Shown here in pieces: positions 1 to 59,846 of a stretch of DNA of 59,846 bases; within the stretch, counting starts at the first letter, position 1, and every line of letters starts with the position of its first letter. The position numbers and the translations under genes were made by a program. The stretch spans positions 1 to 59,846 of the forward strand of contig VXRD01000149.1 of assembly GCA_009838845.1 (NCBI GenBank), read 5' to 3'. The stretch comes from Gemmatimonadota bacterium. Lineage in GTDB: Bacteria; Latescibacterota; UBA2968. Below the pieces are notes generated by a model. The model was not told the origin of the DNA. It did not search any database and saw only the letters and a list, made by a program, of their open reading frames with translations.

Positions 1-139
1 CACCGTCTATGAGGGCGTTGATCTCCAGAGTGGCCAGATATTTGGCCTGTTCGTTATCGCGCCCTCCGTCGTAAGTCTGAGTTTTGAAATCTACGACGCC
101 AGCAGTGCCTTCCAGATCGCATAAGATAAGAATTCTCAT
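1..139 (-). CDS. D-aminopeptidase, M55/DppA family (5' part only)
   Basis: The minus strand opens with an ATG at 139 and reads off the left edge of the window, giving about 46 residues. The start MRILILCDLEGTAGVV matches the N-terminus of M55 zinc D-aminopeptidases (DppA), in which the Asp and Glu of the D-x-E-G motif bind metal. A clear AGGAG sits a few bases before the ATG. M55 enzymes release N-terminal D-amino acids from peptides, possibly from peptidoglycan fragments. The gene is divergent from the sialidase-like gene at 343, so the roughly 200 bp between them should hold both promoters. Only the first part is visible; the family call rests on this motif. Confidence 0.75.
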   Translation of the reverse strand, partial: MRILILCDLEGTAGVVDFKTQTYDGGRDNEQAKYLATLEINALIDG

Positions 140-342
140 GGAAAGTCTCCTGATGAAATTGACGATGTTTTACGTTGCCAAAATACATGATTGTGGGGCG
201 CTCCTGCAAGCAGAGATGCGTCCGCCCCTCTTCCGAAAGATGCTTCGCCCAATTGGTTTGACTTCGGCATGGTCACTTTCTATCTTGCCCTTGAAAGATA
301 TTTTGCTACCTGGATCAATTTTTTTGAGGGAGGATCGGACGG

Positions 343-1608
343 ATGACGGCTAAACCAGAGTTTCGCAAGCCAGCACCGGAAGGGGTGGTGGAGCAGACCG
401 GCATCGGTACTGGTACAGGCAATGGGATGGTGGTCTTAGACGACGGCTCCCTGATGATGGTTGTGGGGAGTCGTTGCCATATCTCGACAGATGGCGGCCA
501 GACCTGGGGCGAGTCGCGGCCGTTGAACTGCGAGGCGATGGGAAGTTCGTCCAACCTGTCGTGTATAAAGCTGCAGTCGGGCAAGCTGGCACTGGCGCAC
601 CGGGGCAAGGAAGAGGCAGGACTGGGGACGGAGATGTTCAACTGGAATCCCTTTTATTTTTCATTGTCTGAAGACGATGGCCAGACCTGGGTGGGCGCGT
701 GGCCGATGAATCTGCTGGGCGGGCCGTACCACGATGTGATGATTCAGCTGTCGAGCGGGCGGTTGCTGATGCCCAGCCGGATCTGTCACAGCAACAGACG
801 GCACCCTGGTTTGGAATACGAGCGGGTGAGCAGTTACGGGATCTGGAAGGGGCTGCGGTTGCAGGTGAGCGGACATTATCACTATCCGGAGGTGGATATT
901 GCCGCGGTGAGTTATTCGGACGACGAGGGACAGACGTGGCAGCAGTGCCAGGGGCAGTTGATGGGCTGGTTCGACGCGGAGGGCATTCCCAACGGGCGCG
1001 GAGGAATCACGGCGGTGGATGAACCGAGTGTGGCGGAATGCGCGGATGGGCGAGTGATGCTGCTGGCGCGATCTACGGTGGGGCGGCTGGTGCAGAGTAT
1101 CATCGAAGACGGCGGAGAGACCTGGACGCCGATTTTGCCGAGCGATCTGGCGAGTTCGTACTCGCCGCCGAGGCTGCGGCAGATTCCGAGCACGGGCGAC
1201 TTGCTGTGTGTGTGGAACCAGGTGTCGCGGGATGAGATCAAACGGGGCTATCGGCGGGGGAGACTGTCGGTGGCGATTTCCAGGGATAGTGGCGCGAGCT
1301 GGGAGCGGTTCAAGACAATCGAGGTGAGCGAGGGGATGGAGGACGTGGAGCGGGTGGTGCCGCAGGAGCCGATTACGCCGGTGATCGGGCTACCCGAAGT
1401 GGGTACGTTGCCGGAGGGTTTCGCTACCTTCGACTATCCCAATGTGTGGTTTGCGGGTGATGAGGTGTACCTGACATACCACCGGAGCTGGGTGGAAGTG
1501 GATGAGGATGCCGGTGAAGCGGTGACACTGGGGGAACGGAAAGGGAAGACGAGAAAGCCACGCGAGATGGTGTTGCGCATTTATCCACTGGCGGAGTTTT
1601 ACCGCTGA
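343..1608 (+). CDS. Exo-sialidase-like BNR-repeat protein
   Basis: This 421-residue protein carries at least five Asp-box (BNR) repeats of the form S-x-D-x-G-x-T-W (STDGGQTW, SEDDGQTW, SDDEGQTW, EDGGETW, SRDSGASW), the signature of the six-bladed sialidase beta-propeller. Such proteins hydrolyse terminal glycosidic linkages of sialic acid or related sugars, but in this type of genome the substrate is rarely proven. There is no obvious signal peptide, so a cytoplasmic place is possible. The start is set by GAGGGAGG upstream of the ATG. It is one of few plus-strand genes here and is G+C rich. Two more sialidase-like genes lie at 10.6 and 38.1 kb. Confidence 0.85.
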   Translation: MTAKPEFRKPAPEGVVEQTGIGTGTGNGMVVLDDGSLMMVVGSRCHISTDGGQTWGESRPLNCEAMGSSSNLSCIKLQSGKLALAHRGKEEAGLGTEMFNWNPFYFSLSEDDGQTWVGAWPMNLLGGPYHDVMIQLSSGRLLMPSRICHSNRRHPGLEYERVSSYGIWKGLRLQVSGHYHYPEVDIAAVSYSDDEGQTWQQCQGQLMGWFDAEGIPNGRGGITAVDEPSVAECADGRVMLLARSTVGRLVQSIIEDGGETWTPILPSDLASSYSPPRLRQIPSTGDLLCVWNQVSRDEIKRGYRRGRLSVAISRDSGASWERFKTIEVSEGMEDVERVVPQEPITPVIGLPEVGTLPEGFATFDYPNVWFAGDEVYLTYHRSWVEVDEDAGEAVTLGERKGKTRKPREMVLRIYPLAEFYR

Positions 1609-1616
1609 AATGTCGT

Positions 1617-2855
1617 TTATTCTATTTCTGTATAGTCGGAGGTGAGGGTTAGATCACCCGACTTTATGTTAATAAAGCAGGCGGTTGTTCCTTCTGGCTG
1701 CGTGGCGGTTACTACCCAATGCTCGGCCCTCTTCCTCAGCTTTGCAGGTGATTCGATCCACTTCCTTTTGCCGGTGATTCCGGTATCAGTCGTTGATATC
1801 AGAAAGGCCTCATCCAAGGGCCTTGATGATCCAAAAATCACTGTGAACTGTCCGCTCTCAGTCCCGGACGAAATTTGCTCGGCCCAGGGTTTGCCCTCTT
1901 TGACAACGCTGTCTGCGAAGGCATAGCTATCCGGAGGTTTCATACCGGCTTGGTGTCCGTGTTTCATGCCGGGGATCAGACATACCATGTAGGGCCCGGA
2001 TACAGTGCGATAGCAGGAGGCCTGCTTGTCCAATGGAAAGTGCTGGTCTCCCGGCCAGGAGAGCCAGAGGGTTGGGATTTCCACATTCTTTAAGCGCAGC
2101 ACAGGATCCCAGACCTCCTTGTAAAGGTCATTATTTCCAAGCGCCCTGCCGTATTGATTGACCGCCTGGGATAGGTTCCCGCATCCGTACGTGGGAATGG
2201 CAAAAGCAAAGCGGTCGTCGATACCGATAACCGTGCTTGCAATAATACCTCCCCAGGAGATACCCATCAGGCCGACTCTCGTACTATCTACCTGCGACAG
2301 GGAACGAAGTAGTGAGTTCGCCAGGATTGCATGGGCAACGGCGTGATACATCCACTGTTCTTCAATCGGTTTGTCGGAGTCACCGTAAATACCTGTGCGA
2401 ACTGGTCCTGACCAGGGATGTTTTTTCCACCTGTTGCGCCTGGTGTCGCCGGGTTTCCCAGGCTCCCGTTCATCTGTCTGTCCTTCCACTGCGATACTGA
2501 TTGCCGCGTATCCGCGGGCATTCCACTTTTCAACCCACTCCTTAAAGGCGGTTCCGCCACCGCCATGGGTTAACACGATCCCCGGGACTTTGTGGCTCGA
2601 CGATGCCTCCTCAGGGATACCGATCCATGCATAGACGCGGGTTGGTTTTCCCGCGTACATAAGCGCATCAAAGTAGATCGTTTTCAACTCACCAGCACCA
2701 ATACTGACGATTTGCTCATTTTCATTGCGGACAACCGGCGCATTTGTCAGTTCTGCCAGTGCGCGTATTCTCGATTCCTCAGTGCGGTAATCAGCTTGCA
2801 CGCTCAAAGTCCTCAGCATTGCTGTGAAAATAACTGTCCATTTAATTATTCTCAT
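1617..2855 (-). CDS. Secreted alpha/beta-hydrolase, acetyl xylan esterase/dienelactone hydrolase type
   Basis: Starting at the ATG at 2855 gives 412 residues beginning with a basic-hydrophobic signal peptide (MRIIKWTVIFTAML, cleavage near VQA). The fold is alpha/beta hydrolase: an oxyanion-type HGGGG, the nucleophile elbow G-I-S-W-G-G, an acid in WPGDQHF and the catalytic His in GMKHGH. Relatives deacetylate polysaccharides or cleave esters outside the cytoplasm. A longer ORF reaching 2978 would overlap the dehydrogenase gene and bury the signal peptide, so I prefer 2855. It ends 8 bp from the end of the convergent sialidase-like gene. The specific substrate is unknown. Confidence 0.8.
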   Translation of the reverse strand: MRIIKWTVIFTAMLRTLSVQADYRTEESRIRALAELTNAPVVRNENEQIVSIGAGELKTIYFDALMYAGKPTRVYAWIGIPEEASSSHKVPGIVLTHGGGGTAFKEWVEKWNARGYAAISIAVEGQTDEREPGKPGDTRRNRWKKHPWSGPVRTGIYGDSDKPIEEQWMYHAVAHAILANSLLRSLSQVDSTRVGLMGISWGGIIASTVIGIDDRFAFAIPTYGCGNLSQAVNQYGRALGNNDLYKEVWDPVLRLKNVEIPTLWLSWPGDQHFPLDKQASCYRTVSGPYMVCLIPGMKHGHQAGMKPPDSYAFADSVVKEGKPWAEQISSGTESGQFTVIFGSSRPLDEAFLISTTDTGITGKRKWIESPAKLRKRAEHWVVTATQPEGTTACFINIKSGDLTLTSDYTEIE

Positions 2856-2916
2856 CGTATTGTATTTCTCAGGTTCTCCGCCTTTAATCGCCTTATTTCT
2901 TAAAGGACTTCCGAGA

Positions 2917-3954
2917 TTAGTCGAGTTTTCCCTGATAGCAGGCATCGTCCCACAGGGTCGCACGGAAGCGTGGCTCATTACCCTTTATTACAGCAACCGC
3001 ATCCTTGCACGCATCGGTGAAACAACGTCGGTGGCAGAAATCCGTGCCCCCTGCGATGTGGGGGGTTGCCAGCACGTTGGGATGCCGACGAAACCAGGCT
3101 TCTGGCGGGGGAGGTTCCGGTGCGAACACGTCAATCGCCGCAGCAATCTCCCCGGCCTCAATGCGTTTCCACAGCGGATCTTGCTCAACCACTGCCATGC
3201 GCGTGACAAGGACAAACAGAGCACCCCGTGGCAAGGCGTTGATGACTTCTCTGCTGATAATCTGCTGGGTTGTTGGCGTGGGAGGTAGGCCGACGACAAA
3301 GACTTCGCTGGACGCAGCCAGTTCCACAAGTGACGGGGCACGCTCGACACCGTGTGCTGCAAGTGTGGCATCTGCGACATAGGGATCGTAGCTTCTCGTG
3401 GTGCACCTGAATGGGGCAATCAGTTCGGCGTAACGCCGGTTGATGCTGCCGAATCCGGCGAGTCCCACACGCCTGCCTGTCAGGTCGCCATGGACAAAGC
3501 CTGGCTTGTCCCACGCGTAAGACTTCCATTTGCCCTGGCGTGCGAGGTAGAGCGATTCGGGGATATCGCGGATGAGATTGAGTGTCATAGCGAGCGCAAA
3601 TTCGGCAACCGATGGTGTCATGCTGCGCGAAGTATCAATAAGCGGAATGTCGCGGTCTGCCAACTCCTGCAGGTCAACCCAACCATTGAAGCGATTGTCA
3701 AACGTTCCGGCTAAGACCTTCATCCGCTCGGCAGATTGCCAGTCTTGAGGGATGGTTGCAGGACGGTGCCAGGGGCCTATCACAATGCCATCCGCAACGG
3801 GAACACGCTCGAGGAATCGCGTGAATGCTGCCTCGTCCTGTTGATCAGCCTGGCGGATGATTTCGACTTCGCCATGCGTCTCAAGGAACGCACAGCCTTC
3901 GTCGGTGTACTTTAGCTGTCGATGGAAATCCATCTCGAATACAAGAAGGTGCAT
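2917..3954 (-). CDS. D-isomer-specific 2-hydroxyacid dehydrogenase
   Basis: The 345-residue product has the NAD-binding Rossmann motif G-F-G-S-I-N after a basic stretch, and a C-terminal TPHIAGGT carrying the catalytic His. The usual Arg lies in LVTRMAVVEQ, where the common N-x-x-R-G pattern is changed to T-R-M, and a Glu lies in FAPEP. The family reduces 2-keto acids or oxidises D-2-hydroxyacids with NAD(H). The start at 3954 follows a strong GGAGGA. An in-frame extension to 4026 has no such site. It lies 61 bp upstream of the esterase and is likely cotranscribed with it. Substrate cannot be told from sequence. Confidence 0.85.
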   Translation of the reverse strand: MHLLVFEMDFHRQLKYTDEGCAFLETHGEVEIIRQADQQDEAAFTRFLERVPVADGIVIGPWHRPATIPQDWQSAERMKVLAGTFDNRFNGWVDLQELADRDIPLIDTSRSMTPSVAEFALAMTLNLIRDIPESLYLARQGKWKSYAWDKPGFVHGDLTGRRVGLAGFGSINRRYAELIAPFRCTTRSYDPYVADATLAAHGVERAPSLVELAASSEVFVVGLPPTPTTQQIISREVINALPRGALFVLVTRMAVVEQDPLWKRIEAGEIAAAIDVFAPEPPPPEAWFRRHPNVLATPHIAGGTDFCHRRCFTDACKDAVAVIKGNEPRFRATLWDDACYQGKLD

Positions 3955-3982
3955 GGACTTTCCTCCAAATACTTTGCTACTA

Positions 3983-4183
3983 TCAGTTTTGTGGAAAATG
4001 AGCAACGGTCTCGCCGCTTTCATCAAGAAATTCTAATCTGGCCGTGCCTTCTGGTTCAACAGAAAGTCTTATTCGGATGCGCCCTTGACCATCGTGTAAA
4101 CACACAAGCGCAAGATTATTCTCTGCTTGTTTTACAAGATTCCTGTCCCAGTCGGCAGGTAAGGCACACAAGTCCTTCCTCAC
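3983..4183 (-). pseudogene. Orphan C-terminal fragment with an RIRLSV-LEFLDE domain
   Basis: A short open frame ends in a coding-looking segment (GRIRIRLSVEPEG then ARLEFLDESGE). This resembles the C-terminal strand-rich module of larger hypothetical proteins with the pattern R-I-R-L-x-V-x-x-x-G-x-x-x-L-x-x-L-D. It overlaps the 3' end of the GNAT gene by 68 bp in another frame and has no ribosome-binding site. I read it as the tail of a protein that has lost the rest of its gene. A genuine small protein starting inside the GNAT gene is the alternative. Confidence 0.35.
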
Positions 4184-4601
4184 TCGGTATTTCAGATTCT
4201 TCAGAAAACCCTGCTGATCTGAAGCAGGCCAGACTTGCCACGTTCTTTGGATCGATTTCTGCGATCAGCGCGGAAGCCCCGGCGATTTCCGGACGCTGCT
4301 TAAGCAGATGGAGAATGCGCCGACCATACCCGCGTCTCCGCGATCCTGGATTCACAACGAGGTACACACTCCCTACTTCTTTCTCGATTTCGCAAAGGAT
4401 AAGACCAACTGTCTCGCTCTCTTGCACTGCGACCCACGCATAGTATTGTGGCTCAGAGTTGATGTAACTCACCAACCTGTCGGAAGGCTCCTCAGCCCAT
4501 CTTTTGGTATCTGGATCGCTGAACCAGTTCTTGATTACCAGTAAACGTGAATGGTCGAGCGACTCAAAGATCAACTCAGGTTTTTGTCGATTGCGACCCA
4601 T
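4116..4601 (-). CDS. GNAT-family N-acetyltransferase
   Basis: The 161-residue protein shows the acetyl-CoA-binding motif A as NPGSRRRGYGRRIL (the R/Q-x-x-G-x-G/A core), after a strand-rich stretch VGSVYLVV. Downstream, NVASLACFRSAGF is the usual motif B region. GNATs transfer an acetyl group from acetyl-CoA to an amine of a small molecule or a protein terminus. Its acceptor is unknown. The start lies 16 bp after the truncated HAD gene, so the two read as one unit. It belongs to a group of cassette-type genes near an attC-like site at 5045-5130. Confidence 0.85.
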   Translation of the reverse strand: MGRNRQKPELIFESLDHSRLLVIKNWFSDPDTKRWAEEPSDRLVSYINSEPQYYAWVAVQESETVGLILCEIEKEVGSVYLVVNPGSRRRGYGRRILHLLKQRPEIAGASALIAEIDPKNVASLACFRSAGFSEESEIPSEEGLVCLTCRLGQESCKTSRE

Positions 4602-4617
4602 TGACTTCCCTGTTCTG

Positions 4618-5022
4618 TCAACTCAAGATCCCTCTGGAGACCAGATGGGATTCGAGCGTCTCTACGGTTGTATAGTGATGGGTTTTCAGCCCAACGGAAA
4701 TAGCAGTTTCGACGTTTGGCAACCTGTCGTCGATGAACAGGGATTCCTCTGCAGCAACACGCATGGTTCGCAGCACATGTGTGAACGCCCGTGGATCGCT
4801 CTTGGTGAATCCAGTCTCATATGAATAAAACTGCCGCTCAAAGACTTTCAAAAAAGGGTGATTTTGTCTGACGAAATCACCCCATTCTCTTGCATGATCT
4901 GAAAGGATGACTACATCCATCTTCTCCGCCAGCGATGTGACGAGTGCGATTGCGCGATTGTCGGGACGGATTCCCTCAAGGGTACTCTGGTATCTAATTG
5001 ACATCGCGTCGGGTGCGTTCAT
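4618..5022 (-). pseudogene. HAD-superfamily hydrolase lacking its N-terminal catalytic part
   Basis: The 134 residues contain HAD motif II (VILSDHA), the lysine of motif III (FTKSDPRAF) and motif IV (FIDDRLPNVETA), all from the C-terminal half of a subfamily IA hydrolase. Motif I (D-x-D-x-T/V), which holds the phosphorylated Asp, is absent. The frame opens only 23 bp downstream of an attC-like site and has no ribosome-binding site. The gene seems cut at its 5' side near that site, and the product should be inactive as a phosphatase. The intact HAD at 28053 shows what is missing (about 70 residues). Confidence 0.7.
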
Positions 5023-5044
5023 ATAAATTTTTACTCGCCATGTC

Positions 5045-5130
5045 GTCTAATGGTTTCGCCGTGCCCGAACCTCGGTGTGGTTGCGCTAAGGACGCAAGCC
5101 CGTAGCTGGCTGGGCACGGACATGTTATGC
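5045..5130 (-). other. attC-like recombination site 1
   Basis: Read on the minus strand, the site begins with GCATAAC (an R''-like inverse core) and ends with ATTAGAC (one change from the GTTRRRY core). Inner arms CCGTGCCC (5059-5066) and GGGCACGG (5112-5119) pair perfectly, and a smaller TTGCG/CGCAA stem forms the tip. It lies 36 bp past the stop of the methyltransferase gene, where an integron cassette keeps its attC. The GGGCACGG-A/T-C-x-TGTTA segment recurs in the site at 56568. Confidence 0.6.
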
Positions 5131-5166
5131 GATCGTGCAATGGGTTTGTCGAGCGATTATACAGTC

Positions 5167-5973
5167 CTACAGTACCTTGCTTGCCTTGAACAGGCCTGCA
5201 TTCTTTGGTATACAAATCTCCGAATTGCGAGAAATCTCTGCTTGCACTAATACGCGGAACTCGCCTAGTTCCGCCTCATTAAGGCGTTGAGTCGATTTAA
5301 CATAATCAACCAATGGTTCAACTTCCGTGATCAGAAGTGAGTCCTTGTAATTGAGGACTTCAATGTCAGCGAACCAAATAGACAGCTCACTGGCACCAGT
5401 TTTCAGCCCGAACGACGAAGTTGACCCTGGTATGTCATCATAGGCGTCAGGCTTTATTTGTTTCACCAAATCTGGAATACCCGCCGATGCGGTGATTCCA
5501 TTCGCAGCGGCATATAATTGCCCGTTCGGTCGCAGGATTCGGTAAATCTCGGAATAGGCTTTGGGGCGATCGGGCACATGGTAAAGCATGTGGTTGGCAA
5601 TCACGACATCGACTGTCTCGTCTGCGATGGCGATAAACTGGGCATCAATCTGACCAAACGCAAATGAGATTCTACTGTGAGACAGGATTGCTTTAGCTTG
5701 TTTAATCATGCCAGCGTACAGGTCACTCAGAATGATCGTCCAATCTCCTGGAATCCGATCAGCGTTCTTTGCCCATAGGGAGCCAGAGCCGCACCCCAGT
5801 TCGAGTATTTTGGACCGTGATGGCACGCGTAGCTGGTCAAATACCCACCTATGCCATCCATGTCTATTCGTGCTAAACCGATCATGTAGGGCGATTCTGG
5901 CACCCAGATTTCCGGCATCTTCGTATTGTTCTGCCAGCAAGGCTTTTTGATCACAGGGATTTGGCATTAGCAT
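5167..5973 (-). CDS. SAM-dependent class I methyltransferase (cassette gene)
   Basis: The 268-residue protein has motif I as LELGCGSGS followed by LSDLYAGM, and motif IV as VVIANHMLYH, typical of small-molecule (Methyltransf_11/25) enzymes that use S-adenosylmethionine. YRILRPNGQLYAAANG is the conserved post-motif III region. The start is either 5973 or the Met three codons later. It opens 23 bp after the GTTATGC core of attC-like site 2 and is followed by site 1, so it has the layout of a mobile gene cassette. Its methyl acceptor is not evident. Confidence 0.85.
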   Translation of the reverse strand: MLMPNPCDQKALLAEQYEDAGNLGARIALHDRFSTNRHGWHRWVFDQLRVPSRSKILELGCGSGSLWAKNADRIPGDWTIILSDLYAGMIKQAKAILSHSRISFAFGQIDAQFIAIADETVDVVIANHMLYHVPDRPKAYSEIYRILRPNGQLYAAANGITASAGIPDLVKQIKPDAYDDIPGSTSSFGLKTGASELSIWFADIEVLNYKDSLLITEVEPLVDYVKSTQRLNEAELGEFRVLVQAEISRNSEICIPKNAGLFKASKVL

Positions 5974-5995
5974 GAATCCAATTCAGTTACATGTC

Positions 5996-6084
5996 GCATA
6001 ACGTTTCGCCGGTTTGCGAACCAGCGCAGCGGGTTGCCGAAGGGCCAAGACGCCCTTAGAGCGGTGCAAAACGTGCTGTTAAAT
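5996..6084 (-). other. attC-like recombination site 2
   Basis: On the minus strand the site opens with ATTTAAC, a perfect RYYYAAC, and closes with GTTATGC. Inside are CGTTT/AAACG arms next to the cores, a GGTTTGCGAACC element and an AAGGGC/GCCCTT hairpin. Aligned with the site at 17850, it shares TAACGTT, TTGCGAACC and AGCGGGTTGC in the same order and spacing, so the two belong to one family although 12 kb apart and next to unrelated genes. Confidence 0.65.
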
Positions 6085-6159
6085 GCAGTAGAACATAGCT
6101 CATTAGCTAAGGATACCAATGAAACTCCAAATTTCATTTAGGGTGAACTTTCATTCCTG

Positions 6160-6515
6160 CCTCTTGGACAATCGCTTATATTCAAGAAATTTCTCTTGAA
6201 CCAACCCTTTTGTGAAGAGATCCTTGCTCAGATCAAAGCCTTCCTCGATCGAATCTGTTCGTCCAAAACAGTAGAATGCTGCACCGGCACTCAAACAGAC
6301 CATGTCCAGAATTGGTTCAGGGGTCTAGTACTGTAAAAGAGATAGGAAGATTTCTGCATTCTCATCACTATCACCACCTGGAATCTCATTGTAATCCCGT
6401 TTAGATATCCCAAAATCTGAAGGCCCGGATTGCACTCAGACATTGTTCTGCCTCATCGGCCTGGAGAGATTCACCCTCTCTGAGTTTATCAATGTATTTC
6501 GAGATCATAGGGAGG
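6160..6515 (-). pseudogene. Relic of a trpD paralogue with a 660-bp internal deletion
   Basis: Bases 6160-6420 closely match the 3' end of the intact trpD gene (25018-25295). Bases 6424-6515 match its 5' end up to the ATG (25956-26039). The 660 bp between are missing and the frame is broken. Upstream of the old start the relic keeps TAGGAAACACCTCCC, which is not found before the intact gene but is shared with a second relic at 15.1 kb. This points to an extra ancestral trpD copy rather than a recent copy of the intact gene. Confidence 0.8.
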
Positions 6516-6633
6516 TGTTTCCTATTTACAAGAGTAATCCGATTGATCTTCACGGTCAGTCAGTCTTCTTGAGAATAGGCCGGGTGAGATCTGAAAGACG
6601 TACTCGTTGCTTACCCTGCTTGTCAAAATTGTC

Positions 6634-6712
6634 TGGGGCTAACCACTTGACGGAGGCGCCAGGCGATGGCCATCTGGGTGAGGATCTGGCCGTGGGCGCA
6701 TATAGACGTGCA
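6634..6712 (-). pseudogene. Relic of an aldo/keto reductase gene 3' region
   Basis: About 80 bp match the aldo/keto reductase gene around 26150-26230, most clearly the stretch GGCGATGGCCATCTGGG. It lies just beyond the trpD relic in the same order and strand as the intact reductase-trpD pair at 25-27 kb. It carries no open frame of its own and ends shortly before the HTH gene. Confidence 0.6.
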
Positions 6713-6742
6713 AACGCACCCTCGTTTTTTATATTTCTTCGC

Positions 6743-7027
6743 TCACAGTCGATCTGCTTGGAGCGGCTCCAGTTCAATATTTAAGTCAAGCGCATGGCAC
6801 ACTTTCAAAAAGGTCGTCATATTACAATTGATCCCATTCTCCACCTTCGATAACTGCTGCTGAGTGATCGTCGCGCGTCTGGCAACTTCCTTTTGGGAAA
6901 GGCCCATCTGTTCGCGTAGGTGATAGATCTTCAGCGATAGCTCTGCCAGTTGCTTCTCCTCCTTGTAAATTCGCCGGAAACGCTTGTCTTTTAGCTTTTC
7001 CTTAAGATGGTTCCTAAAACTCCTCAT
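6743..7027 (-). CDS. XRE-family helix-turn-helix protein, HigA-antitoxin-like
   Basis: The 94-residue product has one Cro/C1-type HTH domain (about residues 28-85): LREQMGLSQKEVARRATITQ, then LSKVENG, with helices 2 and 3 well preserved. A basic N-terminal tail (KEKLKDKRFRRIYKEE) precedes it, as in HigA/MqsA-like antitoxins and RelB-HTH proteins. Its start overlaps the end of a 41-residue ORF by 14 bp, so the two are probably translated together. No recognisable HigB or RelE toxin is present. An orphan regulator or a remnant toxin-antitoxin pair are both possible. Confidence 0.75.
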   Translation of the reverse strand: MRSFRNHLKEKLKDKRFRRIYKEEKQLAELSLKIYHLREQMGLSQKEVARRATITQQQLSKVENGINCNMTTFLKVCHALDLNIELEPLQADRL

Positions 7028-7139
7028 TGAATTCCTCCTTTAATTTCTGTTCGTCATAGCGAGCCAGAAAATCAGCTCGATACCTTGCGTTGAACCCCCA
7101 ATTCTTTAGCCTCTTGACCGAGATTTGCTGTGCATCCAT
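7014..7139 (-). CDS. 41-residue ORF overlapping the HTH gene
   Basis: An ATG at 7139 opens a frame of 41 residues (MDAQQISVKRLKNWG...FNEEF) whose stop lies inside the start of the XRE gene (14-bp overlap). A GAGG lies about 15 bp before the ATG. Its charged tail (DEQKLKEEFNEEF) suggests a helical protein. I do not recognise a family, and it is shorter than RelE/HigB toxins (about 90-110 residues). It could be the partner of the HTH protein, a leader, or the leftover of a toxin gene. Confidence 0.45.
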   Translation of the reverse strand: MDAQQISVKRLKNWGFNARYRADFLARYDEQKLKEEFNEEF

Positions 7140-7218
7140 TATTTTCAGTTTACCTCAGCCGGTAAAGTCCTTCCTGGAATCTACATATCGATCTCAACGA
7201 AGGAGCGTAGCGACTGAA

Positions 7219-7254
7219 GCACGGACACATGGTTAAGCGTCCGTGTTGTTTTTT
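7219..7254 (+). terminator. Hairpin followed by a T-run (plus strand), between relic and beta-helix gene
   Basis: CACGGAC (7220-7226) pairs with GTCCGTG (7239-7245), and TTGTTTTTT follows on the plus strand, the form of an intrinsic terminator. No plus-strand gene precedes it. It lies just past the 3' end of the minus-strand beta-helix gene, where it would act only as a hairpin. It may belong to a lost plus-strand gene. Confidence 0.4.
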
Positions 7255-7260
7255 GTCATC

Positions 7261-8415
7261 TTATTTTTGGGTGGGAAATAAGTGTTGCAGAGAATCCTTG
7301 GCAGATAGCGTATCATCAAATGGTTCGATTTTATTCTTCTCAACAATAACTGATGAACGATCTATTGGAGCAACGTCAATTTCAACAACTAATATCTTTG
7401 GATCGTTGGTGTAAAAAACATTGTTCACAACAGTGTTATCCCTCCCTGTTGGAGCAGGGATATTTTTCTGATCAAGATAGTCCACCCTTACTGGATCGTC
7501 TGTTTTTTTATTTAAAATCTGAATATATCGAGTCAGGTTCTTATTAGATCCGATGAATTTATTATCCTTTATGATGTTGGCAAATCCCGCTAGTTTGACT
7601 ATTTCTTCATTGTAGGATTTTTCATAACAGTATAGAATATTATTCCGGACAGTTACAAATGAGGCCGCGTATTTGATATCGATATATTGCCCCAGTAATC
7701 CCGGTCCCAATATGCTTTCCTCAATTATGATATTATGGGCTCTTGCCATTTTCCCTCTTTCTTCAAGCCCTTTTGATGAACCAATATAAAAGCCTTCTCC
7801 TTCATGGGCGTTATAATCTTTATTCAGCCATTCTCCAATATGATGAATTTTCATTCTTCTAAAGGTGTTATGGTGACTTTCATTCCTGATAGCTACAGCA
7901 GTGTTATGTGTATGATGTATATGCACATCTTCAATAACATTATGGTGTGATCCCGATCCTGATAAATATAAACCGATACGAAAACCATGCGTGTTCCAAT
8001 ACCCCTTGTCCAGAGACACTTTCTTCCCGGTTATTTCTATGCGGGAAATGTTCCAGAACGAGCCACTTAGTTTGATTGCTACCAAATCCACTTCCTTTTT
8101 TTTCCCAACCGTGGAAATTACAGCATATCGACCCTGGCCTGTGCTGTCTTTTGATGTAAGGGTGATTCTGTTTTTATCGGACCCATTTGCATGCAGCTTA
8201 AAACTCTTATCGATTTCATACACTTTGCCGCCCTGAAGCATAATCGTATCACCTGGCTTGACGGTATCCAATGCATCGTAAACATCCTTGCTTGTAGCGC
8301 ATTGATAAATATCGCTAGCGTAAAGCACATTGATATTGGCAATCAACAGGGAAAAGGAAAAAATTAAAGGGGGCATGAGTCGTTTCGGGGCTAAATTGTT
8401 AATGACGTTTTTCAT
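7261..8415 (-). CDS. Secreted right-handed beta-helix protein, polysaccharide-lyase-like
   Basis: The 384-residue protein starts with a signal peptide (PPLIFSFSLLIANINVLYA) and continues as a parallel beta-helix. SSKDVYDAL-type entry is followed by VKPGDTIMLQGGKVYEI, then repeated H-N-x-I/T turns (HHNVIEDVHIHH, HHNTFRRMKIHH, NIIIEES, NTVVNNVF). This is the architecture of PL6-like lyases and other NosD/pectate-lyase-type proteins acting on uronate polysaccharides outside the cell. Catalytic residues cannot be assigned by eye. The gene is much more AT-rich than its neighbours, which suggests acquisition from another lineage. It lies between the relic block and an APH-type kinase. Confidence 0.7.
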   Translation of the reverse strand: MKNVINNLAPKRLMPPLIFSFSLLIANINVLYASDIYQCATSKDVYDALDTVKPGDTIMLQGGKVYEIDKSFKLHANGSDKNRITLTSKDSTGQGRYAVISTVGKKKEVDLVAIKLSGSFWNISRIEITGKKVSLDKGYWNTHGFRIGLYLSGSGSHHNVIEDVHIHHTHNTAVAIRNESHHNTFRRMKIHHIGEWLNKDYNAHEGEGFYIGSSKGLEERGKMARAHNIIIEESILGPGLLGQYIDIKYAASFVTVRNNILYCYEKSYNEEIVKLAGFANIIKDNKFIGSNKNLTRYIQILNKKTDDPVRVDYLDQKNIPAPTGRDNTVVNNVFYTNDPKILVVEIDVAPIDRSSVIVEKNKIEPFDDTLSAKDSLQHLFPTQK

Positions 8416-8436
8416 ACATTCCGCACCATATCGTTC

Positions 8437-9225
8437 TCAGTCAACAAAGTCATGGATTCTTTGATATACGCTCAATTTGGCCTGATCCAATTCCTGCCCA
8501 TATTCCTGGAAAAACAGAGGAATCCACTCATTCCCAAGATTTCTGCGAATGGTGTAGTAAGCTGCGACAAAATCGAGATATCGATCTCCAACGCCCGCAT
8601 AGCCCAAATCAATGTAGCCACTTAAACGGCCATCGTGGATCATAATGTTGGGTAGGCAATAATCCCCATGGGTGAACACCAGGTCCTCTGGTGGCAGGTC
8701 GGCCCTTATGCTGTCCAACTCATCTCGAAGAACATTCCTCGTTTCACCATCTGGTATCTGACCGTCCAGTACGCCTGAGTCAATCAAGTCTGTCGCCCAA
8801 GCAAAATAGCGTTCCATGCGCCAATCTAAGGGGCACGAATCGATCGCTATCGCGTGAATTTCGCGAAGACCACGAGCGAACATGCGTACGAGACGCGGAA
8901 CATCACTTTTGGCATCCTGGTGGATGCCAGATACACCAGCTATTTGGGTCATGAGCAGATACTGAGTATCACCTTCTTCGTGGAAGCAGACCACGCGAGG
9001 AACGTTCAATTTCCCCTGGAGCCAGGACATTGCCGTTTTCTCGGCCAGAAGATCGGATTCTTGTGGTGCCGCATGCATATCTCGTGCTTTGAGGAACAAA
9101 CTCTGTTTGCGTGGATGAGTGTACCGGAACACGTCGGCACACGATGCTGTTCGGAAATTTTCTCCATCTGACTCAAAACCCGCGAGATGGGCTTGGACAG
9201 CAGTTGGAAGATTTTCGACTTTCAA
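8437..9225 (-). CDS. APH(3')-type aminoglycoside phosphotransferase homologue
   Basis: The 262-residue protein closely follows the APH(3') pattern. The Brenner motif THGDYCLPNIM supplies the catalytic Asp and the metal-binding Asn. GYIDLGYAGVGDRYLD has the DFG-like Asp, and the size fits the family (about 265 residues). Such enzymes phosphorylate the 3'-OH of kanamycin-type drugs with ATP; whether this one confers resistance is untested. The start is a TTG at 9225, seven bases after GGGAG. A GTTACGC core-like sequence lies directly upstream, so this gene may also be a cassette. The 3' end is at 8437, 21 bp before the beta-helix gene. Confidence 0.8.
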   Translation of the reverse strand: MKVENLPTAVQAHLAGFESDGENFRTASCADVFRYTHPRKQSLFLKARDMHAAPQESDLLAEKTAMSWLQGKLNVPRVVCFHEEGDTQYLLMTQIAGVSGIHQDAKSDVPRLVRMFARGLREIHAIAIDSCPLDWRMERYFAWATDLIDSGVLDGQIPDGETRNVLRDELDSIRADLPPEDLVFTHGDYCLPNIMIHDGRLSGYIDLGYAGVGDRYLDFVAAYYTIRRNLGNEWIPLFFQEYGQELDQAKLSVYQRIHDFVD

Positions 9226-9226
9226 T

Positions 9227-9289
9227 GCGTAACTCCCGACCAGACTACTCTCATCACATAACCCTTGGGATTAACGAAATCTATTAGCG
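9227..9289 (-). other. Weak attC-like segment upstream of the APH(3')-type gene
   Basis: The segment runs on the minus strand from CGCTAAT (the same R''-like end as site 7 at 57209) to GTTACGC, with the gene's TTG start next to it. A small TAATCCC/GGGTTA hairpin lies inside, but long arms are lacking. It shares TTCGTTAATCCC with the element upstream of the methionine aminopeptidase gene at 51161. A decayed site or a chance likeness are both possible. Confidence 0.3.
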
Positions 9290-9301
9290 GTCTCAGTTTG
9301 T

Positions 9302-9350
9302 GTATTCAATATAAAAAATAAAGGAGACTACGAGTTCTTCCGTAGCCTCC
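9302..9350 (-). terminator. Rho-independent terminator after the EF-hand esterase gene
   Basis: On the minus strand the arms GGAGGCTACG and CGTAGTCTCC (9350-9341 and 9332-9323) form a ten-base stem with one mismatch around an eight-base loop. It is followed by the T-rich tract TTTATTTTTTATATTG. It lies 24 bp past the stop codon of the gene at 9374-10516. Confidence 0.8.
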
Positions 9351-9373
9351 ACTGATGAACCTGCCAATGTGTT

Positions 9374-10516
9374 TCACTTTTTTGAATAGAATTTTTGATC
9401 CATTAAAACGGGCTTTGTTTTCAAGAGGGGGACGGCAAAGCTGTGAATATCCTCTATCATAGCTACAACAAATACTTCATCCACTCGTCTGCCCCAGTAG
9501 AATCCATGGTCTTTGCCTGGATAAATTTTCACTTCGACCGTTTTTCTTCCTTTCCTAATCGCAGGAATAATATAATCCATATTGACGTGTTTCAAAGGAT
9601 GGACATCTCCGTGAAGGACGAGTAGGGGAGTTTGAAAACGGCTTACTTTGTCTTGAACTTTGGCAATGATATCTGGTGTCCAAAACTTCGCAGGATCGTT
9701 GATTGGCTCATATCGAACCGCCTGGTTAGCTGAGGGTTTTGTCAACATCCCTGCAAAAATAATCGAAGCAGGTTCTCCAGCGACTGCCGCGCTCACAGAG
9801 GTTCGACTGATCAGATCCAGCGTCATACTACCACCTCCACTGCCCCCCATTACGACAATACTTTCGGAATCCACCTGATCGAGTTTTCGTACCGTTTCCA
9901 CAATGGCCAGAAAATCCAGAATTGGCCCTTCAGCCTGTGGATTGTCGGTATAATCCCGACGCGTAGCCTGAACAGTAACATAGCCCAGCGCTAAAAATCG
10001 TGTTTGAATGGGGCCTCCTGTCAGGTTTTGCTGTCGTCTTTCCTGGTTCTGGTATCCGAGACCACCGTGCATAAAGACAATTGCAGGAAACGGCCCATCG
10101 CCTGGTGGTACGCGATAAGATGCTTCTGAAGTTGCTCCATCGCCAGAAGGTGTGCGTAGTTCGTGAACGGGTGAAATAGATAATGGTATTGACACCGGTT
10201 TTACGCCCTTAGCCAATGGAGAATTTTCATTGTCACCAGCCATCATGCGCTGTTCTTCTTCGGTATATTCCGTTTCAGGAGGTGTTGGGTTCAAGCCAAA
10301 CTCCTCTCGAGAAATAAAACCGTCTTTGTTCGAATCCCGTCTATCGAAATTCGCCGCATTACCACTAAACTCTTCTTTGGAAATTCGACCATCCTTATTT
10401 ATATCATGCCGGACGAAGTTCCTCTCACGTCGTTGTTCCCTGCTTTCATTGGCATCCTGAGCCAAGACAGGCACAGTAAAAAGAAGCACTAACAAAACAC
10501 TCCGTACAAGGGTCAT
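9374..10516 (-). CDS. Secreted alpha/beta-hydrolase with two N-terminal EF-hands
   Basis: The 380-residue product has a signal peptide (MTLVRSVLLVLLFTVPVLAQ), then two canonical EF-hand loops, DINKDGRISKEE and DSNKDGFISREE (about residues 40-75), and then a dienelactone-hydrolase/prolyl-oligopeptidase-like domain. The oxyanion strand reads FMHGGLG, the nucleophile elbow GGSGGG, the acid lies in LHGDVHP and the His in KDHGFY. It probably cleaves esters outside the cytoplasm with a calcium-binding module for stability or surface attachment. The start at 10516 follows AGGA. An in-frame Met nine codons upstream lacks such a site. Confidence 0.8.
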   Translation of the reverse strand: MTLVRSVLLVLLFTVPVLAQDANESREQRRERNFVRHDINKDGRISKEEFSGNAANFDRRDSNKDGFISREEFGLNPTPPETEYTEEEQRMMAGDNENSPLAKGVKPVSIPLSISPVHELRTPSGDGATSEASYRVPPGDGPFPAIVFMHGGLGYQNQERRQQNLTGGPIQTRFLALGYVTVQATRRDYTDNPQAEGPILDFLAIVETVRKLDQVDSESIVVMGGSGGGSMTLDLISRTSVSAAVAGEPASIIFAGMLTKPSANQAVRYEPINDPAKFWTPDIIAKVQDKVSRFQTPLLVLHGDVHPLKHVNMDYIIPAIRKGRKTVEVKIYPGKDHGFYWGRRVDEVFVVAMIEDIHSFAVPLLKTKPVLMDQKFYSKK

Positions 10517-10591
10517 TTTTTTCCTATGGCGTCCAATGTGCAATTCAAAAAATAAGAGACTTGCAGAATATATTGCGGTGGCTCTTCTATG

Positions 10592-11680
10592 TCAAAGCCT
10601 ATCACCATTCGGCAGCCGTGCGACCTCCCCGCGCAGTCGGGCATTCTCTGTTACGATCTTGCCAGCGCGAACGTCCGCCTCTCTGAACTTTGCCATGAAA
10701 ACCGCTCCGTTTGGCGTGCGATTGTAATCATAAATGATGTAGATTGTTCCATCGCCTGCCTGCACGCCATCGGGATAGGTGACCTTCTCCCGTTCATCCA
10801 GCATGAGTCCGCCCTGCCACGTCAGGCCTTCATCGTCGGATACAAACGCCACCAATTTCTCGCGTCTCGTCTTTTCGATCATGGATCCATGTTTGACCAA
10901 TAACAATGCGCCAGATTTCAAACGACGCACAAAAAATCGGGTGGTAGGATGTGGTATTTTAAGACGTTCAACGGGCGTCCAGGTCTTTCCAAGATCGTAA
11001 GAAACTGTCTGACCGATGCCACGGACTCGCACCAGCATCCAGAGTGAGCCGTCCTTTCGCTCAACAATCATCGGTTCGTCAGGCCCCCGCAATTCCGCGT
11101 TAACAATATTGGCAGTACCACGACGCTCGAAGGTCTTGCCCTGATCGCGCGAGGCATAGACCTTGATGCTGTTGTCAGTCTTCCATACAGACGAGGTAAA
11201 GAGCCAATCGCCATTCGATAGTACCGTTGGTTTGTTCAGCATGATGCCATTACCCAATCGACGCGGTTTCGACCATGTTGGGTTCTCTGCATCTGGATTG
11301 CTGGTGACAATAGTCCATATGCCGTAACGGCCATCTTGTTGACCAAAACTCTGTCCCCAGAAAACCCACATCCGATCCTGGGGGTCGGTCCAGATGGAAG
11401 CGGACATAGCCCGAACATCCCTGCAGGGCAGTACCATGACTTTTGGATCTGACCAGGTGTGTCCATCGTCATCACTACGAATCAAGACCTGGTAGTTTCG
11501 CGGGCTTTCGACATCCCGCCCGTAAACTACCCACAACCTTCCCTTTGCGGTGCGTTCGATGCCTGGCACGCCCTGTCGTGTGGTCGGCGGCACATGCTGT
11601 ATCCAGGGATTGACAATGACCGTCGCCGGTTCGAGTGCAATATCGGCATCACGCTGTTTCTCTAGTTCTGCATCTGTCAT
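10592..11680 (-). CDS. Sialidase-like BNR/Asp-box protein
   Basis: This 362-residue propeller protein has Asp-boxes SDDDGHTWSD, SRDQGKTF, SYDLGKTW and SDDEGLTW, the usual blades of exo-sialidase-like proteins, and the typical closing pattern YIIYDYNR. It lacks a signal peptide when started at the Met at 11680; the ribosome-binding site is weak. Known relatives act on sialic-acid-like or other terminal sugars, but many members have no tested function. It lies 75 bp upstream of the EF-hand esterase and may form a unit with it. Confidence 0.8.
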   Translation of the reverse strand: MTDAELEKQRDADIALEPATVIVNPWIQHVPPTTRQGVPGIERTAKGRLWVVYGRDVESPRNYQVLIRSDDDGHTWSDPKVMVLPCRDVRAMSASIWTDPQDRMWVFWGQSFGQQDGRYGIWTIVTSNPDAENPTWSKPRRLGNGIMLNKPTVLSNGDWLFTSSVWKTDNSIKVYASRDQGKTFERRGTANIVNAELRGPDEPMIVERKDGSLWMLVRVRGIGQTVSYDLGKTWTPVERLKIPHPTTRFFVRRLKSGALLLVKHGSMIEKTRREKLVAFVSDDEGLTWQGGLMLDEREKVTYPDGVQAGDGTIYIIYDYNRTPNGAVFMAKFREADVRAGKIVTENARLRGEVARLPNGDRL

Positions 11681-11752
11681 GTTGTTTTTCTTTTTGAAGA
11701 TAAGCTGCACTTGCGCCTAACGGCTGCTATTGCCGACGCAGGTGTGACAATT

Positions 11753-12348
11753 TTACCACTCATCCAGATTGCGATCAAAAAAACTCATAATAGCCCTGGA
11801 ATCCGGCCTATCCATATAAGCCATGTCTGAAAAATAACATCTACTATCGAGATCGCACATTATCGAATTTAGTGGCGCACCAGGAGTAGTTTTTTGGCTT
11901 TGATTTGAAGTAAATAGCACTTCCATTTGCCAACTATGAAGAAGGGGTGCAGCCTCACTGTGAACCAGAGCAATACAATTGTGCCAGGTGCCAAAAGTTG
12001 AGTCATCAACAGAACGTATTTTTTTTACATAATGGTCAATAATCTGCTGATCTGTGGCCTTTTGCTCTTGGGAACAAATTCGCCGGACAAAAACGTTAGG
12101 TTGCTCCTCATTTGACAATCCATTGATCTCCAGTCCAGAATCGATTGCAAAAGACGGGAGGCCCGATGTTTGATAATAAGCTATTGCCTTTTTGATCGCA
12201 TTCTTTTCAGGGGTATCACCGTCTTCAGTGACATTTAATTTTAGTCCCAATGGATAGGGTCTATAATTTCAATTGAAAACGGCGATAAAATATGTCTAAC
12301 ATGACGAATTTTTTCTTTATTGGCCGTTCCAAATAGAATCTTCTTCAT
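11753..12348 (-). pseudogene. RdgB/HAM1-like NTP pyrophosphatase gene with a frameshift
   Basis: The first frame, from an ATG at 12348, reads MKKILFGTANKEKIRHVRHI..., a classic RdgB/HAM1 N-terminus, and stops after 35 codons near 12241. The rest lies in the next frame: GLKLNVTEDGDTPEKNA, then LPSFAIDSGLEINGL with the conserved D-S-G-L-E, to 11753. Together they make about 200 residues, the normal family length, so a single-base change near 12250 broke the gene (or is a sequencing error). RdgB enzymes hydrolyse ITP/XTP and related non-canonical nucleotides. The C-terminal half is divergent from E. coli RdgB. Confidence 0.75.
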
Positions 12349-12466
12349 TGAAAATTAAACCTCTGTATATAGTCAAAACAGTGCTTTTTTTATCGGATTC
12401 AAGATTTTTCTGTCCATATACAACTGGCGGTCATTGTCGTGCTCTTCAGTGAGTTTTATCTCGATA

Positions 12467-12880
12467 TTATGATCGCTCTTCATCTGCATCATGAAAATCA
12501 AAAAAGGTCAATATGTCATCCCGATCCGAAAATCCACGCGCCGCTTTCATTTTTTTAAGCTCAGAAGTGGAGTCGTCGCGCCAGCCACGCTTTTCCATGA
12601 ATTGATTCCAGATTTGAATTTCTTCATTATTGGGGCGTCTTCCATTCTCAAAACACCATTCCAGTATCTCCTCATCAGTTCCACCAGGAAGAACCCTTCG
12701 AACTAATGCGTCGTAGTCTATCTGAAGAAAGCGAAGGCATCGACCATCAAGTCCAAACCCACGATTGTAGTCCTTTGGAAGCTTGCCTTGAGCGTGAAGC
12801 CGTATTTTGTCCAGCATTCGCCCGAAGAATACGATCTCTCCTACTTTTTCGTAGGAACTCCTTAAGTTGGAAATTTGCAT
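12467..12880 (-). CDS. DUF5069-type protein
   Basis: The 137-residue protein resembles the DUF5069 family: a basic GRMLDKIRLHAQGKLP segment, then GLDGRCLRFLQIDYDAL, then a Trp-containing WNQFMEKRGW near the middle. A second, clearer DUF5069 protein is at 28669. The family function is unknown. It is divergent from the kinase gene at 12973, leaving 92 bp for promoters of both. Family assignment is by eye. Confidence 0.6.
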   Translation of the reverse strand: MQISNLRSSYEKVGEIVFFGRMLDKIRLHAQGKLPKDYNRGFGLDGRCLRFLQIDYDALVRRVLPGGTDEEILEWCFENGRRPNNEEIQIWNQFMEKRGWRDDSTSELKKMKAARGFSDRDDILTFFDFHDADEERS

Positions 12881-12972
12881 ATGGTATTTCTCCTATCTCA
12901 TGCCCGAAGTGCATCCGTATTCGTTAAATAAAAAAGCCTTCAAACATAATCCTATCGACAAGCAGACAGCGT

Positions 12973-13995
12973 ATGCAAACATCTGAACAGACGAAGACCA
13001 ACTTGAGGAATTACGATTTTCTCACCCCCAGAGGCCAGGCTCGGCGTTTGCGCGAACTCGCGAAGTCCGCACTGCGTCAATTCGACATTCGCGTCCACCG
13101 CCTCGAACTCATCAAGCATCTGGTCAACACGACATTCAGACTCCGATCAGATGAAGGAGAGTTTCTGGTTCGCGTCCACCGGGAAAAAAACCACACCGTT
13201 CGTCTGGTCGAATCAGAACTGGCGTGGCTCCTGGCGCTGTCCAAAGAAGCCGATGGTACAGTCCAGACGCCCTATATCGCCCCAGACGGCAGAGTCGTTG
13301 TTTTGGCGGAAGCCGCCGGTGTGCCCAAAGCTTACCCCGTCACAGTGCTTTCATGGATCAAAGGACGTATCGTGCCTCAGGTGCGTCGGACAGCCAGGCA
13401 TTATGAAAGCCTCGGGCGCCTTGTTGCCACACTACACAAACACGCGATGCAGTGGGATCCACCTGACGATTTCGAACGCCCTGTCTATGACGCCATTCAC
13501 CAACTGGGAAAGTTCTCAGTCCGACCCCTGCCTGAGTTAGGACCTCGATACCTGCCCGCGCACGTCTTGAGAGACATGGAAGCCGTCTATGAACGGCGTC
13601 AAGAAGCCGAAAAGGTGTTGGGTACTGGTTGCGAACATTTTGGTCTGATTCACTTTGATCTCAGCTTCAGCAACATCCTGTTCTATGGCGGGGAAGCGCT
13701 ACCGATCGATTTCGACGCGTGTGGCTTCGGTTTTTATGCCTACGATCTCGGTGTTGCTCTGACAGGTCCTTTTGCCTACGAGAACTTTATGGCCCGATGT
13801 GAGGTTGTCTTCCGAGGCTATCGCCAGGTCCTACCTCTCAGGCGCGAATGGATCGAGTACCTCCCGACCTTCATGGCATCTCGCACTGCTTCCTATATCT
13901 TACATGTCGCAGCGGATCCGAAAGCTGTAGAGTCACAGTGGCGCTCCCTTCTGCGTCCCCTTCTTAAGGCCTCTCTTGATCAGTTTCCCTCCTGA
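12973..13995 (+). CDS. APH-fold phosphotransferase, SrkA/homoserine-kinase-like
   Basis: The 340-residue protein has the kinase Brenner motif IHFDLSFSNIL and the metal-binding LPIDFDACGFG, with a beta-rich ATP-binding N-lobe (KHLVNTTFRLRSDEGEFLVRVHRE). The length and C-terminal helices fit SrkA/ThrB2-type small-molecule or protein kinases better than true aminoglycoside kinases. The ATG at 12973 lacks a clear ribosome-binding site. It is one of two confident plus-strand genes in the window and is convergent with the kinase at 14026. Confidence 0.8.
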   Translation: MQTSEQTKTNLRNYDFLTPRGQARRLRELAKSALRQFDIRVHRLELIKHLVNTTFRLRSDEGEFLVRVHREKNHTVRLVESELAWLLALSKEADGTVQTPYIAPDGRVVVLAEAAGVPKAYPVTVLSWIKGRIVPQVRRTARHYESLGRLVATLHKHAMQWDPPDDFERPVYDAIHQLGKFSVRPLPELGPRYLPAHVLRDMEAVYERRQEAEKVLGTGCEHFGLIHFDLSFSNILFYGGEALPIDFDACGFGFYAYDLGVALTGPFAYENFMARCEVVFRGYRQVLPLRREWIEYLPTFMASRTASYILHVAADPKAVESQWRSLLRPLLKASLDQFPS

Positions 13996-14025
13996 TGTCC
14001 TTAATGGGAGTTGATTTACTTCTCG

Positions 14026-14973
14026 TCACAGATCAAAGTTATCACTCAATAACTGCCTACTGATATCTCTACCCCTTTGACGGGGATATACAAGCCCGCT
14101 GACAACCGTCGATTTGTAATGATAGAGGGCTCGGCTTTTGATCGAGGAATCTGTCCGTGGATAGTTCGCTAATACCGAGTCCACGAATGCTTCCCCGTAA
14201 GCCCACATCCCCGCAACATCGTAAGCAGGATCCATAAGGCGAATGTCCCCCCAGTCGATGATGCCTGTGATCCGGCCGCTTTTGGGATCATGGTAGATGT
14301 GTTGATACCAGACGTCACTGTGCGTGAATGTCGGCGTGTAGTCTGGCCTCGTCTGAATGTCGTTCAGCCATCGCTTGCACACTCGCCGAACTTCGGGATC
14401 AAGGTTAGAAGCGTGACGATAGAATCGACGCTCAACACCCCGCGGCGATCGGGGTCGTCCCTCTTCAACGCCAAGTTCGATCGCTTGCTCGACTGGAAAG
14501 GTGTGAACGGTGCTCAGAAACTTACCCAGAGCCACCGCTGCATCGGCACGGTTTTCCTCAGACAGGTTCCGAAAGTGGGCAGGGCTCAGGCAGATTCCTG
14601 GTATCATCTCATATCCTGCAAAGTCCGGCGTTTTGGGAAGGTATGTGTAGTTGGGAACGGGAATGCCAACCGTTCCCTTCAGACGCTCCAAGACAGCCTG
14701 TTCCCGCAGCAGCTTGATAATATCTTCTGTTTTATTGCCAATGACGAATCGAAAGATATAGCGGTCATTCAACAGAAACATCAGGTGATCTCCAAAGTCA
14801 TCGATACGTTTGTAACCAGCATTCTGAAACTCAGGGAACGCCTCTCGGATTCGCTGTACGTAGTGCTCGACATCGATTTCGTTTGCCTTGGGAATCTTTG
14901 GTTTCCAGCGTCCAGACTGCTCGATTTCAGGGTAAGCCTTTGCAATTCGCTGTAAGTAGCGCTTGGTTGCCAT
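14026..14973 (-). CDS. APH-family phosphotransferase with H-x-D-x4-H motif
   Basis: Starting at 14973, after GAAAGGAAG, gives 315 residues. The catalytic loop reads THSDVWYQHIY, with His where most APH enzymes have Asn, followed by GIIDWGDIRLMDP. The same pattern marks the kinases at 48778 and 57304, and all three begin with a YLQRI/YLERI segment and share DPA-D-x-G-x-W-x-Y-G-E-x-F. A His in that position is, to my knowledge, also seen in macrolide 2'-phosphotransferases. The substrate is unknown. Downstream it is convergent with the gene at 12973. Confidence 0.8.
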   Translation of the reverse strand: MATKRYLQRIAKAYPEIEQSGRWKPKIPKANEIDVEHYVQRIREAFPEFQNAGYKRIDDFGDHLMFLLNDRYIFRFVIGNKTEDIIKLLREQAVLERLKGTVGIPVPNYTYLPKTPDFAGYEMIPGICLSPAHFRNLSEENRADAAVALGKFLSTVHTFPVEQAIELGVEEGRPRSPRGVERRFYRHASNLDPEVRRVCKRWLNDIQTRPDYTPTFTHSDVWYQHIYHDPKSGRITGIIDWGDIRLMDPAYDVAGMWAYGEAFVDSVLANYPRTDSSIKSRALYHYKSTVVSGLVYPRQRGRDISRQLLSDNFDL

Positions 14974-15095
14974 AGGGGGCTTCCTTTCTTCGCTCACGAC
15001 TCTTTTGGAGGATAACACCACCCCTGTTCAGTCAGACCAAGATCCCTAATGTCCAATGAAGCTCACGATCTCACCTTCCAGACTCAGTTCTTCCT

Positions 15096-15170
15096 TCTCC
15101 TGTCAACCATTTGTCTGGCGGTCACAACTTTTTTCATTTTCTGAGTTTATCAATGTCTTTCGAGATCATG
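15096..15170 (-). pseudogene. Second relic of a trpD paralogue
   Basis: Two fused pieces match the intact trpD gene: 15096-15139 to 25526-25569, and 15140-15170 to 26009-26039, ending exactly at the start codon. Upstream the relic keeps TTTACAAAAGAG and GGTGCTTCCTATT, matching the upstream sequence of the relic at 6160-6515 but not that of the intact gene. No frame is open. It lies between the kinase and MFS genes. Confidence 0.7.
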
Positions 15171-15235
15171 GGTGGTGCTTCCTATTTACAAAAGAGCAGT
15201 TGGACCTGTTAGAAGCAGTGGCGGCTCGACGCCTT

Positions 15236-16405
15236 TTACATCTGTTTTGGGACGTGCGATTCCCGCAAAAACGCAAAGATTACAAATAGTGCAAAGAATG
15301 CCGGAAGGACTGCCAGCAATAATGGATAGGCCATTTCACCTGTCATACCGAGTGCTGCGACTCCAAGCAGCGGCGCAATCAACAAAGAGAGATCCATGAG
15401 GGAATCAAATGCCCCCATGGCGGCTCCTATATATGAAGGGTCAAACGCCTCCGAAGCGTACACGAATGATAATAAATATGGAACTGCATTTGTAAGACAG
15501 AAGAGAACGTAGAACCCTATCAGCAGGGATAGGCTGTCGGCATAAACCAGTCCCACGCCCGATAGCACCAGGATCCCGAGAGAAGCAAGAACATAGAGTT
15601 TTCGTCCTACCTTATCAGAGATTACCCCGGTGAAGTATGAAGACACACTAAATGCAAATGAACCGGTTGCCAAGATTAGCCCGATTTCCCACGCATTGAG
15701 TCCCAACATCTCACCCTTTGTCGGTACAAATACTCCGAAAATCCCGAAGGCAAACAGACCCGCGAATCCCATCAGAAGATAGACGAATACGCGACTATTC
15801 CCAAAGGTTGCACCAAGGCTGCGAAAAACGCCCAGATTGTGCTCCGATGAGGCCCGTTCTCCACCCTTGATAAGATAGAGAGCAGCACAGAAGGCCACGA
15901 GTGAGAGAAGCCCGTCCACCAGAAATGGGGCTCGAAGCGAAGCCAACGAAAGTACAGCTCCAAGGGCGGGACCAACTACGAAAGACAGTCCCTGGCTGCT
16001 TCTGAGGATCCCGAAGAACCGTCCTGGAGCATCCTTGCCAAGCGTTGAAGTGATTGCCAGGAGGGCGGGCATCGAGATGGCATCAGCGACACCACCAAGG
16101 ACTCGAAGAATGACCAGATGGATCCAGTCGCTCGCAATCAGACACAAAAGAGATGAAACTGAACCGAGGGCTGTGCCTACCAGAATGAGACGTTTCCGTG
16201 AGAAGCGATCCGCAAGGGCACCTGCGAAGAATTGGGCGACTACCACTGTAGCAAGGGCGGCCGACACGACTATGGGTATCTGGTACGTTTCAGCCCCGAG
16301 TTCCGTGCTGAGTCTCGGCAATACGGGAAGGCTGACGAGAGTACTCAGGAAGATGATGAACGCCATCAAGCCGATGGCATACATTCTGTGCAGGTCAGAT
16401 GTCAT
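15236..16405 (-). CDS. MFS transporter, drug-exporter type (DHA1-like)
   Basis: The 389-residue protein has about 12 membrane segments and the MFS motif A, GALADRFSRKRLILVG, in the loop between helices 2 and 3, repeated as GVISDKVGRKLYV in the second half. FVVGPALGAVLSL resembles motif C of proton-coupled drug exporters such as TetA. The substrate is unknown. The start ATG at 16405 overlaps the stop of the upstream gene by one base (TAATG) and has GAGGAAG before it, so the two are translationally coupled. An export role together with the coupled protein is likely. Confidence 0.85.
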   Translation of the reverse strand: MTSDLHRMYAIGLMAFIIFLSTLVSLPVLPRLSTELGAETYQIPIVVSAALATVVVAQFFAGALADRFSRKRLILVGTALGSVSSLLCLIASDWIHLVILRVLGGVADAISMPALLAITSTLGKDAPGRFFGILRSSQGLSFVVGPALGAVLSLASLRAPFLVDGLLSLVAFCAALYLIKGGERASSEHNLGVFRSLGATFGNSRVFVYLLMGFAGLFAFGIFGVFVPTKGEMLGLNAWEIGLILATGSFAFSVSSYFTGVISDKVGRKLYVLASLGILVLSGVGLVYADSLSLLIGFYVLFCLTNAVPYLLSFVYASEAFDPSYIGAAMGAFDSLMDLSLLIAPLLGVAALGMTGEMAYPLLLAVLPAFFALFVIFAFLRESHVPKQM

Positions 16406-17154
16406 TACCCTTCCTCTATTTTGAAATGCCTGTAGAAGTGCTGAATGTCGCATTCAGGCCGCAAAACCTCGTAGGTAAAGCAACGTTCGCATTCTTCAGG
16501 TGAGTCGGATATGGCGATTGCAGTTTGGAACCGGGTAATCGCCTCAATATCCGGGCGAAACCCGCCGCGCAGAAATTGACCCCACAGTGCCCAGAACTCA
16601 AGCTCATATCCAACAGACTTGGCCGAAGCGAGGTACTCCGGTGGAAACAGACGGCGATAGGCATCGATGTTGTAGAGCCACGAGCCTCCGCGCACGGTTT
16701 CTGCCTCCGGATGCTTCTCCCTTACGTCTCGAAGAAGACAGGTTAGCTCATGACGTCTGACACCGACACGTTCAAGGCTCAGAGCGCCCTTCCCAGAAGT
16801 GTCGGCGTTACGAAAGTGAAGACGGAGCCTGGGTTCATTCCGGAAAGGGTAGCTATACCAGAAGCACCCAAAGCCGTCCTGGGCATTGATTGGCAGTTCA
16901 TCTTTCTCGCGTTCGAGATAGTGGTCGTAGGCCCAGCGATCCGGCTCACTCGTATTTCGTAGTCCTTTCAAAAAGCTCTGCCAGGCCTCACTTTCTTGCG
17001 CTGTCTCCTTTGTGACCCGAATGTTCAAAAGTGTCCGAAGCATTGTGCAGTCGATCAGGGTGTCTTCCAGGGGGCTGTGAGATAATTCGGACATCCGTCT
17101 GGCAAAGGCCAGCTGGACCGAGATGAACTCATATGGTAGGCTGAGTTTGGGCAT
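16405..17154 (-). CDS. Protein of unknown function coupled to the MFS exporter
   Basis: This 249-residue soluble protein matches no family I recognise. Visible marks are a conserved-looking GGSWLYNIDAYRRLFP near residue 155, several aromatic pairs (FWYSYPFRN, WALWGQFLRG) and two Cys close together (CERCF) near the end. There is no signal peptide or membrane segment. It directly precedes and overlaps the MFS gene, so a modifying enzyme or regulator for the exported compound is plausible. Function is open. Confidence 0.6.
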   Translation of the reverse strand: MPKLSLPYEFISVQLAFARRMSELSHSPLEDTLIDCTMLRTLLNIRVTKETAQESEAWQSFLKGLRNTSEPDRWAYDHYLEREKDELPINAQDGFGCFWYSYPFRNEPRLRLHFRNADTSGKGALSLERVGVRRHELTCLLRDVREKHPEAETVRGGSWLYNIDAYRRLFPPEYLASAKSVGYELEFWALWGQFLRGGFRPDIEAITRFQTAIAISDSPEECERCFTYEVLRPECDIQHFYRHFKIEEG

Positions 17155-17451
17155 TTGTTGTTAGTCTCTGGAGTAGTGGTTGGAGTCGGGATGACGCAAG
17201 CTTAGGGGCTTTTTATTTAAGAATTTTCACAGATTTTAAAAGGTAAATGGGATACTACGCCGACAGAATGTCTCCTCCGATACCGGTCATTTCCAGCGAA
17301 ATTTTCTCTATGCTCAAGTATACTGAACGAACTTGAGCTTCTTGTTGTGCGTTGCCTCCACCTCACCAACAGAACGCGGTACGGCAGAATCCATAGGCAC
17401 CCAGGTACACGCGCGGAGTATCGGAGGCTGAAGACATTCTGCCATCCTTTC
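17155..17451. other. Gene-free interval
   Basis: No frame in these 297 bp looks coding; an 89-codon open stretch overlapping it on the minus strand has no family likeness and no ribosome-binding site. A GTTAGTC resembling a core site lies at the left end. No terminator or repeat is clear. Confidence 0.5.
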
Positions 17452-17814
17452 TTAAGTCTGCATGAGGATTTCAACTCGATTCCCAAAAGGATCCCGAAAT
17501 TCGAAGCGATCGATGCCGGAAATTGCGATGGATTTTTCTATCTCGACGCCCGCCTCAGCAAGCAGAGACCTCCAAAAAGAGATGTCTGTCACCTCGTAGG
17601 CCAGGTGTGCCTTGGTAGCCAGCCGATCCACGCCTTCTTCGATTCCTACGTGAACCTGGCGATCACCGACTTGCAACCACAATCCACCTCGGGCCTTAAG
17701 CGATTCCGGCTTCTCGATTTCGGGTAACCCTAAAATGCCGCAATAGAACTCCCTCGCAGCATCCTCAGCGCCCCTGGGTACCGTAATCTGTGCGTGGTGT
17801 AAGCTCTTAATCAT
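17452..17814 (-). CDS. VOC-family (glyoxalase/dioxygenase-fold) protein, cassette gene
   Basis: Starting at 17814, after GGAAAGGGAA, gives 120 residues with the vicinal-oxygen-chelate pattern: SLHHAQITVP at the N-terminus, REFYCGILGLPEIEKP, and RFEFRDPFGNRVEIL at the C-terminus. The His of HHAQ and the Glu of VEIL are the usual metal ligands. Members include glyoxalases, fosfomycin and bleomycin resistance proteins and dioxygenases; this one is unassigned. Its start lies 36 bp after the GTTACAC core of attC-like site 3, as expected of a cassette gene. Confidence 0.8.
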   Translation of the reverse strand: MIKSLHHAQITVPRGAEDAAREFYCGILGLPEIEKPESLKARGGLWLQVGDRQVHVGIEEGVDRLATKAHLAYEVTDISFWRSLLAEAGVEIEKSIAISGIDRFEFRDPFGNRVEILMQT

Positions 17815-17849
17815 TTCCCTTTCCAGCCTAAGATGCGAATCCGGTTTGC

Positions 17850-17938
17850 GTGTAACGTTCTCGCGGGTTGCGAACCTGCGAGCGGGTTGCTGAAGACCAT
17901 GGCGCAAATGCGCCACAGCGCAAGTGGACCTGTTATAT
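17850..17938 (-). other. attC-like recombination site 3
   Basis: On the minus strand the site opens with ATATAAC and closes with GTTACAC. It contains two hairpins, CTCGC/GCGAG enclosing GGTT/AACC, and TGGCGCA/TGCGCCA. It shares TAACGTT, TTGCGAACC, GCG and AGCGGGTTGC in order with site 2. It sits between the stop of the methyltransferase (17982) and the start of the VOC gene. Confidence 0.65.
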
Positions 17939-17981
17939 GCCTGTGGCAGGTTTGGATCTCATAAGAAACAGTACGGGGAGA

Positions 17982-18767
17982 TCAGTGTCGGGTTTCTTCC
18001 GCCTTTCCGAAGCCTCCGTAGAGAGCGAACAGACCTTTCTTCCAAAGCACATCAACTCTCTCAAACCCGACTTTTGATAGCAGAGAGAGATGATGAGGAA
18101 TATCCAACGGAGAATCTTCTATCAAAGAGTTCTTCAGGATCGGCTCAACTCTATCTTCTGGAAAGTTCCGTCGAAGCAACTCAGCCCAATCTTCGAATCC
18201 AAGCATGGTCAGTTCTGCTTTTGAGCCGTGAACGTGGTCAAGACACAGAAAGCATCCGCCTGGCTTGATCCAATTGCGAATCCGTGCGTATAGACCCTCG
18301 TATTCCGATTCTAGTCTGCCATGACACAGCGCATACGATGAGACCACACAATCGAACGAATCGGCTTCAAGTTGTACGTCATCATCTGCGAACAAATCCC
18401 CGACAACGGTTCTGAACTCGGCACCGGTCTCTTCCAGCCGTCTCGCTGCTTCCGTCAGAAGCTTTTCCGATATATCCAAGAGCGTAATCTGGCTCTGGGG
18501 AAACCGACCCAAAACAAGCTTCGAGAGCCTGCCCGTTCCAGCTCCCAGGTCCAGAACGGAAGGGGCAGACGGAACAAGGGTGGCCATAGTTCGAAACAGG
18601 AGTTCGTGCGTGTATTGGAAGTCGGGTGAGACCTTGCTCGCATTTGAAAAAAAATTGAAAGCGTCGGGCACATCTCGAAACCCCTGGTTAACTTGCTCCC
18701 GCGTTTTCTTGACGGCAATTCCTTGATCCAGCATATCCCGAATCTCTGAAAACGCACGATCGTCCAT
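17982..18767 (-). CDS. SAM-dependent methyltransferase (cassette gene)
   Basis: The 261-residue protein has motif I LDLGAGTGR, motif II LLDISEKLL, the acidic VVGDLFADDD and motif IV DCVVSSYALCH, a class I methyltransferase of the Methyltransf_25/12 kind. The start at 18767 follows GGAGAT. A longer frame to 18845 overlaps the GNAT gene and is less likely. It is not closely similar to the methyltransferase at 5167. It is followed by attC-like site 3, giving a gene-plus-attC unit. The substrate is unknown. Confidence 0.85.
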   Translation of the reverse strand: MDDRAFSEIRDMLDQGIAVKKTREQVNQGFRDVPDAFNFFSNASKVSPDFQYTHELLFRTMATLVPSAPSVLDLGAGTGRLSKLVLGRFPQSQITLLDISEKLLTEAARRLEETGAEFRTVVGDLFADDDVQLEADSFDCVVSSYALCHGRLESEYEGLYARIRNWIKPGGCFLCLDHVHGSKAELTMLGFEDWAELLRRNFPEDRVEPILKNSLIEDSPLDIPHHLSLLSKVGFERVDVLWKKGLFALYGGFGKAEETRH

Positions 18768-18822
18768 TTTGGATCTCCAAATGTCTCTAGGGTTTTGCTG
18801 TGTCTCCGCCTTTCCTGCATGC

Positions 18823-19230
18823 TCAGTCACACGCTTGCTGCTCAAAGTTCCTCACGATCATTCCAGGAGCTTTCTCGAATCCAAGTCTCTCGTAGAATCT
18901 CTGGACCTGCTGGTCACAGATCAGGTCAATCATGTAGAGATCTTTGAGCTTTCGAACCATGCGTCTGACCAGCTCAGATCCGATGCCTTTCCCTTGCCAT
19001 TCCGGCAGCATCTCAAGATGTGGGATATAGGCGCACGAAACACCGTCCGATATGGCACTGATGAAGCCAATCACCTTCCCCTCAGAAGAAACTGCAAGAA
19101 CCACGTAGTCGCTTCCCTGTAGGATTCTTAGATGCGTCTCGGGAGAGGGAGGGTTAGGCCATCCGACAAAGAACCCCTTTAGATTGTCTGATCCGATCCC
19201 GTCGGTAGTGTCTTGATATGTAATCTGCAT
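18823..19230 (-). CDS. GNAT-family N-acetyltransferase
   Basis: The 135-residue enzyme has motif A as LPEWQGKGIGSELVRRM and motif B as QQVQRFYERLGF. VIGFISAISDG is the central strand pair. Size and motifs fit small-molecule acetyltransferases. A 61-bp copy of the DNA around its motif A reappears as a relic at 43577. It lies 31 bp after the VOC gene and is probably cotranscribed with it and with the methyltransferase. Confidence 0.85.
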   Translation of the reverse strand: MQITYQDTTDGIGSDNLKGFFVGWPNPPSPETHLRILQGSDYVVLAVSSEGKVIGFISAISDGVSCAYIPHLEMLPEWQGKGIGSELVRRMVRKLKDLYMIDLICDQQVQRFYERLGFEKAPGMIVRNFEQQACD

Positions 19231-19260
19231 ATAGCATTTATCCTCTGGTGTATCACTTCG

Positions 19261-19620
19261 CTAATCCTTGCCGGTTCGTGGTTCACCACCAAAACGGAGC
19301 AGGTTGCCGTCCAAATCTACGACATGCAACTCGCAAGCCCAGGGATTATCGATCAACTCTCCTCTTATGTGCGCACCTGACGATGTAAGCTCATGATAAA
19401 GTCCTTCAATGTCTTCGACGCCTATCCAAACCGTACCATGTGCCTCGCCGACTGGATTTGCACTGAGATATATCGTCCAATCATCTCGACTCACGGATGC
19501 AAACGAACCGTCGTGCGTCCAATCCACCCTGAAACCCAAAGCGTTCTGATAGTATTCCAGGCTGCTGTCAAAGTCTGAGCAGCTGAGAATCGGGATTATG
19601 ACTTCTACCATCTTGTGCAT
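19261..19620 (-). CDS. VOC-family protein, bleomycin-resistance-like
   Basis: Starting at 19620, six bases after GGAGG, gives 119 residues: PILSCSDFDSSLEYYQNALGF, then HGTVWIGVEDIEGLYHEL, then ELHVVDLDGNLLRFG. This is the beta-alpha-beta-beta-beta arrangement of small bleomycin-binding or glyoxalase-like proteins. In the dimeric antibiotic-binding members the protein only sequesters the drug; metal ligands are not obvious here. It lies between the GNAT and phosphoesterase genes in one run. Confidence 0.8.
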   Translation of the reverse strand: MHKMVEVIIPILSCSDFDSSLEYYQNALGFRVDWTHDGSFASVSRDDWTIYLSANPVGEAHGTVWIGVEDIEGLYHELTSSGAHIRGELIDNPWACELHVVDLDGNLLRFGGEPRTGKD

Positions 19621-19680
19621 GAGAACCTCCAATTTTACCCTGTAAGTATGTTTCAACAGCAATCCCAGGTGCGGAGGTCT

Positions 19681-20529
19681 CTAAGAAGCTGTTTTGAAGG
19701 TGTTGGGTTTGGTGGGTCCGAGCATTTCTTTTAGAGAGACCGAATGCTCCTTGACAATCATCCTATCCGCATGAAGGGTGACAAAGTTGAAGCAAGGCGG
19801 GTGCTCTTCGTCAAAGTTCACTTCCTGTTCATTGGGCCAATAGTTGAGTTGGCAAAAGGTGCTGCCTACACTGATATAGGCAATGCCATCCTTGTGGATA
19901 TGGGTCCCCCGATGAACATGACCGAAGAAAACACCTCGGAGACGCTCTCTTGCAGGCAACAGTGCTTCATGCAATTCAGTACCATTAAGCATGCCCACGT
20001 CTCTAGAATACCACTTGGAATCCAAATCGAGGGGCGAGTGATGCATAAAAACAGTCAACGAGCCGTTCTGCTGGCTAACCTCCGCGCGAACAAAATCAAG
20101 CTGATCTTCTGTTACTTTACCAAAGTGACCGGCCTCTTCGTATGGCTGCTGGGTATCTAACACCAGAAACCGTTCGCCCTGATATGAGAAGCGATAGCAG
20201 TTCAGGTCTGAATTGGATAGTACATCCTCTTTAGGACCCATTGTTAGATGCACGCGCATATAATCACGCGTGTCATGATTGCCTGTTACAAAGTAGGTCG
20301 GGACGTTGATTTGAGAAAATGCTTCTGCCGCGAGTTCGTAGGCGACCTCAGTATTATGATTCGCTACATCCCCTGTATGAATCACAAATTGGGGTCGCGT
20401 CGGCAGGCTGTTTATAGCTTCAAGGACCCGCAATAGATTACGGAATGGATTGTTGCCTAACGCGACCCAATCTCTCAAATGTCCTAAGTGTGTGTCACTG
20501 ATATGGACGAAATGCAGGGGATCTGCCAT
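19681..20529 (-). CDS. Calcineurin-like metallophosphoesterase
   Basis: The 282-residue protein has all metal-binding motifs of the family in order: HISDTHLGH, HTGDVANHN, TGNHDTRD, FMHHSPLD and FGHVHRGTH. This matches Icc/CpdA-type phosphodiesterases, which hydrolyse cyclic nucleotides or phosphoesters. The start at 20529 is fixed by a perfect AGGAGG. The open frame continues upstream without a stop through the remains of a sulfotransferase gene, but the strong internal site shows that translation starts here. Confidence 0.85.
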   Translation of the reverse strand: MADPLHFVHISDTHLGHLRDWVALGNNPFRNLLRVLEAINSLPTRPQFVIHTGDVANHNTEVAYELAAEAFSQINVPTYFVTGNHDTRDYMRVHLTMGPKEDVLSNSDLNCYRFSYQGERFLVLDTQQPYEEAGHFGKVTEDQLDFVRAEVSQQNGSLTVFMHHSPLDLDSKWYSRDVGMLNGTELHEALLPARERLRGVFFGHVHRGTHIHKDGIAYISVGSTFCQLNYWPNEQEVNFDEEHPPCFNFVTLHADRMIVKEHSVSLKEMLGPTKPNTFKTAS

Positions 20530-21191
20530 GTTTTCCTCCTTTATCAGGGAGATGGGATCCAATGACTCATATTTGCCCTTTTCAGATTCCGAAGACACAC
20601 TCAAGCGTTCTGCTTGCTCGGCTCGGTAGCGGTCAATCCATTGGGCATTGAGGTCGTCAGCCAGACGCCTGTGGCGTGTCTGAATCTCGCGCCCGGGTGG
20701 TAGCTTGAGGCCGAGGAAGTCAAGGATGCCACAGGTCTCACCGACGGGATCGGTGGCAAGGTCTTCGTACCGCACAAGGTACGGCTGAATACCAACCGAA
20801 GCAAACCACGTCCGCCATGCTGCATTGTGCTCATTGATCATCTGAACCAACTTGCAGATCTGGTCGAAGTCGAACCTAGGTTCTTGTTCAGGCTGTTCCA
20901 AGCGGCAAACACGCCATTCTCGGTCCTGCCTGCAGCAAGGGCCGCTCGCGCGAATTCGGAATATTCAAAGACCTCATCAGACGAGTGGACAATGTCCCAT
21001 CGGGCGGCCCACATTTGCTCGTCGGGCTGGCGGAAGTATGACTCAGGACGACCCGCGACTTCCGTGGACGCCAGCAATCCACACAACAAGGTACTGCCTG
21101 TGCGTGGGGTGGCACAGATCAAGTACGAATCGGTGCGTCCCATCCGACGTACGCTTTCCTGCTTGCCTCTTGATCTCTCTGACTCTTTCAT
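20530..21191 (-). pseudogene. Decayed Stf0-type sulfotransferase gene
   Basis: The N-terminal piece (from about 21191) reads SYLICATPRTGSTLLC, the PAPS-binding 5'-PSB loop of Stf0 sulfotransferases, then AGRPESYFRQ. It runs out of frame near 20840. The C-terminal piece lies in another frame: FDQICKLVQMINEHNAAW, VRYEDLATDP and the closing WIDRYRAEQ. The middle, roughly 60-70 residues, is missing. So the gene has a deletion plus a frame change. The C-terminal piece runs in frame into the phosphoesterase gene. Stf0 enzymes sulfate trehalose in mycobacteria. Confidence 0.75.
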
Positions 21192-21201
21192 TGATTCTTC
21201 T

Positions 21202-21570
21202 TTACTCGCAGCGAAGAGCATCAACCGGATTCGCTCGCGCTTTCTTCCAGGCTTGAAATCCTACCGTCATCAGCGCAATCGCAAATGTGAATAGCCCGCT
21301 CATCACAAAAGGCATCACTCCCACGTCGATGCGATATACAAAATTTGCCAACCACTGGTTCATCGTCCAATAAGCCAGGGGACACGCAACCAGGTTGGCA
21401 AGGAGCACCAGCCATATAAACTCGCCTAAAATCATGAGCACCAGTCCGGATTCAGAAGCGCCCAGAACCTTACGAATGCCAATCTCTTTTGTGCGCTGTT
21501 CTACGCTAAAAGAGGTCAAGCCAAAGAGTCCCAGACAAGCCACGAAAATAGCGGGGTAAATTTCGTCCAA
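21202..21570 (-). pseudogene. C-terminal fragment of an FtsX/MacB-type permease
   Basis: These 122 residues align with the last 120 residues of the intact 828-residue permease at 46059: FVACLGLFGL, RTKEIGIRKVLGAS, and the ending ANPVDALR, with three membrane segments. The rest of the gene (about 680 codons) is gone, and the fragment begins right at the 3' end of the nucleotidyltransferase gene. It has no proper start. Confidence 0.8.
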
Positions 21571-21592
21571 TCTGTCTTCAGCTATGAAGGGA

Positions 21593-22636
21593 TCAAGAAT
21601 CTTCGATGGTTGGATGGACTTCCATGATCAATTGCGCAATCGCCATGGCACGTGGGATTGAAGCCTTGACTTGCTCGGTACGCGGGCCAAGGTCGCTAAG
21701 CGATTTGATGCCAAGATCGCCAAGTATATGTTCGAATCCAGGCCGAAATCGGTCCAGATAGGACGAAGCACCAATATGCTCAAAGGCTCTCAGGCAGCGA
21801 GCATATGTAGCGACGATCCAGAAGACCGATTCCCTGTGAAAGCTCTTGGTGATCAGTTCCTGCGTCCCGTTGATCAACTTGGGCCGTGAGGCCAGTTTGA
21901 TTTCTGACGAATAAGGAAAGGGCTTGTGGCAGACTTCACAGGCTACGTCAAAGACTTCAATGGCATTATGGAAGTGTGTCTGAGTTGTTACCGAATCAAA
22001 GTGATGCGATCCTTGCAACGTCAGTAGGAACTCGTAGAAATCGAGGTGTCCGTATTGGGACAATACTTCTCGTGCGGCCAAATACCGTTTCCTGATTGTT
22101 GGATTTCTGAGCGCCGCTGCCAAGATGATGTGGGTGGTGATACCGGCCGCCCACAGCCAGACGAGCACCTTGTCGAACTCACTGTCAAATTCACTGACGA
22201 AATTCACGTATTTCAGACAGTTTGCTCGCGCATCTTCAATCCGCTTCATCACCCAATGTCGTTTTGGAAAATTTCGGGATACTACGGCAGCCATCTCACA
22301 CAATTTATCTGATGCCCCAGGCAAGACATGTGGTAGCCGGAAACTATATCCGATACGGTAATCACTCAGCACACGCTCTAAAGGTTGTAGCCGAGTTACC
22401 GGCCAGAATCCACCCCCAATAATCACACCATCGTAATGGACCTCTTTGAGGGGATTTTCTGGCAAGGCATCCTCGAAAACCAGGGTCAGATCCAGATCAG
22501 AACTGATCGGAAACTCGGTATCATCAGGTGCCTCGGTGAGGGACCCGCGGAAAAATCCACCCATGAATCCCGGTAACTGGCTTGCATTCTCAGATACCCA
22601 TTCCCCTGCCAGTGCCTTTACTTCGCGAACCAACAT
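21593..22636 (-). CDS. Nucleotidyltransferase-fold protein
   Basis: The 347-residue protein has GSLTEAPDDTEFPISSDLDL near residue 33, the G-S and D-x-D signature of the polymerase-beta-like nucleotidyltransferase fold found in aminoglycoside and lincosamide nucleotidyltransferases. The C-terminal two thirds are helical and unassigned. The ATG at 22636 is seven bases after GAGG and preferred to one two codons upstream. It may modify a small molecule with AMP, but the substrate is unknown. Confidence 0.6.
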   Translation of the reverse strand: MLVREVKALAGEWVSENASQLPGFMGGFFRGSLTEAPDDTEFPISSDLDLTLVFEDALPENPLKEVHYDGVIIGGGFWPVTRLQPLERVLSDYRIGYSFRLPHVLPGASDKLCEMAAVVSRNFPKRHWVMKRIEDARANCLKYVNFVSEFDSEFDKVLVWLWAAGITTHIILAAALRNPTIRKRYLAAREVLSQYGHLDFYEFLLTLQGSHHFDSVTTQTHFHNAIEVFDVACEVCHKPFPYSSEIKLASRPKLINGTQELITKSFHRESVFWIVATYARCLRAFEHIGASSYLDRFRPGFEHILGDLGIKSLSDLGPRTEQVKASIPRAMAIAQLIMEVHPTIEDS

Positions 22637-22718
22637 CGACATTCCTCGTCATCGGGACGCCCCGGGAATTGGGGCAAGACTAATCGCCTACCAGACCAGT
22701 CCAATTTAAAACAGCTTC

Positions 22719-24788
22719 TCAATAAAATCGACCAAAATCTGGGAAACTGACTTCAAAAAGATACGCGAGTTTTGTAAACACAGCGCGTCCACCTGGGAGT
22801 CTATCAACAAACACAAAGTAGAAGTGGCTTTCTGGGGTGAACTCGTAGTCGAAGATTGCGTTGAAATTGTAGCTGATCTCATCTTGCAACCGTTCATCTA
22901 CGCGTTCAAAAAAAATGCGCCAACCGATCTTTTGGGTCAATTGATAGTTACTGCGGAGCCGGAAAATTAGCGTATTTCGATGTGTACGCCAAAAAAAATT
23001 ATCCAGGTCGAGATCAGCGGTCAATTTGCCAAAGAGGTTGACACCCGCAGAGAAGCTGGTAAATCGGTTGAATTCATCTCGACGGATTCCAAAGCGATTT
23101 GAAACCTCCAGGTGCCACCACGGTGCCTGGTAATCAATCAATGAGCCGATAAACCTGGTATCGAAAAGTTGACCGACTTCGCGAAGAGCGCCAAACCCAC
23201 CATAGGTAAAGAAATCAAATCGGCCAATATCAATATCAAAACGGAACTCACTCCGCCGTTCCCGCAGCAATTTTTGTGCATTGGTTTGATAAAAATGGCG
23301 CATATCAGCACCAAATGACTGCAAGAGATTCGCCTCTGGAAACTCGTGTCTGTACCTCACGCGAGCACGTCCCCGACGGAATGCCTCATCTTCAAGTCCC
23401 ATCTCATTTGGACGAAAACCGTCCTGAATCTCTTCAAACGCAATTTCGGTCAGCCAACCTTCATGAAGCCATTCCATCGCGGTGTGATGCGCCCGATGCG
23501 TTTCGCCATCCATGAAATCGACAGCATACTGCGACGTTACAGTCCAGTCTCGATGAAGTCCAAATCGACCATTGAGCGATAGGAGTGCCACATCTCGATC
23601 TGCCTGGTGTTTATGGATTCCCATTGCGCCGATGACAGTGCGCTCACCGATATCGTAATTAACCCGCCCGGCCAAAAGATTTGCCTGCTTTTTTTTATCC
23701 GCATCGTACCGATCGATCATTTTGCCGTAAGTATTGATGACCGCGAAATTAGAACCGCCAATTTTACCTGCTGTTTTTACACCAAAATCGATTTCTTGAA
23801 CGCGGCGGGTATAGAATAAATTGAGCGGCAGCCTGAACAGTTCAGCACCTTCCCTGAAGAATGGACGGCGTTCTGGGAGAGACAATTCCCGGTCACTTGA
23901 TATGTTAATTTGCGTCGGATCACTTTCCAATTGTGAAAAATCGGGATTGAAAGTCACATTCGAGGTGAGGTGCGTCGAGATCGGGAGAATCAGGTCTAAA
24001 CCACCATCGTGGTCATTGGAACGATTTTCTATTGCACGATAGGTCCCGTAGGGGAGAATACCGATCTTCTGCTCTGTTTTGATCTTTCCGAAATTCAATC
24101 CGGTCAAATCGCCAAACTCCGATACGCGCCCGAAAAAATCGGTGCGTGCCCACGAATAGGATTGACCATTTATCGGATGTGTCCGCCAAAAGTTGATTCC
24201 CCACGTCGTATTGTGTCGATTAAAACGGAGCATGCGAAACGGGATCTCAAATTCTGCGGTCCAGTGATTTTGGCGTTTTTTTATTTTCGATTTCCATTTT
24301 GCGTCCCAACTCAGGTCGAAGACACTCTCATTACTGACCCGCTCGTCCATCTGTGTGCCGAGTGTATTGATTCCAAAAACGTAGCAGTTGCGACGGTCGC
24401 GATAGGTATCAATCATCACTTCGATACAGTCATTCTGCCAGATCGCGGAATCCCGGCGAATTTTCGTTTCACGCAAACTCTTCATGTCTGGCTCATCGCA
24501 ATGTACGCCGATATAGAGCATGTGCTCATCGTACAAAATCCTGACTTCCGTGTTCAATTGCGCCGGATGGATGCTTCCCTCCTTTGCACGAAAGAAATTG
24601 GTTGCAATTTGGGCGCGTTGCCAGTCACTGTCTGTAAGTTCGCCATCAATAATGGGGGGATTATCCGTCCATGTGGCACTGATAGTACGCGTCGAGCTTT
24701 GCGTTTCAGCGAAAAGCGGTAGCGTCAGCAGCACAATTGGGACCCAAATTATCGCGCATGACCACCGTACCTGTTTGGCTTTCTCCAC
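22719..24788 (-). CDS. DUF5916 outer-membrane protein with CBM9-like domain
   Basis: The 689-residue protein has an N-terminal signal segment (CAIIWVPIVLLTLPLFA), then a CBM9-like beta-sandwich (PPIIDGELTDSDWQRA, then LYIGVHCDEPD and NDCIEVMIDTYRD, about residues 40-210). A long DUF5916 beta-barrel part with alternating strands ends in FPDFGRFY, an aromatic terminus as in outer-membrane proteins. The family is thought to bind or transport glycans at the outer membrane; this is inference from the CBM9-like domain. It stands alone between two spacers. Confidence 0.75.
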   Translation of the reverse strand: MEKAKQVRWSCAIIWVPIVLLTLPLFAETQSSTRTISATWTDNPPIIDGELTDSDWQRAQIATNFFRAKEGSIHPAQLNTEVRILYDEHMLYIGVHCDEPDMKSLRETKIRRDSAIWQNDCIEVMIDTYRDRRNCYVFGINTLGTQMDERVSNESVFDLSWDAKWKSKIKKRQNHWTAEFEIPFRMLRFNRHNTTWGINFWRTHPINGQSYSWARTDFFGRVSEFGDLTGLNFGKIKTEQKIGILPYGTYRAIENRSNDHDGGLDLILPISTHLTSNVTFNPDFSQLESDPTQINISSDRELSLPERRPFFREGAELFRLPLNLFYTRRVQEIDFGVKTAGKIGGSNFAVINTYGKMIDRYDADKKKQANLLAGRVNYDIGERTVIGAMGIHKHQADRDVALLSLNGRFGLHRDWTVTSQYAVDFMDGETHRAHHTAMEWLHEGWLTEIAFEEIQDGFRPNEMGLEDEAFRRGRARVRYRHEFPEANLLQSFGADMRHFYQTNAQKLLRERRSEFRFDIDIGRFDFFTYGGFGALREVGQLFDTRFIGSLIDYQAPWWHLEVSNRFGIRRDEFNRFTSFSAGVNLFGKLTADLDLDNFFWRTHRNTLIFRLRSNYQLTQKIGWRIFFERVDERLQDEISYNFNAIFDYEFTPESHFYFVFVDRLPGGRAVFTKLAYLFEVSFPDFGRFY

Positions 24789-25022
24789 CGTTTTTGCCTC
24801 CTGATCTGGGTATTACAAGTCATAAGGGTGAGGAAGACAAGGTTCATGTGGTTTAGACAAATGGAAGGGGGTTTAGGTTTTCCGACCGGGCTATTGAGGA
24901 AAAGTTAGCAATTGAGGATATTGCTTTTTGTGCGCGATTTAGCGGGGTGGGATTTGGGAGTTGTTTTTGTCATCAGTGAAGAAATAGAGGGACAGCCGTC
25001 ACACCCTTCTATTTTTTGTCTT
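24789..25022. other. Gene-free interval
   Basis: These 234 bp lie between the DUF5916 gene and the end of trpD and hold no convincing frame. The part before trpD (around 25000-25022) keeps the sequence also found next to the trpD relic at 6150. No terminator hairpin is evident. Confidence 0.4.
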
Positions 25023-26039
25023 TCACTTCTGCTTGCTGGACAGTCGTTTATATTTAAGAAATTTCTCTTGAACCAACCCTTTTGCGAAGAGATCCTTGCT
25101 CAGATCAAAGCCTTCCTCAATCGAATCTGTGCGTCCAAAACAGTAGAAAGCTGCACCGGCATTCAAACACACCAGATCCAGAATTGGTTCGGGAGTTTGG
25201 TGCTGTAAAAGAGATAGGAAGATTTCTGCATTCTCGTCACTATCACCACCTGGAATCTCACTGTAATCCCATTTTGCTATCCCAAAATCTGAAGGCGAAA
25301 TCTGGTATTCTCTGGTCACACCTTCGGCCACTTCAAAGATATGCGTGTGTCCAGAAATGGAGATCTCATCAATCCCCGGCTCTCCGACAACAATCAAGAA
25401 GCGTTTACGCCCAAGATGGCGGAGCACTTCTACCAGTTGTCTGCCCATATCGACATCAATTGTTCCGAGTATCTGATATTGGGGATTGGCAGGATTACAT
25501 AACGGAGCGCTGAGATTGAAAATCGTCCTCTTGTCAACCATTTGTCTGGCGGTCACCACTTTTTTCATTACTGGGTGGTATATGCGGGCAAACAGAAAAC
25601 ATACATTCGTTCTCCTGAAAATGTCCTCTAAACGGTCATCTCTGAAATCAAACTCACAGTCGAGTTCTTCCAGCAAATCAAAGCTTCCATTCGGTCGCTT
25701 TGATCCTTTATTGCCGTGTTTCACCACCGGAACGCCACCAGCAGATAAAACGAACGCAGCGGTTGTAGATACGTTGAATCGATTTAAACCGCTTCCACCT
25801 GTGCCACACGAATCAATGGCGTCGAAAGAGAGAGGAACAGGTCTCGACCTGATCAATAAAGCTCTTGAAAATCCGAGAATTTCATCGGCAGTCTCGCCCT
25901 TCTCAGAAAAAGCTATGAGCAACTCTGCGATCTGTTCGTCTGGCAGGTTACTTTCCAGGATTGCACTCAGACATTGTTCAGCCTCATCGGCCTGGAGAGA
26001 TTCACCCTCTCTGAGTTTATCAATGTATTTCGAGATCAT
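25023..26039 (-). CDS. trpD: Anthranilate phosphoribosyltransferase-family protein (TrpD-like)
   Basis: The 338-residue protein has the PRPP-binding CGTGGSG at about residue 78, KHGNKGSKRPNGS near 107, FLFARIYHPVMK and VDKRTIFNLSAPLCNPA. TrpD joins anthranilate to PRPP. Here the usual GTGGD is GTGGSG, and no other trp gene is near, so it may be a TrpD-family paralogue with another substrate. The ATG at 26039 lies 5 bp after the stop of the aldo/keto reductase, implying coupling. Two degraded copies of a sister gene lie at 6.2 and 15.1 kb. Confidence 0.75.
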   Translation of the reverse strand: MISKYIDKLREGESLQADEAEQCLSAILESNLPDEQIAELLIAFSEKGETADEILGFSRALLIRSRPVPLSFDAIDSCGTGGSGLNRFNVSTTAAFVLSAGGVPVVKHGNKGSKRPNGSFDLLEELDCEFDFRDDRLEDIFRRTNVCFLFARIYHPVMKKVVTARQMVDKRTIFNLSAPLCNPANPQYQILGTIDVDMGRQLVEVLRHLGRKRFLIVVGEPGIDEISISGHTHIFEVAEGVTREYQISPSDFGIAKWDYSEIPGGDSDENAEIFLSLLQHQTPEPILDLVCLNAGAAFYCFGRTDSIEEGFDLSKDLFAKGLVQEKFLKYKRLSSKQK

Positions 26040-26044
26040 ATCGT

Positions 26045-27037
26045 TTACGTCGCTAAGATATTGTCGATTGTCTGGAGTTCGTCTTCGGTGAAATTCAGGT
26101 TGTCGAGAACACCGATGCTGTCCTCGATTTGTTCGGGTCGGCTGGCTCCGCAAAGCGCGGTCGTGACCGCCTCTTGTCGGAGGACCCAGGCGATGGCCAT
26201 CTGGGCGAGGGTTTGACCGCGGGCGCAGGCGTGGTCGTTGAGCTTGCTGATTTTGCCGAGGAATTCTTTGTTGAGGCGATTTTTGAGCGGGTGACCCGGG
26301 CGAGCGGCGCGGGAGTCTGCGGGGATGCCGTCCAGGTATTTATCGGTGAGCATGCCGCTGTTGAGGATGGAGAAGGCGATGCAGCCGATGCCTTCCTCCT
26401 GAAGGACGTCGAAGAGACCATTGTTTTCGGGTTGTCGGGTAAGCAGATTGTATTTGGGCTGATGGATCAGGCAGGGCGTACCTAAGTCGCGCAGGATTCG
26501 CGCGGCCTCTCTGGTTTTGTCGGGCGGATAATTGGAGATGCCAACATAGAGGGCGCGACCTGAACGGACGGTGAAATCGAGAGCGCCCATGGTTTCTGCA
26601 AGTGGCGTGTCGGGATCGGGGCGATGGTGGTAGAAGATATCGACATAATCTACCCCCAGGCGTTTGAGGCTTTGGTCGAGGCTGGCAACGAGGTATTTCC
26701 GCGAGCCAAAATTGCCATAGGGTCCGGGCCACATATCAAATCCGGCCTTGGTGGAGATGATCAGTTCGTCCCGGTAGGGCGTCAGGTCGAGCTGGAGGAT
26801 GCGGCCGAAGGTCTCTTCGGCAGAGCCATAGGGCGGTCCATAGTTGTTGGCCAGATCCAGGTGCGTGATGCCGTGGTCAAAGGCGGTGCGCACCGTAGCG
26901 CGTCCGGTTTCAAACACATCGACGCCACCAAAATTATGCCACAGGCCGAGAGAGAGCAGGGGGAGTTGAATACCGCTGTTGCCACACCGCCTATATGTCA
27001 TGCTGTCGTAACGCGATTGGGATGGGAAGTCGGACAT
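26045..27037 (-). CDS. Aldo/keto reductase, YghZ-like
   Basis: The 330-residue protein has the AKR tetrad: Asp and Tyr in HLDLANNYGPPYGSAEE, Lys in IISTKAGFD and His in IFYHHRPD. The YGPPYGSAEE stretch is typical of the YghZ (GPR, L-glyceraldehyde-3-phosphate reductase) group. NADPH reduces an aldehyde or ketone. The start at 27037 follows AAAGGAG. It is the first gene of a two-gene unit with trpD, and a relic of the same pair lies at 6.2-6.7 kb. Confidence 0.85.
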   Translation of the reverse strand: MSDFPSQSRYDSMTYRRCGNSGIQLPLLSLGLWHNFGGVDVFETGRATVRTAFDHGITHLDLANNYGPPYGSAEETFGRILQLDLTPYRDELIISTKAGFDMWPGPYGNFGSRKYLVASLDQSLKRLGVDYVDIFYHHRPDPDTPLAETMGALDFTVRSGRALYVGISNYPPDKTREAARILRDLGTPCLIHQPKYNLLTRQPENNGLFDVLQEEGIGCIAFSILNSGMLTDKYLDGIPADSRAARPGHPLKNRLNKEFLGKISKLNDHACARGQTLAQMAIAWVLRQEAVTTALCGASRPEQIEDSIGVLDNLNFTEDELQTIDNILAT

Positions 27038-27179
27038 GAAGGCTCCTTTCAAAACTTGGGACCTGGAAAAAAATAACATAGAGGGGAAACCTTCACCCCT
27101 TTGATTTTCAAGTTCTAACCCTCAAGCTTTTCGTCCGTAACGGGTGGAATTGCATGCAAGAAACTTAATTGAAACAGTA

Positions 27180-27830
27180 CTAAGTTTGCATAAGCTCATG
27201 GATCAGCGGTGGGACCTGACGGATATCGGTCAGTTGCCGCAGGGCGCCGGTGAAGTCCAGGCCGCTCGTCAGGCCCTGCGGTATGACGATGCAGCGCAGC
27301 CCGGCCGCCAGTGCGGCGCGCAGCCCCCGGTCTGAGTCTTCGATAACGACGCATTCGGCGGCGCTAAGGCCGTTTTGCCGCATGGCCGTGAGGTAGGGCT
27401 CGGGGTCGGGCTTGGAATGTCGGTAGTCTTCGCGCACGAGCGTGAAATCGATGCAGTCCAGCAGGCCGGTGGCGGCGTGGATGATCTCAAAGTGCTCCCG
27501 CCGCGAACTGGTGACGATGCCCATGCGCACCGTGCCGTGGAGTTGGCGCAGCACTTGGCGGGCGCCGTCGATGACGGGTACACCGGCACGCAAGAGTTCG
27601 GTGTAGCGGGCGTTGCGCCAGATGCGGGCTGGCTCCAGCGCCTGTTCGTCTATGCCGTGTTCGGCGGCGATCTTGGTAAGGCCTTCGCTGGCCTTGAGGA
27701 AGAGCTCGATGAAACGGGCTTCGCTCAGGCGGACGCCGAGGCGTTCCAAGGTTTCGCGGCAAGCCTGAAAGTACAGGCCTTCGGTGTCGACCAGGACGCC
27801 GTCGTTGTCCCAAAGAATGGCTTTCAGCAT
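27180..27830 (-). CDS. HAD-IA phosphatase/phosphomutase, beta-PGM-like
   Basis: The complete 216-residue protein has motif I ILWDNDGVLVDTE (the first Asp is the nucleophile, the second the acid/base), motif II IVTSSRR, motif III KPDPEPY and motif IV VIEDSDRGLRAA. A beta-phosphoglucomutase or sugar-phosphate phosphatase is likely. The gene is strikingly G+C-rich compared with neighbours on both sides, a sign of a different origin. A promoter should lie in the spacer toward 28050. Confidence 0.85.
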   Translation of the reverse strand: MLKAILWDNDGVLVDTEGLYFQACRETLERLGVRLSEARFIELFLKASEGLTKIAAEHGIDEQALEPARIWRNARYTELLRAGVPVIDGARQVLRQLHGTVRMGIVTSSRREHFEIIHAATGLLDCIDFTLVREDYRHSKPDPEPYLTAMRQNGLSAAECVVIEDSDRGLRAALAAGLRCIVIPQGLTSGLDFTGALRQLTDIRQVPPLIHELMQT

Positions 27831-28052
27831 AGCACTTTATATCCTTTCCGCCGCTTGGTTTAAGGTACCGCCTAGTCTATCACGAGGATCGCTTCTCATC
27901 AATAGTGACTTCGGTACCCGTTGAACTGTAGTTAGCCCAATCTTTGAACTTGATCTGATTCTACATAGTCGGCCTGAACCTGGTTTGAAGAATCCTTTGA
28001 GCTGACAACTCACCAAAAGGTGCACCACAACACCTGACATCCTCAAAAGTGC

Positions 28053-28679
28053 TCAAAGGACCTGTCTTTTTGCGTTTGACGTAATTTGATTGATTCGTTC
28101 TTGGATATCGATTTCTGGCGTATAGTGAATACCATGTATGCTAACTTGCTCAGCGCCTTGCACATTGTTAATTCTGTCATCCACAAAAATGGCTTCTTCA
28201 GCAGTCACTTCCAAACGGGATAGCATACGCTGAAAAATCTTTGGGTCAGGTTTGCGCAAACCTTCTTTAGCTGAGAACATTATCGCGTCAAAAAGGTCAT
28301 CATGAATCTCTTCCTGTACAATTTTGCGTGTCGTGATCCAAGCGTCGCTGAGTACGCCGAGTTTATATTTACCTTTTAATGAGGTAATATAGTCTAACAG
28401 ATCATAATTCCAGATGGGTTCGCCCCAGAAATCCACACCTAATTTCTGTGCTTCATCATTTGATATATTCAGTTCATCTCCAATAACTTTCCATAACTTT
28501 TCTGGATGTTCTTCTCCCACGAAAAGTTTCGGCGTTAGAGGGTGATAGAATACCATTTGGGCCAGTTCAGCTATTGACATACCAATTTGAGGAATTTGAG
28601 TGTCGTCCGCTGTTAGTTTTTCTTCTATCAGTACTCCACCCATATCCCAGATGATGGCTTTGATCACTTCACTCCTCAT
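28053..28679 (-). CDS. HAD-IA hydrolase
   Basis: The 208-residue enzyme has motif I IIWDMGGVLIEE, motif II GVLSDAW, motif III KPDPKIF and motif IV FVDDRINNVQGAE. The start at 28679 lies inside the end of the DUF5069 gene (11-bp overlap), so the two are coupled. The last codons (AKRQVL) fall in a 27-bp stretch that matches the 3' part of the kinase gene at 48890-48916 with one mismatch, so its natural C-terminus may have been replaced. The substrate is unknown. Confidence 0.8.
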   Translation of the reverse strand: MRSEVIKAIIWDMGGVLIEEKLTADDTQIPQIGMSIAELAQMVFYHPLTPKLFVGEEHPEKLWKVIGDELNISNDEAQKLGVDFWGEPIWNYDLLDYITSLKGKYKLGVLSDAWITTRKIVQEEIHDDLFDAIMFSAKEGLRKPDPKIFQRMLSRLEVTAEEAIFVDDRINNVQGAEQVSIHGIHYTPEIDIQERINQITSNAKRQVL

Positions 28680-29118
28680 TGAGTAACGCCAGATGAAAGC
28701 CATGCCAGTCGTCGAGATCGTTGAGGTCGGTGCCGAGCCACTCTTTGTCAGATTGGGGGAACCCAAGAATCTCAAGCATTTCGCTTCGACCAGGCTCTGG
28801 CTTGGGGAACGAGAGGATGCGTTCGTTGAATTGGTCAATCGCCTCCGGCGTCAGGCTTTCCGGTTTTGCATTCTCTTTTACCCAGGTCTCGAACGCCAGG
28901 TAGCCCGGCTGCGACGCGCTTACGAAAGCGACAGCAGCGGTCGAGTCAATTCCCAGAGCTTCGAGCAGCAGGCCATCAAACCCGCCTTCGCCCGCTCTGT
29001 ATTCACCTGCCAACTTGCCCTTTGCCGACAGACGCATTTTCAACCATAGCCTCGGAAGGTGAACCAATCCCAACGGGCCTTTTGTCCGGGTGCTGATGAG
29101 AGGAACCTGTGTCTCCAT
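28669..29118 (-). CDS. DUF5069-family protein
   Basis: The 149-residue protein shows the DUF5069 pattern well: GLVHLPRLWLKMRLSAKGKL, then GGFDGLLLEALGID and FETWVKENA. The function is unknown. The ATG at 29118 follows AAGGAGA. It overlaps the HAD gene behind it by 11 bp, so both proteins may work in the same step. A shorter relative is at 12467. Confidence 0.75.
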   Translation of the reverse strand: METQVPLISTRTKGPLGLVHLPRLWLKMRLSAKGKLAGEYRAGEGGFDGLLLEALGIDSTAAVAFVSASQPGYLAFETWVKENAKPESLTPEAIDQFNERILSFPKPEPGRSEMLEILGFPQSDKEWLGTDLNDLDDWHGFHLALLNEE

Positions 29119-29174
29119 TGCGAGTCTCCTTATTAGTGATTATCAATGATTTGTCGTTTTGTTACTTCGTTATT

Positions 29175-30821
29175 CTAACCCCATTTTGTCACCCACTCAC
29201 GACTGAGCCAATCTTTCCATTGACGTGCCAAATCCATTCGCGCATCTCGAACCGAGTTTGAATGGGGTATATTTCCCGGTTTTGGAGGTGAGTTAAGCGG
29301 AAACTGCTGTCCTGTTATTGCCTCTAACGCATCTCTTCGGGCCGTGAAGTTCGCTACGCGACCCATTTGGGTGTCTTCTTCAAGGCCAGCGGCGATTTCT
29401 GCGGCAAAATCTGGATAAGCCATTTGTGCGGCCAGTAGAAGCGATTGATAACGAACATCTAAGCTTGTATCGTTGAGTAGATTGGAGAATGACGTTTTAC
29501 AATCGGGCCACAAATTCTGGCACTTTTGCAGCGAGTAAACGCCCGCCATCCGGACGTTCGGCGAAGAATCTCGGAACGCGTCCAGTATATGGTTCGCATT
29601 TATCTGAGCCGGTTCGGTTGCCAATGCACATAATGCTGCTGTGCGAACAGTCGCTATAGGGTGTTTGACGTGCTTGCTTATTGGCTCTATTGCTTGAGGC
29701 GGGATGGCATTTCCAAGAAAAGAAAGGATTGCATCCTTCACTTCCTCATGATCAGTGCTGTTGAGTTTTGTCAATCTCTGTTGTAGGGGGCGGTTCCGCC
29801 ACGATGACCAGTTTCGGAAGGGAGTAATCGAAAGCTCAGGTGTACTCTCGGTTTCTTTGATTACCAGCGCATCACGCACGGATACGAGACCAGCACGTAG
29901 TTCTGACCATTGAGGTTTTTTCTTTGATGAAGCGATGAGTGCTGATTTCATTTCCGTGGCTGTCCAATTTGGATGGGCTTGCCACAAACAGGCGGCGGCT
30001 CCAAGCAGAATTGGTCCTGCGAAGGATGTGCCATTTGTGCGGGCATAGCCACCTGGAAGGTTGTCCATTTTCGCATGAAGGGGGTGCGCGACCTCTACAT
30101 CAGGGAGGGCAATGTTCGCCGCAGGTGCCAGAATTTGAGGAACCCATTTTCCCTCAAATGTCGTTCCACGGCATCCTTGATACATTTCGGCTTGGGATGG
30201 ATCTCCGCTCGGTGAGATTATGATGCCACCCACAGATAGCACAGAAGGGGATGCGGTCTGCGCTGTCGCTGCAGTCTGGTCGGGCACATTGCCTGATCCC
30301 GAGATTACAAGCACGCCCTCTGAGGCCAGTTCTTCACACAAAATGCGAAGCGGTTCCATCTGCCAGGGGAGAATGCCTGAGTCTGTCCGAAATATGCGTG
30401 CTGCCATAACTGCCCGAATCTCGTACTTTCGCCAATTGTCCCGAACCCATTCCAGCGCTTTTAGACTTGGTAAATATTGATCAGGATTTGACTTATGCTC
30501 TGGGAAGTACATAGCAATGAGAAATAGGTCTGCCTCTGGCGCAACACCTGTGTATAATCCCTGCGATGCAGCCCCCGATCCTGCAGCACCAGCGGCGGCA
30601 CGCAGCGCGTGCGAACTACCTGCTGCCCAGGGTTCGGGTTCTGGATAAAACACTTCGGGGCGTGGTTCAGAATCCATCACATGTACTATGTGGGTTGTAC
30701 GGTGTCTATTTGTACTAATATCGGGATGATTTGAAAATCTACCATCGACAACAGCAATACGGACACCTTTCCCCGTAAGCTCAACAGGAACTTGCAGAAA
30801 GTCTCGCAGTGTTGGCCACAC
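29175..30821 (-). CDS. Subtilisin-like serine protease with C-terminal HEAT repeats
   Basis: The 548-residue protein has the S8 triad as Asp26 (AVVDGRFSNHPD), His71 (SSHALRAAAG) and Ser266 (TNGTSFAGP), with the oxyanion Asn178 in SGSGNVPD. About residues 350-490 contain HEAT-like helical repeats (HVKHPIATVRTAALCAL, DSSPNVRMAGVYSL, DTSLDVRYQSLLLAA). There is no signal peptide, so it may be cytoplasmic. It begins with GTG at 30821 about ten bases after GAGGAG. The HEAT part may recognise a partner or substrate. This fusion is uncommon. Confidence 0.8.
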   Translation of the reverse strand: MWPTLRDFLQVPVELTGKGVRIAVVDGRFSNHPDISTNRHRTTHIVHVMDSEPRPEVFYPEPEPWAAGSSHALRAAAGAAGSGAASQGLYTGVAPEADLFLIAMYFPEHKSNPDQYLPSLKALEWVRDNWRKYEIRAVMAARIFRTDSGILPWQMEPLRILCEELASEGVLVISGSGNVPDQTAATAQTASPSVLSVGGIIISPSGDPSQAEMYQGCRGTTFEGKWVPQILAPAANIALPDVEVAHPLHAKMDNLPGGYARTNGTSFAGPILLGAAACLWQAHPNWTATEMKSALIASSKKKPQWSELRAGLVSVRDALVIKETESTPELSITPFRNWSSWRNRPLQQRLTKLNSTDHEEVKDAILSFLGNAIPPQAIEPISKHVKHPIATVRTAALCALATEPAQINANHILDAFRDSSPNVRMAGVYSLQKCQNLWPDCKTSFSNLLNDTSLDVRYQSLLLAAQMAYPDFAAEIAAGLEEDTQMGRVANFTARRDALEAITGQQFPLNSPPKPGNIPHSNSVRDARMDLARQWKDWLSREWVTKWG

Positions 30822-30899
30822 TATGAATTACTCCTCAAGAAGAGATGATTTTTTTGCGCGATTTTGCGGGTGTTGTGTTTCTCTTTTAGATTGGACATT

Positions 30900-31394
30900 T
30901 TACACAAAATCAGAGGAAAGGGCTCCCAAAAATCCAACTCGCTTTTCAGGATCCCGGTATTGAATCAGTTCGTAGTGCCCAATCATAAATCCTTGTGCTT
31001 CCCAGAATTTCAAGGCTTCTGGATTGTCCCGTCGGACATTTAAATCGATCCTATCAACTCCCAGACTATCGGTAATTTCTATGGCTGATTTTACCAGGAA
31101 CGTCCCAATGCTCCTCCTGCGCTTGGCAGGAACAACGTAAAAGTCGTTTATCTCTGCCCTGGTGCCAGATATGGAGAATGAAATAAATCCCACTGGGGAT
31201 CCTTCGCTTAGCCCCCAAAATACCCTTGGTTCAGTGCTGGACAGGGGAAAACGATCTGCGAAATACGAATCCCGACTATCAGATGTACATACCGTATCGG
31301 CATGTGGCATGATCTCCAGCCAGTAAGCTTCGACGAGTGGACGAAATCGGTTCTGGTCGGCTGGAATTACCCGTTTGAAATTGATGCGTTCCAT
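30900..31394 (-). CDS. GNAT-family N-acetyltransferase
   Basis: The 164-residue protein has motif A as VVPAKRRRSIGTFLVKSA, where the usual G-x-G core appears as S-I-G, and motif B as DNPEALKFWEAQGF. VGFISFSIS is the central strand. The family is clear; the acceptor is unknown. It starts 39 bp after the kinase gene at 31434 and is likely cotranscribed with it. Confidence 0.8.
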   Translation of the reverse strand: MERINFKRVIPADQNRFRPLVEAYWLEIMPHADTVCTSDSRDSYFADRFPLSSTEPRVFWGLSEGSPVGFISFSISGTRAEINDFYVVPAKRRRSIGTFLVKSAIEITDSLGVDRIDLNVRRDNPEALKFWEAQGFMIGHYELIQYRDPEKRVGFLGALSSDFV

Positions 31395-31433
31395 AATAAA
31401 CCTGCCTCTGTGGCCTGTTGCCAGACACTGCGT

Positions 31434-32390
31434 TTACTCGCCAACCGCTTCTTCGAATCTGACCTCTATCTCCGTTCGATTAGCCTGGAACCATTCCAGG
31501 AGTTGCAAACAGGTATTCCCCTTTTCTATCTCCTCAAGCTCTGGGAGACAGCGCGAAAGCATCACATACGGCATGTGGTCTCTCTCCAACGGACGAAGCG
31601 GATTAACCGCGTTGTAGGACGCCAGAAACTCGCTGAAGTGAGCCAGCCACCAGCGACGGTGCTCACCCGTCTCTCCCTCTGAAGGCAGGCCATTGCGACC
31701 TTCGTACTTGATCATCGAAATCAGAGCTGTCGTGATGTCGTCAATCCGATGTCCAATACTGATGTGATCGCAGTCGATGAACCCGCGAAATTCACCCTTG
31801 ACCATCCGGACATTTCCGCGATGCACGTCCTGGAATACTGGCTCCATCGGCAACGAAGACGCGATCAGTCGCAGGTGGCCTTCAACTTCACTCAGCGTGT
31901 CCTCAACTCTTCGTCTTGCCTCACCAGAAAGTTTGGGTAGCGCCTTGGGAACATAGTCTTTGAAAAGTGGTTCATAGGCGTTGTCCTCCCACGTCTCGAT
32001 GGGTCCCTCAAAGTCGGCCAAGATGGCGTGCAAGCGACCGTAGGCTGCTCCTAAAGTTCGATAGAGCGGGCCTGAATCTGGGCCATAGAAGTCAGGTTCG
32101 TCGTCTGGTAGGAAGGGCATCAAAATGTAGATGGACGAGTCGATTTTGCTATAAGACAAGCCAGACCTGGTCTCGACCAGATAGGCTATGGGAAGACCCG
32201 AGTCATGAACATGACGTGTGACTCGGAACTGAGTCTCAGTACGCACCAGCACATCGGGCGCGCCGACGTTCTTCAGAACGAAGCGCTCGCCTGTGGTTGA
32301 CTCGACGTGATACACTTCTGGGACTGCGTCTGCTCTGATGCACTGGACGGAGACATCCCAAGCCTCCAAAGCCCGTTTAGCTTCTTTCAT
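31434..32390 (-). CDS. APH-fold phosphotransferase with altered Brenner motif
   Basis: From the ATG at 32390 (a TTG at 32408 is also possible) the protein has 318 residues. The loop is VFQDVHRGNVR: catalytic Asp and metal-binding Asn are kept, but the first His of H-G-D is Phe. FIDCDHISIG supplies the DFG-like Asp. It resembles SrkA/CotS-type kinases. Like many genes here it is followed by a GNAT. The substrate is unknown, and activity is likely but not certain with the altered loop. Confidence 0.75.
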   Translation of the reverse strand: MKEAKRALEAWDVSVQCIRADAVPEVYHVESTTGERFVLKNVGAPDVLVRTETQFRVTRHVHDSGLPIAYLVETRSGLSYSKIDSSIYILMPFLPDDEPDFYGPDSGPLYRTLGAAYGRLHAILADFEGPIETWEDNAYEPLFKDYVPKALPKLSGEARRRVEDTLSEVEGHLRLIASSLPMEPVFQDVHRGNVRMVKGEFRGFIDCDHISIGHRIDDITTALISMIKYEGRNGLPSEGETGEHRRWWLAHFSEFLASYNAVNPLRPLERDHMPYVMLSRCLPELEEIEKGNTCLQLLEWFQANRTEIEVRFEEAVGE

Positions 32391-32464
32391 CTGGCTACCG
32401 ATACGCAAGTGTTACAGCAGACGGATCCGACTTCATTTGTGAGTGCGGTCATGTGTACTCCTTA

Positions 32465-33778
32465 TCAGGCATCAAAATAACTGAGTCGATCGCCTTCTGC
32501 TTCCCAGAGTTCTTCAAACATTTTTCGGATATCGGGTAAAGATACGACGGATGCAGTAAGTGGGTCCAATGCACAAGCATGGAATGCCGCTTCTTTATTT
32601 TTTTCCATTGCAGCTTTGACGGAGAGTTCTTGTACGGCGATGTTGGTCATGTTTAATGCGGCGCACTGAGGCGGGAGTTCACCAACGTAACAGGGATGAA
32701 TGCCTTCTCTGTCGATCATGCAGGGTACTTCAACACAGCATTCGTCGGGAAGATTGGTGATAGATCCGTTGTTCATGACGTTGCCGTTGAAGACAAATGG
32801 GACACCTGTGATTTTTGCTTCTACGATTGAAGAAGCGTATTCGTGGGATGCTTGCAGTTTTGGGACTTCGGCTTCGGTATCGTCATCTGTGATGCCCGTG
32901 TCTTTCATCCAGGACCGTTTGCGGCCTTCGGGCAATTCCATATAGACGGGATCGCGTTCTGGCAGGTTGTAGATGTCCCGCAATTCCTGAGTGCGCTGGA
33001 AGTAGGGGAGGTATTCTGAATTGTGTCGGGTGCTTTCGGTGACAAAATAGCCAAATTGCTTCATCATCTCGACCCGCACCAGGTCGTCTTTGAAACTGGG
33101 ATGGGTATCGACGGCTTTGAAGATGCGAGGATACAGGTCTTCGCCGTCTCTGTTGAATTTTAGAATCCAGGCCTGGTGGTTAATCCCCGCAACGAGGTAA
33201 CTAACATCTTCGTAGGGAACGTCAATGCCATTTGCCAGTTTTTTTGTTGTGCCCTGTACGCTGTGGCAGAGGCCGACGTTTTGGATGGATGAACCGATAG
33301 AATGCATCCAGGTGAGCATGGCCATGGGGTTGGTATAATTTAACATGAGTGCATCGGGGCAGTGTTTTTCCATGCTTTTGCAAAATGATAGGTGCTCGTG
33401 TGCGGTGCGAAGATAACGGAACACTCCTCCTACACCTACTGTGTCGGCGACAGTTTGGTTAATGCCGTACTTTTTGGGGATGTTGATTTCAGATGCGTAA
33501 GGTTCGCCCCAGTAGGCTGCGCCTCCAATGGATACGGCAGTGACGACAAAATCTGCGCCGGGCAATAATTCTTCGCGATCCGTGCTGGCGATGCATTTGC
33601 CAGGGAGCCCATGGCCATCAATGGCGCGGTTCACGTAATCGTGCACCTGGGTCAATCGCTCTTCGTTGATATCACAGAGTGCGATTGTGGAATCGTTTAA
33701 TAATTCACGAGATAAAATATCGAGGGACAGTCGGCTTCCGAATCCACTGCCAGCACCAATGATTACAATTTTTGCCAT
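32465..33778 (-). CDS. Family 4 glycoside hydrolase (alpha-galactosidase/glucosidase type)
   Basis: The 437-residue enzyme has the NAD-binding GAGSGFGSR at the N-terminus, the metal-binding GLCHSVQ and GINHQAW, and LNYTNPMAM, all hallmarks of GH4, which uses NAD+ and a divalent metal in a redox-assisted cleavage. The MelA/AglA type is likely. The ATG at 33778 follows TGGAGG. It closes a run of catabolic genes on the same strand (PhyH, sulfatase, FAD_oxidored), so it probably acts on a sugar released by those enzymes. Confidence 0.9.
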   Translation of the reverse strand: MAKIVIIGAGSGFGSRLSLDILSRELLNDSTIALCDINEERLTQVHDYVNRAIDGHGLPGKCIASTDREELLPGADFVVTAVSIGGAAYWGEPYASEINIPKKYGINQTVADTVGVGGVFRYLRTAHEHLSFCKSMEKHCPDALMLNYTNPMAMLTWMHSIGSSIQNVGLCHSVQGTTKKLANGIDVPYEDVSYLVAGINHQAWILKFNRDGEDLYPRIFKAVDTHPSFKDDLVRVEMMKQFGYFVTESTRHNSEYLPYFQRTQELRDIYNLPERDPVYMELPEGRKRSWMKDTGITDDDTEAEVPKLQASHEYASSIVEAKITGVPFVFNGNVMNNGSITNLPDECCVEVPCMIDREGIHPCYVGELPPQCAALNMTNIAVQELSVKAAMEKNKEAAFHACALDPLTASVVSLPDIRKMFEELWEAEGDRLSYFDA

Positions 33779-33823
33779 TAAAACCTCCAGTATGAAAAGG
33801 TAATGAACTCAGCGAGTGAGGAA

Positions 33824-34684
33824 TCAGGAAAACACCGGCGCCTGGAACACATCCTCGAATTCACCGCGTTCCTTCGCCCGCTGATACTCCCACTCGTAGG
33901 GCGATTCCCTGAGCCTGCTGGGCCCGTTCCTCACATCGTGCCCGATGTCGCTTTGCCTGGGGTAATGACTGTAGATCATGAGCCTCCGCGGACGACCGGA
34001 AATATTCGGCCTGGAGTTGTGGACCAGCACCGAATGGAAGAGCATGATGGAGCCGGGCGGCGCCAACAGGTCGATGCCCCCATCGAAATCGATCAAATCC
34101 GGTAGCACTTCCCATCCCCTTTTGTTGGGTGGTCGGCGATGTTCCAGGTGCTGTTTGTGACTCCCCGGCCAGACGTGAAGCGGTCCGGACGATTCGTCGT
34201 ACGGATCTATAGTCACGGCCGAAGAGATGATCTCTTGCGGGTAATCCTGCGCCAGATAATACGCCCAATCGTTGTGAACCGGAAACCGGTCTTCTCGATC
34301 GACCAATGGGATGCCCTCTATCGCTTCGGGCAGCGGCTCTTTGTAGTTCAGCTTCTCCTCCATGAGAATCGGCTCGTCACCCATGAGTTGACGCATGGGT
34401 CCGATGAGTCGTTCGTCGGCAGACACTCCGGCCAGGAACAGCGACAGGTCGTTAATGGGCTGGATCTTGCGCACCATCGGCCCGGTAGATGTCTGCAGAA
34501 TGTCGAGTCGCCCGCTTTTTCGCCCGTTGGCCAGGGAAGAGTTGATGATGAGCTCGAGTATCCGATCTGCTTCATGTTGCATGCGGGCGACTTCATCGGC
34601 GTTGAATGCCTGTGGGAGCACCAGGTAACCGTTCTCGCGGAAGTGCTCCAGGTCTTCGTCTGTGAGTTCCGTTTTCACTGCCAT
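33824..34684 (-). CDS. Phytanoyl-CoA dioxygenase (PhyH)-family protein
   Basis: The 286-residue protein has the Fe(II)/2-oxoglutarate site as H-x-D in FPVHNDWAYY and the distal His in VLVHNSRPN, followed by Arg in GRPRRLM, which binds 2-oxoglutarate. Family members hydroxylate varied small molecules. GGAGGA precedes the ATG. It lies between GH4 and the sulfatase genes; a role in sugar or natural-product oxidation is inferred from that. Confidence 0.85.
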   Translation of the reverse strand: MAVKTELTDEDLEHFRENGYLVLPQAFNADEVARMQHEADRILELIINSSLANGRKSGRLDILQTSTGPMVRKIQPINDLSLFLAGVSADERLIGPMRQLMGDEPILMEEKLNYKEPLPEAIEGIPLVDREDRFPVHNDWAYYLAQDYPQEIISSAVTIDPYDESSGPLHVWPGSHKQHLEHRRPPNKRGWEVLPDLIDFDGGIDLLAPPGSIMLFHSVLVHNSRPNISGRPRRLMIYSHYPRQSDIGHDVRNGPSRLRESPYEWEYQRAKERGEFEDVFQAPVFS

Positions 34685-34780
34685 TTCCTCCTCCTATTGA
34701 GGTGCTTGATGATGGCCATTTCAAGTTCCGGGGTGAATGATTTCTCAGGCTTCATTCTCGCTCTCTTTCCAAAGCATCTT

Positions 34781-36205
34781 CTATCTCTGCAAACATGACG
34801 GATCTACTTCTACAGAATTTGCTGTGTGTTTGTCCAGTTGATCAGACAATTGGTGGACAACATCTGCACATTCTGGATCTCGTGCTATATTTGTGAATTC
34901 TTCTGGATCAGCGTACACATCTGCGAGGAAAATGTCTTCATCTTCAGGTTTCGGTTTTTCGCCATTGAGCAACACATTTTTATCAAGGCGATACTGGCTC
35001 GTGCGTATGCAGCTTCGCCGTGGCCAACCGCGATTACCATACCAGTCGCCACGGCCACCGTTGGGTGCCATCTTGCTGAATGGCTGGCCATATCCGATTG
35101 TAGAGTAGATACAGTCGGGGGGTGGATCAGTGAAAAGATCGCGGCCTTTGAATTGCGAAGGTGTCTCGATGTTGGCAAAAGAAAAGAGTGTTCGTGCAAT
35201 GTCCAGACTATCGCAGATGTCATCCCGCACTTGCTCTGCAGGTATGGTGTCTGACCAGGAGATTAGAAGTGGTACGCGATGCACTGTGGGCGTGTAAGTC
35301 AGTTTTTCGAAGGCGCCTGTCTCGCCAAGTGGATTGCCGTGGTCCGCACCAAATACGATGAGCGTTTGTTCCTGTCGTCCAGTTTCCTCAAGAAACTCTA
35401 AGACCCGTCCGACTTGAGTGTCAATCCAGGCGACCTGTGCGTAGTAGTGAAGGCGTCCTGCACGGAGTTTTTCGGGATCCATTCTGGCCACACCAAAAAC
35501 TTCGGCAACGCGTTTTTCAAATGCAGAGAGGGTGTCAGGCAGCGGATCGGGCAGGCCGGGATCCCAATCGTCGAGAAGCTTTACGTATTGTGCTGGAGGT
35601 AATACCGGCGTGTGGGGCTGAAGAAGGGAAATGCGCACGAGATAAGGGGAGGTTGCCGTTTGGAGCCAGTGTAAAGCATTTTCAACGACTGAGTCGGGAG
35701 GATAGGGTTCACCGTCTGGGAAAATACCGCCGTTCATGCCGCCGTAGGGCGAGCGGATCATCTGCACAGCGTCTGCGCCAAGATGTTCCCAGATTTTCAT
35801 TTCACCACCTGTTCCGTCGTGGTATTGGAAGATTTCATGCTCTGGATTGGCACCTGGACGTATTTCGGGGGCAACATGGATCTTTCCAAAATTGGCAGTT
35901 GAATAGCCGTTCTGTGAAAATACGTTAGGGAAAGTTTGCAGGATACGGGGCAACCGGAAATTTGGCCATGCACCTTCGTTGTTGTACACGCCTGTGTCTT
36001 CGGGATAGAGACCAGTTAGCGTGCAATATCTGGAGGCAACACAAACAGGCGCATTGCAAAAGTTATTTGTGAATCGCACACCGCTGCACGCCAAACGGTC
36101 GAGATTTGGCGTGCGCAACTGCAATCTGGGATGCCCATAACAGTCCAGCGCATCGGTGCGCAGTTCGTCACAGTAAATCCAGATAATATCAGGTTTTTCA
36201 GGCAT
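34781..36205 (-). CDS. Sulfatase (type I, alkaline-phosphatase superfamily)
   Basis: The 474-residue protein opens with PDIIWIYCDELRTDALDCYG (metal-binding D). Its active-site motif is C-V-A-S-R followed by Y-C-T-L-T-G, near residue 54, where the Cys is to be turned into formylglycine. GADHGNPLGETG is the second metal site. Ala at the third place departs from C-x-P-S-R but fits the wider C-x-A/P-x-R pattern. There is no signal peptide. It follows the FAD_oxidored gene by 21 bp. It likely removes sulfate from a carbohydrate. Confidence 0.9.
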   Translation of the reverse strand: MPEKPDIIWIYCDELRTDALDCYGHPRLQLRTPNLDRLACSGVRFTNNFCNAPVCVASRYCTLTGLYPEDTGVYNNEGAWPNFRLPRILQTFPNVFSQNGYSTANFGKIHVAPEIRPGANPEHEIFQYHDGTGGEMKIWEHLGADAVQMIRSPYGGMNGGIFPDGEPYPPDSVVENALHWLQTATSPYLVRISLLQPHTPVLPPAQYVKLLDDWDPGLPDPLPDTLSAFEKRVAEVFGVARMDPEKLRAGRLHYYAQVAWIDTQVGRVLEFLEETGRQEQTLIVFGADHGNPLGETGAFEKLTYTPTVHRVPLLISWSDTIPAEQVRDDICDSLDIARTLFSFANIETPSQFKGRDLFTDPPPDCIYSTIGYGQPFSKMAPNGGRGDWYGNRGWPRRSCIRTSQYRLDKNVLLNGEKPKPEDEDIFLADVYADPEEFTNIARDPECADVVHQLSDQLDKHTANSVEVDPSCLQR

Positions 36206-36226
36206 AAAAAGTTCGGCCTTTGTTTT

Positions 36227-37504
36227 TTAGATGTCTTTTTTAGGGACAACTGCGCCGTGTAGCACGAGTAGATCGTGTAAATCAGAAAGCGGAACGTCGC
36301 GGGGTGTTGTTTCCAAACGCACAGATACTGCTGCTGCTGCACCCGCTGCCTGTCCCATAGCCATTGAGGATGCCTGTACTCGCAAAGCAGAATTTGCAAG
36401 TCGGTCACTGCTCACACTGCGTCCAGCGACAAGTAAATTATGACTGTTTTTAGGGATCAGTGCGCGTAGTGGAACTGTTGCAACTGTGCCTTCAGGCAGA
36501 GGTTGGGGCTTTACACCGTCTTTGTCATGGAGGTCAATCGGATAAAAAGAGTACGATACAGCGTCCTCAAAATGTCGCCCACTGGTATAATCATCGTGGG
36601 TTATCTGCACCTCTCCAACAATGCGATAGGTTTCGCGCACAGCGGTTTCTGCCTGCGCTTTTAAAACGCGGGCATTTTCGCATCCAGGCAGTGAACGTAC
36701 AAACCGCAAAATCCGCAACAAAGATTGTCGCCCTGCAATGTTGGTTTTTGTATGCCTGTCAGAGGTCGATGCATCAGCGCCAAATACATGCTGGGCATTT
36801 TCTCCGCCTTTTCCAAGGTAGCCGATGAACCGTGCGCGCGGATTGCTTACATCGCCGTGTTGTAATCGGCCATCTTTCATGGCTGCGATAAACTGTCTCT
36901 GTATGACATCTTCGTCCAGCGTATCAACATCATAACCACCCAGTTTAAAAATCAATGTGCCCGGTTGTGTTTCTTCTTCGCGCAAACGAGGAAAACCGAT
37001 CTGGCCCACAATATTTGCTCCGCCGGTGCAGTCAATTAACTGTTTGGTCAGGATGGTGCGCCGCAGGTTTTTTCCGACAGTCTCGATTTTCCAACCTCTG
37101 TCTGTTTCTAAAATTTGCGTCGGTATTTCATAAAAGTGCAATTGCACACCTGCTTGAGTACAGGCTTCTTCTGCAAGTGCCGCATATACAGGGCCATTGA
37201 TGCGTATTTGGTGCATCCAATGGCGCTCAGGAGAGAAGACGGAAAAATCCGGCAGTTGGCCACTGTCAAGTGCTACTGCTTTTATAACCAGTTCCCATCC
37301 AATGCCCGCGACAATCTGCTTTCCCCAGGCATGAAAAAGCCCGGGGAAGGAAACGCCGCCTGTTGTGGTGACACCGCCGAGTTGACTGCCAGATTCAACC
37401 AGAGCCGTGCGAAGTCCCGCGCGCCCCCCTTGTATGGCAGCAATCGTGCCCGCTGTGCCTCCGCCAACTACGAGCACATCTACATCGTCTTTCATATGCT
37501 CCAT
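36227..37504 (-). CDS. FAD-dependent oxidoreductase (FAD_oxidored type)
   Basis: The 425-residue protein has the dinucleotide fold VDVLVVGGGTAGTIAAIQ at the N-terminus, SGSQLGGVTTTGG (the FAD_oxidored hallmark), and a closing SNSALRVQASSMAMGQAAG in the FAD-binding region. It oxidises a yet unknown substrate. The start may be at 37504 or at the Met three codons later. It is the first of the FAD-sulfatase-PhyH-GH4 run, with 21, 96 and 45 bp gaps. Related enzymes at 39754 and 51333 are larger. Confidence 0.85.
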   Translation of the reverse strand: MEHMKDDVDVLVVGGGTAGTIAAIQGGRAGLRTALVESGSQLGGVTTTGGVSFPGLFHAWGKQIVAGIGWELVIKAVALDSGQLPDFSVFSPERHWMHQIRINGPVYAALAEEACTQAGVQLHFYEIPTQILETDRGWKIETVGKNLRRTILTKQLIDCTGGANIVGQIGFPRLREEETQPGTLIFKLGGYDVDTLDEDVIQRQFIAAMKDGRLQHGDVSNPRARFIGYLGKGGENAQHVFGADASTSDRHTKTNIAGRQSLLRILRFVRSLPGCENARVLKAQAETAVRETYRIVGEVQITHDDYTSGRHFEDAVSYSFYPIDLHDKDGVKPQPLPEGTVATVPLRALIPKNSHNLLVAGRSVSSDRLANSALRVQASSMAMGQAAGAAAAVSVRLETTPRDVPLSDLHDLLVLHGAVVPKKDI

Positions 37505-37532
37505 ATTTTCTTACCCCAAACTATATATAGAC

Positions 37533-37991
37533 TCACTCCTTGGAGTCACTTTTGTGGGCGGCCTCAAACAGGGCATTACACTCGAACTCGAGAATACCGC
37601 CGATTACTTTGGTTTGCCGAAATGGAGTACGGCGAGCCACCTCTTTGGCGCGGATATCGATTTGCCGCCAACCGAGGCTTTGCAGATAAGGGATCGAAGT
37701 CCCATAGTAAACAGTAGAAATTCCGGCCCACTCGATGGCACTTTGACACATGGGGCACGGCTCAGCTGTCGTGTACAAATCGAGTTCTGTCCAGTCGATC
37801 TGTGAATGGGCTGCCGCACAACGATTGATCGCGTCAATCTCGCCGTGGAGTGTCGGATCTTCCGAAGAACGGTTAACCCCTTTTGCGATGATCTCGCCTG
37901 TTGTCTGTCGAACGATCACCGCGCCGAACGGAGACCTGGGTGCCTTCTGCGCCATTGCAATGGCCTGTCGCATATAATCGTTGTGGCTCAT
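37533..37991 (-). CDS. Nucleoside/guanine deaminase, CDA superfamily
   Basis: The 152-residue enzyme has the zinc motifs H-G-E in PTLHGEIDAI and P-C-P-M-C in EPCPMCQSAIEWAG, and FGAVIVRQ at the start, as in guanine deaminases and tRNA-adenosine deaminase relatives. It turns an amino group on a base to keto with zinc-bound water. The start at 37991 gives the usual length; a frame reaching 38081 has no family match there. It is 28 bp upstream of the FAD_oxidored gene. Confidence 0.85.
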   Translation of the reverse strand: MSHNDYMRQAIAMAQKAPRSPFGAVIVRQTTGEIIAKGVNRSSEDPTLHGEIDAINRCAAAHSQIDWTELDLYTTAEPCPMCQSAIEWAGISTVYYGTSIPYLQSLGWRQIDIRAKEVARRTPFRQTKVIGGILEFECNALFEAAHKSDSKE

Positions 37992-38098
37992 GCCCTGTCG
38001 GATCCATTTTTGATGTGAGTTTGTATATAAAAAACCAACCTTTAGTTCGGAAAATATGTGGGATGCTTGATGGATTGGCAATCTCTTTATGTTATCGC

Positions 38099-39694
38099 CT
38101 ATGCAATGTCTTCTGGGGCAATGAATACGCCTACGATGTGGCTTTTGTTGGGTTCGTCGCCATAATTGGTGTAATCGACCAGGATGATGCGGCCATCGGG
38201 TAAGGTGAGCCAGGATGAGTATCCGTGATCAGGGCGGGGTTCTTGATCAGGATGGTTGGCATGGATTTGAACGAAGCGGTCGCGCTGATATTGATCGGGG
38301 TATTCACCGGAGGAGGCAGACCAGTTCCACGACCAGTCATCGAAGGTTCGATTTTGCGATGAAAAGCTGACGGATGTCCAGGTGCTACTGCCTGTGTCAC
38401 TCCATTGGCCAAACATGGTACGCATATCGGGGCGGGATGAGGTATGGTCTGAGATGTGTGTTTCTCCGCGGAAGACGTTTCGGTAAATCATATCTTCACC
38501 ATCAACCTGTATGCGCAAGAGGCCGCCCTTGTGGCGATAAGCGACTTTTCGTGGTTGTGAGAAGTCGATTTTTTTATGCAAATCGGTGCGTTCGAGCCTA
38601 CCGAGAGAAATGAAGTCAGAGCCGATGTAGAGGATATCGCCAATGCTGCCACAAGACATAAAGGCAATGGGTTCTCCCGGTGGGCCTTCGACTTGCACTT
38701 CAGCTTCGAAGTTGACGGTACTGAAGCGATCCTGTGGCGGGAGGAGGCTGTAACGGCATTCGTGCTCGGGTTTGTGATGAATGGTGAGACCATTTTCATT
38801 AAGTGTTGCACTGTATTTTCTGCGGGGACCACCGATGGCATATGTCCCCGCTTCTTTTTTGAGGTCGCCAATCCAGGCATAACAGCCAAGACCGCCGTTG
38901 ACGTGGCGACCTGTGACCATGCAGCGGCCATCTTCGAGTTGTCTGACATACGGACGATGGAGGGCAAAAGGACACATCTGAGGGGCACTCCAGGTGCGTC
39001 CATTGTCCTGAGAGAAAGCTACAAAACTGGGCACACCTCCAGAGCGGTTTTCGCGCATGACACAGGCGATTTCTTTGCCGCCGTCGAGGATGACAATTGC
39101 GCCTTCGCAAAATCGGTTATAACCATCGTGGGCAACAGTGACCTCATTGCCCCAGGTTTTGCCACCGTCAGATGAAAAGGTTGCGATTTCAGCAAATTCT
39201 TGAGCTTCGCGAAACATGATATGGCTACCGACGGCAAGACGTCCGTCGGGCAGTTCCATGATGCGATCGGGTTCAAAGCCTCTGATGTTGGGTTTGTAAG
39301 GCCCGTCCCAGGATTTGCCCTCATCTGTGCTCCACCAGAGCCAGTTGCCGGAGGGCTGGTCTTCGTGAAAATGGCTGAAGTCGTCGTGGTCGCAGATGAC
39401 AACAATGCGATCATCACTTAAGAGGCTTATGCGCGGTGTTACGAGACGCTCATCGCCTTTGCTGCGATCAGCAGTTGCGACTTCGCTCAGTTTGTCCCAG
39501 GTTTGACCATCGTTTTCGCTGTAGAGGATGGTGAGGATTTGGGTGGTTTCACCCCAGTGGGCTTCGGTATCGGAATAAACGAGCAGAAGGCGACCGGATT
39601 TGAGGCGAATGATGTCGGGATTTTTGGTAAAGCGGCCGGGACTGCGCCAGGCGTCAAAGACTTTGTCGTTGATAGAGCGTGGATGGATATACAT
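38099..39694 (-). CDS. Sialidase-like protein with an inserted sandwich-type domain
   Basis: The 531-residue protein has Asp-boxes SENDGQTW, STDEGKSW, SSDGGKTW and SQDNGRTW in the first 270 residues. After them comes a non-BNR strand-rich segment (about residues 280-470, FEAEVQVEGPPGEPIAFMSC onward), and finally a single propeller-like strand SSWLTLPDGRIILVDY. So an extra domain seems inserted before the last blade, a jelly-roll/LamG-like look. No signal peptide. It may release a terminal sugar in the same pathway as the downstream catabolic genes. Confidence 0.75.
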   Translation of the reverse strand: MYIHPRSINDKVFDAWRSPGRFTKNPDIIRLKSGRLLLVYSDTEAHWGETTQILTILYSENDGQTWDKLSEVATADRSKGDERLVTPRISLLSDDRIVVICDHDDFSHFHEDQPSGNWLWWSTDEGKSWDGPYKPNIRGFEPDRIMELPDGRLAVGSHIMFREAQEFAEIATFSSDGGKTWGNEVTVAHDGYNRFCEGAIVILDGGKEIACVMRENRSGGVPSFVAFSQDNGRTWSAPQMCPFALHRPYVRQLEDGRCMVTGRHVNGGLGCYAWIGDLKKEAGTYAIGGPRRKYSATLNENGLTIHHKPEHECRYSLLPPQDRFSTVNFEAEVQVEGPPGEPIAFMSCGSIGDILYIGSDFISLGRLERTDLHKKIDFSQPRKVAYRHKGGLLRIQVDGEDMIYRNVFRGETHISDHTSSRPDMRTMFGQWSDTGSSTWTSVSFSSQNRTFDDWSWNWSASSGEYPDQYQRDRFVQIHANHPDQEPRPDHGYSSWLTLPDGRIILVDYTNYGDEPNKSHIVGVFIAPEDIA

Positions 39695-39753
39695 CGAATT
39701 CCTTTCTAAAATCTGCCGATACGTGTTGATCCTGGATGGAAAACTCCAGGCCT

Positions 39754-41553
39754 CTATTGTTGTTGAAAATAGGAATCGTAAAGGATTTGGCAGGCTTCAC
39801 CTCGGGTTAAATGTGCGAGTGTGTTGGTGTCGAGTTTTTCTCCACACAACTGGACAAAACCATCGATCCAACGATGCGCTGTGTGCTGGTCAAGTTTATC
39901 CTGCGGTCTGGCATCGTATGTATCGAAGAATCCCTTTGTACCTGCCCATTGTATAGCGGCGTTGTGTGCATAGTCGTCGTTAAGGTCAATATCATTGAGA
40001 AATGTGAGCATGGAATTTTGTTCGGCCAGGGTTTGTTGAAGCTGATCAATATCAATGTCGGCCGGTGTCTGTTTGTTTTTGATGGCCTGGACGGCCGCAT
40101 AACCAGCAGACTCGGCAATTTGCATCCAGGTGGGCTCCAGACGAATCGCGCTTTGTCCGAGGTGGCTGGAAGAAAGGCAGACTGGGACGAGGAAATTGTC
40201 TAATTCATTGGTGAGCAGGCTTCGATAAGGGATCTGGCCAGGGACGGTTTGCTTGTGGAGCATGACTTTGCCTTCATCGCGACTGTCTTTGACGCGTTCG
40301 GGATGGCAGGCGTGAACGTCCGTGTACCATTCACAAATAGCAATAGTATCTGAGTGAATGGGCGCTCTGTCTATGCCTTCGGCCAGGCGAACATCGTGCT
40401 CGGTGAGCATATAACGCCCTTCGAGACGACGGGCTTCGCGCACATAGATCTCCCAGGGCATGTGATTGTTGTCGGGAAATTCGTCTTTGGCCAGCCCCCA
40501 CTGAGCAAAGGCTTCGCGCATGTTTTCGGGCGCATCGGGATCGTTTTGAAAGAAATACAAAATGCCAATAACGATGTTCCAGAAGTCTTTCAAGATGCGC
40601 TGACGGGTTGGCCAGTCGCCGTGGACATAGTCGGTCGCACCTTCAATAAGTTGTGGTCGGTTCCAGTCGCTTTTGTTGTTGGGAAATTGTCCGCCATCTT
40701 GCCCGCGATCAGGTCTGTTGACTTCAAGGGATTGGAGTAAGGTTTTGATGCGTGCGGGATCGTAGTCTTCTGGTGGCTCTGGTTTGACCTGATTGTTGGG
40801 ATCGCTGCTGAGGGCTGTGCGAAAGTTCATGGCTTGCACAACACCATCGCCTTCGCCCGTGCTATCGGGCATGATGGTTTCCATCGCACCACCAAATTGC
40901 CTCAGGTTTAGCGATGCAACAATGTCGGCCATGTGTTGTTCTGACTCGGGAAGCTCCTTTGCAAATCGCATAAAGATGCGACCAGCGTGAGGTTCGTTAA
41001 ATTCGTCTTTGGATTCACGCCCGACTCTGAAAGCGACATTGGCTAAGGGTAGAAGATCGCCTTCGTAAGAAGTATCGACAAAGATATCTCCGGTAGCTCG
41101 GAAGCTTGCCTCGCGATTCATTTCTGTGAATGTGATGGCTGTAATTAAGCGGTCAGCTTGTTCGATATCGGTAGGGTAATGGCTTTTGATCAGGGTAATG
41201 TTTGATTCTGCCTGTATCATTTCTTCCGACAATTGTTCGAAGACACGCGCTTCGTATTTGCCATTAGAGTGGCCCGTTTCGCCGGGCAGGCAGGCTGCGT
41301 ATTGCGGTGAATCTTTTCCATAGGTATTGCGGTAATGATCGAAGATCGCCTGACGCATCTCATTGTAGATGGGCGATCGCCAGCCTTCGTAAAGTGTATC
41401 CCAGAGTCCCATCCCATTGGCTGGCAGTCCACCGATGTGGGGTGTATGATTGACGATCAAGACGGTCAATCCTTCACGCGCAGCTCGAACTGCACAGGCA
41501 AGGCCTGCGGGATTGCCGCCGTAGATGACGAGGTTGTAGTGAGTACCTTCCAT
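39754..41553 (-). CDS. FAD-dependent oxidoreductase (FAD_oxidored) with C-terminal SLH-like segment
   Basis: The 599-residue protein starts HYNLVIYGGNPAGLACAV, with HIGGLPANGMG and DIFVDTSYEGDLLPLA as in FAD_oxidored proteins. The last about 90 residues (HNAAIQWAGTKGFFDTY, then ahead LTRGEACQILY) look like an SLH-type or dockerin-like module. The start at 41553 is only a base from the end of the duplicated kinase cassette. Its upstream region is thus cassette DNA, and its original promoter may be lost. It reads through from the kinase gene. Confidence 0.8.
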   Translation of the reverse strand: MEGTHYNLVIYGGNPAGLACAVRAAREGLTVLIVNHTPHIGGLPANGMGLWDTLYEGWRSPIYNEMRQAIFDHYRNTYGKDSPQYAACLPGETGHSNGKYEARVFEQLSEEMIQAESNITLIKSHYPTDIEQADRLITAITFTEMNREASFRATGDIFVDTSYEGDLLPLANVAFRVGRESKDEFNEPHAGRIFMRFAKELPESEQHMADIVASLNLRQFGGAMETIMPDSTGEGDGVVQAMNFRTALSSDPNNQVKPEPPEDYDPARIKTLLQSLEVNRPDRGQDGGQFPNNKSDWNRPQLIEGATDYVHGDWPTRQRILKDFWNIVIGILYFFQNDPDAPENMREAFAQWGLAKDEFPDNNHMPWEIYVREARRLEGRYMLTEHDVRLAEGIDRAPIHSDTIAICEWYTDVHACHPERVKDSRDEGKVMLHKQTVPGQIPYRSLLTNELDNFLVPVCLSSSHLGQSAIRLEPTWMQIAESAGYAAVQAIKNKQTPADIDIDQLQQTLAEQNSMLTFLNDIDLNDDYAHNAAIQWAGTKGFFDTYDARPQDKLDQHTAHRWIDGFVQLCGEKLDTNTLAHLTRGEACQILYDSYFQQQ

Positions 41554-42522
41554 GTGTTGGTCGTCTCTATAGCAGTGATCTGATCTCATCCACCGCTAAC
41601 GGTAGTCTCCGAATCTGCCCTTCGAAGTCAAAGCGTGAGAGCACGGCGTCTCTCACCGTTCCTGGTTTCTCAATATAGTGCGATAGCTGATCAGCATAGT
41701 AGGCCGCCCATACAACTCCAAATGTTTCCCGGTCTCCGACTGAGAGTGGTCGCTCAGAAAGATAGCCTCGTAGGAAATCCAGCATCTCTTTCTTCAATAG
41801 AGATCGTCCCCCAGTCAGATCATTCATTAGCCATCTGTGTTGGACCATTACAAGATCTACAGTAGCTGGCGCAAAAGAGTTGCAGAGATCGGTGAAACCG
41901 ACTTTCTCGCCATCCGCGTGGACGTTGGGACCCCAGACATCCCCATGCGTTGTCATCCACCGTACGGATGTCCGTGTTAGGTGCTTGTAGGTGGTTTGCA
42001 ACTCGGTCTGAAGGGTCTTGATGGCGCCGCAGAGATCGCCAGGAAGAGAACGGGAAAGCGCTCGCCGAAGTCTGACCTCCACAAAGCCAGTGAGATCTTT
42101 CTTCTGCATCCTGGATTTTTCGAACTTCTCCGATGCCAGATGAATCTTGGCAAGTCCACGTCCCACCGCACCCAATTGGTGGAGGTGACGAGAGTTGCAA
42201 GGTTCCCCACCGAGATCAGTTTCCACGGAGAGCACAACAGCATCTCCGATCATGATACACAAATCTCCGGAGAGAGTGGGGACAATCTGGGGGACAGGGG
42301 CATCATTTGTTGATAGATGGTTGAGGAACTCGACAACTTCCTCCGGACAGAACTGACCCCGTGCCCAGTTCAATCGTGCAAAGAATGTCGCCCCATTCTT
42401 TTTGAATGAGAAAAGGCGCCCCGTGCCTGGTACCGGTATGAGAGAACCATCGAACTGCCAGGCTGACCGAAAGGCCTCCTGAATTTTCTCCTTTGGTGGA
42501 ATCTGATCCACTAACTGCTCCT
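41554..42522. repeat. Kinase cassette duplication, copy A (969 bp)
   Basis: It is near-identical to 53102-54070 (copy B), and the encoded proteins differ at only a few percent of residues. Boundaries are sharp: GTGTTGGTCGTCTCTATAG on the left and AACTGCTCCT on the right, beyond which the DNA differs. The right end has GTTAGTG overlapping the kinase start codon. An 18-bp segment (TGAAAGGATCGACCTACA) is also shared farther out (43529 and 54137). Confidence 0.9.
41567..42511 (-). CDS. APH-family phosphotransferase, copy A
   Basis: The 314-residue protein has the Brenner loop MTTHGDVWGPNV (Asp and Asn intact) and the metal Asp in GFTDLCNSF; the N-lobe starts FDGSLIPVPGTGRLFSFKKNG. It belongs to the APH/choline-kinase fold with an unknown substrate. 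Translation starts at a GTG in GTTAGTGGATCAG, so the core-like GTTAGTG carries the start codon. It is about 95% identical to the protein at 53115. It ends 14 bp before the FAD_oxidored gene. Confidence 0.8.
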   Translation of the reverse strand: MDQIPPKEKIQEAFRSAWQFDGSLIPVPGTGRLFSFKKNGATFFARLNWARGQFCPEEVVEFLNHLSTNDAPVPQIVPTLSGDLCIMIGDAVVLSVETDLGGEPCNSRHLHQLGAVGRGLAKIHLASEKFEKSRMQKKDLTGFVEVRLRRALSRSLPGDLCGAIKTLQTELQTTYKHLTRTSVRWMTTHGDVWGPNVHADGEKVGFTDLCNSFAPATVDLVMVQHRWLMNDLTGGRSLLKKEMLDFLRGYLSERPLSVGDRETFGVVWAAYYADQLSHYIEKPGTVRDAVLSRFDFEGQIRRLPLAVDEIRSLL

Positions 42523-42538
42523 CCGATAAAGAGTTCCA

Positions 42539-43525
42539 TCACGGCTTCCAGGCGAATCGACCATATCGAGGCGTTTTTGGAGGCACGATCGGTAACTCCT
42601 TCCACCCGGACCTGGTTTCAACCATGATTTTCGGGCCGCCCTTTTTAGGATCTGGAAAAGCCCGAGTCACAAATCCATCGGGAGACCATGTGGGATCATC
42701 ACCACGCCCTGCTTTTCGCTTATTATTTCCATCACTATCGACAACCCATACATTCCAGGTTTCACCGATCAGCTTGTCTCTTTCGCGATCTTGTCTCCCT
42801 GTGAATTTGCTCATATGGATCATCTCCACACCTTCCCAATGGGCGATCCACTTGCCATCCGGTGACCAGGCAGGGACTTTTTGTTCGATGGGAAGCTTGA
42901 GGGTCCCGTCATGTTCAGCAGACGTTGGTGAAATTGGTTTGGCATCACTGCCATCGAGATTGCTCAACCAAACCCTATAGTTGCCGCTTCGATTTGAAAC
43001 AAAGGCCACCTTTGTTCCTTTCGGCGAGACAACGGCCATCGAATTGCTGAACTTAATTTGTTGAGGATCGCTGAACAATCGCCTTGATTCTCTGGTCTCA
43101 GTGTTCATGATGTGCAACTGGCTGTTTTCAGCGGGATCTTTTCCTGGTTTGAATATCATCCATACGATGTGTTTAGAATCAGGAAACCAGGAAGGTATCA
43201 AATTTCTCCCCGATTCTGTGAGTACTTTCTGGTTTCTGCCATCAAAGTTGGAGATCCAAAGAGCCATTCCTTTTTCGCTCTGTTGCACAAATACAATTTT
43301 ACTGCCGTCAGGAGACACGGCAGGCATCATACATTCATGATTGGAATTTGTAATTTTGCGCCTGGATGAACCGTCCTCCTTGATGTGATAGAGTTGTAGT
43401 ATGTTATTTTCATCAGGGCAACTGACAATAATCTCACGCATTTGAGACTCTCCAGCAAACAAGCCATCTGACACGCAAGCAATCGTAAAAATAGCCGGGA
43501 TCAATATTAAGAATGATTTCATCAT
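42539..43525 (-). CDS. TolB-like beta-propeller (PD40) secreted protein
   Basis: The 328-residue protein has a signal peptide (FLILIPAIFTIACVS, possibly a lipoprotein with Cys) and PD40 repeats: AVSPDGSKIVFVQ, SWFPDSKHIVWM, VVSPKGTKVAFVSN, AWSPDGKWIAHW, TWSPDGFVTRAF. It probably folds as a six-bladed propeller in the periplasm. Related proteins bind peptides or glycans. It stands between the two kinase cassettes and has no close partner here. Confidence 0.8.
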   Translation of the reverse strand: MMKSFLILIPAIFTIACVSDGLFAGESQMREIIVSCPDENNILQLYHIKEDGSSRRKITNSNHECMMPAVSPDGSKIVFVQQSEKGMALWISNFDGRNQKVLTESGRNLIPSWFPDSKHIVWMIFKPGKDPAENSQLHIMNTETRESRRLFSDPQQIKFSNSMAVVSPKGTKVAFVSNRSGNYRVWLSNLDGSDAKPISPTSAEHDGTLKLPIEQKVPAWSPDGKWIAHWEGVEMIHMSKFTGRQDRERDKLIGETWNVWVVDSDGNNKRKAGRGDDPTWSPDGFVTRAFPDPKKGGPKIMVETRSGWKELPIVPPKTPRYGRFAWKP

Positions 43526-43576
43526 ACGTGAAAGGATCGACCTACAGGTTGAAAATCAGAGATTTCTTCACATTCT

Positions 43577-43637
43577 AACCATGCGTCTGGCGAGTTCAGA
43601 TCCGATGCCTTTCCCTTGCCATTCTGGCAGCACCTCG
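43577..43637 (-). pseudogene. Relic of a GNAT gene
   Basis: About 61 bp match 18955-19020 of the GNAT gene at 18823, the motif A region: CATGCGTCTG, GATCCGATGCCTTTCCCTTG and CCATTC-GGCAGCA. The rest of that gene is missing. It lies just before the end of the M14 gene and has no open frame. Confidence 0.75.
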
Positions 43638-43668
43638 ATGGGGCCAACTCGCCAACGCGATCGCACCA

Positions 43669-44796
43669 TCACACCATCGTCTCCAAATACACCTTCAACG
43701 CTGTAGCCAGATCGCGTCCAAATGCACGCGCCAGTTCTGGACTCGTATCCAGATCGCCCACATTGGCATAGGGAAACTCAATTGCCGTTGCCAATTGAAC
43801 ACCCGGCAATTCACCCGCCCATCGACCAAAGCTCTTGCCAGCTGCATAATTCTCTGCCGTATTCCACTCCACGCCAAAGGGCAAATTATCCGCTGCACAA
43901 AAGGGCAAGCCTCCTGTTCGTTCCGCTTCCAAAATATGCGAAAACCGTATCTGTTCCTGCCAGGGGGCTTCTGACTCAGATCCCACCAGATAAATCGTCT
44001 CATTGCGATTACTACGAATCCACGGACAGTGCAGATCAATCGCTACCTTCAGTTTGCCCGCGCTCCAATCCGGCACCCTTTCTCGCATCACAGCCGTTTC
44101 AATATGCACACTCTCCCCGACATAATCCCGGTTGTGATCCCTCGGCTTCCGATTCTTCCCCTGATCGCCATCCTCCACACCGTCTTTATCCACAAACGGA
44201 ATCACCAGGCATTCAACTCGTCCCTGAAACCAACGCCCTAAATCATCCTCACCAAGTATCGCCGCCATTATGCCTTCCAGCACGTAAGACTGCATCATCT
44301 CACAGCAGTGGTGTCGCGCCGCAATCAACACGCGCAGATCCGCCCCACCGTCCAGCCGTCCCACATACAACATCTCAACATCACGTCCTTTGTGCGTCTC
44401 GCACAACGTCTCCGCCACCAGATAATCCGAATCCACATACGACGCCAAAAACCGGTCCAGATCGGCCTGCACATACGGCATCCCAAAACTGAACCGCACA
44501 TCATCCGCGTCATTCGCAAACGCATACACAAACGACTGCCCATCCACCGCATCATTACCCAACCAGCGCCACGTCACCCCACCGTCTTCACTCATCCCAG
44601 GACCACGCGTACCAATCACATTGCTACCGGTAAAGTGAAACCGCACGGTTCGGCCTGCTGCGCCACGCACCCGAAAATACCAGTAGAACCAGTCGCGATC
44701 CGTATCGCGCAGATCCTGTCGAACAAACACATCATCACCGTCAATTCGCTCGGTGATGATATTCCCACCCGGAAAATCACAATCTATCATAATCAT
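43669..44796 (-). CDS. M14-family zinc carboxypeptidase-like protein
   Basis: The 375-residue protein has the metal motif H-x-x-E as AARHHCCEMM, the substrate Arg in NRDY, and the third ligand His in AIDLHCPW, with Glu-like YANVGDL further on. An N-terminal beta-sandwich with GPGMSEDGGVTWRW precedes the catalytic domain (about residues 1-130), as in cytosolic carboxypeptidase relatives. It may trim peptides or D-amino-acid conjugates. The start at 44796 overlaps the stop of an 11-codon mini-ORF, suggesting coupled translation; an in-frame Met follows at 44790. Confidence 0.8.
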   Translation of the reverse strand: MIMIDCDFPGGNIITERIDGDDVFVRQDLRDTDRDWFYWYFRVRGAAGRTVRFHFTGSNVIGTRGPGMSEDGGVTWRWLGNDAVDGQSFVYAFANDADDVRFSFGMPYVQADLDRFLASYVDSDYLVAETLCETHKGRDVEMLYVGRLDGGADLRVLIAARHHCCEMMQSYVLEGIMAAILGEDDLGRWFQGRVECLVIPFVDKDGVEDGDQGKNRKPRDHNRDYVGESVHIETAVMRERVPDWSAGKLKVAIDLHCPWIRSNRNETIYLVGSESEAPWQEQIRFSHILEAERTGGLPFCAADNLPFGVEWNTAENYAAGKSFGRWAGELPGVQLATAIEFPYANVGDLDTSPELARAFGRDLATALKVYLETMV

Positions 44797-44851
44797 TGAA
44801 CACGCTTCTTTATGATGTCGATTTGCATTTACTCCTCCACTATCCATTGGA
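44788..44851 (-). repeat. Duplicated upstream region of the M14 gene, copy A
   Basis: Sixty-four bases are the same, with one mismatch, as 55956-56019. It holds GGAGGAG followed by an 11-codon ORF overlapping the gene start. Here it precedes the M14 gene; in the other copy it lies upstream of an unrelated zinc-ribbon gene. Confidence 0.85.
44793..44828 (-). CDS. 11-residue upstream ORF with strong ribosome-binding site
   Basis: On the minus strand GGAGGAGTAA is followed by an ATG and 10 more codons (MQIDIIKKRVQ), and the TGA overlaps the ATG of the M14 gene (AATGA). The in-frame longer reading of the M14 gene would use weaker signals. It is kept in the second copy at 55961-55996 with one residue changed. 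A coupling leader is the likely role; a chance frame cannot be excluded. Confidence 0.4.
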   Translation of the reverse strand: MQIDIIKKRVQ

Positions 44852-44859
44852 GCGGTAAT

Positions 44860-45375
44860 CTAGATAGACAATGGGCGACGGAGCCGGATTTGGCGTCCGT
44901 TGTCTCGAACACCGCCATCACGTTTCCACCCCATCGCCTCGTAGAAGGCGATCCCGCGTTCATAACCCTTAATAGTCCAAACTATCGCTTCATTATAACC
45001 GTCGGCAACGAGATGACGAAACGCGAGCGAGGCCAACGCCTTGCCGATGCCGATGCGCCAATACGAGGGGTCAATGGCGATGGTATCGAGTTCCCCTAAT
45101 GTGGCGTCAACGGGATCGCGGCTGGGACCGATGCCGACAAAACCGACAACCTTACCCGTATGCTCTGCGACCCACCACCGGTGCGGGGCAGACTTCGCAA
45201 GATCGCCGCGCCAACGCTCAACAAGTTCTGATGTGACGATGCGATTGGACTGCTCGATGAGTTCGCCGAATCCTGCATTCCACGAATCGATATATATACG
45301 TGTGACGACTTCGGCGTCCACCGCAGTGGCTGATCGGATCGTTGGCCAAGGTTTTCGTGGATGTGCGTATTCCAA
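44860..45375 (-). CDS. GNAT-family N-acetyltransferase
   Basis: The 171-residue protein has motif A DPSYWRIGIGKALASLA, motif B ERGIAFYEAMGW and the strand VVGFVGIG. It starts with TTG at 45375, 12 bp after the end of a truncated kinase gene. The acceptor is unknown. Confidence 0.8.
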   Translation of the reverse strand: MEYAHPRKPWPTIRSATAVDAEVVTRIYIDSWNAGFGELIEQSNRIVTSELVERWRGDLAKSAPHRWWVAEHTGKVVGFVGIGPSRDPVDATLGELDTIAIDPSYWRIGIGKALASLAFRHLVADGYNEAIVWTIKGYERGIAFYEAMGWKRDGGVRDNGRQIRLRRPLSI

Positions 45376-45386
45376 CTCGCCTATTC

Positions 45387-45692
45387 CTATACGGACTTGT
45401 AGAGGCTACCATCCGTGGTTGGACGGATGTCAGGACACGGCGCGCCGCGATCGGCAAGGTGTCGAACAAACTCCACAATGGTTTTGGGATGGGTCGAGCC
45501 GTCCCATCCCGGATTCACGCGGAACACAACGCGTCCGTCCCGCATACTATCACAAAAGAAGACGCACCGCGAATTCGCCCTGCGGACGCTGGTTACTTCC
45601 AGATCCCAGAATCGCTTGCAGAGATCCATAATTTCTGGCTGATCAGGCAGTGGGCCCGTTTCGTCTCTATATCTGGGATAGCGTGGTTCCAT
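45387..45692 (-). pseudogene. N-terminal fragment of an APH-type kinase gene
   Basis: The 101 residues have the N-lobe order also seen in the kinases at 41567/53115: FRVNPGWDG, then TIVEFVRHLADRGAP and TTDGSL. The catalytic loop and the C-lobe are missing: the frame stops before the GNAT gene. It seems a kinase gene cut short. Confidence 0.65.
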
Positions 45693-45732
45693 TGGTTTTC
45701 TCGGCCCAGGACTGGCCGTAGCGGCGCGAAGA

Positions 45733-46023
45733 TTATAGGTGGTACATGAGTTCCCAGTTGCACGATTCGCATCTCAGAATCGTATCCTTCATACCGTCGT
45801 GGTCTATCTGGCGATCACATAATGGACATCTTGCTCGTCCAGCACTGGCTTCTCGTGCTTTGAAAATGCTTTCGATACGAGCGAAGAGTCCAATCCCCAC
45901 GTCTTCAATAAGCTCTTCGTCTACTATGCCCTGTGCATCAGTTGCATAAAGGCGGGCTATTTTTTCTCTTGGAACTCGACTTGCCCAAGTTGGCCTGTCG
46001 TGTCTTGGTTTCGGGTTGCTCAT
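45733..46023 (-). pseudogene. Truncated copy of a zinc-ribbon protein
   Basis: The 96 residues align from end to end with the first 105 of the 244-residue protein at 55199: KIARLYATDAQGI, then CPLCDRQIDHDG and LRCESCNWEL with two CxxC knuckles. The remaining C-terminal 140 residues are absent here, and a stop follows at once. It may still make a small zinc protein, so I call it truncated rather than dead. Confidence 0.65.
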
Positions 46024-46058
46024 GTATTCCTTAGAGATTTTTCAGGAGCATGTTTTTT

Positions 46059-48545
46059 TTATTCATTCCGCAAGGCATCTACAGGATTTGATCGAGCTGC
46101 CTTCATTGTCTGGAAACTCACTGTGATCATGGCAATAAGGAAAGCCAAGATACCACTTAACATAAAGAACTCAAATCCAAGATCTACCCGATACGCATAA
46201 TTCTGAAGCCACTGCCACAGGGCATAGTAGCCAATCGGCCAAGCCAAGAGATTTGCAAGTGCGACCAACTTTGCAAAATCACTGGATAGCAACATAACAA
46301 TATTGGATACAGACGCTCCCAATACCTTGCGAATGCCGATTTCTTTTGTACGGTATTGCGCACTCAATGTGGCCAACCCAAGTAACCCCAAGCAGGCAAT
46401 CAAAATACCAAGGGTTGAAAAGAAACCAAAAATATAGCTCAGTTTTCTTTCATTTTTATAGATTCGATCCAAATTCTCATCAAGAAAAGAAAATGTGAAT
46501 GGACGATTGGGTATATACCTTTCCCAGACTTTTTGTACAAATGCCAGTGTTTGAGATAAATCTTCAGATTTGACCTCTAGGTATAGTAGCCTTGCCTCAT
46601 GAAATTCTGCAACCAATACGAGTCGTCCGATTTTTTCGTCAAGAGGTTTGTAATGAAAATCTTTGACAACACCGACGACTGTGCCGGAGCGTAGTCCATC
46701 TGGGTAGAACGTGCCTCCAACCTTCCAAGCAAATCGTTTCCCTATTGGATTTGTCCAACCCAATTGCTCGACCGCTGTTTCATTCAAGATAAACTGCTCG
46801 TCTAATTTTTCCCTCAGTCTTTGCGGGTTTGTTGTTTCGGCATATGATCGCGTGAAATTCCGGCCTGATACGCATTTAATGCCATAGAAATCTAGAAAAT
46901 CCTCATCCACGATTATCACATCCATACTGTACGTGGATTTTCCTTCGGGATGGAATGTCTCTACTGTTGCTCCTTCTCCAACAAGGCCACGGGTGGTTGT
47001 TGCTCTGAGAATATTGGGATGCGTCGTGAATGCCTGCTTGATGGCGTTGTATTGGCTCTTGAAAAGCGTGGGATTGATCATTTGGTTGCTATTCGCTGCC
47101 TCAAAAATTGGAACTTCAATAATCTGCTCGCGGTCGAATCCCAGATTCTTATTTCGAAGAAATTTCTGTTGACTGTAAACACCCGAAGTGACAACCATCA
47201 ATAAAATGGCAAGAGCAAATTGTCCTACAACCAAACTCTTGCGAAGCCGAGTAGAGACGTTTGTAGCGGATTTACCTCTCAACATTGAAACAGGGCGAAA
47301 TGTCGATAAGACAAATGCCGGATAACTCCCTGCCAGAATACCGACGATGAATATAAGACCGAAAAGGCTGAGCAATAACTGGGTTGTGTTGACATTGAGT
47401 GTAATAGCGCAATCAAAAAACGAATTGAAAGTTGGCAATGCCAATTCTACCAACACCAAAGCCAAGATAAGCGCCATACAAGCAAAAAATATAGATTCGC
47501 CCAAAAATTGTGTGATGAGCTGCAATCGGTTTGCACCGACAACCTTACGAAGCCCGACCTCTCGCCTCCGCCCAATTGCACGAGCAGTTGTTAGGTTTAT
47601 AAAATTCACACAGGCAATTACTAAAATAAAAATAGCAAGCAAAGAAAACAAATACACATTTTGAATGTCACCATGAGGTTTACTGGTCTCTGGAGTACCA
47701 CGATTCTCAATTTTGATGCCATAATCATGATTGGAGTATAGATGGATGCGGTTTAGGGGCTGCAAATGATATTGAATGTTATTTGCAGCTGCTTCGCCCA
47801 GGTATTTCGGAATCAGATCTGAAAGTTTGCCTTCAAGTTGATTCGCATCATAACCTTCTTTAAGCAAAATATAGCTTTCTACAGGACGCCCCCCTCTCGG
47901 TTTCCAAGCCATCCATTTTTCTTGCCATCGCCCATTTTTAGTCGCCGATAAAATATCGAACCGAATGGCCGTCTGCGCAGGCATATTTTTTAAGACGCCT
48001 GTAACGTGATGCGCATAATCTTTGTCGTCTTCCTCGATCAGAATGGTTTTGCCAATCGGATTTTCAGTGCCAAACAGTTTGTGTGCAAGTCTGTGAGTGA
48101 TTAAAACGGAACCTGGTTCTGAGAGAACCGTTTCGGGATCGCCTTGAATCAGTGGAAAGTCAAAAACCTGTAGAACATTCTCGTCTGTAAGGCAAAAGGC
48201 TTGTTTGTATATTCTCTTATTGTCAGCAATTATTGTTCTTTGCCAGCGATGGATACGCAAAGCCTCAGAAATTTCAGGATATACATCCTGATTCAAGACT
48301 TCTACGAGACCTCCTAATGTGCGCTCACTAAAAGCTGCTTGGTCAACTGTTTTAGTCTCTCGAATCACCCTGTAAATTTGATCTCGATTCCTTTGGTTCT
48401 GATCAAAACCTAATTCATAGTCGATATAGAGGCCTATCAGGATACAACAAGCCAAACCAATGGCTAATCCGATAATGTTCAGAGCTGAGTAGAAACGATG
48501 GTTTATCAGGTTTCTCAGCATTATTTTGAGATAATTTTTCAGCAT
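46059..48545 (-). CDS. FtsX/MacB-type ABC transporter permease
   Basis: The 828-residue protein has an N-terminal membrane anchor (IIGLAIGLACCILIGLYI), a periplasmic MacB-PCD-like domain (about 50-240), then two sets of FtsX membrane segments, and the conserved E-V-G-L-R-K-V-V-G-A-N and RTKEIGIRKVLGAS loops, ending in SNPVDALR. Such large duplicated permeases pair with a MacB-like ATPase; none is near. A 122-residue fragment of a sister gene is at 21202. A role in export or membrane maintenance is inferred. Confidence 0.85.
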   Translation of the reverse strand: MLKNYLKIMLRNLINHRFYSALNIIGLAIGLACCILIGLYIDYELGFDQNQRNRDQIYRVIRETKTVDQAAFSERTLGGLVEVLNQDVYPEISEALRIHRWQRTIIADNKRIYKQAFCLTDENVLQVFDFPLIQGDPETVLSEPGSVLITHRLAHKLFGTENPIGKTILIEEDDKDYAHHVTGVLKNMPAQTAIRFDILSATKNGRWQEKWMAWKPRGGRPVESYILLKEGYDANQLEGKLSDLIPKYLGEAAANNIQYHLQPLNRIHLYSNHDYGIKIENRGTPETSKPHGDIQNVYLFSLLAIFILVIACVNFINLTTARAIGRRREVGLRKVVGANRLQLITQFLGESIFFACMALILALVLVELALPTFNSFFDCAITLNVNTTQLLLSLFGLIFIVGILAGSYPAFVLSTFRPVSMLRGKSATNVSTRLRKSLVVGQFALAILLMVVTSGVYSQQKFLRNKNLGFDREQIIEVPIFEAANSNQMINPTLFKSQYNAIKQAFTTHPNILRATTTRGLVGEGATVETFHPEGKSTYSMDVIIVDEDFLDFYGIKCVSGRNFTRSYAETTNPQRLREKLDEQFILNETAVEQLGWTNPIGKRFAWKVGGTFYPDGLRSGTVVGVVKDFHYKPLDEKIGRLVLVAEFHEARLLYLEVKSEDLSQTLAFVQKVWERYIPNRPFTFSFLDENLDRIYKNERKLSYIFGFFSTLGILIACLGLLGLATLSAQYRTKEIGIRKVLGASVSNIVMLLSSDFAKLVALANLLAWPIGYYALWQWLQNYAYRVDLGFEFFMLSGILAFLIAMITVSFQTMKAARSNPVDALRNE

Positions 48546-48621
48546 GTGTCTGCCCCAAAGAAGTGATTTCGGTTATTGGCAATTTCAGTTCTCATGAAAT
48601 CAACATAATGGATGCACTCTG

Positions 48622-48666
48622 GGGATTATTAACGAACTGTTACGGTAATTCATACCAAATCTATGT
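48622..48666. repeat. Short dispersed element, copy 1
   Basis: The sequence GGGATTATTAACGAACTG then GGTAATTCATACCAA matches 51161-51202 with a few changes and one 3-base gap. It lies between the permease and the kinase genes. Part of it (TTAACGAA) recurs at 9271. Confidence 0.65.
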
Positions 48667-48777
48667 ATCTCCGACCTTGCGGGAACTCTTCTCTTCAGAG
48701 GTTGTATCCCGAACATGTTCGCAGATGCTTCCTCTGGAGGCATCATTTCTATTCAGAACCCGCCTCCTTTCCCTCCA

Positions 48778-49668
48778 TCAACGCACCTGCCCCATAGGCC
48801 ATTCCGAGGTCGGCCTACCTTGCCACGTTGATCGCCTGAAGAATCGTCCGCCTGGGGGGTGGCTAAACCAGCTACTAATTGCGATTCCCCAAAAGTGCTC
48901 AAAGGATCTGTCTTTTAGATTTGCGTCACAGTATGCGTAGTGCGACAAGACCTCGTCGAGGAATGACTCTCCGTATATCCAGAACCCATAGAAATCCTTA
49001 GCGGGATCCGTGATTTCGATGTCCCCCCAGTCTATGATCCCAGTAAGTCTTCCGGTCGAGGGATCATGATAGATGTGTTTGTACCAGAGGTCGTTGTGAG
49101 CCAGCACAGGCTCGTATGAATGATTGATGCTTTCACTTCTTTCGATCCATGCTTCGAAAACATTGCGGACCTCACATTGAAGCTCGTCTGCCCGTTCAGC
49201 GAATAACTCCTTCCACATCCTGCGACGCCTAACCGATGCGTTACCCTCTTCTACGCCGAGGCTCCGTGCCTTCGTGATCGGGTAGCTGTGGAGTTCGCTG
49301 ATGAAAACACCCAGCCTCTGAGCGGCCTCGCTGCGGTTCGCCTTGGAAAGTCTCCAAAACCGCCACGGCGAAAGTCGAGTCCCCGGAATTGTGTGGTATC
49401 CCGCAAAATCTGACGCCTTCGGCACGAATGCATAGTCGGGAACGGGTATTGCCTTCAGGTTGCTTCTAAGGGCATCCAGGACGGTCCGCTCCCTCGTCAG
49501 ATTTGTTTCCTCATCGTTCTCGAACCGGAAAGCGATGCCATTGTCCAACAGAATCATTACATGATCGGGATCGGCAATGGTCTGAACTCTTCGGTAATTT
49601 GCCCACATGAGATCTGGAAAGGCGTCTCTGATTCTCTCCAGGTAGTAGCTGGAAGCCAATGGGGGCAT
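48778..49668 (-). CDS. APH-family phosphotransferase with H-x-D-x4-H motif (cassette gene)
   Basis: From the Met at 49668 the protein has 296 residues, with AHNDLWYKHIY as the loop (His in place of Asn), GIIDWGDIEITDPAKDFYGFW, and DRSFEHFWGIAI near the end. It is a close relative of the kinases at 57304 and, less so, 14026. A longer frame to 49770 would translate an attC-like site, so the true start is likely inside. It starts about 37 bp after the GTTAGCG end of attC-like site 4. The substrate is unknown. Confidence 0.8.
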   Translation of the reverse strand: MPPLASSYYLERIRDAFPDLMWANYRRVQTIADPDHVMILLDNGIAFRFENDEETNLTRERTVLDALRSNLKAIPVPDYAFVPKASDFAGYHTIPGTRLSPWRFWRLSKANRSEAAQRLGVFISELHSYPITKARSLGVEEGNASVRRRRMWKELFAERADELQCEVRNVFEAWIERSESINHSYEPVLAHNDLWYKHIYHDPSTGRLTGIIDWGDIEITDPAKDFYGFWIYGESFLDEVLSHYAYCDANLKDRSFEHFWGIAISSWFSHPPGGRFFRRSTWQGRPTSEWPMGQVR

Positions 49669-49704
49669 GGGGACCTGCCAAAGAGGATTAATTGTCGCGA
49701 TTTC

Positions 49705-49759
49705 CGCTAACTGTTGGGTGAAGCCCGAATGGCCGAAGCCGTGTACAGTCGTGTTATGC
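49705..49759 (-). other. attC-like recombination site 4
   Basis: Minus-strand ends are GCATAAC (inverse core) and GTTAGCG, which fits GTTRRRY except for its last base. Shorter than the others (55 bp), it keeps an inner GGGTGAAGCCC hairpin and GGCCGAAGCC. The AGCCGTGTACAGTCGTGTTATGC part resembles the right half of site 6. It lies 80 bp past the stop of the GNAT gene and before the kinase gene. Confidence 0.55.
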
Positions 49760-49838
49760 GGTGTGCTCACTTCATTACGGCGGGAGAAGCTCTGTGGAAA
49801 GGTTCCGCAAGCCTGGAGTTAGTGACCGTGCTCCCTCC

Positions 49839-50315
49839 CTACTCACGCTCCACGAAATACTTCTTAAATCCACGACTCGTCCCATCTTGCATTCCAAGGC
49901 TTCTATAGAATTCCACCTGATCTTTGTTGGGACCGCTGAGTAACTGTAGCTTGTAGCAGCCCTTCTCTTGGGCAAGGTTAATCGCAAATGTCATCAGTTT
50001 TTTCCCAAATCCTTTGCCTCTTTGTTCGCGTGCAACAACGACATTCTCGATGATAGCCCAAGGGCGCCCTTCGTAAGTAAAATTTGGAACGATAGCCATT
50101 ATGAGGCTGGCGACTATGCCCTTGTCCGATTCGCCCACAACGATGAATATATTGCCGTAGTCAGACATCTCATCGAAGATCCGGATTGACTCTTCGAGTC
50201 CGAGAGTCTTAGCCGAAAGACTATGGGGACGGCTCGTGATCTGAGGAAAGAGATTTAGCAGAGATTCGACGTCTAATCTGGTCGCAACTCGGCAAGAAAT
50301 GTCTGAATGATTCAT
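49839..50315 (-). CDS. GNAT-family N-acetyltransferase (cassette gene)
   Basis: Starting at 50315 after AAAGG gives 158 residues with motif A VVAREQRGKGFGKKLM, motif B KDQVEFYRSLGM and a Gly-rich strand VVGESDKGIVASL. The longer frame to 50357 is unlikely, since it would begin at a core-like site (GTTAGCA). Followed by site 4, it has gene-plus-attC order. Confidence 0.85.
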   Translation of the reverse strand: MNHSDISCRVATRLDVESLLNLFPQITSRPHSLSAKTLGLEESIRIFDEMSDYGNIFIVVGESDKGIVASLIMAIVPNFTYEGRPWAIIENVVVAREQRGKGFGKKLMTFAINLAQEKGCYKLQLLSGPNKDQVEFYRSLGMQDGTSRGFKKYFVERE

Positions 50316-50329
50316 CCGGTGACCTTTCT

Positions 50330-50350
50330 CGACTACGGACGTGTTAGCAG
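50330..50350 (-). other. Half attC-like site (core only)
   Basis: TGCTAAC on the minus strand follows the stop of the map gene by a few bases and is joined to CGTCCGTAGTCG. CTACGGACGTGTTAGC resembles the core ends of the sites at 5124 and 56642. A second core and arms are missing, so the site looks truncated. Confidence 0.4.
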
Positions 50351-50362
50351 AAGTCAAGCCGC

Positions 50363-51106
50363 TCAGGCCGCAGTCAGCAAAATAGGCTGGCCATCGGTAA
50401 TAACGACGGTATGCTCAAAATGAGCCGAAAGAGATCCGTTTGAGGTTTTCACTGTCCAGCCGTCGCAATCTTCAACGGCTTGGGTTGGATGCTCGGCAAT
50501 CATAGGCTCAATGGTGATCACAAGACCATTCGTAAGCGGCTTAGAATCGAACGGATTGTAGGTGTTTGCAACGATGGGATCCTCATGGATAACTCGACCT
50601 ACCCCGTGCCCCGCAAGCTCATTGACAACCCAGAATCCTTGTCTCTTTACCTCGTGCTCTACGGCATGACCGATGCAATTGATCGGTTTGTTTGCACGAG
50701 CTACGGCCACCGCCTTTTCAAATGCCGTACGGACACATCGACACAATCTAGCGGCTTTCGCGGAATATGGAGGAATCGGGATGGTGATTGCTGCATCTGC
50801 AATGTAGCCGTTCAGTTCAGCGGTGACATCCAGGCTTACAATGTCACCCTGTTCCAGCACTCGGTCACTCGGAATACCGTGAATGATCTCATCATTGACA
50901 CTGATAAGATTGACGCCGGGAAAACCGTAAAACAGCCGAGGTGCGGAGGTTGCCCCGTATCGATTGAGCACCGACTCGCCAACGCGATCGACTTCCGCTG
51001 TGGTTACTCCCGCGCGAACAGCACCCGCCATTGCCTTTAATGTGGCGGCGACCACTTGCCCTGCCTGTGCAAGGCCTTCGAAATCCTCAGGACATTCTAT
51101 CGACAA
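50363..51106 (-). CDS. map: Methionine aminopeptidase type I (cassette gene)
   Basis: The 247-residue enzyme has all five metal ligands of MetAP: Asp in SLDVTAELNG, Asp in YIADAAI, His in GHGVGRVIHEDP, Glu in ITIEPM and Glu in HFEHTVV. It removes N-terminal Met from new proteins. Translation starts with TTG at 51106, seven bases after AAAGGAG. It is bounded by GTTAGCA at 50343 and TGCTAAC at 51151, so it seems to sit in a cassette, an unusual place for a housekeeping-type enzyme. It may be an extra copy. Confidence 0.9.
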   Translation of the reverse strand: MSIECPEDFEGLAQAGQVVAATLKAMAGAVRAGVTTAEVDRVGESVLNRYGATSAPRLFYGFPGVNLISVNDEIIHGIPSDRVLEQGDIVSLDVTAELNGYIADAAITIPIPPYSAKAARLCRCVRTAFEKAVAVARANKPINCIGHAVEHEVKRQGFWVVNELAGHGVGRVIHEDPIVANTYNPFDSKPLTNGLVITIEPMIAEHPTQAVEDCDGWTVKTSNGSLSAHFEHTVVITDGQPILLTAA

Positions 51107-51146
51107 TGAACAACTCCTTTTTGAAGGTGATAACTCTCAATCTTGA

Positions 51147-51202
51147 TTTCTGCTAACTACGGGATTAACGAACAGTTTCGGTAATACATACCAATTTATG
51201 TT
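51147..51202. repeat. Core-like end plus short dispersed element, copy 2
   Basis: The plus-strand sequence TTTCTGCTAACTACGGGATTA is close to TTTCCGCTAACTACGAGATTA at 58265-58286 before the kinase gene. It continues into GGGATTAACGAACAG and GGTAATACATACCAA, matching 48622-48666. It lies just upstream of the map gene. Confidence 0.6.
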
Positions 51203-51332
51203 CCATGTGAATCTTGTAGTCAGCAGCAGGAACTGTCAGCCATGGATTGATCATAGTTAGGTTCAAATTTGTTACTGCCGAAGATGTGAGCCCACTCACT
51301 AAGAAACATAAGCGACCTTCGGGCTCTTCCCT

Positions 51333-52955
51333 CTACCGGGTGTCGGGCAACTCGAGGATCTGCGCTGCCTTCAACAACTCGGGGCGTAACTCATCGTACG
51401 GCAGATCCTGCGTGTCGCAATCGGCATCCAGACACAGCTTTGCTGCCAGCCCAGCAGACTCTCCCAGGACCATGAATACCGGCTCCATGCGCGCGCTACC
51501 GTAGGATATGTGAGAGGCCGAGAAACATACGGGGATGAACAGATTTGCTGTCTCCCCCCTCTTTGGCACGATACTCCGGTAGCTTAAAGGATAAGGGTCG
51601 GTCGGGGGGATCTGCACATCCCCTTCGTTGAGGACACGTGCCACGCCTCCTTCGACATGTACGAATCGGGAGCAATTATGCGAGTCCATGGTGTAGCTAC
51701 CCATCCCGATCGAGTCCTCTGCGACTGACTTCTGGTAGCAGTCGTGCTCAGTGATGACGTAGTCGCCGATCATCCGGCGACATTCGCGGATATACAATTG
51801 ATGCGGCCAGTGCTCGGTATCGGTGAACTCGTCACTGGATAGACCCCAGCGGCTGTAGGCGTCACGCACGCGCCGGGGAATCGCCGGTTCGTTGGCCAGA
51901 TGCCAGTAGAGACCGCGCTGGTAATTGACGTGCGCCTGGAATATGGCCTCCCGCTCCTCATAGCCAGCGGCGGGCCATCCCCACGATCTCCCGATGAAGT
52001 CACTGCTGATGGGGCCGTTGTTGTTGGTATCGGTTTTACAGTAGCCGCCGGGTGTTCTGTTCGGGAAGATGTCGAACTTCCCGGGTACTCCGCTGTCGCG
52101 TATGTGGGCAACCGGGTCGGCGCTGTGATTCGGATTCTGGCTGTCTCCGCCCACAGTGTTGAACCAGCGCGTCGCAAGGACATACTGGGCAGGATCGAAC
52201 GCGTCCGGCTTAGTCCAGTCGATCTTGAGCGCAGGATCATCGGTCATGCATACGCGGAAGCAATAGGCTTGCACACGGTGATCGCCCTCGCCCTGTCGTG
52301 CCGCCAGATCGGTCTCCTCGATCTGAGGCAGCAGCCCGCTGTCCGGGTCACCCGGTTCCACGTAGGGATCTACGGTAAGACCGAACTGATGTTTTTCTCG
52401 CACCTGGATGCCGTTGAGCGTCTCACCGTAGATCTCATTCGCCTCACGCCCCACGTGGAAGGAGACACCGGCCTTCGCCATCAGGTCCCCTTCGTAGGAG
52501 CAGTCCATAAAGATCTTGGCGCGGACCCGGAGCCCGCCAAGGAGCGTGATGGAAACGATACGTTGATCAATAGATTCGACGGCGTCCAGATACTGACCGT
52601 ACCGGACATCGATACCGTTTTCCGAAATCCACGCATCGAAAACAGCGTCGGCGACGTGGGGCTCGAATTGCCACTCTTCATTCTGTCCGTAGTGCCGTCC
52701 AACCTGGTTGTAGAAGGATCGGCTCAGTCCACCGATAACGTACTTACGGCCGAAGTCCGTCCACCCGAGTCCGCCGGTTGTCATGCCACCGATGTGTTGG
52801 CCCGGCTGGAGGATGACGACACGTAAACCGGCCCGTGCGACTGTGACGGCTGCAGCGACACCCCCTGACGAGCCGCCGTAGATGCAGACATCCGTTTCGA
52901 TGATCTCAGTTGTAGGTTCAATCCAGTCGCGATGGAAGTATTTGAGATTCGACAT
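51333..52955 (-). CDS. FAD-dependent oxidoreductase (FAD_oxidored)
   Basis: The 540-residue protein starts ETDVCIYGGSSGGVAAAVTV, then QHIGGMTTGGLGWTDFG and KIFMDCSYEGDLMAKAG, with ARMEPVFMVLGESAGLAA near the end. It is of the same family as the genes at 36227 and 39754. It might oxidise a sugar or polyol. The 3' end is followed by 140 bp of spacer up to the cassette region. It lies 160 bp downstream of kinase copy B. Confidence 0.85.
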   Translation of the reverse strand: MSNLKYFHRDWIEPTTEIIETDVCIYGGSSGGVAAAVTVARAGLRVVILQPGQHIGGMTTGGLGWTDFGRKYVIGGLSRSFYNQVGRHYGQNEEWQFEPHVADAVFDAWISENGIDVRYGQYLDAVESIDQRIVSITLLGGLRVRAKIFMDCSYEGDLMAKAGVSFHVGREANEIYGETLNGIQVREKHQFGLTVDPYVEPGDPDSGLLPQIEETDLAARQGEGDHRVQAYCFRVCMTDDPALKIDWTKPDAFDPAQYVLATRWFNTVGGDSQNPNHSADPVAHIRDSGVPGKFDIFPNRTPGGYCKTDTNNNGPISSDFIGRSWGWPAAGYEEREAIFQAHVNYQRGLYWHLANEPAIPRRVRDAYSRWGLSSDEFTDTEHWPHQLYIRECRRMIGDYVITEHDCYQKSVAEDSIGMGSYTMDSHNCSRFVHVEGGVARVLNEGDVQIPPTDPYPLSYRSIVPKRGETANLFIPVCFSASHISYGSARMEPVFMVLGESAGLAAKLCLDADCDTQDLPYDELRPELLKAAQILELPDTR

Positions 52956-53101
52956 CGGCTGTGATCTCCGTGCGTTCGTCCGCGGTGAAGGATGTGTGAC
53001 ATGACGAAGCGACCAGCCTCACCTTTACACACGAAGGCAATGGTGAAGTTGGCGATTCTCTCTTCGGGAGATTCCTGCAGATTCTGTAGCTATTATACGG
53101 C

Positions 53102-54070
53102 GTGTTGGTCGTCTCTATAGAAGTGATCTGATCTCATCCACCGATAGCGGTAGTCTCCGAATCTGCCCTTCAAAGTCAAAGCGTGAGAGCACGGAGTCTT
53201 TCACCGTTCCTGGTTTCTCAATATAGTGCGACAACTGATCAGCATAGTAGGCCCCCCAGACGACTCCAAATGTTTCCCGGTCTCCGACTGAGAGTGGTCG
53301 CTCAGAAAGATAGCCTCGTAGGAAATCCAGCATCTCTTTCTTCAATAGAGATCGTCCCCCAGTCAGATCATTCATTAGCCATCTGTGTTGGACCATTACA
53401 AGATCTACAGTAGCTGGAGCAAAAGAGCTGCAGAGGTCGGTGAAACCGACTTTCTCTCCATCCGTGTGGACGTTGGGACCCCAGACATCTCCATGCGTTG
53501 TCATCCACCGTACGGATGTTCGTGTTAGGTGCTCGTAGGTGGTTTGCAACTCGGTCTGAAGGGTCTTGATGGCGTCGCGGAGATCGCCAGGAAGAGAACG
53601 GGAAAGTGCTCGCCGAAGTCTGACCTCCACAAAGCCAGTGAGATCTTTCTTCCGCATCCTGGATTTTTCGAACTTTTCCGATGCCAGATGAATCTTGGCA
53701 AGTCCACGTCCCACCGCACCCAATCGGTGGAGGTGACGAGAGCTGCAAGGTTCCCCACCGAGATCAGTTTCCACGGAGAGCACAACAGCATCTCCGATCG
53801 TGATACACAAATCTCCGAAGAGGGTGGGGACAATCTGGGGGACAGGGGCATCATTTGTTGATAGATGATTGAGGAACTCGACAACTTCCTCGGGACAGAA
53901 CTGACCCCGTGCCCAGTTCAATCGTGCGAAGAACGTCGCCCCATTCTTCTTGAATGAGAAAAGGCGTCCCGTGCCTGGTACCGGTATGAGAGAACCATCG
54001 AACTGCCAAGCTGACCTAAGGGCCTCCTGAATTTTCTTCTTTGGCGGAATCTGATCCACTAACTGCTCCT
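53102..54070. repeat. Kinase cassette duplication, copy B (969 bp)
   Basis: The partner of copy A at 41554-42522, in the same orientation. It lacks the neighbouring TolB-like gene of copy A, but the 18-bp TGAAAGGATCGACCTACA is again found 67 bp beyond its right end (54137). Confidence 0.9.
53115..54059 (-). CDS. APH-family phosphotransferase, copy B
   Basis: The 314-residue protein is nearly identical to that at 41567 (for example KKKIQEALRS against KEKIQEAFRS) and keeps THGDVWGPNV and GFTDLC. It too starts with GTG in GTTAGTG. Differences are spread along the gene, so the copies have been separate for some time but both look intact and selected. The substrate is unknown. Confidence 0.8.
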   Translation of the reverse strand: MDQIPPKKKIQEALRSAWQFDGSLIPVPGTGRLFSFKKNGATFFARLNWARGQFCPEEVVEFLNHLSTNDAPVPQIVPTLFGDLCITIGDAVVLSVETDLGGEPCSSRHLHRLGAVGRGLAKIHLASEKFEKSRMRKKDLTGFVEVRLRRALSRSLPGDLRDAIKTLQTELQTTYEHLTRTSVRWMTTHGDVWGPNVHTDGEKVGFTDLCSSFAPATVDLVMVQHRWLMNDLTGGRSLLKKEMLDFLRGYLSERPLSVGDRETFGVVWGAYYADQLSHYIEKPGTVKDSVLSRFDFEGQIRRLPLSVDEIRSLL

Positions 54071-54210
54071 TCGGTACATGGTTCTCATTTGTCTTGGTCC
54101 CGGAAAGTAATAGGGAAAAACACCTATCGCATTACTTGAAAGGATCGACCTACAAGACTTTTTCAACCTGCATTGAGTTACCGTCAATGTAGTGGCCGCA
54201 GTTTGTTGTG

Positions 54211-55125
54211 TTATCGACCATCACTGGTGCGAGGAGCCGACAGACCCTTCGAAAACTCAGACAACGTCTCTACCATTGAGAACCCGTAGTTTGCATAGAA
54301 AGCCTGGGCTCTGTGATTTTTCTCGTTTGTGCTGATAAGCACGGTAGTAAAACCCCGCTGCTTGATCTCGTTGAGTGTAGTTAGGAATATGAACCGTCCC
54401 CACCCCAACCCTCTCAGAGCGTCCCTCACGTTCAGCCAAGCGACAAAACACACGCGCTCAGCAGCTTTATTGAGCTGAAAGTGACTGCCCGCACGAGTGT
54501 AGCACACGCCGATCACCTCGTCGGCGTGGTCATAGACCCTGAGGTTCAGCCCTGAGGTTCGTCCCCGGCTCTCAGTTGTCTCCCATTCGATTCTTCCTAC
54601 CTTCTCGGGCGGATCCAGCTGGCTGGGTGCAATCCCACCCTCCTGAACCAGTAGTATCTCACGTCGCGAAACACTGTAGCCGTTCAGACCCAGAATCGAA
54701 GTAACGTGTAGCCACTTGTCGGGTAAGCCGTAGCAATTGAAGAAGAATCTGTACAGATAATCTGGGCAGAACGCCCTGATGGTCTCCACATCCGTCAGCC
54801 GAGCTTCGGCAGAGACAAGAAGCTCCTGCCCGATCCGACGGTGACCTGGAACGAAGTCCAAATAACGAATTTGTCCGATCCTCCCGGCTTCCTCCTCGGC
54901 AACCGAGACATGCGCGATACCCAGGATTTCCTCACCCTCAACTGCGCAGAGAAATTGCTCCGTTCCGAGGTTTGTATATGGCTGTTCATCAAACGGCTTG
55001 TGAATACAGCCCCATTCGAACTCGTGTCGTGAAACAGGGTAGCGGTGGGGCAGAGTTCCTATGCGTGAGTTGTAAAATGCACGGAAGTCGTCTGCTCCTA
55101 ACATGTCACTTTCGACGATCTTCAA
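54211..55125 (-). CDS. Two-domain GNAT acetyltransferase
   Basis: The 304-residue protein holds two GNAT-like halves. The first has YLDFVPGHRRIGQELLVSA and a degenerate motif. The second has DALRGLGWGRFIFLTTL and QAFYANYGFSMVE, a good motif A and B. Twin-GNAT proteins often use one half for acetyl transfer and the other for binding. It starts with TTG at 55125 or ATG at 55104. The acceptor is unknown. Confidence 0.8.
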   Translation of the reverse strand: MKIVESDMLGADDFRAFYNSRIGTLPHRYPVSRHEFEWGCIHKPFDEQPYTNLGTEQFLCAVEGEEILGIAHVSVAEEEAGRIGQIRYLDFVPGHRRIGQELLVSAEARLTDVETIRAFCPDYLYRFFFNCYGLPDKWLHVTSILGLNGYSVSRREILLVQEGGIAPSQLDPPEKVGRIEWETTESRGRTSGLNLRVYDHADEVIGVCYTRAGSHFQLNKAAERVCFVAWLNVRDALRGLGWGRFIFLTTLNEIKQRGFTTVLISTNEKNHRAQAFYANYGFSMVETLSEFSKGLSAPRTSDGR

Positions 55126-55198
55126 TCAGTATCTCTTGTGGTTGCTGGTGTTGAGATTTTTGGTTTTGCCCGCCATAAACAGGGCAGTCGGATTCATT

Positions 55199-55933
55199 TT
55201 ATTCGCTTGAGTCGCGCCTCCTGGCGAGCATTTCTTTTCGCACCTTCCACTTCAAGCGCTCCCGTTCTGTCTTTTCTACTTTCTTCCGATTGCGTTCCGT
55301 GGCCGCTGAAGCATATTGCTCTCTACTTGTCCTCACCTTATCCAGCCATTCTTGTCGTGTGGACAGGATCTCTGGACTACTCTTGGCACCATAGCTGAGA
55401 TTGTTCAGGAAGTCGATTATCTCGTTAGGCTTCCCGCCGATGAGATCGCGTGCTCCCGGTCCCGACAGTCCGCCTTCGAGTTCCCAGTGATACCTGTGAA
55501 TCAGAGTATCAATCAGGATCATTTTTTCTTGAACTGATCGCGCGACCCTATACTTTTGCACGTATTCTTTAAGGAACGCTGTCATGCCGGATGCAATAAG
55601 GTGTTTGCCTCGAAACGACTTCTGGTATTCGGCCCACGTCAATTCCCAGTTACACGATTCACAGCGAAGTAAGAACTTCTTATCGAAGTTGTGCTCAAGC
55701 CCGCGTTGGCAGTGGGGACATCTCGCGAGCCCGTTGTTCGCATCCCTTGCCTGGAAAATACTCTCGATTCTCACAAGCAGGCTAATCCCCACTTCGTTGA
55801 TTAGCTCTTCATCCCGGATTCCTTGAGCGTCCTTAGCATAGAGCTCCGCGATTTTCTGTCGAGGGATTCTACCTGCCCAAATTGGCCTGTCGTATCTGAC
55901 TTCAGTCACTAGCTTTTTCTCCAGATTGCCCAA
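55199..55933 (-). CDS. Zinc-ribbon protein of unknown function
   Basis: The 244-residue protein has an N-terminal basic part (IWAGRIPRQKIAELYAKDAQG), then a four-Cys zinc ribbon CPHCQRGLEH and LRCESCNWEL near residues 65-100. A long helical C-terminal half ends in highly basic ERNRKKVEKTERERLKWKVR, probably a coiled coil or nucleic-acid-binding tail. I recognise no family. A truncated copy is at 45733. In this copy the upstream DNA is the duplicated M14 leader. Confidence 0.6.
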   Translation of the reverse strand: MGNLEKKLVTEVRYDRPIWAGRIPRQKIAELYAKDAQGIRDEELINEVGISLLVRIESIFQARDANNGLARCPHCQRGLEHNFDKKFLLRCESCNWELTWAEYQKSFRGKHLIASGMTAFLKEYVQKYRVARSVQEKMILIDTLIHRYHWELEGGLSGPGARDLIGGKPNEIIDFLNNLSYGAKSSPEILSTRQEWLDKVRTSREQYASAATERNRKKVEKTERERLKWKVRKEMLARRRDSSE

Positions 55934-55955
55934 CAGGTGCCCTACGCGAATCCAA

Positions 55956-56019
55956 CATAATCATAGAACACGCTTCTTTATGATGTCGATTTGCATTTAC
56001 TCCTCCACTATCCATTGGA
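55956..56019 (-). repeat. Duplicated upstream region of the M14 gene, copy B
   Basis: It is the same as 44788-44851 except one base; it keeps GGAGGAG and the 11-codon ORF at 55961-55996 (ending in Leu instead of Gln). No M14 gene follows it; a short open stretch fuses into the zinc-ribbon gene's upstream region. Confidence 0.85.
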
Positions 56020-56083
56020 TCCGTCAGGGCTTCGTAATCTGAAGATGCTGATAGGGGTTGGTTTTTGTCTTGTTTTAGGCACT

Positions 56084-56533
56084 CTATTTAAGTGCAAATT
56101 CTAATAAGGGAATAGTGCGCTCCGGAATGGCCCCGGAAGGTGCTTCTCCAATTCGAACGGACCCTCTTGATAAATAAAATGATTCCGCATATGGGTCTGA
56201 GGGGATAGACACTTTGTGAAAACCTAACTGCCTCGCTTGATCAATCGCATGATCCCAAAGTCTCTTTCCATATCCCTGGCCTATTTTGCTTGGCTCAATA
56301 AATAAATCAGACAGTTCGAGTCCATTCTCCCTGATTTCTAACCTATAAAAGCCGACGACCTGTCCCATTTCTTCTACCACATAGACGGTGTGATGGCTAA
56401 TATCTTGTTGGGTATAAGTTAGATCCTGGCGGCATGCTTCAAGAAAATCTATATCGTAGTTCCAATGTGCTTTTGAGCGCATTGCAAGGCTACTCAACGC
56501 TTCATTTTCGTCAGCTTTTGCAGTTCTGATCAT
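56084..56533 (-). CDS. GNAT-family N-acetyltransferase (cassette gene)
   Basis: The 149-residue protein has FIEPSKIGQGYGKRLWDHA as motif A and PYAESFYLSRGSV as motif B. The strand VVGFYRLEIR lies between. Its ATG lies 35 bp after the ATTAAAT end of attC-like site 6. The acceptor is unknown. Confidence 0.85.
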   Translation of the reverse strand: MIRTAKADENEALSSLAMRSKAHWNYDIDFLEACRQDLTYTQQDISHHTVYVVEEMGQVVGFYRLEIRENGLELSDLFIEPSKIGQGYGKRLWDHAIDQARQLGFHKVSIPSDPYAESFYLSRGSVRIGEAPSGAIPERTIPLLEFALK

Positions 56534-56567
56534 TGGAGTGATCTCGATAATATGTATTTCTCATTAC

Positions 56568-56648
56568 ATTTAATGTTTTATGGCTTGCGAACCGCGCAGG
56601 GGTTGGGCGAAGGCTAAATGACTGGAGCCGGGCACGGTCGTGTTAGCC
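56568..56648 (-). other. attC-like recombination site 6
   Basis: On the minus strand it opens with GGCTAAC and closes with ATTAAAT. Inside are GCTTGCGAACC, GCGCAGGGGTTG and GGCGAAGG, in the order seen in sites 2 and 3, and a GGCTC/GAGCC pair. The stop codon TAA of the GNAT gene at 56643 lies inside the opening core. Confidence 0.65.
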
Positions 56649-57167
56649 GAAGCTGCCAGTCTCTGCAACAAACCGGTTTCTGTTGGTCTCGAGATTGTAA
56701 TCAGAGAATCGCATTCCAGCCTTCTCAAGAACTCGGTTGGATGCTTTGTTTTCTGGCATGGCCGTGGCGACGACGCGTTTGATGGGTGTTTCGTCAAGTA
56801 TGTACTCAATAGCAACTCGGGCAAATTCAGTCGCAAAGCCCTTTCCCCAGAACGGCTTCCTTATCATATAGATAAGGTCACCCTCTTCGGAATCCGGATC
56901 GTGAAGCATGTACGTAAGGACGCCCAACCCCACGATTTCTCCATCCGATTTCCGAACCAGCAGTCCGGGCCCCCATTCGTGCAGGTCGCAGTGCCGAATG
57001 CAGGAATCAAGCCACGCTCGCGCTTCGGCTGCCGACAGCGGCTTGCATTCGCCGAAATGCCTCATCATCTCTTCATCTCCGAAGATTTCCTCGAAGATCG
57101 CAAGATCGTCAGGAGTACATTGCCGGAGAATAAGCCTATTTGTCTCAAGTAGGCACTTGTATCCCAC
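56643..57167 (-). CDS. RimJ/RimL-type GNAT acetyltransferase (cassette gene)
   Basis: The 174-residue protein starts ETNRLILRQCTPDDL, has motif A RKPFWGKGFATEFARVA and PENKASNRVLEKAGM, as in the RimJ/RimL group that acetylates protein N-termini or small amines. Translation starts with GTG at 57167, ten bases after AAGGA. Its stop is part of the attC-like core (GGCTAAC), the arrangement expected for an integron cassette. It is bounded on the other side by site 7. Confidence 0.85.
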   Translation of the reverse strand: MGYKCLLETNRLILRQCTPDDLAIFEEIFGDEEMMRHFGECKPLSAAEARAWLDSCIRHCDLHEWGPGLLVRKSDGEIVGLGVLTYMLHDPDSEEGDLIYMIRKPFWGKGFATEFARVAIEYILDETPIKRVVATAMPENKASNRVLEKAGMRFSDYNLETNRNRFVAETGSFG

Positions 57168-57208
57168 AAGTTCATTCCTTCAAGTTTGAAGACCAGACGG
57201 GCAGTTTC

Positions 57209-57294
57209 GGCTAACGGTGGGTGTGCCCGACGCGTGCCCAAGGCACGTGTGGGCTGGGTGGTGTGGTGTAGGGTTTGGCCACTGCGAATTAGCG
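57209..57294 (-). other. attC-like recombination site 7
   Basis: On the minus strand it opens with CGCTAAT (one change from GCTAAC) and closes with GTTAGCC, a good core. The central hairpin CGTGCC/GGCACG and the GCCC/GGGC arms are clear. It lies 9 bp past the stop of the kinase gene at 57304 and just before the GNAT gene. Confidence 0.6.
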
Positions 57295-57303
57295 GAAGCG
57301 GCA

Positions 57304-58221
57304 CTATCGGCATTGAGACAAAGGCCAATCGGAAAGTGGCCTTTTCGTCCATGTCGATGGATGGAAAAAGTGACCCGCAACGCCTGATATGCCATCCAGT
57401 GAATCGAGCCAGATCTGAATGGCGATTCCCCAGAAATGCTCGAAGGAGCGATCCCTAAGACCTTGCGTAGCCAGATCATAGTGGGAAAGCACATCGTCCA
57501 GAAAGGTCTCACCGTACACCCAGAACCCATAGAAGTCCTTTGCTGGATCTGATATCCTGATGTCTCCCCAGTCAATGATGCCCGTCAGCTTCCCGGTTCG
57601 GGGATCGTAGTAGATATGTTTGGACCAGAGGTCGAAGTGGGTGAGGACAGGTGAGAAATCGTGGTTGATCTCTCCACTTCTTTGAATCCAACCTTGGAAT
57701 ACGTCTCGCGTTCGGCGATCCAAATCCTTCCAACGCTCCCTCATGAGCCTCCTCGCCATCGAGCGATTGCCAAGCGATTTATCCCTTGCCTCTACGCCCA
57801 GCTTTCGCACCGGTTCAAGCGGAGTCTTGTGCAAAGCGCTGAGAAAGCGGCCCAGTCTCCTTGCTTCTGAATGCCGTCTTGCTTTCGACAGCCTCTGGAA
57901 GCGCCAGGGAGAAAGACGTGTTCCGGGAATAGTCCTGTAGCCAGCGAAATCGTTCGACGACTTTGGCACGTATGCGTAGTCGGGTATCGGAATATCACTC
58001 AACCGAGGCCGGATGAGATCGAGGACCGCCCGCTCTCGCGCAAGATCCGTATCCTCATCTTCCACGTCGTTCTCAAACCGAAACGCGATGCCGTTGTCCA
58101 GCAGAAACATCACGTGATCGGGTCGGCTGTGTGTCTGAACTCTTCTGTAATTCGTCCACTTGAGGCGCGGGAATTCCTCCCTGATTCTCTGCAAGTACCA
58201 CTGCGTCTTATGTGGTTTCAT
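57304..58221 (-). CDS. APH-family phosphotransferase with H-x-D-x4-H motif (cassette gene)
   Basis: The 305-residue protein has THFDLWSKHIYYDPRTGKLT, then GIIDWGDIRISDPAKD and YGFWVYGETFLDDVLSHY; it is a close relative of the kinase at 48778. The first Met (MKPHKTQWYLQRI) follows GGAG. Its upstream DNA carries CGCTAAC at 58269, so the gene lies between two core-like sites. The substrate is unknown. Confidence 0.85.
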   Translation of the reverse strand: MKPHKTQWYLQRIREEFPRLKWTNYRRVQTHSRPDHVMFLLDNGIAFRFENDVEDEDTDLARERAVLDLIRPRLSDIPIPDYAYVPKSSNDFAGYRTIPGTRLSPWRFQRLSKARRHSEARRLGRFLSALHKTPLEPVRKLGVEARDKSLGNRSMARRLMRERWKDLDRRTRDVFQGWIQRSGEINHDFSPVLTHFDLWSKHIYYDPRTGKLTGIIDWGDIRISDPAKDFYGFWVYGETFLDDVLSHYDLATQGLRDRSFEHFWGIAIQIWLDSLDGISGVAGHFFHPSTWTKRPLSDWPLSQCR

Positions 58222-58351
58222 CTGGTCTGCTCCAAGTGAGTGCCCGATCCAAGATGCTTTTCAGTTTCCGCTAACTACGAGATTATAGATATACGCTCCG
58301 TAAGTGCAGGTTTTCAGTTGATATATGCCATTGTTTTACAGTGATATAGAA

Positions 58352-58388
58352 ACTAAAAGCCCACGTAATTTGACTGTGGGCTTTTAGT
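58352..58388 (-). terminator. Bidirectional rho-independent terminator
   Basis: ACTAAAAGCCCAC (58352-58364) and GTGGGCTTTTAGT (58376-58388) form a 13-bp perfect stem around an 11-base loop. Each strand's stem ends in a T-rich tract. It ends the UVR-motif gene transcript on the minus strand. Confidence 0.9.
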
Positions 58389-58420
58389 GTGATTCCTACC
58401 TTTCGCAACTGATTTACAGA

Positions 58421-59170
58421 TCAAATTTCAGTCTTTTCCTTCAGAGAGAGAAGTTGATCGCGCAGTTCTGCGGCGCGTTCGAAGTCTTCGAGGCCCACGG
58501 CTTCGCGGATCTGGTCGCGCAGGTCCTGGGATAGGGATTTGGGACGGTCGCGGCGAATCTCGTCTGCCCATTCCTGGAGGAAGGCGATTTCTTCGTTTTC
58601 GTCAATGAGGTCGTGACGGTCAAATTCTCTGAAGAAGGATCGAAGTTCGTCAATGCCGTCGTCAATTTTGGACAGTGCCATATCGTAGGCTTCGCGTTCG
58701 AGATACATCAGGACTTCAGCCCTTACGCGGTGGCCAATGACAAAGGGGCGATAGTGCTCAAACGCCATACGATCTTCCTCATCTTCTGCGTATTCTTTGA
58801 CAAAGTCGAAAAGTTCGAGGTTGCGTTCGGCGTCTTTTTTGGCGTTGAGATATTCGCCTATTTCGAGAAAGCTAATGCGGCGATGATAATATTGGAGGGC
58901 TTCCATCTGGAGTTCCATACAGTTTTCAGAATTGAGCGCAAAGTTTTCTGGGCCGCGTTTTTGCGCCAGCGCTTTGTAATAGTGCAAGAGCGATTCATAC
59001 CCTTCGGGCTGTTGACCGTCGGGGCGGCCGGTGACATCCATTTGCAAGATGCCCATTTCGATGCGGAGTTGAACTTTGGCACGACCATCATTCCCTCTGA
59101 TTTTGCGAACACACAATTGCCCGGGTTCACAGGGCCAGTCATCCAGAAGAGGCTGAATATCTTTACTCAT
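58421..59170 (-). CDS. UvrB/UvrC-motif (UVR) domain protein
   Basis: The 249-residue protein ends in a UVR motif (REAVGLEDFERAAELRDQL), by which UvrB and UvrC bind each other. The N-terminal part has VRKIRGNDGRAKVQLRIEMG, and the middle is helical with acidic stretches. The exact function is unknown; similar proteins occur in Latescibacterota-type genomes. GGAGG lies before the ATG at 59170. It ends at the terminator at 58352. Confidence 0.8.
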   Translation of the reverse strand: MSKDIQPLLDDWPCEPGQLCVRKIRGNDGRAKVQLRIEMGILQMDVTGRPDGQQPEGYESLLHYYKALAQKRGPENFALNSENCMELQMEALQYYHRRISFLEIGEYLNAKKDAERNLELFDFVKEYAEDEEDRMAFEHYRPFVIGHRVRAEVLMYLEREAYDMALSKIDDGIDELRSFFREFDRHDLIDENEEIAFLQEWADEIRRDRPKSLSQDLRDQIREAVGLEDFERAAELRDQLLSLKEKTEI

Positions 59171-59284
59171 CGGTGCGTATCCTCCATTGATAAATTGTAT
59201 GAGGAAAATAAGCTCGAATGCAGTTTACGATAATCACTATATGTTGTCAAGAAATTAGCGGGAAGAGAGGGTGCTCTTCACGAC

Positions 59285-59846
59285 TCATCGCACTTCAGGT
59301 ATTGACACACTCAGTGCATTTGCTGTTTCTACTGTGTTGTCCCAGGTTTCGTCTTCGATAAAGACACCTTCTGCTTCGCGTTTGGCGCGTGTGTCGTGTT
59401 CGATTTCTCCCGGGAGATAAATTTTATCGACACCGGGCTGGGTGCGGGAGGACTTGATCCAGTCGCAGAGACGGCCAATTTCGTTGAGATAGTCAGAGAG
59501 GTCGATAAAGCTGTCGATTTTGATGGCGATGGCGATATAGCCACTGCCGCCTCGCGTGGGTTGTTCTGAACTGCATCCCGCCCATGAGAGGCCGCCCGCG
59601 ATGGCGTCGATCATCATGCCCAGGCCATATCCCTTGTGGCCTTGTGGACCGCCTAAGGGCAGCATTGCCACGTCGCTGCCCTTGAAGCGATTGGGGTCAT
59701 TCACGGGATTGCCGTCTGCATCTATGAGCCAGCCATCGGGTGTTTGTTGTCCGCGTGCGCGATACACATCGACTTTGCCACCGGCAGACATACTGGTGGT
59801 TATGTCGAGCATGAGGGGAGGACCGGGGGGGGGGGGCCCACTGAAG
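59285..59846 (-). CDS. Malate/L-lactate dehydrogenase (Ldh_2 family), 5' part missing
   Basis: The visible part holds MLDITTSMSAGGKVD, the conserved PLGGPQGHKGYGLGMMIDA of the NAD-binding region, and PGVDKIYLPGEIE. The family reduces 2-oxoacids. The gene runs off the right edge, so the Met at 59812 is not the start. A run of G at 59825-59836 just at the edge would break the frame and is more likely an assembly fault than biology. Confidence 0.8.
   Translation of the reverse strand, partial: FSGPPPPGPPLMLDITTSMSAGGKVDVYRARGQQTPDGWLIDADGNPVNDPNRFKGSDVAMLPLGGPQGHKGYGLGMMIDAIAGGLSWAGCSSEQPTRGGSGYIAIAIKIDSFIDLSDYLNEIGRLCDWIKSSRTQPGVDKIYLPGEIEHDTRAKREAEGVFIEDETWDNTVETANALSVSIPEVR

Follow-up and report, generated by a model that had tools for sequence, protein, structure and literature searches.

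One kinase gene in two blocks of an apparently integron-derived gene array in Latescibacterota

Gene content and organization of the locus

The window, which is the whole stretch of 59,846 nucleotides that was analyzed, comes from a 5.75-Mb genome of a Latescibacterota genus. It holds a one-directional gene array with a strand bias of 50.1 kb (minus) versus 4.9 kb (plus). The array encodes eight APH kinases, seven GNAT acetyltransferases, methyltransferases, HAD hydrolases, and FAD oxidoreductases, together with MFS, PhyH, sulfatase, and deaminase genes. This is a mixture typical of cassette arrays. No transposase or insertion sequence was found among the open reading frames of the window scanned with Pfam. 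The array ends at a UVR-motif core gene, whose position is kept in the sister genomes G002, G006, and G010. The sister genomes, cited by such handles below, are mostly fragmented assemblies. The coordinates of all features are collected in Table 1.

In a comparison of the window with five other genus genomes, the shared blocks range from less than 0.1 to 5.6 kb and are mostly 95-99% identical, and their order differs between genomes, so that the array is a mosaic between species. For the same genome pairs, the core identity is 90-93% as measured on two 20-kb core loci. Since the array blocks are mostly closer than the core, the array genes have been exchanged between species.

Other repeated pieces were also seen in the array. 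A glycosyl transferase family 3 gene with a full copy at 25023-26153 also occurs as a 0.36-kb remnant (6148-6509, corresponding to 25020-26040), a further gene fragment with about 660 bp lost internally. A second pair of APH kinases, 48778-49770 and 57304-58221, shares 61% protein identity, each member being a cassette start at G^TTAGCGG. A 79-bp GNAT gene fragment (85%) occurs at 43558-43636 and 18936-19014, and in several sister genomes it stands before different genes. The public bin JAPPIE010000005.1, labelled Gemmatimonadota, carries the array, and its label is probably wrong.

Table 1 Features of the kinase repeat, its neighbours, and the array in the window.
Feature	Position	Strand	Remarks
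One-directional gene array	4618..58275	minus	mosaic between species
FAD-A gene	39754..41589	minus	PF12831; likely start codon about 41553; downstream neighbour of copy A
Kinase copy A	41554..42522	minus	RBS + 314-aa APH-family gene 41567-42511 (GTG start) + 17 bp after stop
PD40 gene and leader	42539..43579	minus	gene 42539-43525; block start G^TTAGAATG at 43579
22-bp repeat containing the 18-mer, A side	43525..43546	minus	
76-bp repeat	44781..44856	minus	5' end of 392-aa gene
Last codons of integrase and attI-like element	48628..48786	minus	crossover end lost; 97-99% to G002 integrase 3' end + attI
attI-like element within array	51157..51201	minus	ends CCCGTA^GTTAGCAG, followed by M24 peptidase cassette
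FAD-B gene	51333..52955	minus	PF12831; downstream neighbour of copy B; 29% identical to FAD-A
Kinase copy B	53102..54070	minus	same make-up as copy A; gene 53115-54059; 40/969 differences from A
GNAT304 gene and leader	54103..55180	minus	gene 54211-55125; block start G^TTTATGG at 55180
22-bp repeat containing the 18-mer, B side	54133..54154	minus	
76-bp repeat	55949..56024	minus	remnant of the 5' end of the 392-aa gene, fused ahead of 244-aa gene
Degenerate attC-like site	57209..57300	minus	between APH305 and GNAT174 cassettes; next cassette G^TTAGCC at 57215
attI-like site, core/array boundary	58275..58345	minus	ends CTCGTA^GTTAGCGG; internally deleted relative to sister genomes
UVR-motif gene	58421..59170	minus	PF02151; conserved array edge

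Extent and edges of the kinase repeat

The two kinase copies lie 11.5 kb apart and align in an ungapped register (offset 11548) with 40 differences in 969 positions and 0 gaps, that is, 95.9% identity. Identity is lost a few bases beyond either end, and the outer 60 bp match at 15/60 and 19/60 positions, which is the chance level. The sequence-only reading had described a 969-bp repeat with sharp ends at the same bases, and this description was borne out. A whole-genome search returned the repeat as 983 bp at 95%, because scattered matching extends to about 42536/54084, and found only these two copies in the genome. The copies do not extend far beyond their boundaries; such an extension is what that reading had named as its own refutation. 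With flanks at chance identity and copies so far apart, the arrangement is not that of a tandem or segmental duplication.

Both copies have the ribosome-binding site AGGAGCAGTTAGTG. GTTAGTG overlaps the GTG start in both, as had been noticed (minus strand, 42515-42509 and 54063-54057); the motif is not unusual, with 3 occurrences on the minus strand of the window versus 3.8 expected. Identity among the kinase copies begins 7 bp ahead of GTTAGTG in all contexts. The 3' edge is CGACCAACAC, and no attC was found at the edges of the unit. The unit therefore shows neither the 5' edge at G^TTRRRY nor the 3' attC of an integron gene cassette. When the unit ends were compared, there were no inverted repeats and no target-site duplication, and the flanks of the two copies were unmatched; the terminal repeats and target duplication of a transposon or insertion sequence are thus missing, as is any transposase family among the scanned open reading frames. 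The edges also vary between copies. A 30-bp leader is common to copy B, the G006 copy, and the G010 remnant only, and the leader shared by copy A and the G010/G003 type is only about 12 bp.

The downstream gene of each copy is an FAD_oxidored gene (PF12831), again as first noticed, but the two FAD proteins share just 29% identity. The 18-bp TGAAAGGATCGACCTACA lies farther out from both copies, with exactly two occurrences (43529-43546 and 54137-54154) versus 0.02 expected. As a genome-wide mobile motif it was rejected, with two exact copies in the genome and four more at 2-3 mismatches; it is possibly a regulatory motif. Two near matches of the 18-mer TGTAGGTCGATCCTTTCA, with 2-3 mismatches, lie close together on contig G000:C137 (20697-20714 and 24831-24848). 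Still farther out, 44781-44856 and 55949-56024 form a 76-bp repeat at 93%. This piece was considered as a unit end and dropped: it represents the 5' end of the 392-aa gene, has no third copy in the genome, and is apparently left over from a neighbouring gene.

The kinase translations match PF01636 with 34.2 and 40.5 bits (cut-off 23.2), and both contain THGDVWGPN, the HGDxxxxN catalytic motif. By these two marks, the encoded proteins are predicted members of the APH phosphotransferase family. The NCBIfam homoserine-kinase match is weak and far under its cut-off, and defence-system models gave no match among 8 proteins. The differences between copies A and B fall on the three codon positions as 10, 9, and 21, mostly the third, with dN about 0.023 and dS about 0.11. 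This indicates that both copies have been kept as genes.

Kinase copies across the genus

Six full copies of the kinase were found in five species of the genus, plus two remnants. The gene lies between PD40 and FAD-A in this genome (copy A) and in G001, between GNAT304 and FAD-B in this genome (copy B), between GNAT304 and a 531-aa BNR gene in G006, between GNAT135 and FAD-A in G010, and between GNAT135 and FAD-B in G003. The remnant in G010 adds a fourth upstream context. The upstream and downstream contexts of the kinase are reassorted across the genus.

All six copies differ pairwise at 30-44 of 942 positions (3-5%), and copies A and B differ at 40 of 942. As A and B are as distant from each other as copies of different species, they are not recent copies of each other. 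The sequence-only reading had favoured movement or copying of a cassette unit over tandem duplication. The idea of a re-sited gene stands, with four upstream and three downstream neighbours in the genus and no tandem or segmental pattern; that of a discrete mobile cassette copied within this genome is not supported, given the missing mobile-element ends, the A-B distance, and the nature of the sites without the kinase described below.

The kinase tree had no supported branch, and the FAD-B-linked pair grouped weakly. In the alignment, 198 of 325 pairs of informative sites were in conflict, a PHI-type test for recombination within the kinase was not significant (p 0.88), and sites close to the flanks followed the flank weakly. 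When locus-equivalent copies are compared, the divergence of the kinase is about double that of the adjoining FAD and GNAT genes (Fisher p 0.0009, 0.003, 0.003, and 0.04; against PD40, p 0.09). Its dS is modestly higher than that of its neighbours, and the kinase may simply evolve faster than they do.

Sites without the kinase were examined in relatives, where the sequence-only reading had suggested looking for empty sites. G001 lacks 53057-54102, a stretch of 1046 bp at site B that includes flanking bases. G010 lacks 52972-54185, a larger deletion at the same site which takes part of the GNAT gene. In G003, 22-27 bp of the kinase remain, fused to the start of FAD-A, and G010 keeps an 82-bp 5' fragment of the kinase elsewhere. 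These are deletions with remnants or nested ends and not clean pre-insertion sites. The missing kinase copies are losses by deletion, with two nested deletions of unequal size at site B. A homologous deletion between kinases A and B was considered as the source of the G006 arrangement and dropped, as the 3' flank in G006 is of the B type.

Recombination sites and junctions of the array

In G002, an attI-like element lies about 130 bp behind a recombinase gene and ends GTTCGTTAATCCCGTA^GTTA, and cassettes start after it. In G006 and G010, the same element marks the boundary between array and core, and it is found inside the arrays of this genome, G001, G002, and G003. Its copies are followed by different sequence from G^TTA onward, except the copy at 48628, which has lost its crossover end. 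Elements ending CCCGTA^GTTA border different first genes in different species.

The attC-like sites were called by a home-made scan. A strict scan for classical attC with 7-bp arms gave counts barely above shuffles, and a relaxed hairpin scan, run with controls, took its place. The relaxed scan called attC-like sites in G002 and one strong site each in G004, G007, and G009, versus zero in Markov controls. The sites in these four genomes have imperfect inverted repeats and AAC...GTT ends, and their bottom strands form better folds than shuffled sequences, with a strong effect in the short sites. In the window itself, the relaxed scan detected no intact attC. The degenerate site in Table 1 was missed by the scan and was read by eye against a G002 site (L076 7970-8058). 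Rfam gave no match.

Among 123 clusters of independent block-start junctions, 8 have a shared GTT exactly at offset zero, versus about 2 at other offsets. Two of the eight are the PD40 and GNAT304 block starts, which carry kinases A and B; the first is an identical junction in G001 and G007, the second in G006 and G002. The other 115 clusters are not at G^TT. Neither are the kinase edges, and no G^TT junction coincides with one. The array thus combines one orientation with exchange at G^TT, though most of its junctions are elsewhere. It is the larger array, and not the kinase unit, that moves by site at G^TT junctions. Taken together, the attI-like borders, the attC hairpins in four sister genomes, and the block starts at G^TT indicate that the array is integron-derived.

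An integrase without the IntI-specific domain

The recombinase gene in G002 (L051 1216-2346, contig G002:C51) lies between the orthologue of the UVR-motif gene and the array, and it encodes a tyrosine recombinase of 376 aa. The best sequence matches of this protein are the integron integrase 2a3v and XerA-like recombinases. Its alignment with 2a3v falls into two pieces with 25 aa between them versus 67 aa; the distance from the box-I Arg to HxLRH is 90 aa versus about 128. The protein lacks the IntI-specific additional domain, and it is extended at its N-terminus by about 90 aa. That domain was reportedly taken as the defining mark of an integron integrase by Messier and Roy in 2001. TIGR02249 gave no match over its cut-off in nine genomes of the genus. 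An integrase of the G002 kind is absent from this genome.

Homologues were found in another Latescibacterota family, in G030 (L094 11586-12860) and G031 (L097). Behind both lies an attI-like AAATGAAATA^GTTAGC, followed by first genes that differ. In G002, G030, and G031, the candidate attI sites therefore stand beside the integrase gene with a putative crossover at G^TT. Homologues on Bacteroidota plasmids of Rufibacter and Chryseobacterium point into one-directional arrays whose gaps contain attC-like sites, 4 and 5 of them versus means of 0.1 and 1.0 in ten Markov controls. No such attC-bearing one-directional array was found with the plasmid homologues of Persicobacter and Microvirga. The insertion is absent from the four homologues compared and from G031, with 89-90 aa between the catalytic boxes. 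Of the tyrosine recombinases that lack the insertion and read towards attI-like sites or attC-bearing one-directional arrays, those on Bacteroidota plasmids lie at L101 5626-7080 and L102 5962-7005. Under the definition used in the field, these homologues do not count as IntI (PMC9668308), yet their position and sites resemble those of integron integrases.

The best NCBIfam match of the G002 recombinase, at 215.7 bits against a cut-off of 220, is NF040815, 'site-specific tyrosine recombinase/integron integrase' (XerA-like), which is the best match of its homologues too. That name also spans Xer-like proteins, whereas the G002 gene adjoins attI-like sites and attC hairpins.

Discussion

The reading we favour, with a probability of roughly two in three, is that the kinase repeat is a single-gene homology between otherwise unrelated blocks of a decaying integron-derived array, in which an allelic family has been joined to new contexts and reassorted. 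The array would have been built through site-specific capture at the attI-like site beside the UVR-motif core gene, with the integrase as the putative driver of cassette capture, and its genes would pass between species of the genus. Sequence-independent breakage and rejoining in a permissive array would have linked the kinase to several neighbours, so that complete or fragmentary kinase genes came to lie beside new ones; the remnants, deletions, and fusions in sister genomes support such repeated events. The kinase would then persist as a family of alleles in the pool, with its flanks being reassorted. The flanks were probably swapped via homologous recombination over the shared 1 kb, an exchange within the kinase that we infer, since the local recombination test was not significant. 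This genome carries both the FAD-A-linked and the FAD-B-linked kinases; in its sisters, one of the two has been lost.

A discrete mobile unit of about 970 bp, transposon- or cassette-like, could instead have been inserted twice with the kinase. The edges are indeed sharp and near-identical in A and B, the kinase has several different neighbours in the genus, and in G001 the B flanks are joined with no kinase between them. We regard this as unlikely, because the edges lack the inverted ends, target duplication, transposase, and attC of such a unit, the 30-bp leader makes them vary, and the G001 site is also short of flanking bases while G010 has a larger nested deletion there. Equally improbable is the acquisition of two diverged alleles separately in larger blocks (PD40-kinase-FAD-A and GNAT304-kinase-FAD-B), without any duplication in this lineage. 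Blocks of kinase and neighbour are shared whole with other species at 96-98%, and the core identity is lower, but the origin of several kinase contexts would be left unexplained, and this account partly overlaps with the favoured one.

An assembly or binning artefact is very unlikely. The assembly is fragmented (172 contigs) and the genus has shared arrays, but the A context occurs independently in G001, the B flanks occur in G003 and G006, and both FAD genes are found together on single contigs in each of G001, G003, and G010. Recent duplication within this genome by copying or gene conversion, which the 95.9% identity and the count of just two copies would suit, is the least probable account, since A and B are as far apart as copies of different species and FAD-A-linked and FAD-B-linked kinases both occur in other species.

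The kinase repeat within a decaying array, as favoured here, can be compared with known systems. The array resembles a sedentary chromosomal integron that has lost its integrase (CALIN-like): it shares the one-directional array of small-molecule-modifying genes, the attI-like and attC-like sites (in the genus), and the G^TT cassette boundaries. An integrase-less integron descendant is known in Treponema phagedenis (PMC3607928), and CALINs have been described (PMC8618304). Unlike a CALIN-like remnant, the window has no intact attC, its blocks are large and multi-gene, and its junctions are mostly non-specific deletions or fusions. As the window has no intact attC and the genome no integrase, we read the array as decayed. 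The integrase gene in G002 reads towards attI as in the Treponema-type integron, but it differs from that type in the missing IntI-specific domain and the N-terminal extension. Partial or whole attI-like copies inside the array (51157-51201 and 48628-48694) are a likeness to Delta-attI-type cassettes, which are known from class 1 integrons with IntI1 (PMC12901181), whereas the array here is known from sequence. No report of integrons in Latescibacterota was found in the open-access literature.

The IntI-specific domain (I2) is held necessary for attC recombination. It is also held to have given integrases their activity on single-stranded attC, with intermediates noted as lacking (PMC7790495). 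In a survey of tyrosine recombinases, the insertion was not fully conserved in an integron-like subgroup, yet it was called essential for integron function (PMC8138268). We propose tentatively, at a little under even odds, that the I2-less integrase lineage forms working integrons in Latescibacterota and on Bacteroidota plasmids, reading towards attI and capturing hairpin-flanked cassettes, and that the window array may be a decaying relic of one.

By itself, the kinase repeat is ordinary turnover of a gene pool, and its setting counts for more. That setting is an apparently integron-derived array in Latescibacterota, with blocks at 95-99% identity between species whose core stands at 90-93%, and, beside a sister array, a putative integrase without the domain by which integron integrases are defined and detected in the field. 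IntegronFinder requires the IntI-specific domain (PMC9668308), and therefore such integrases would be missed.
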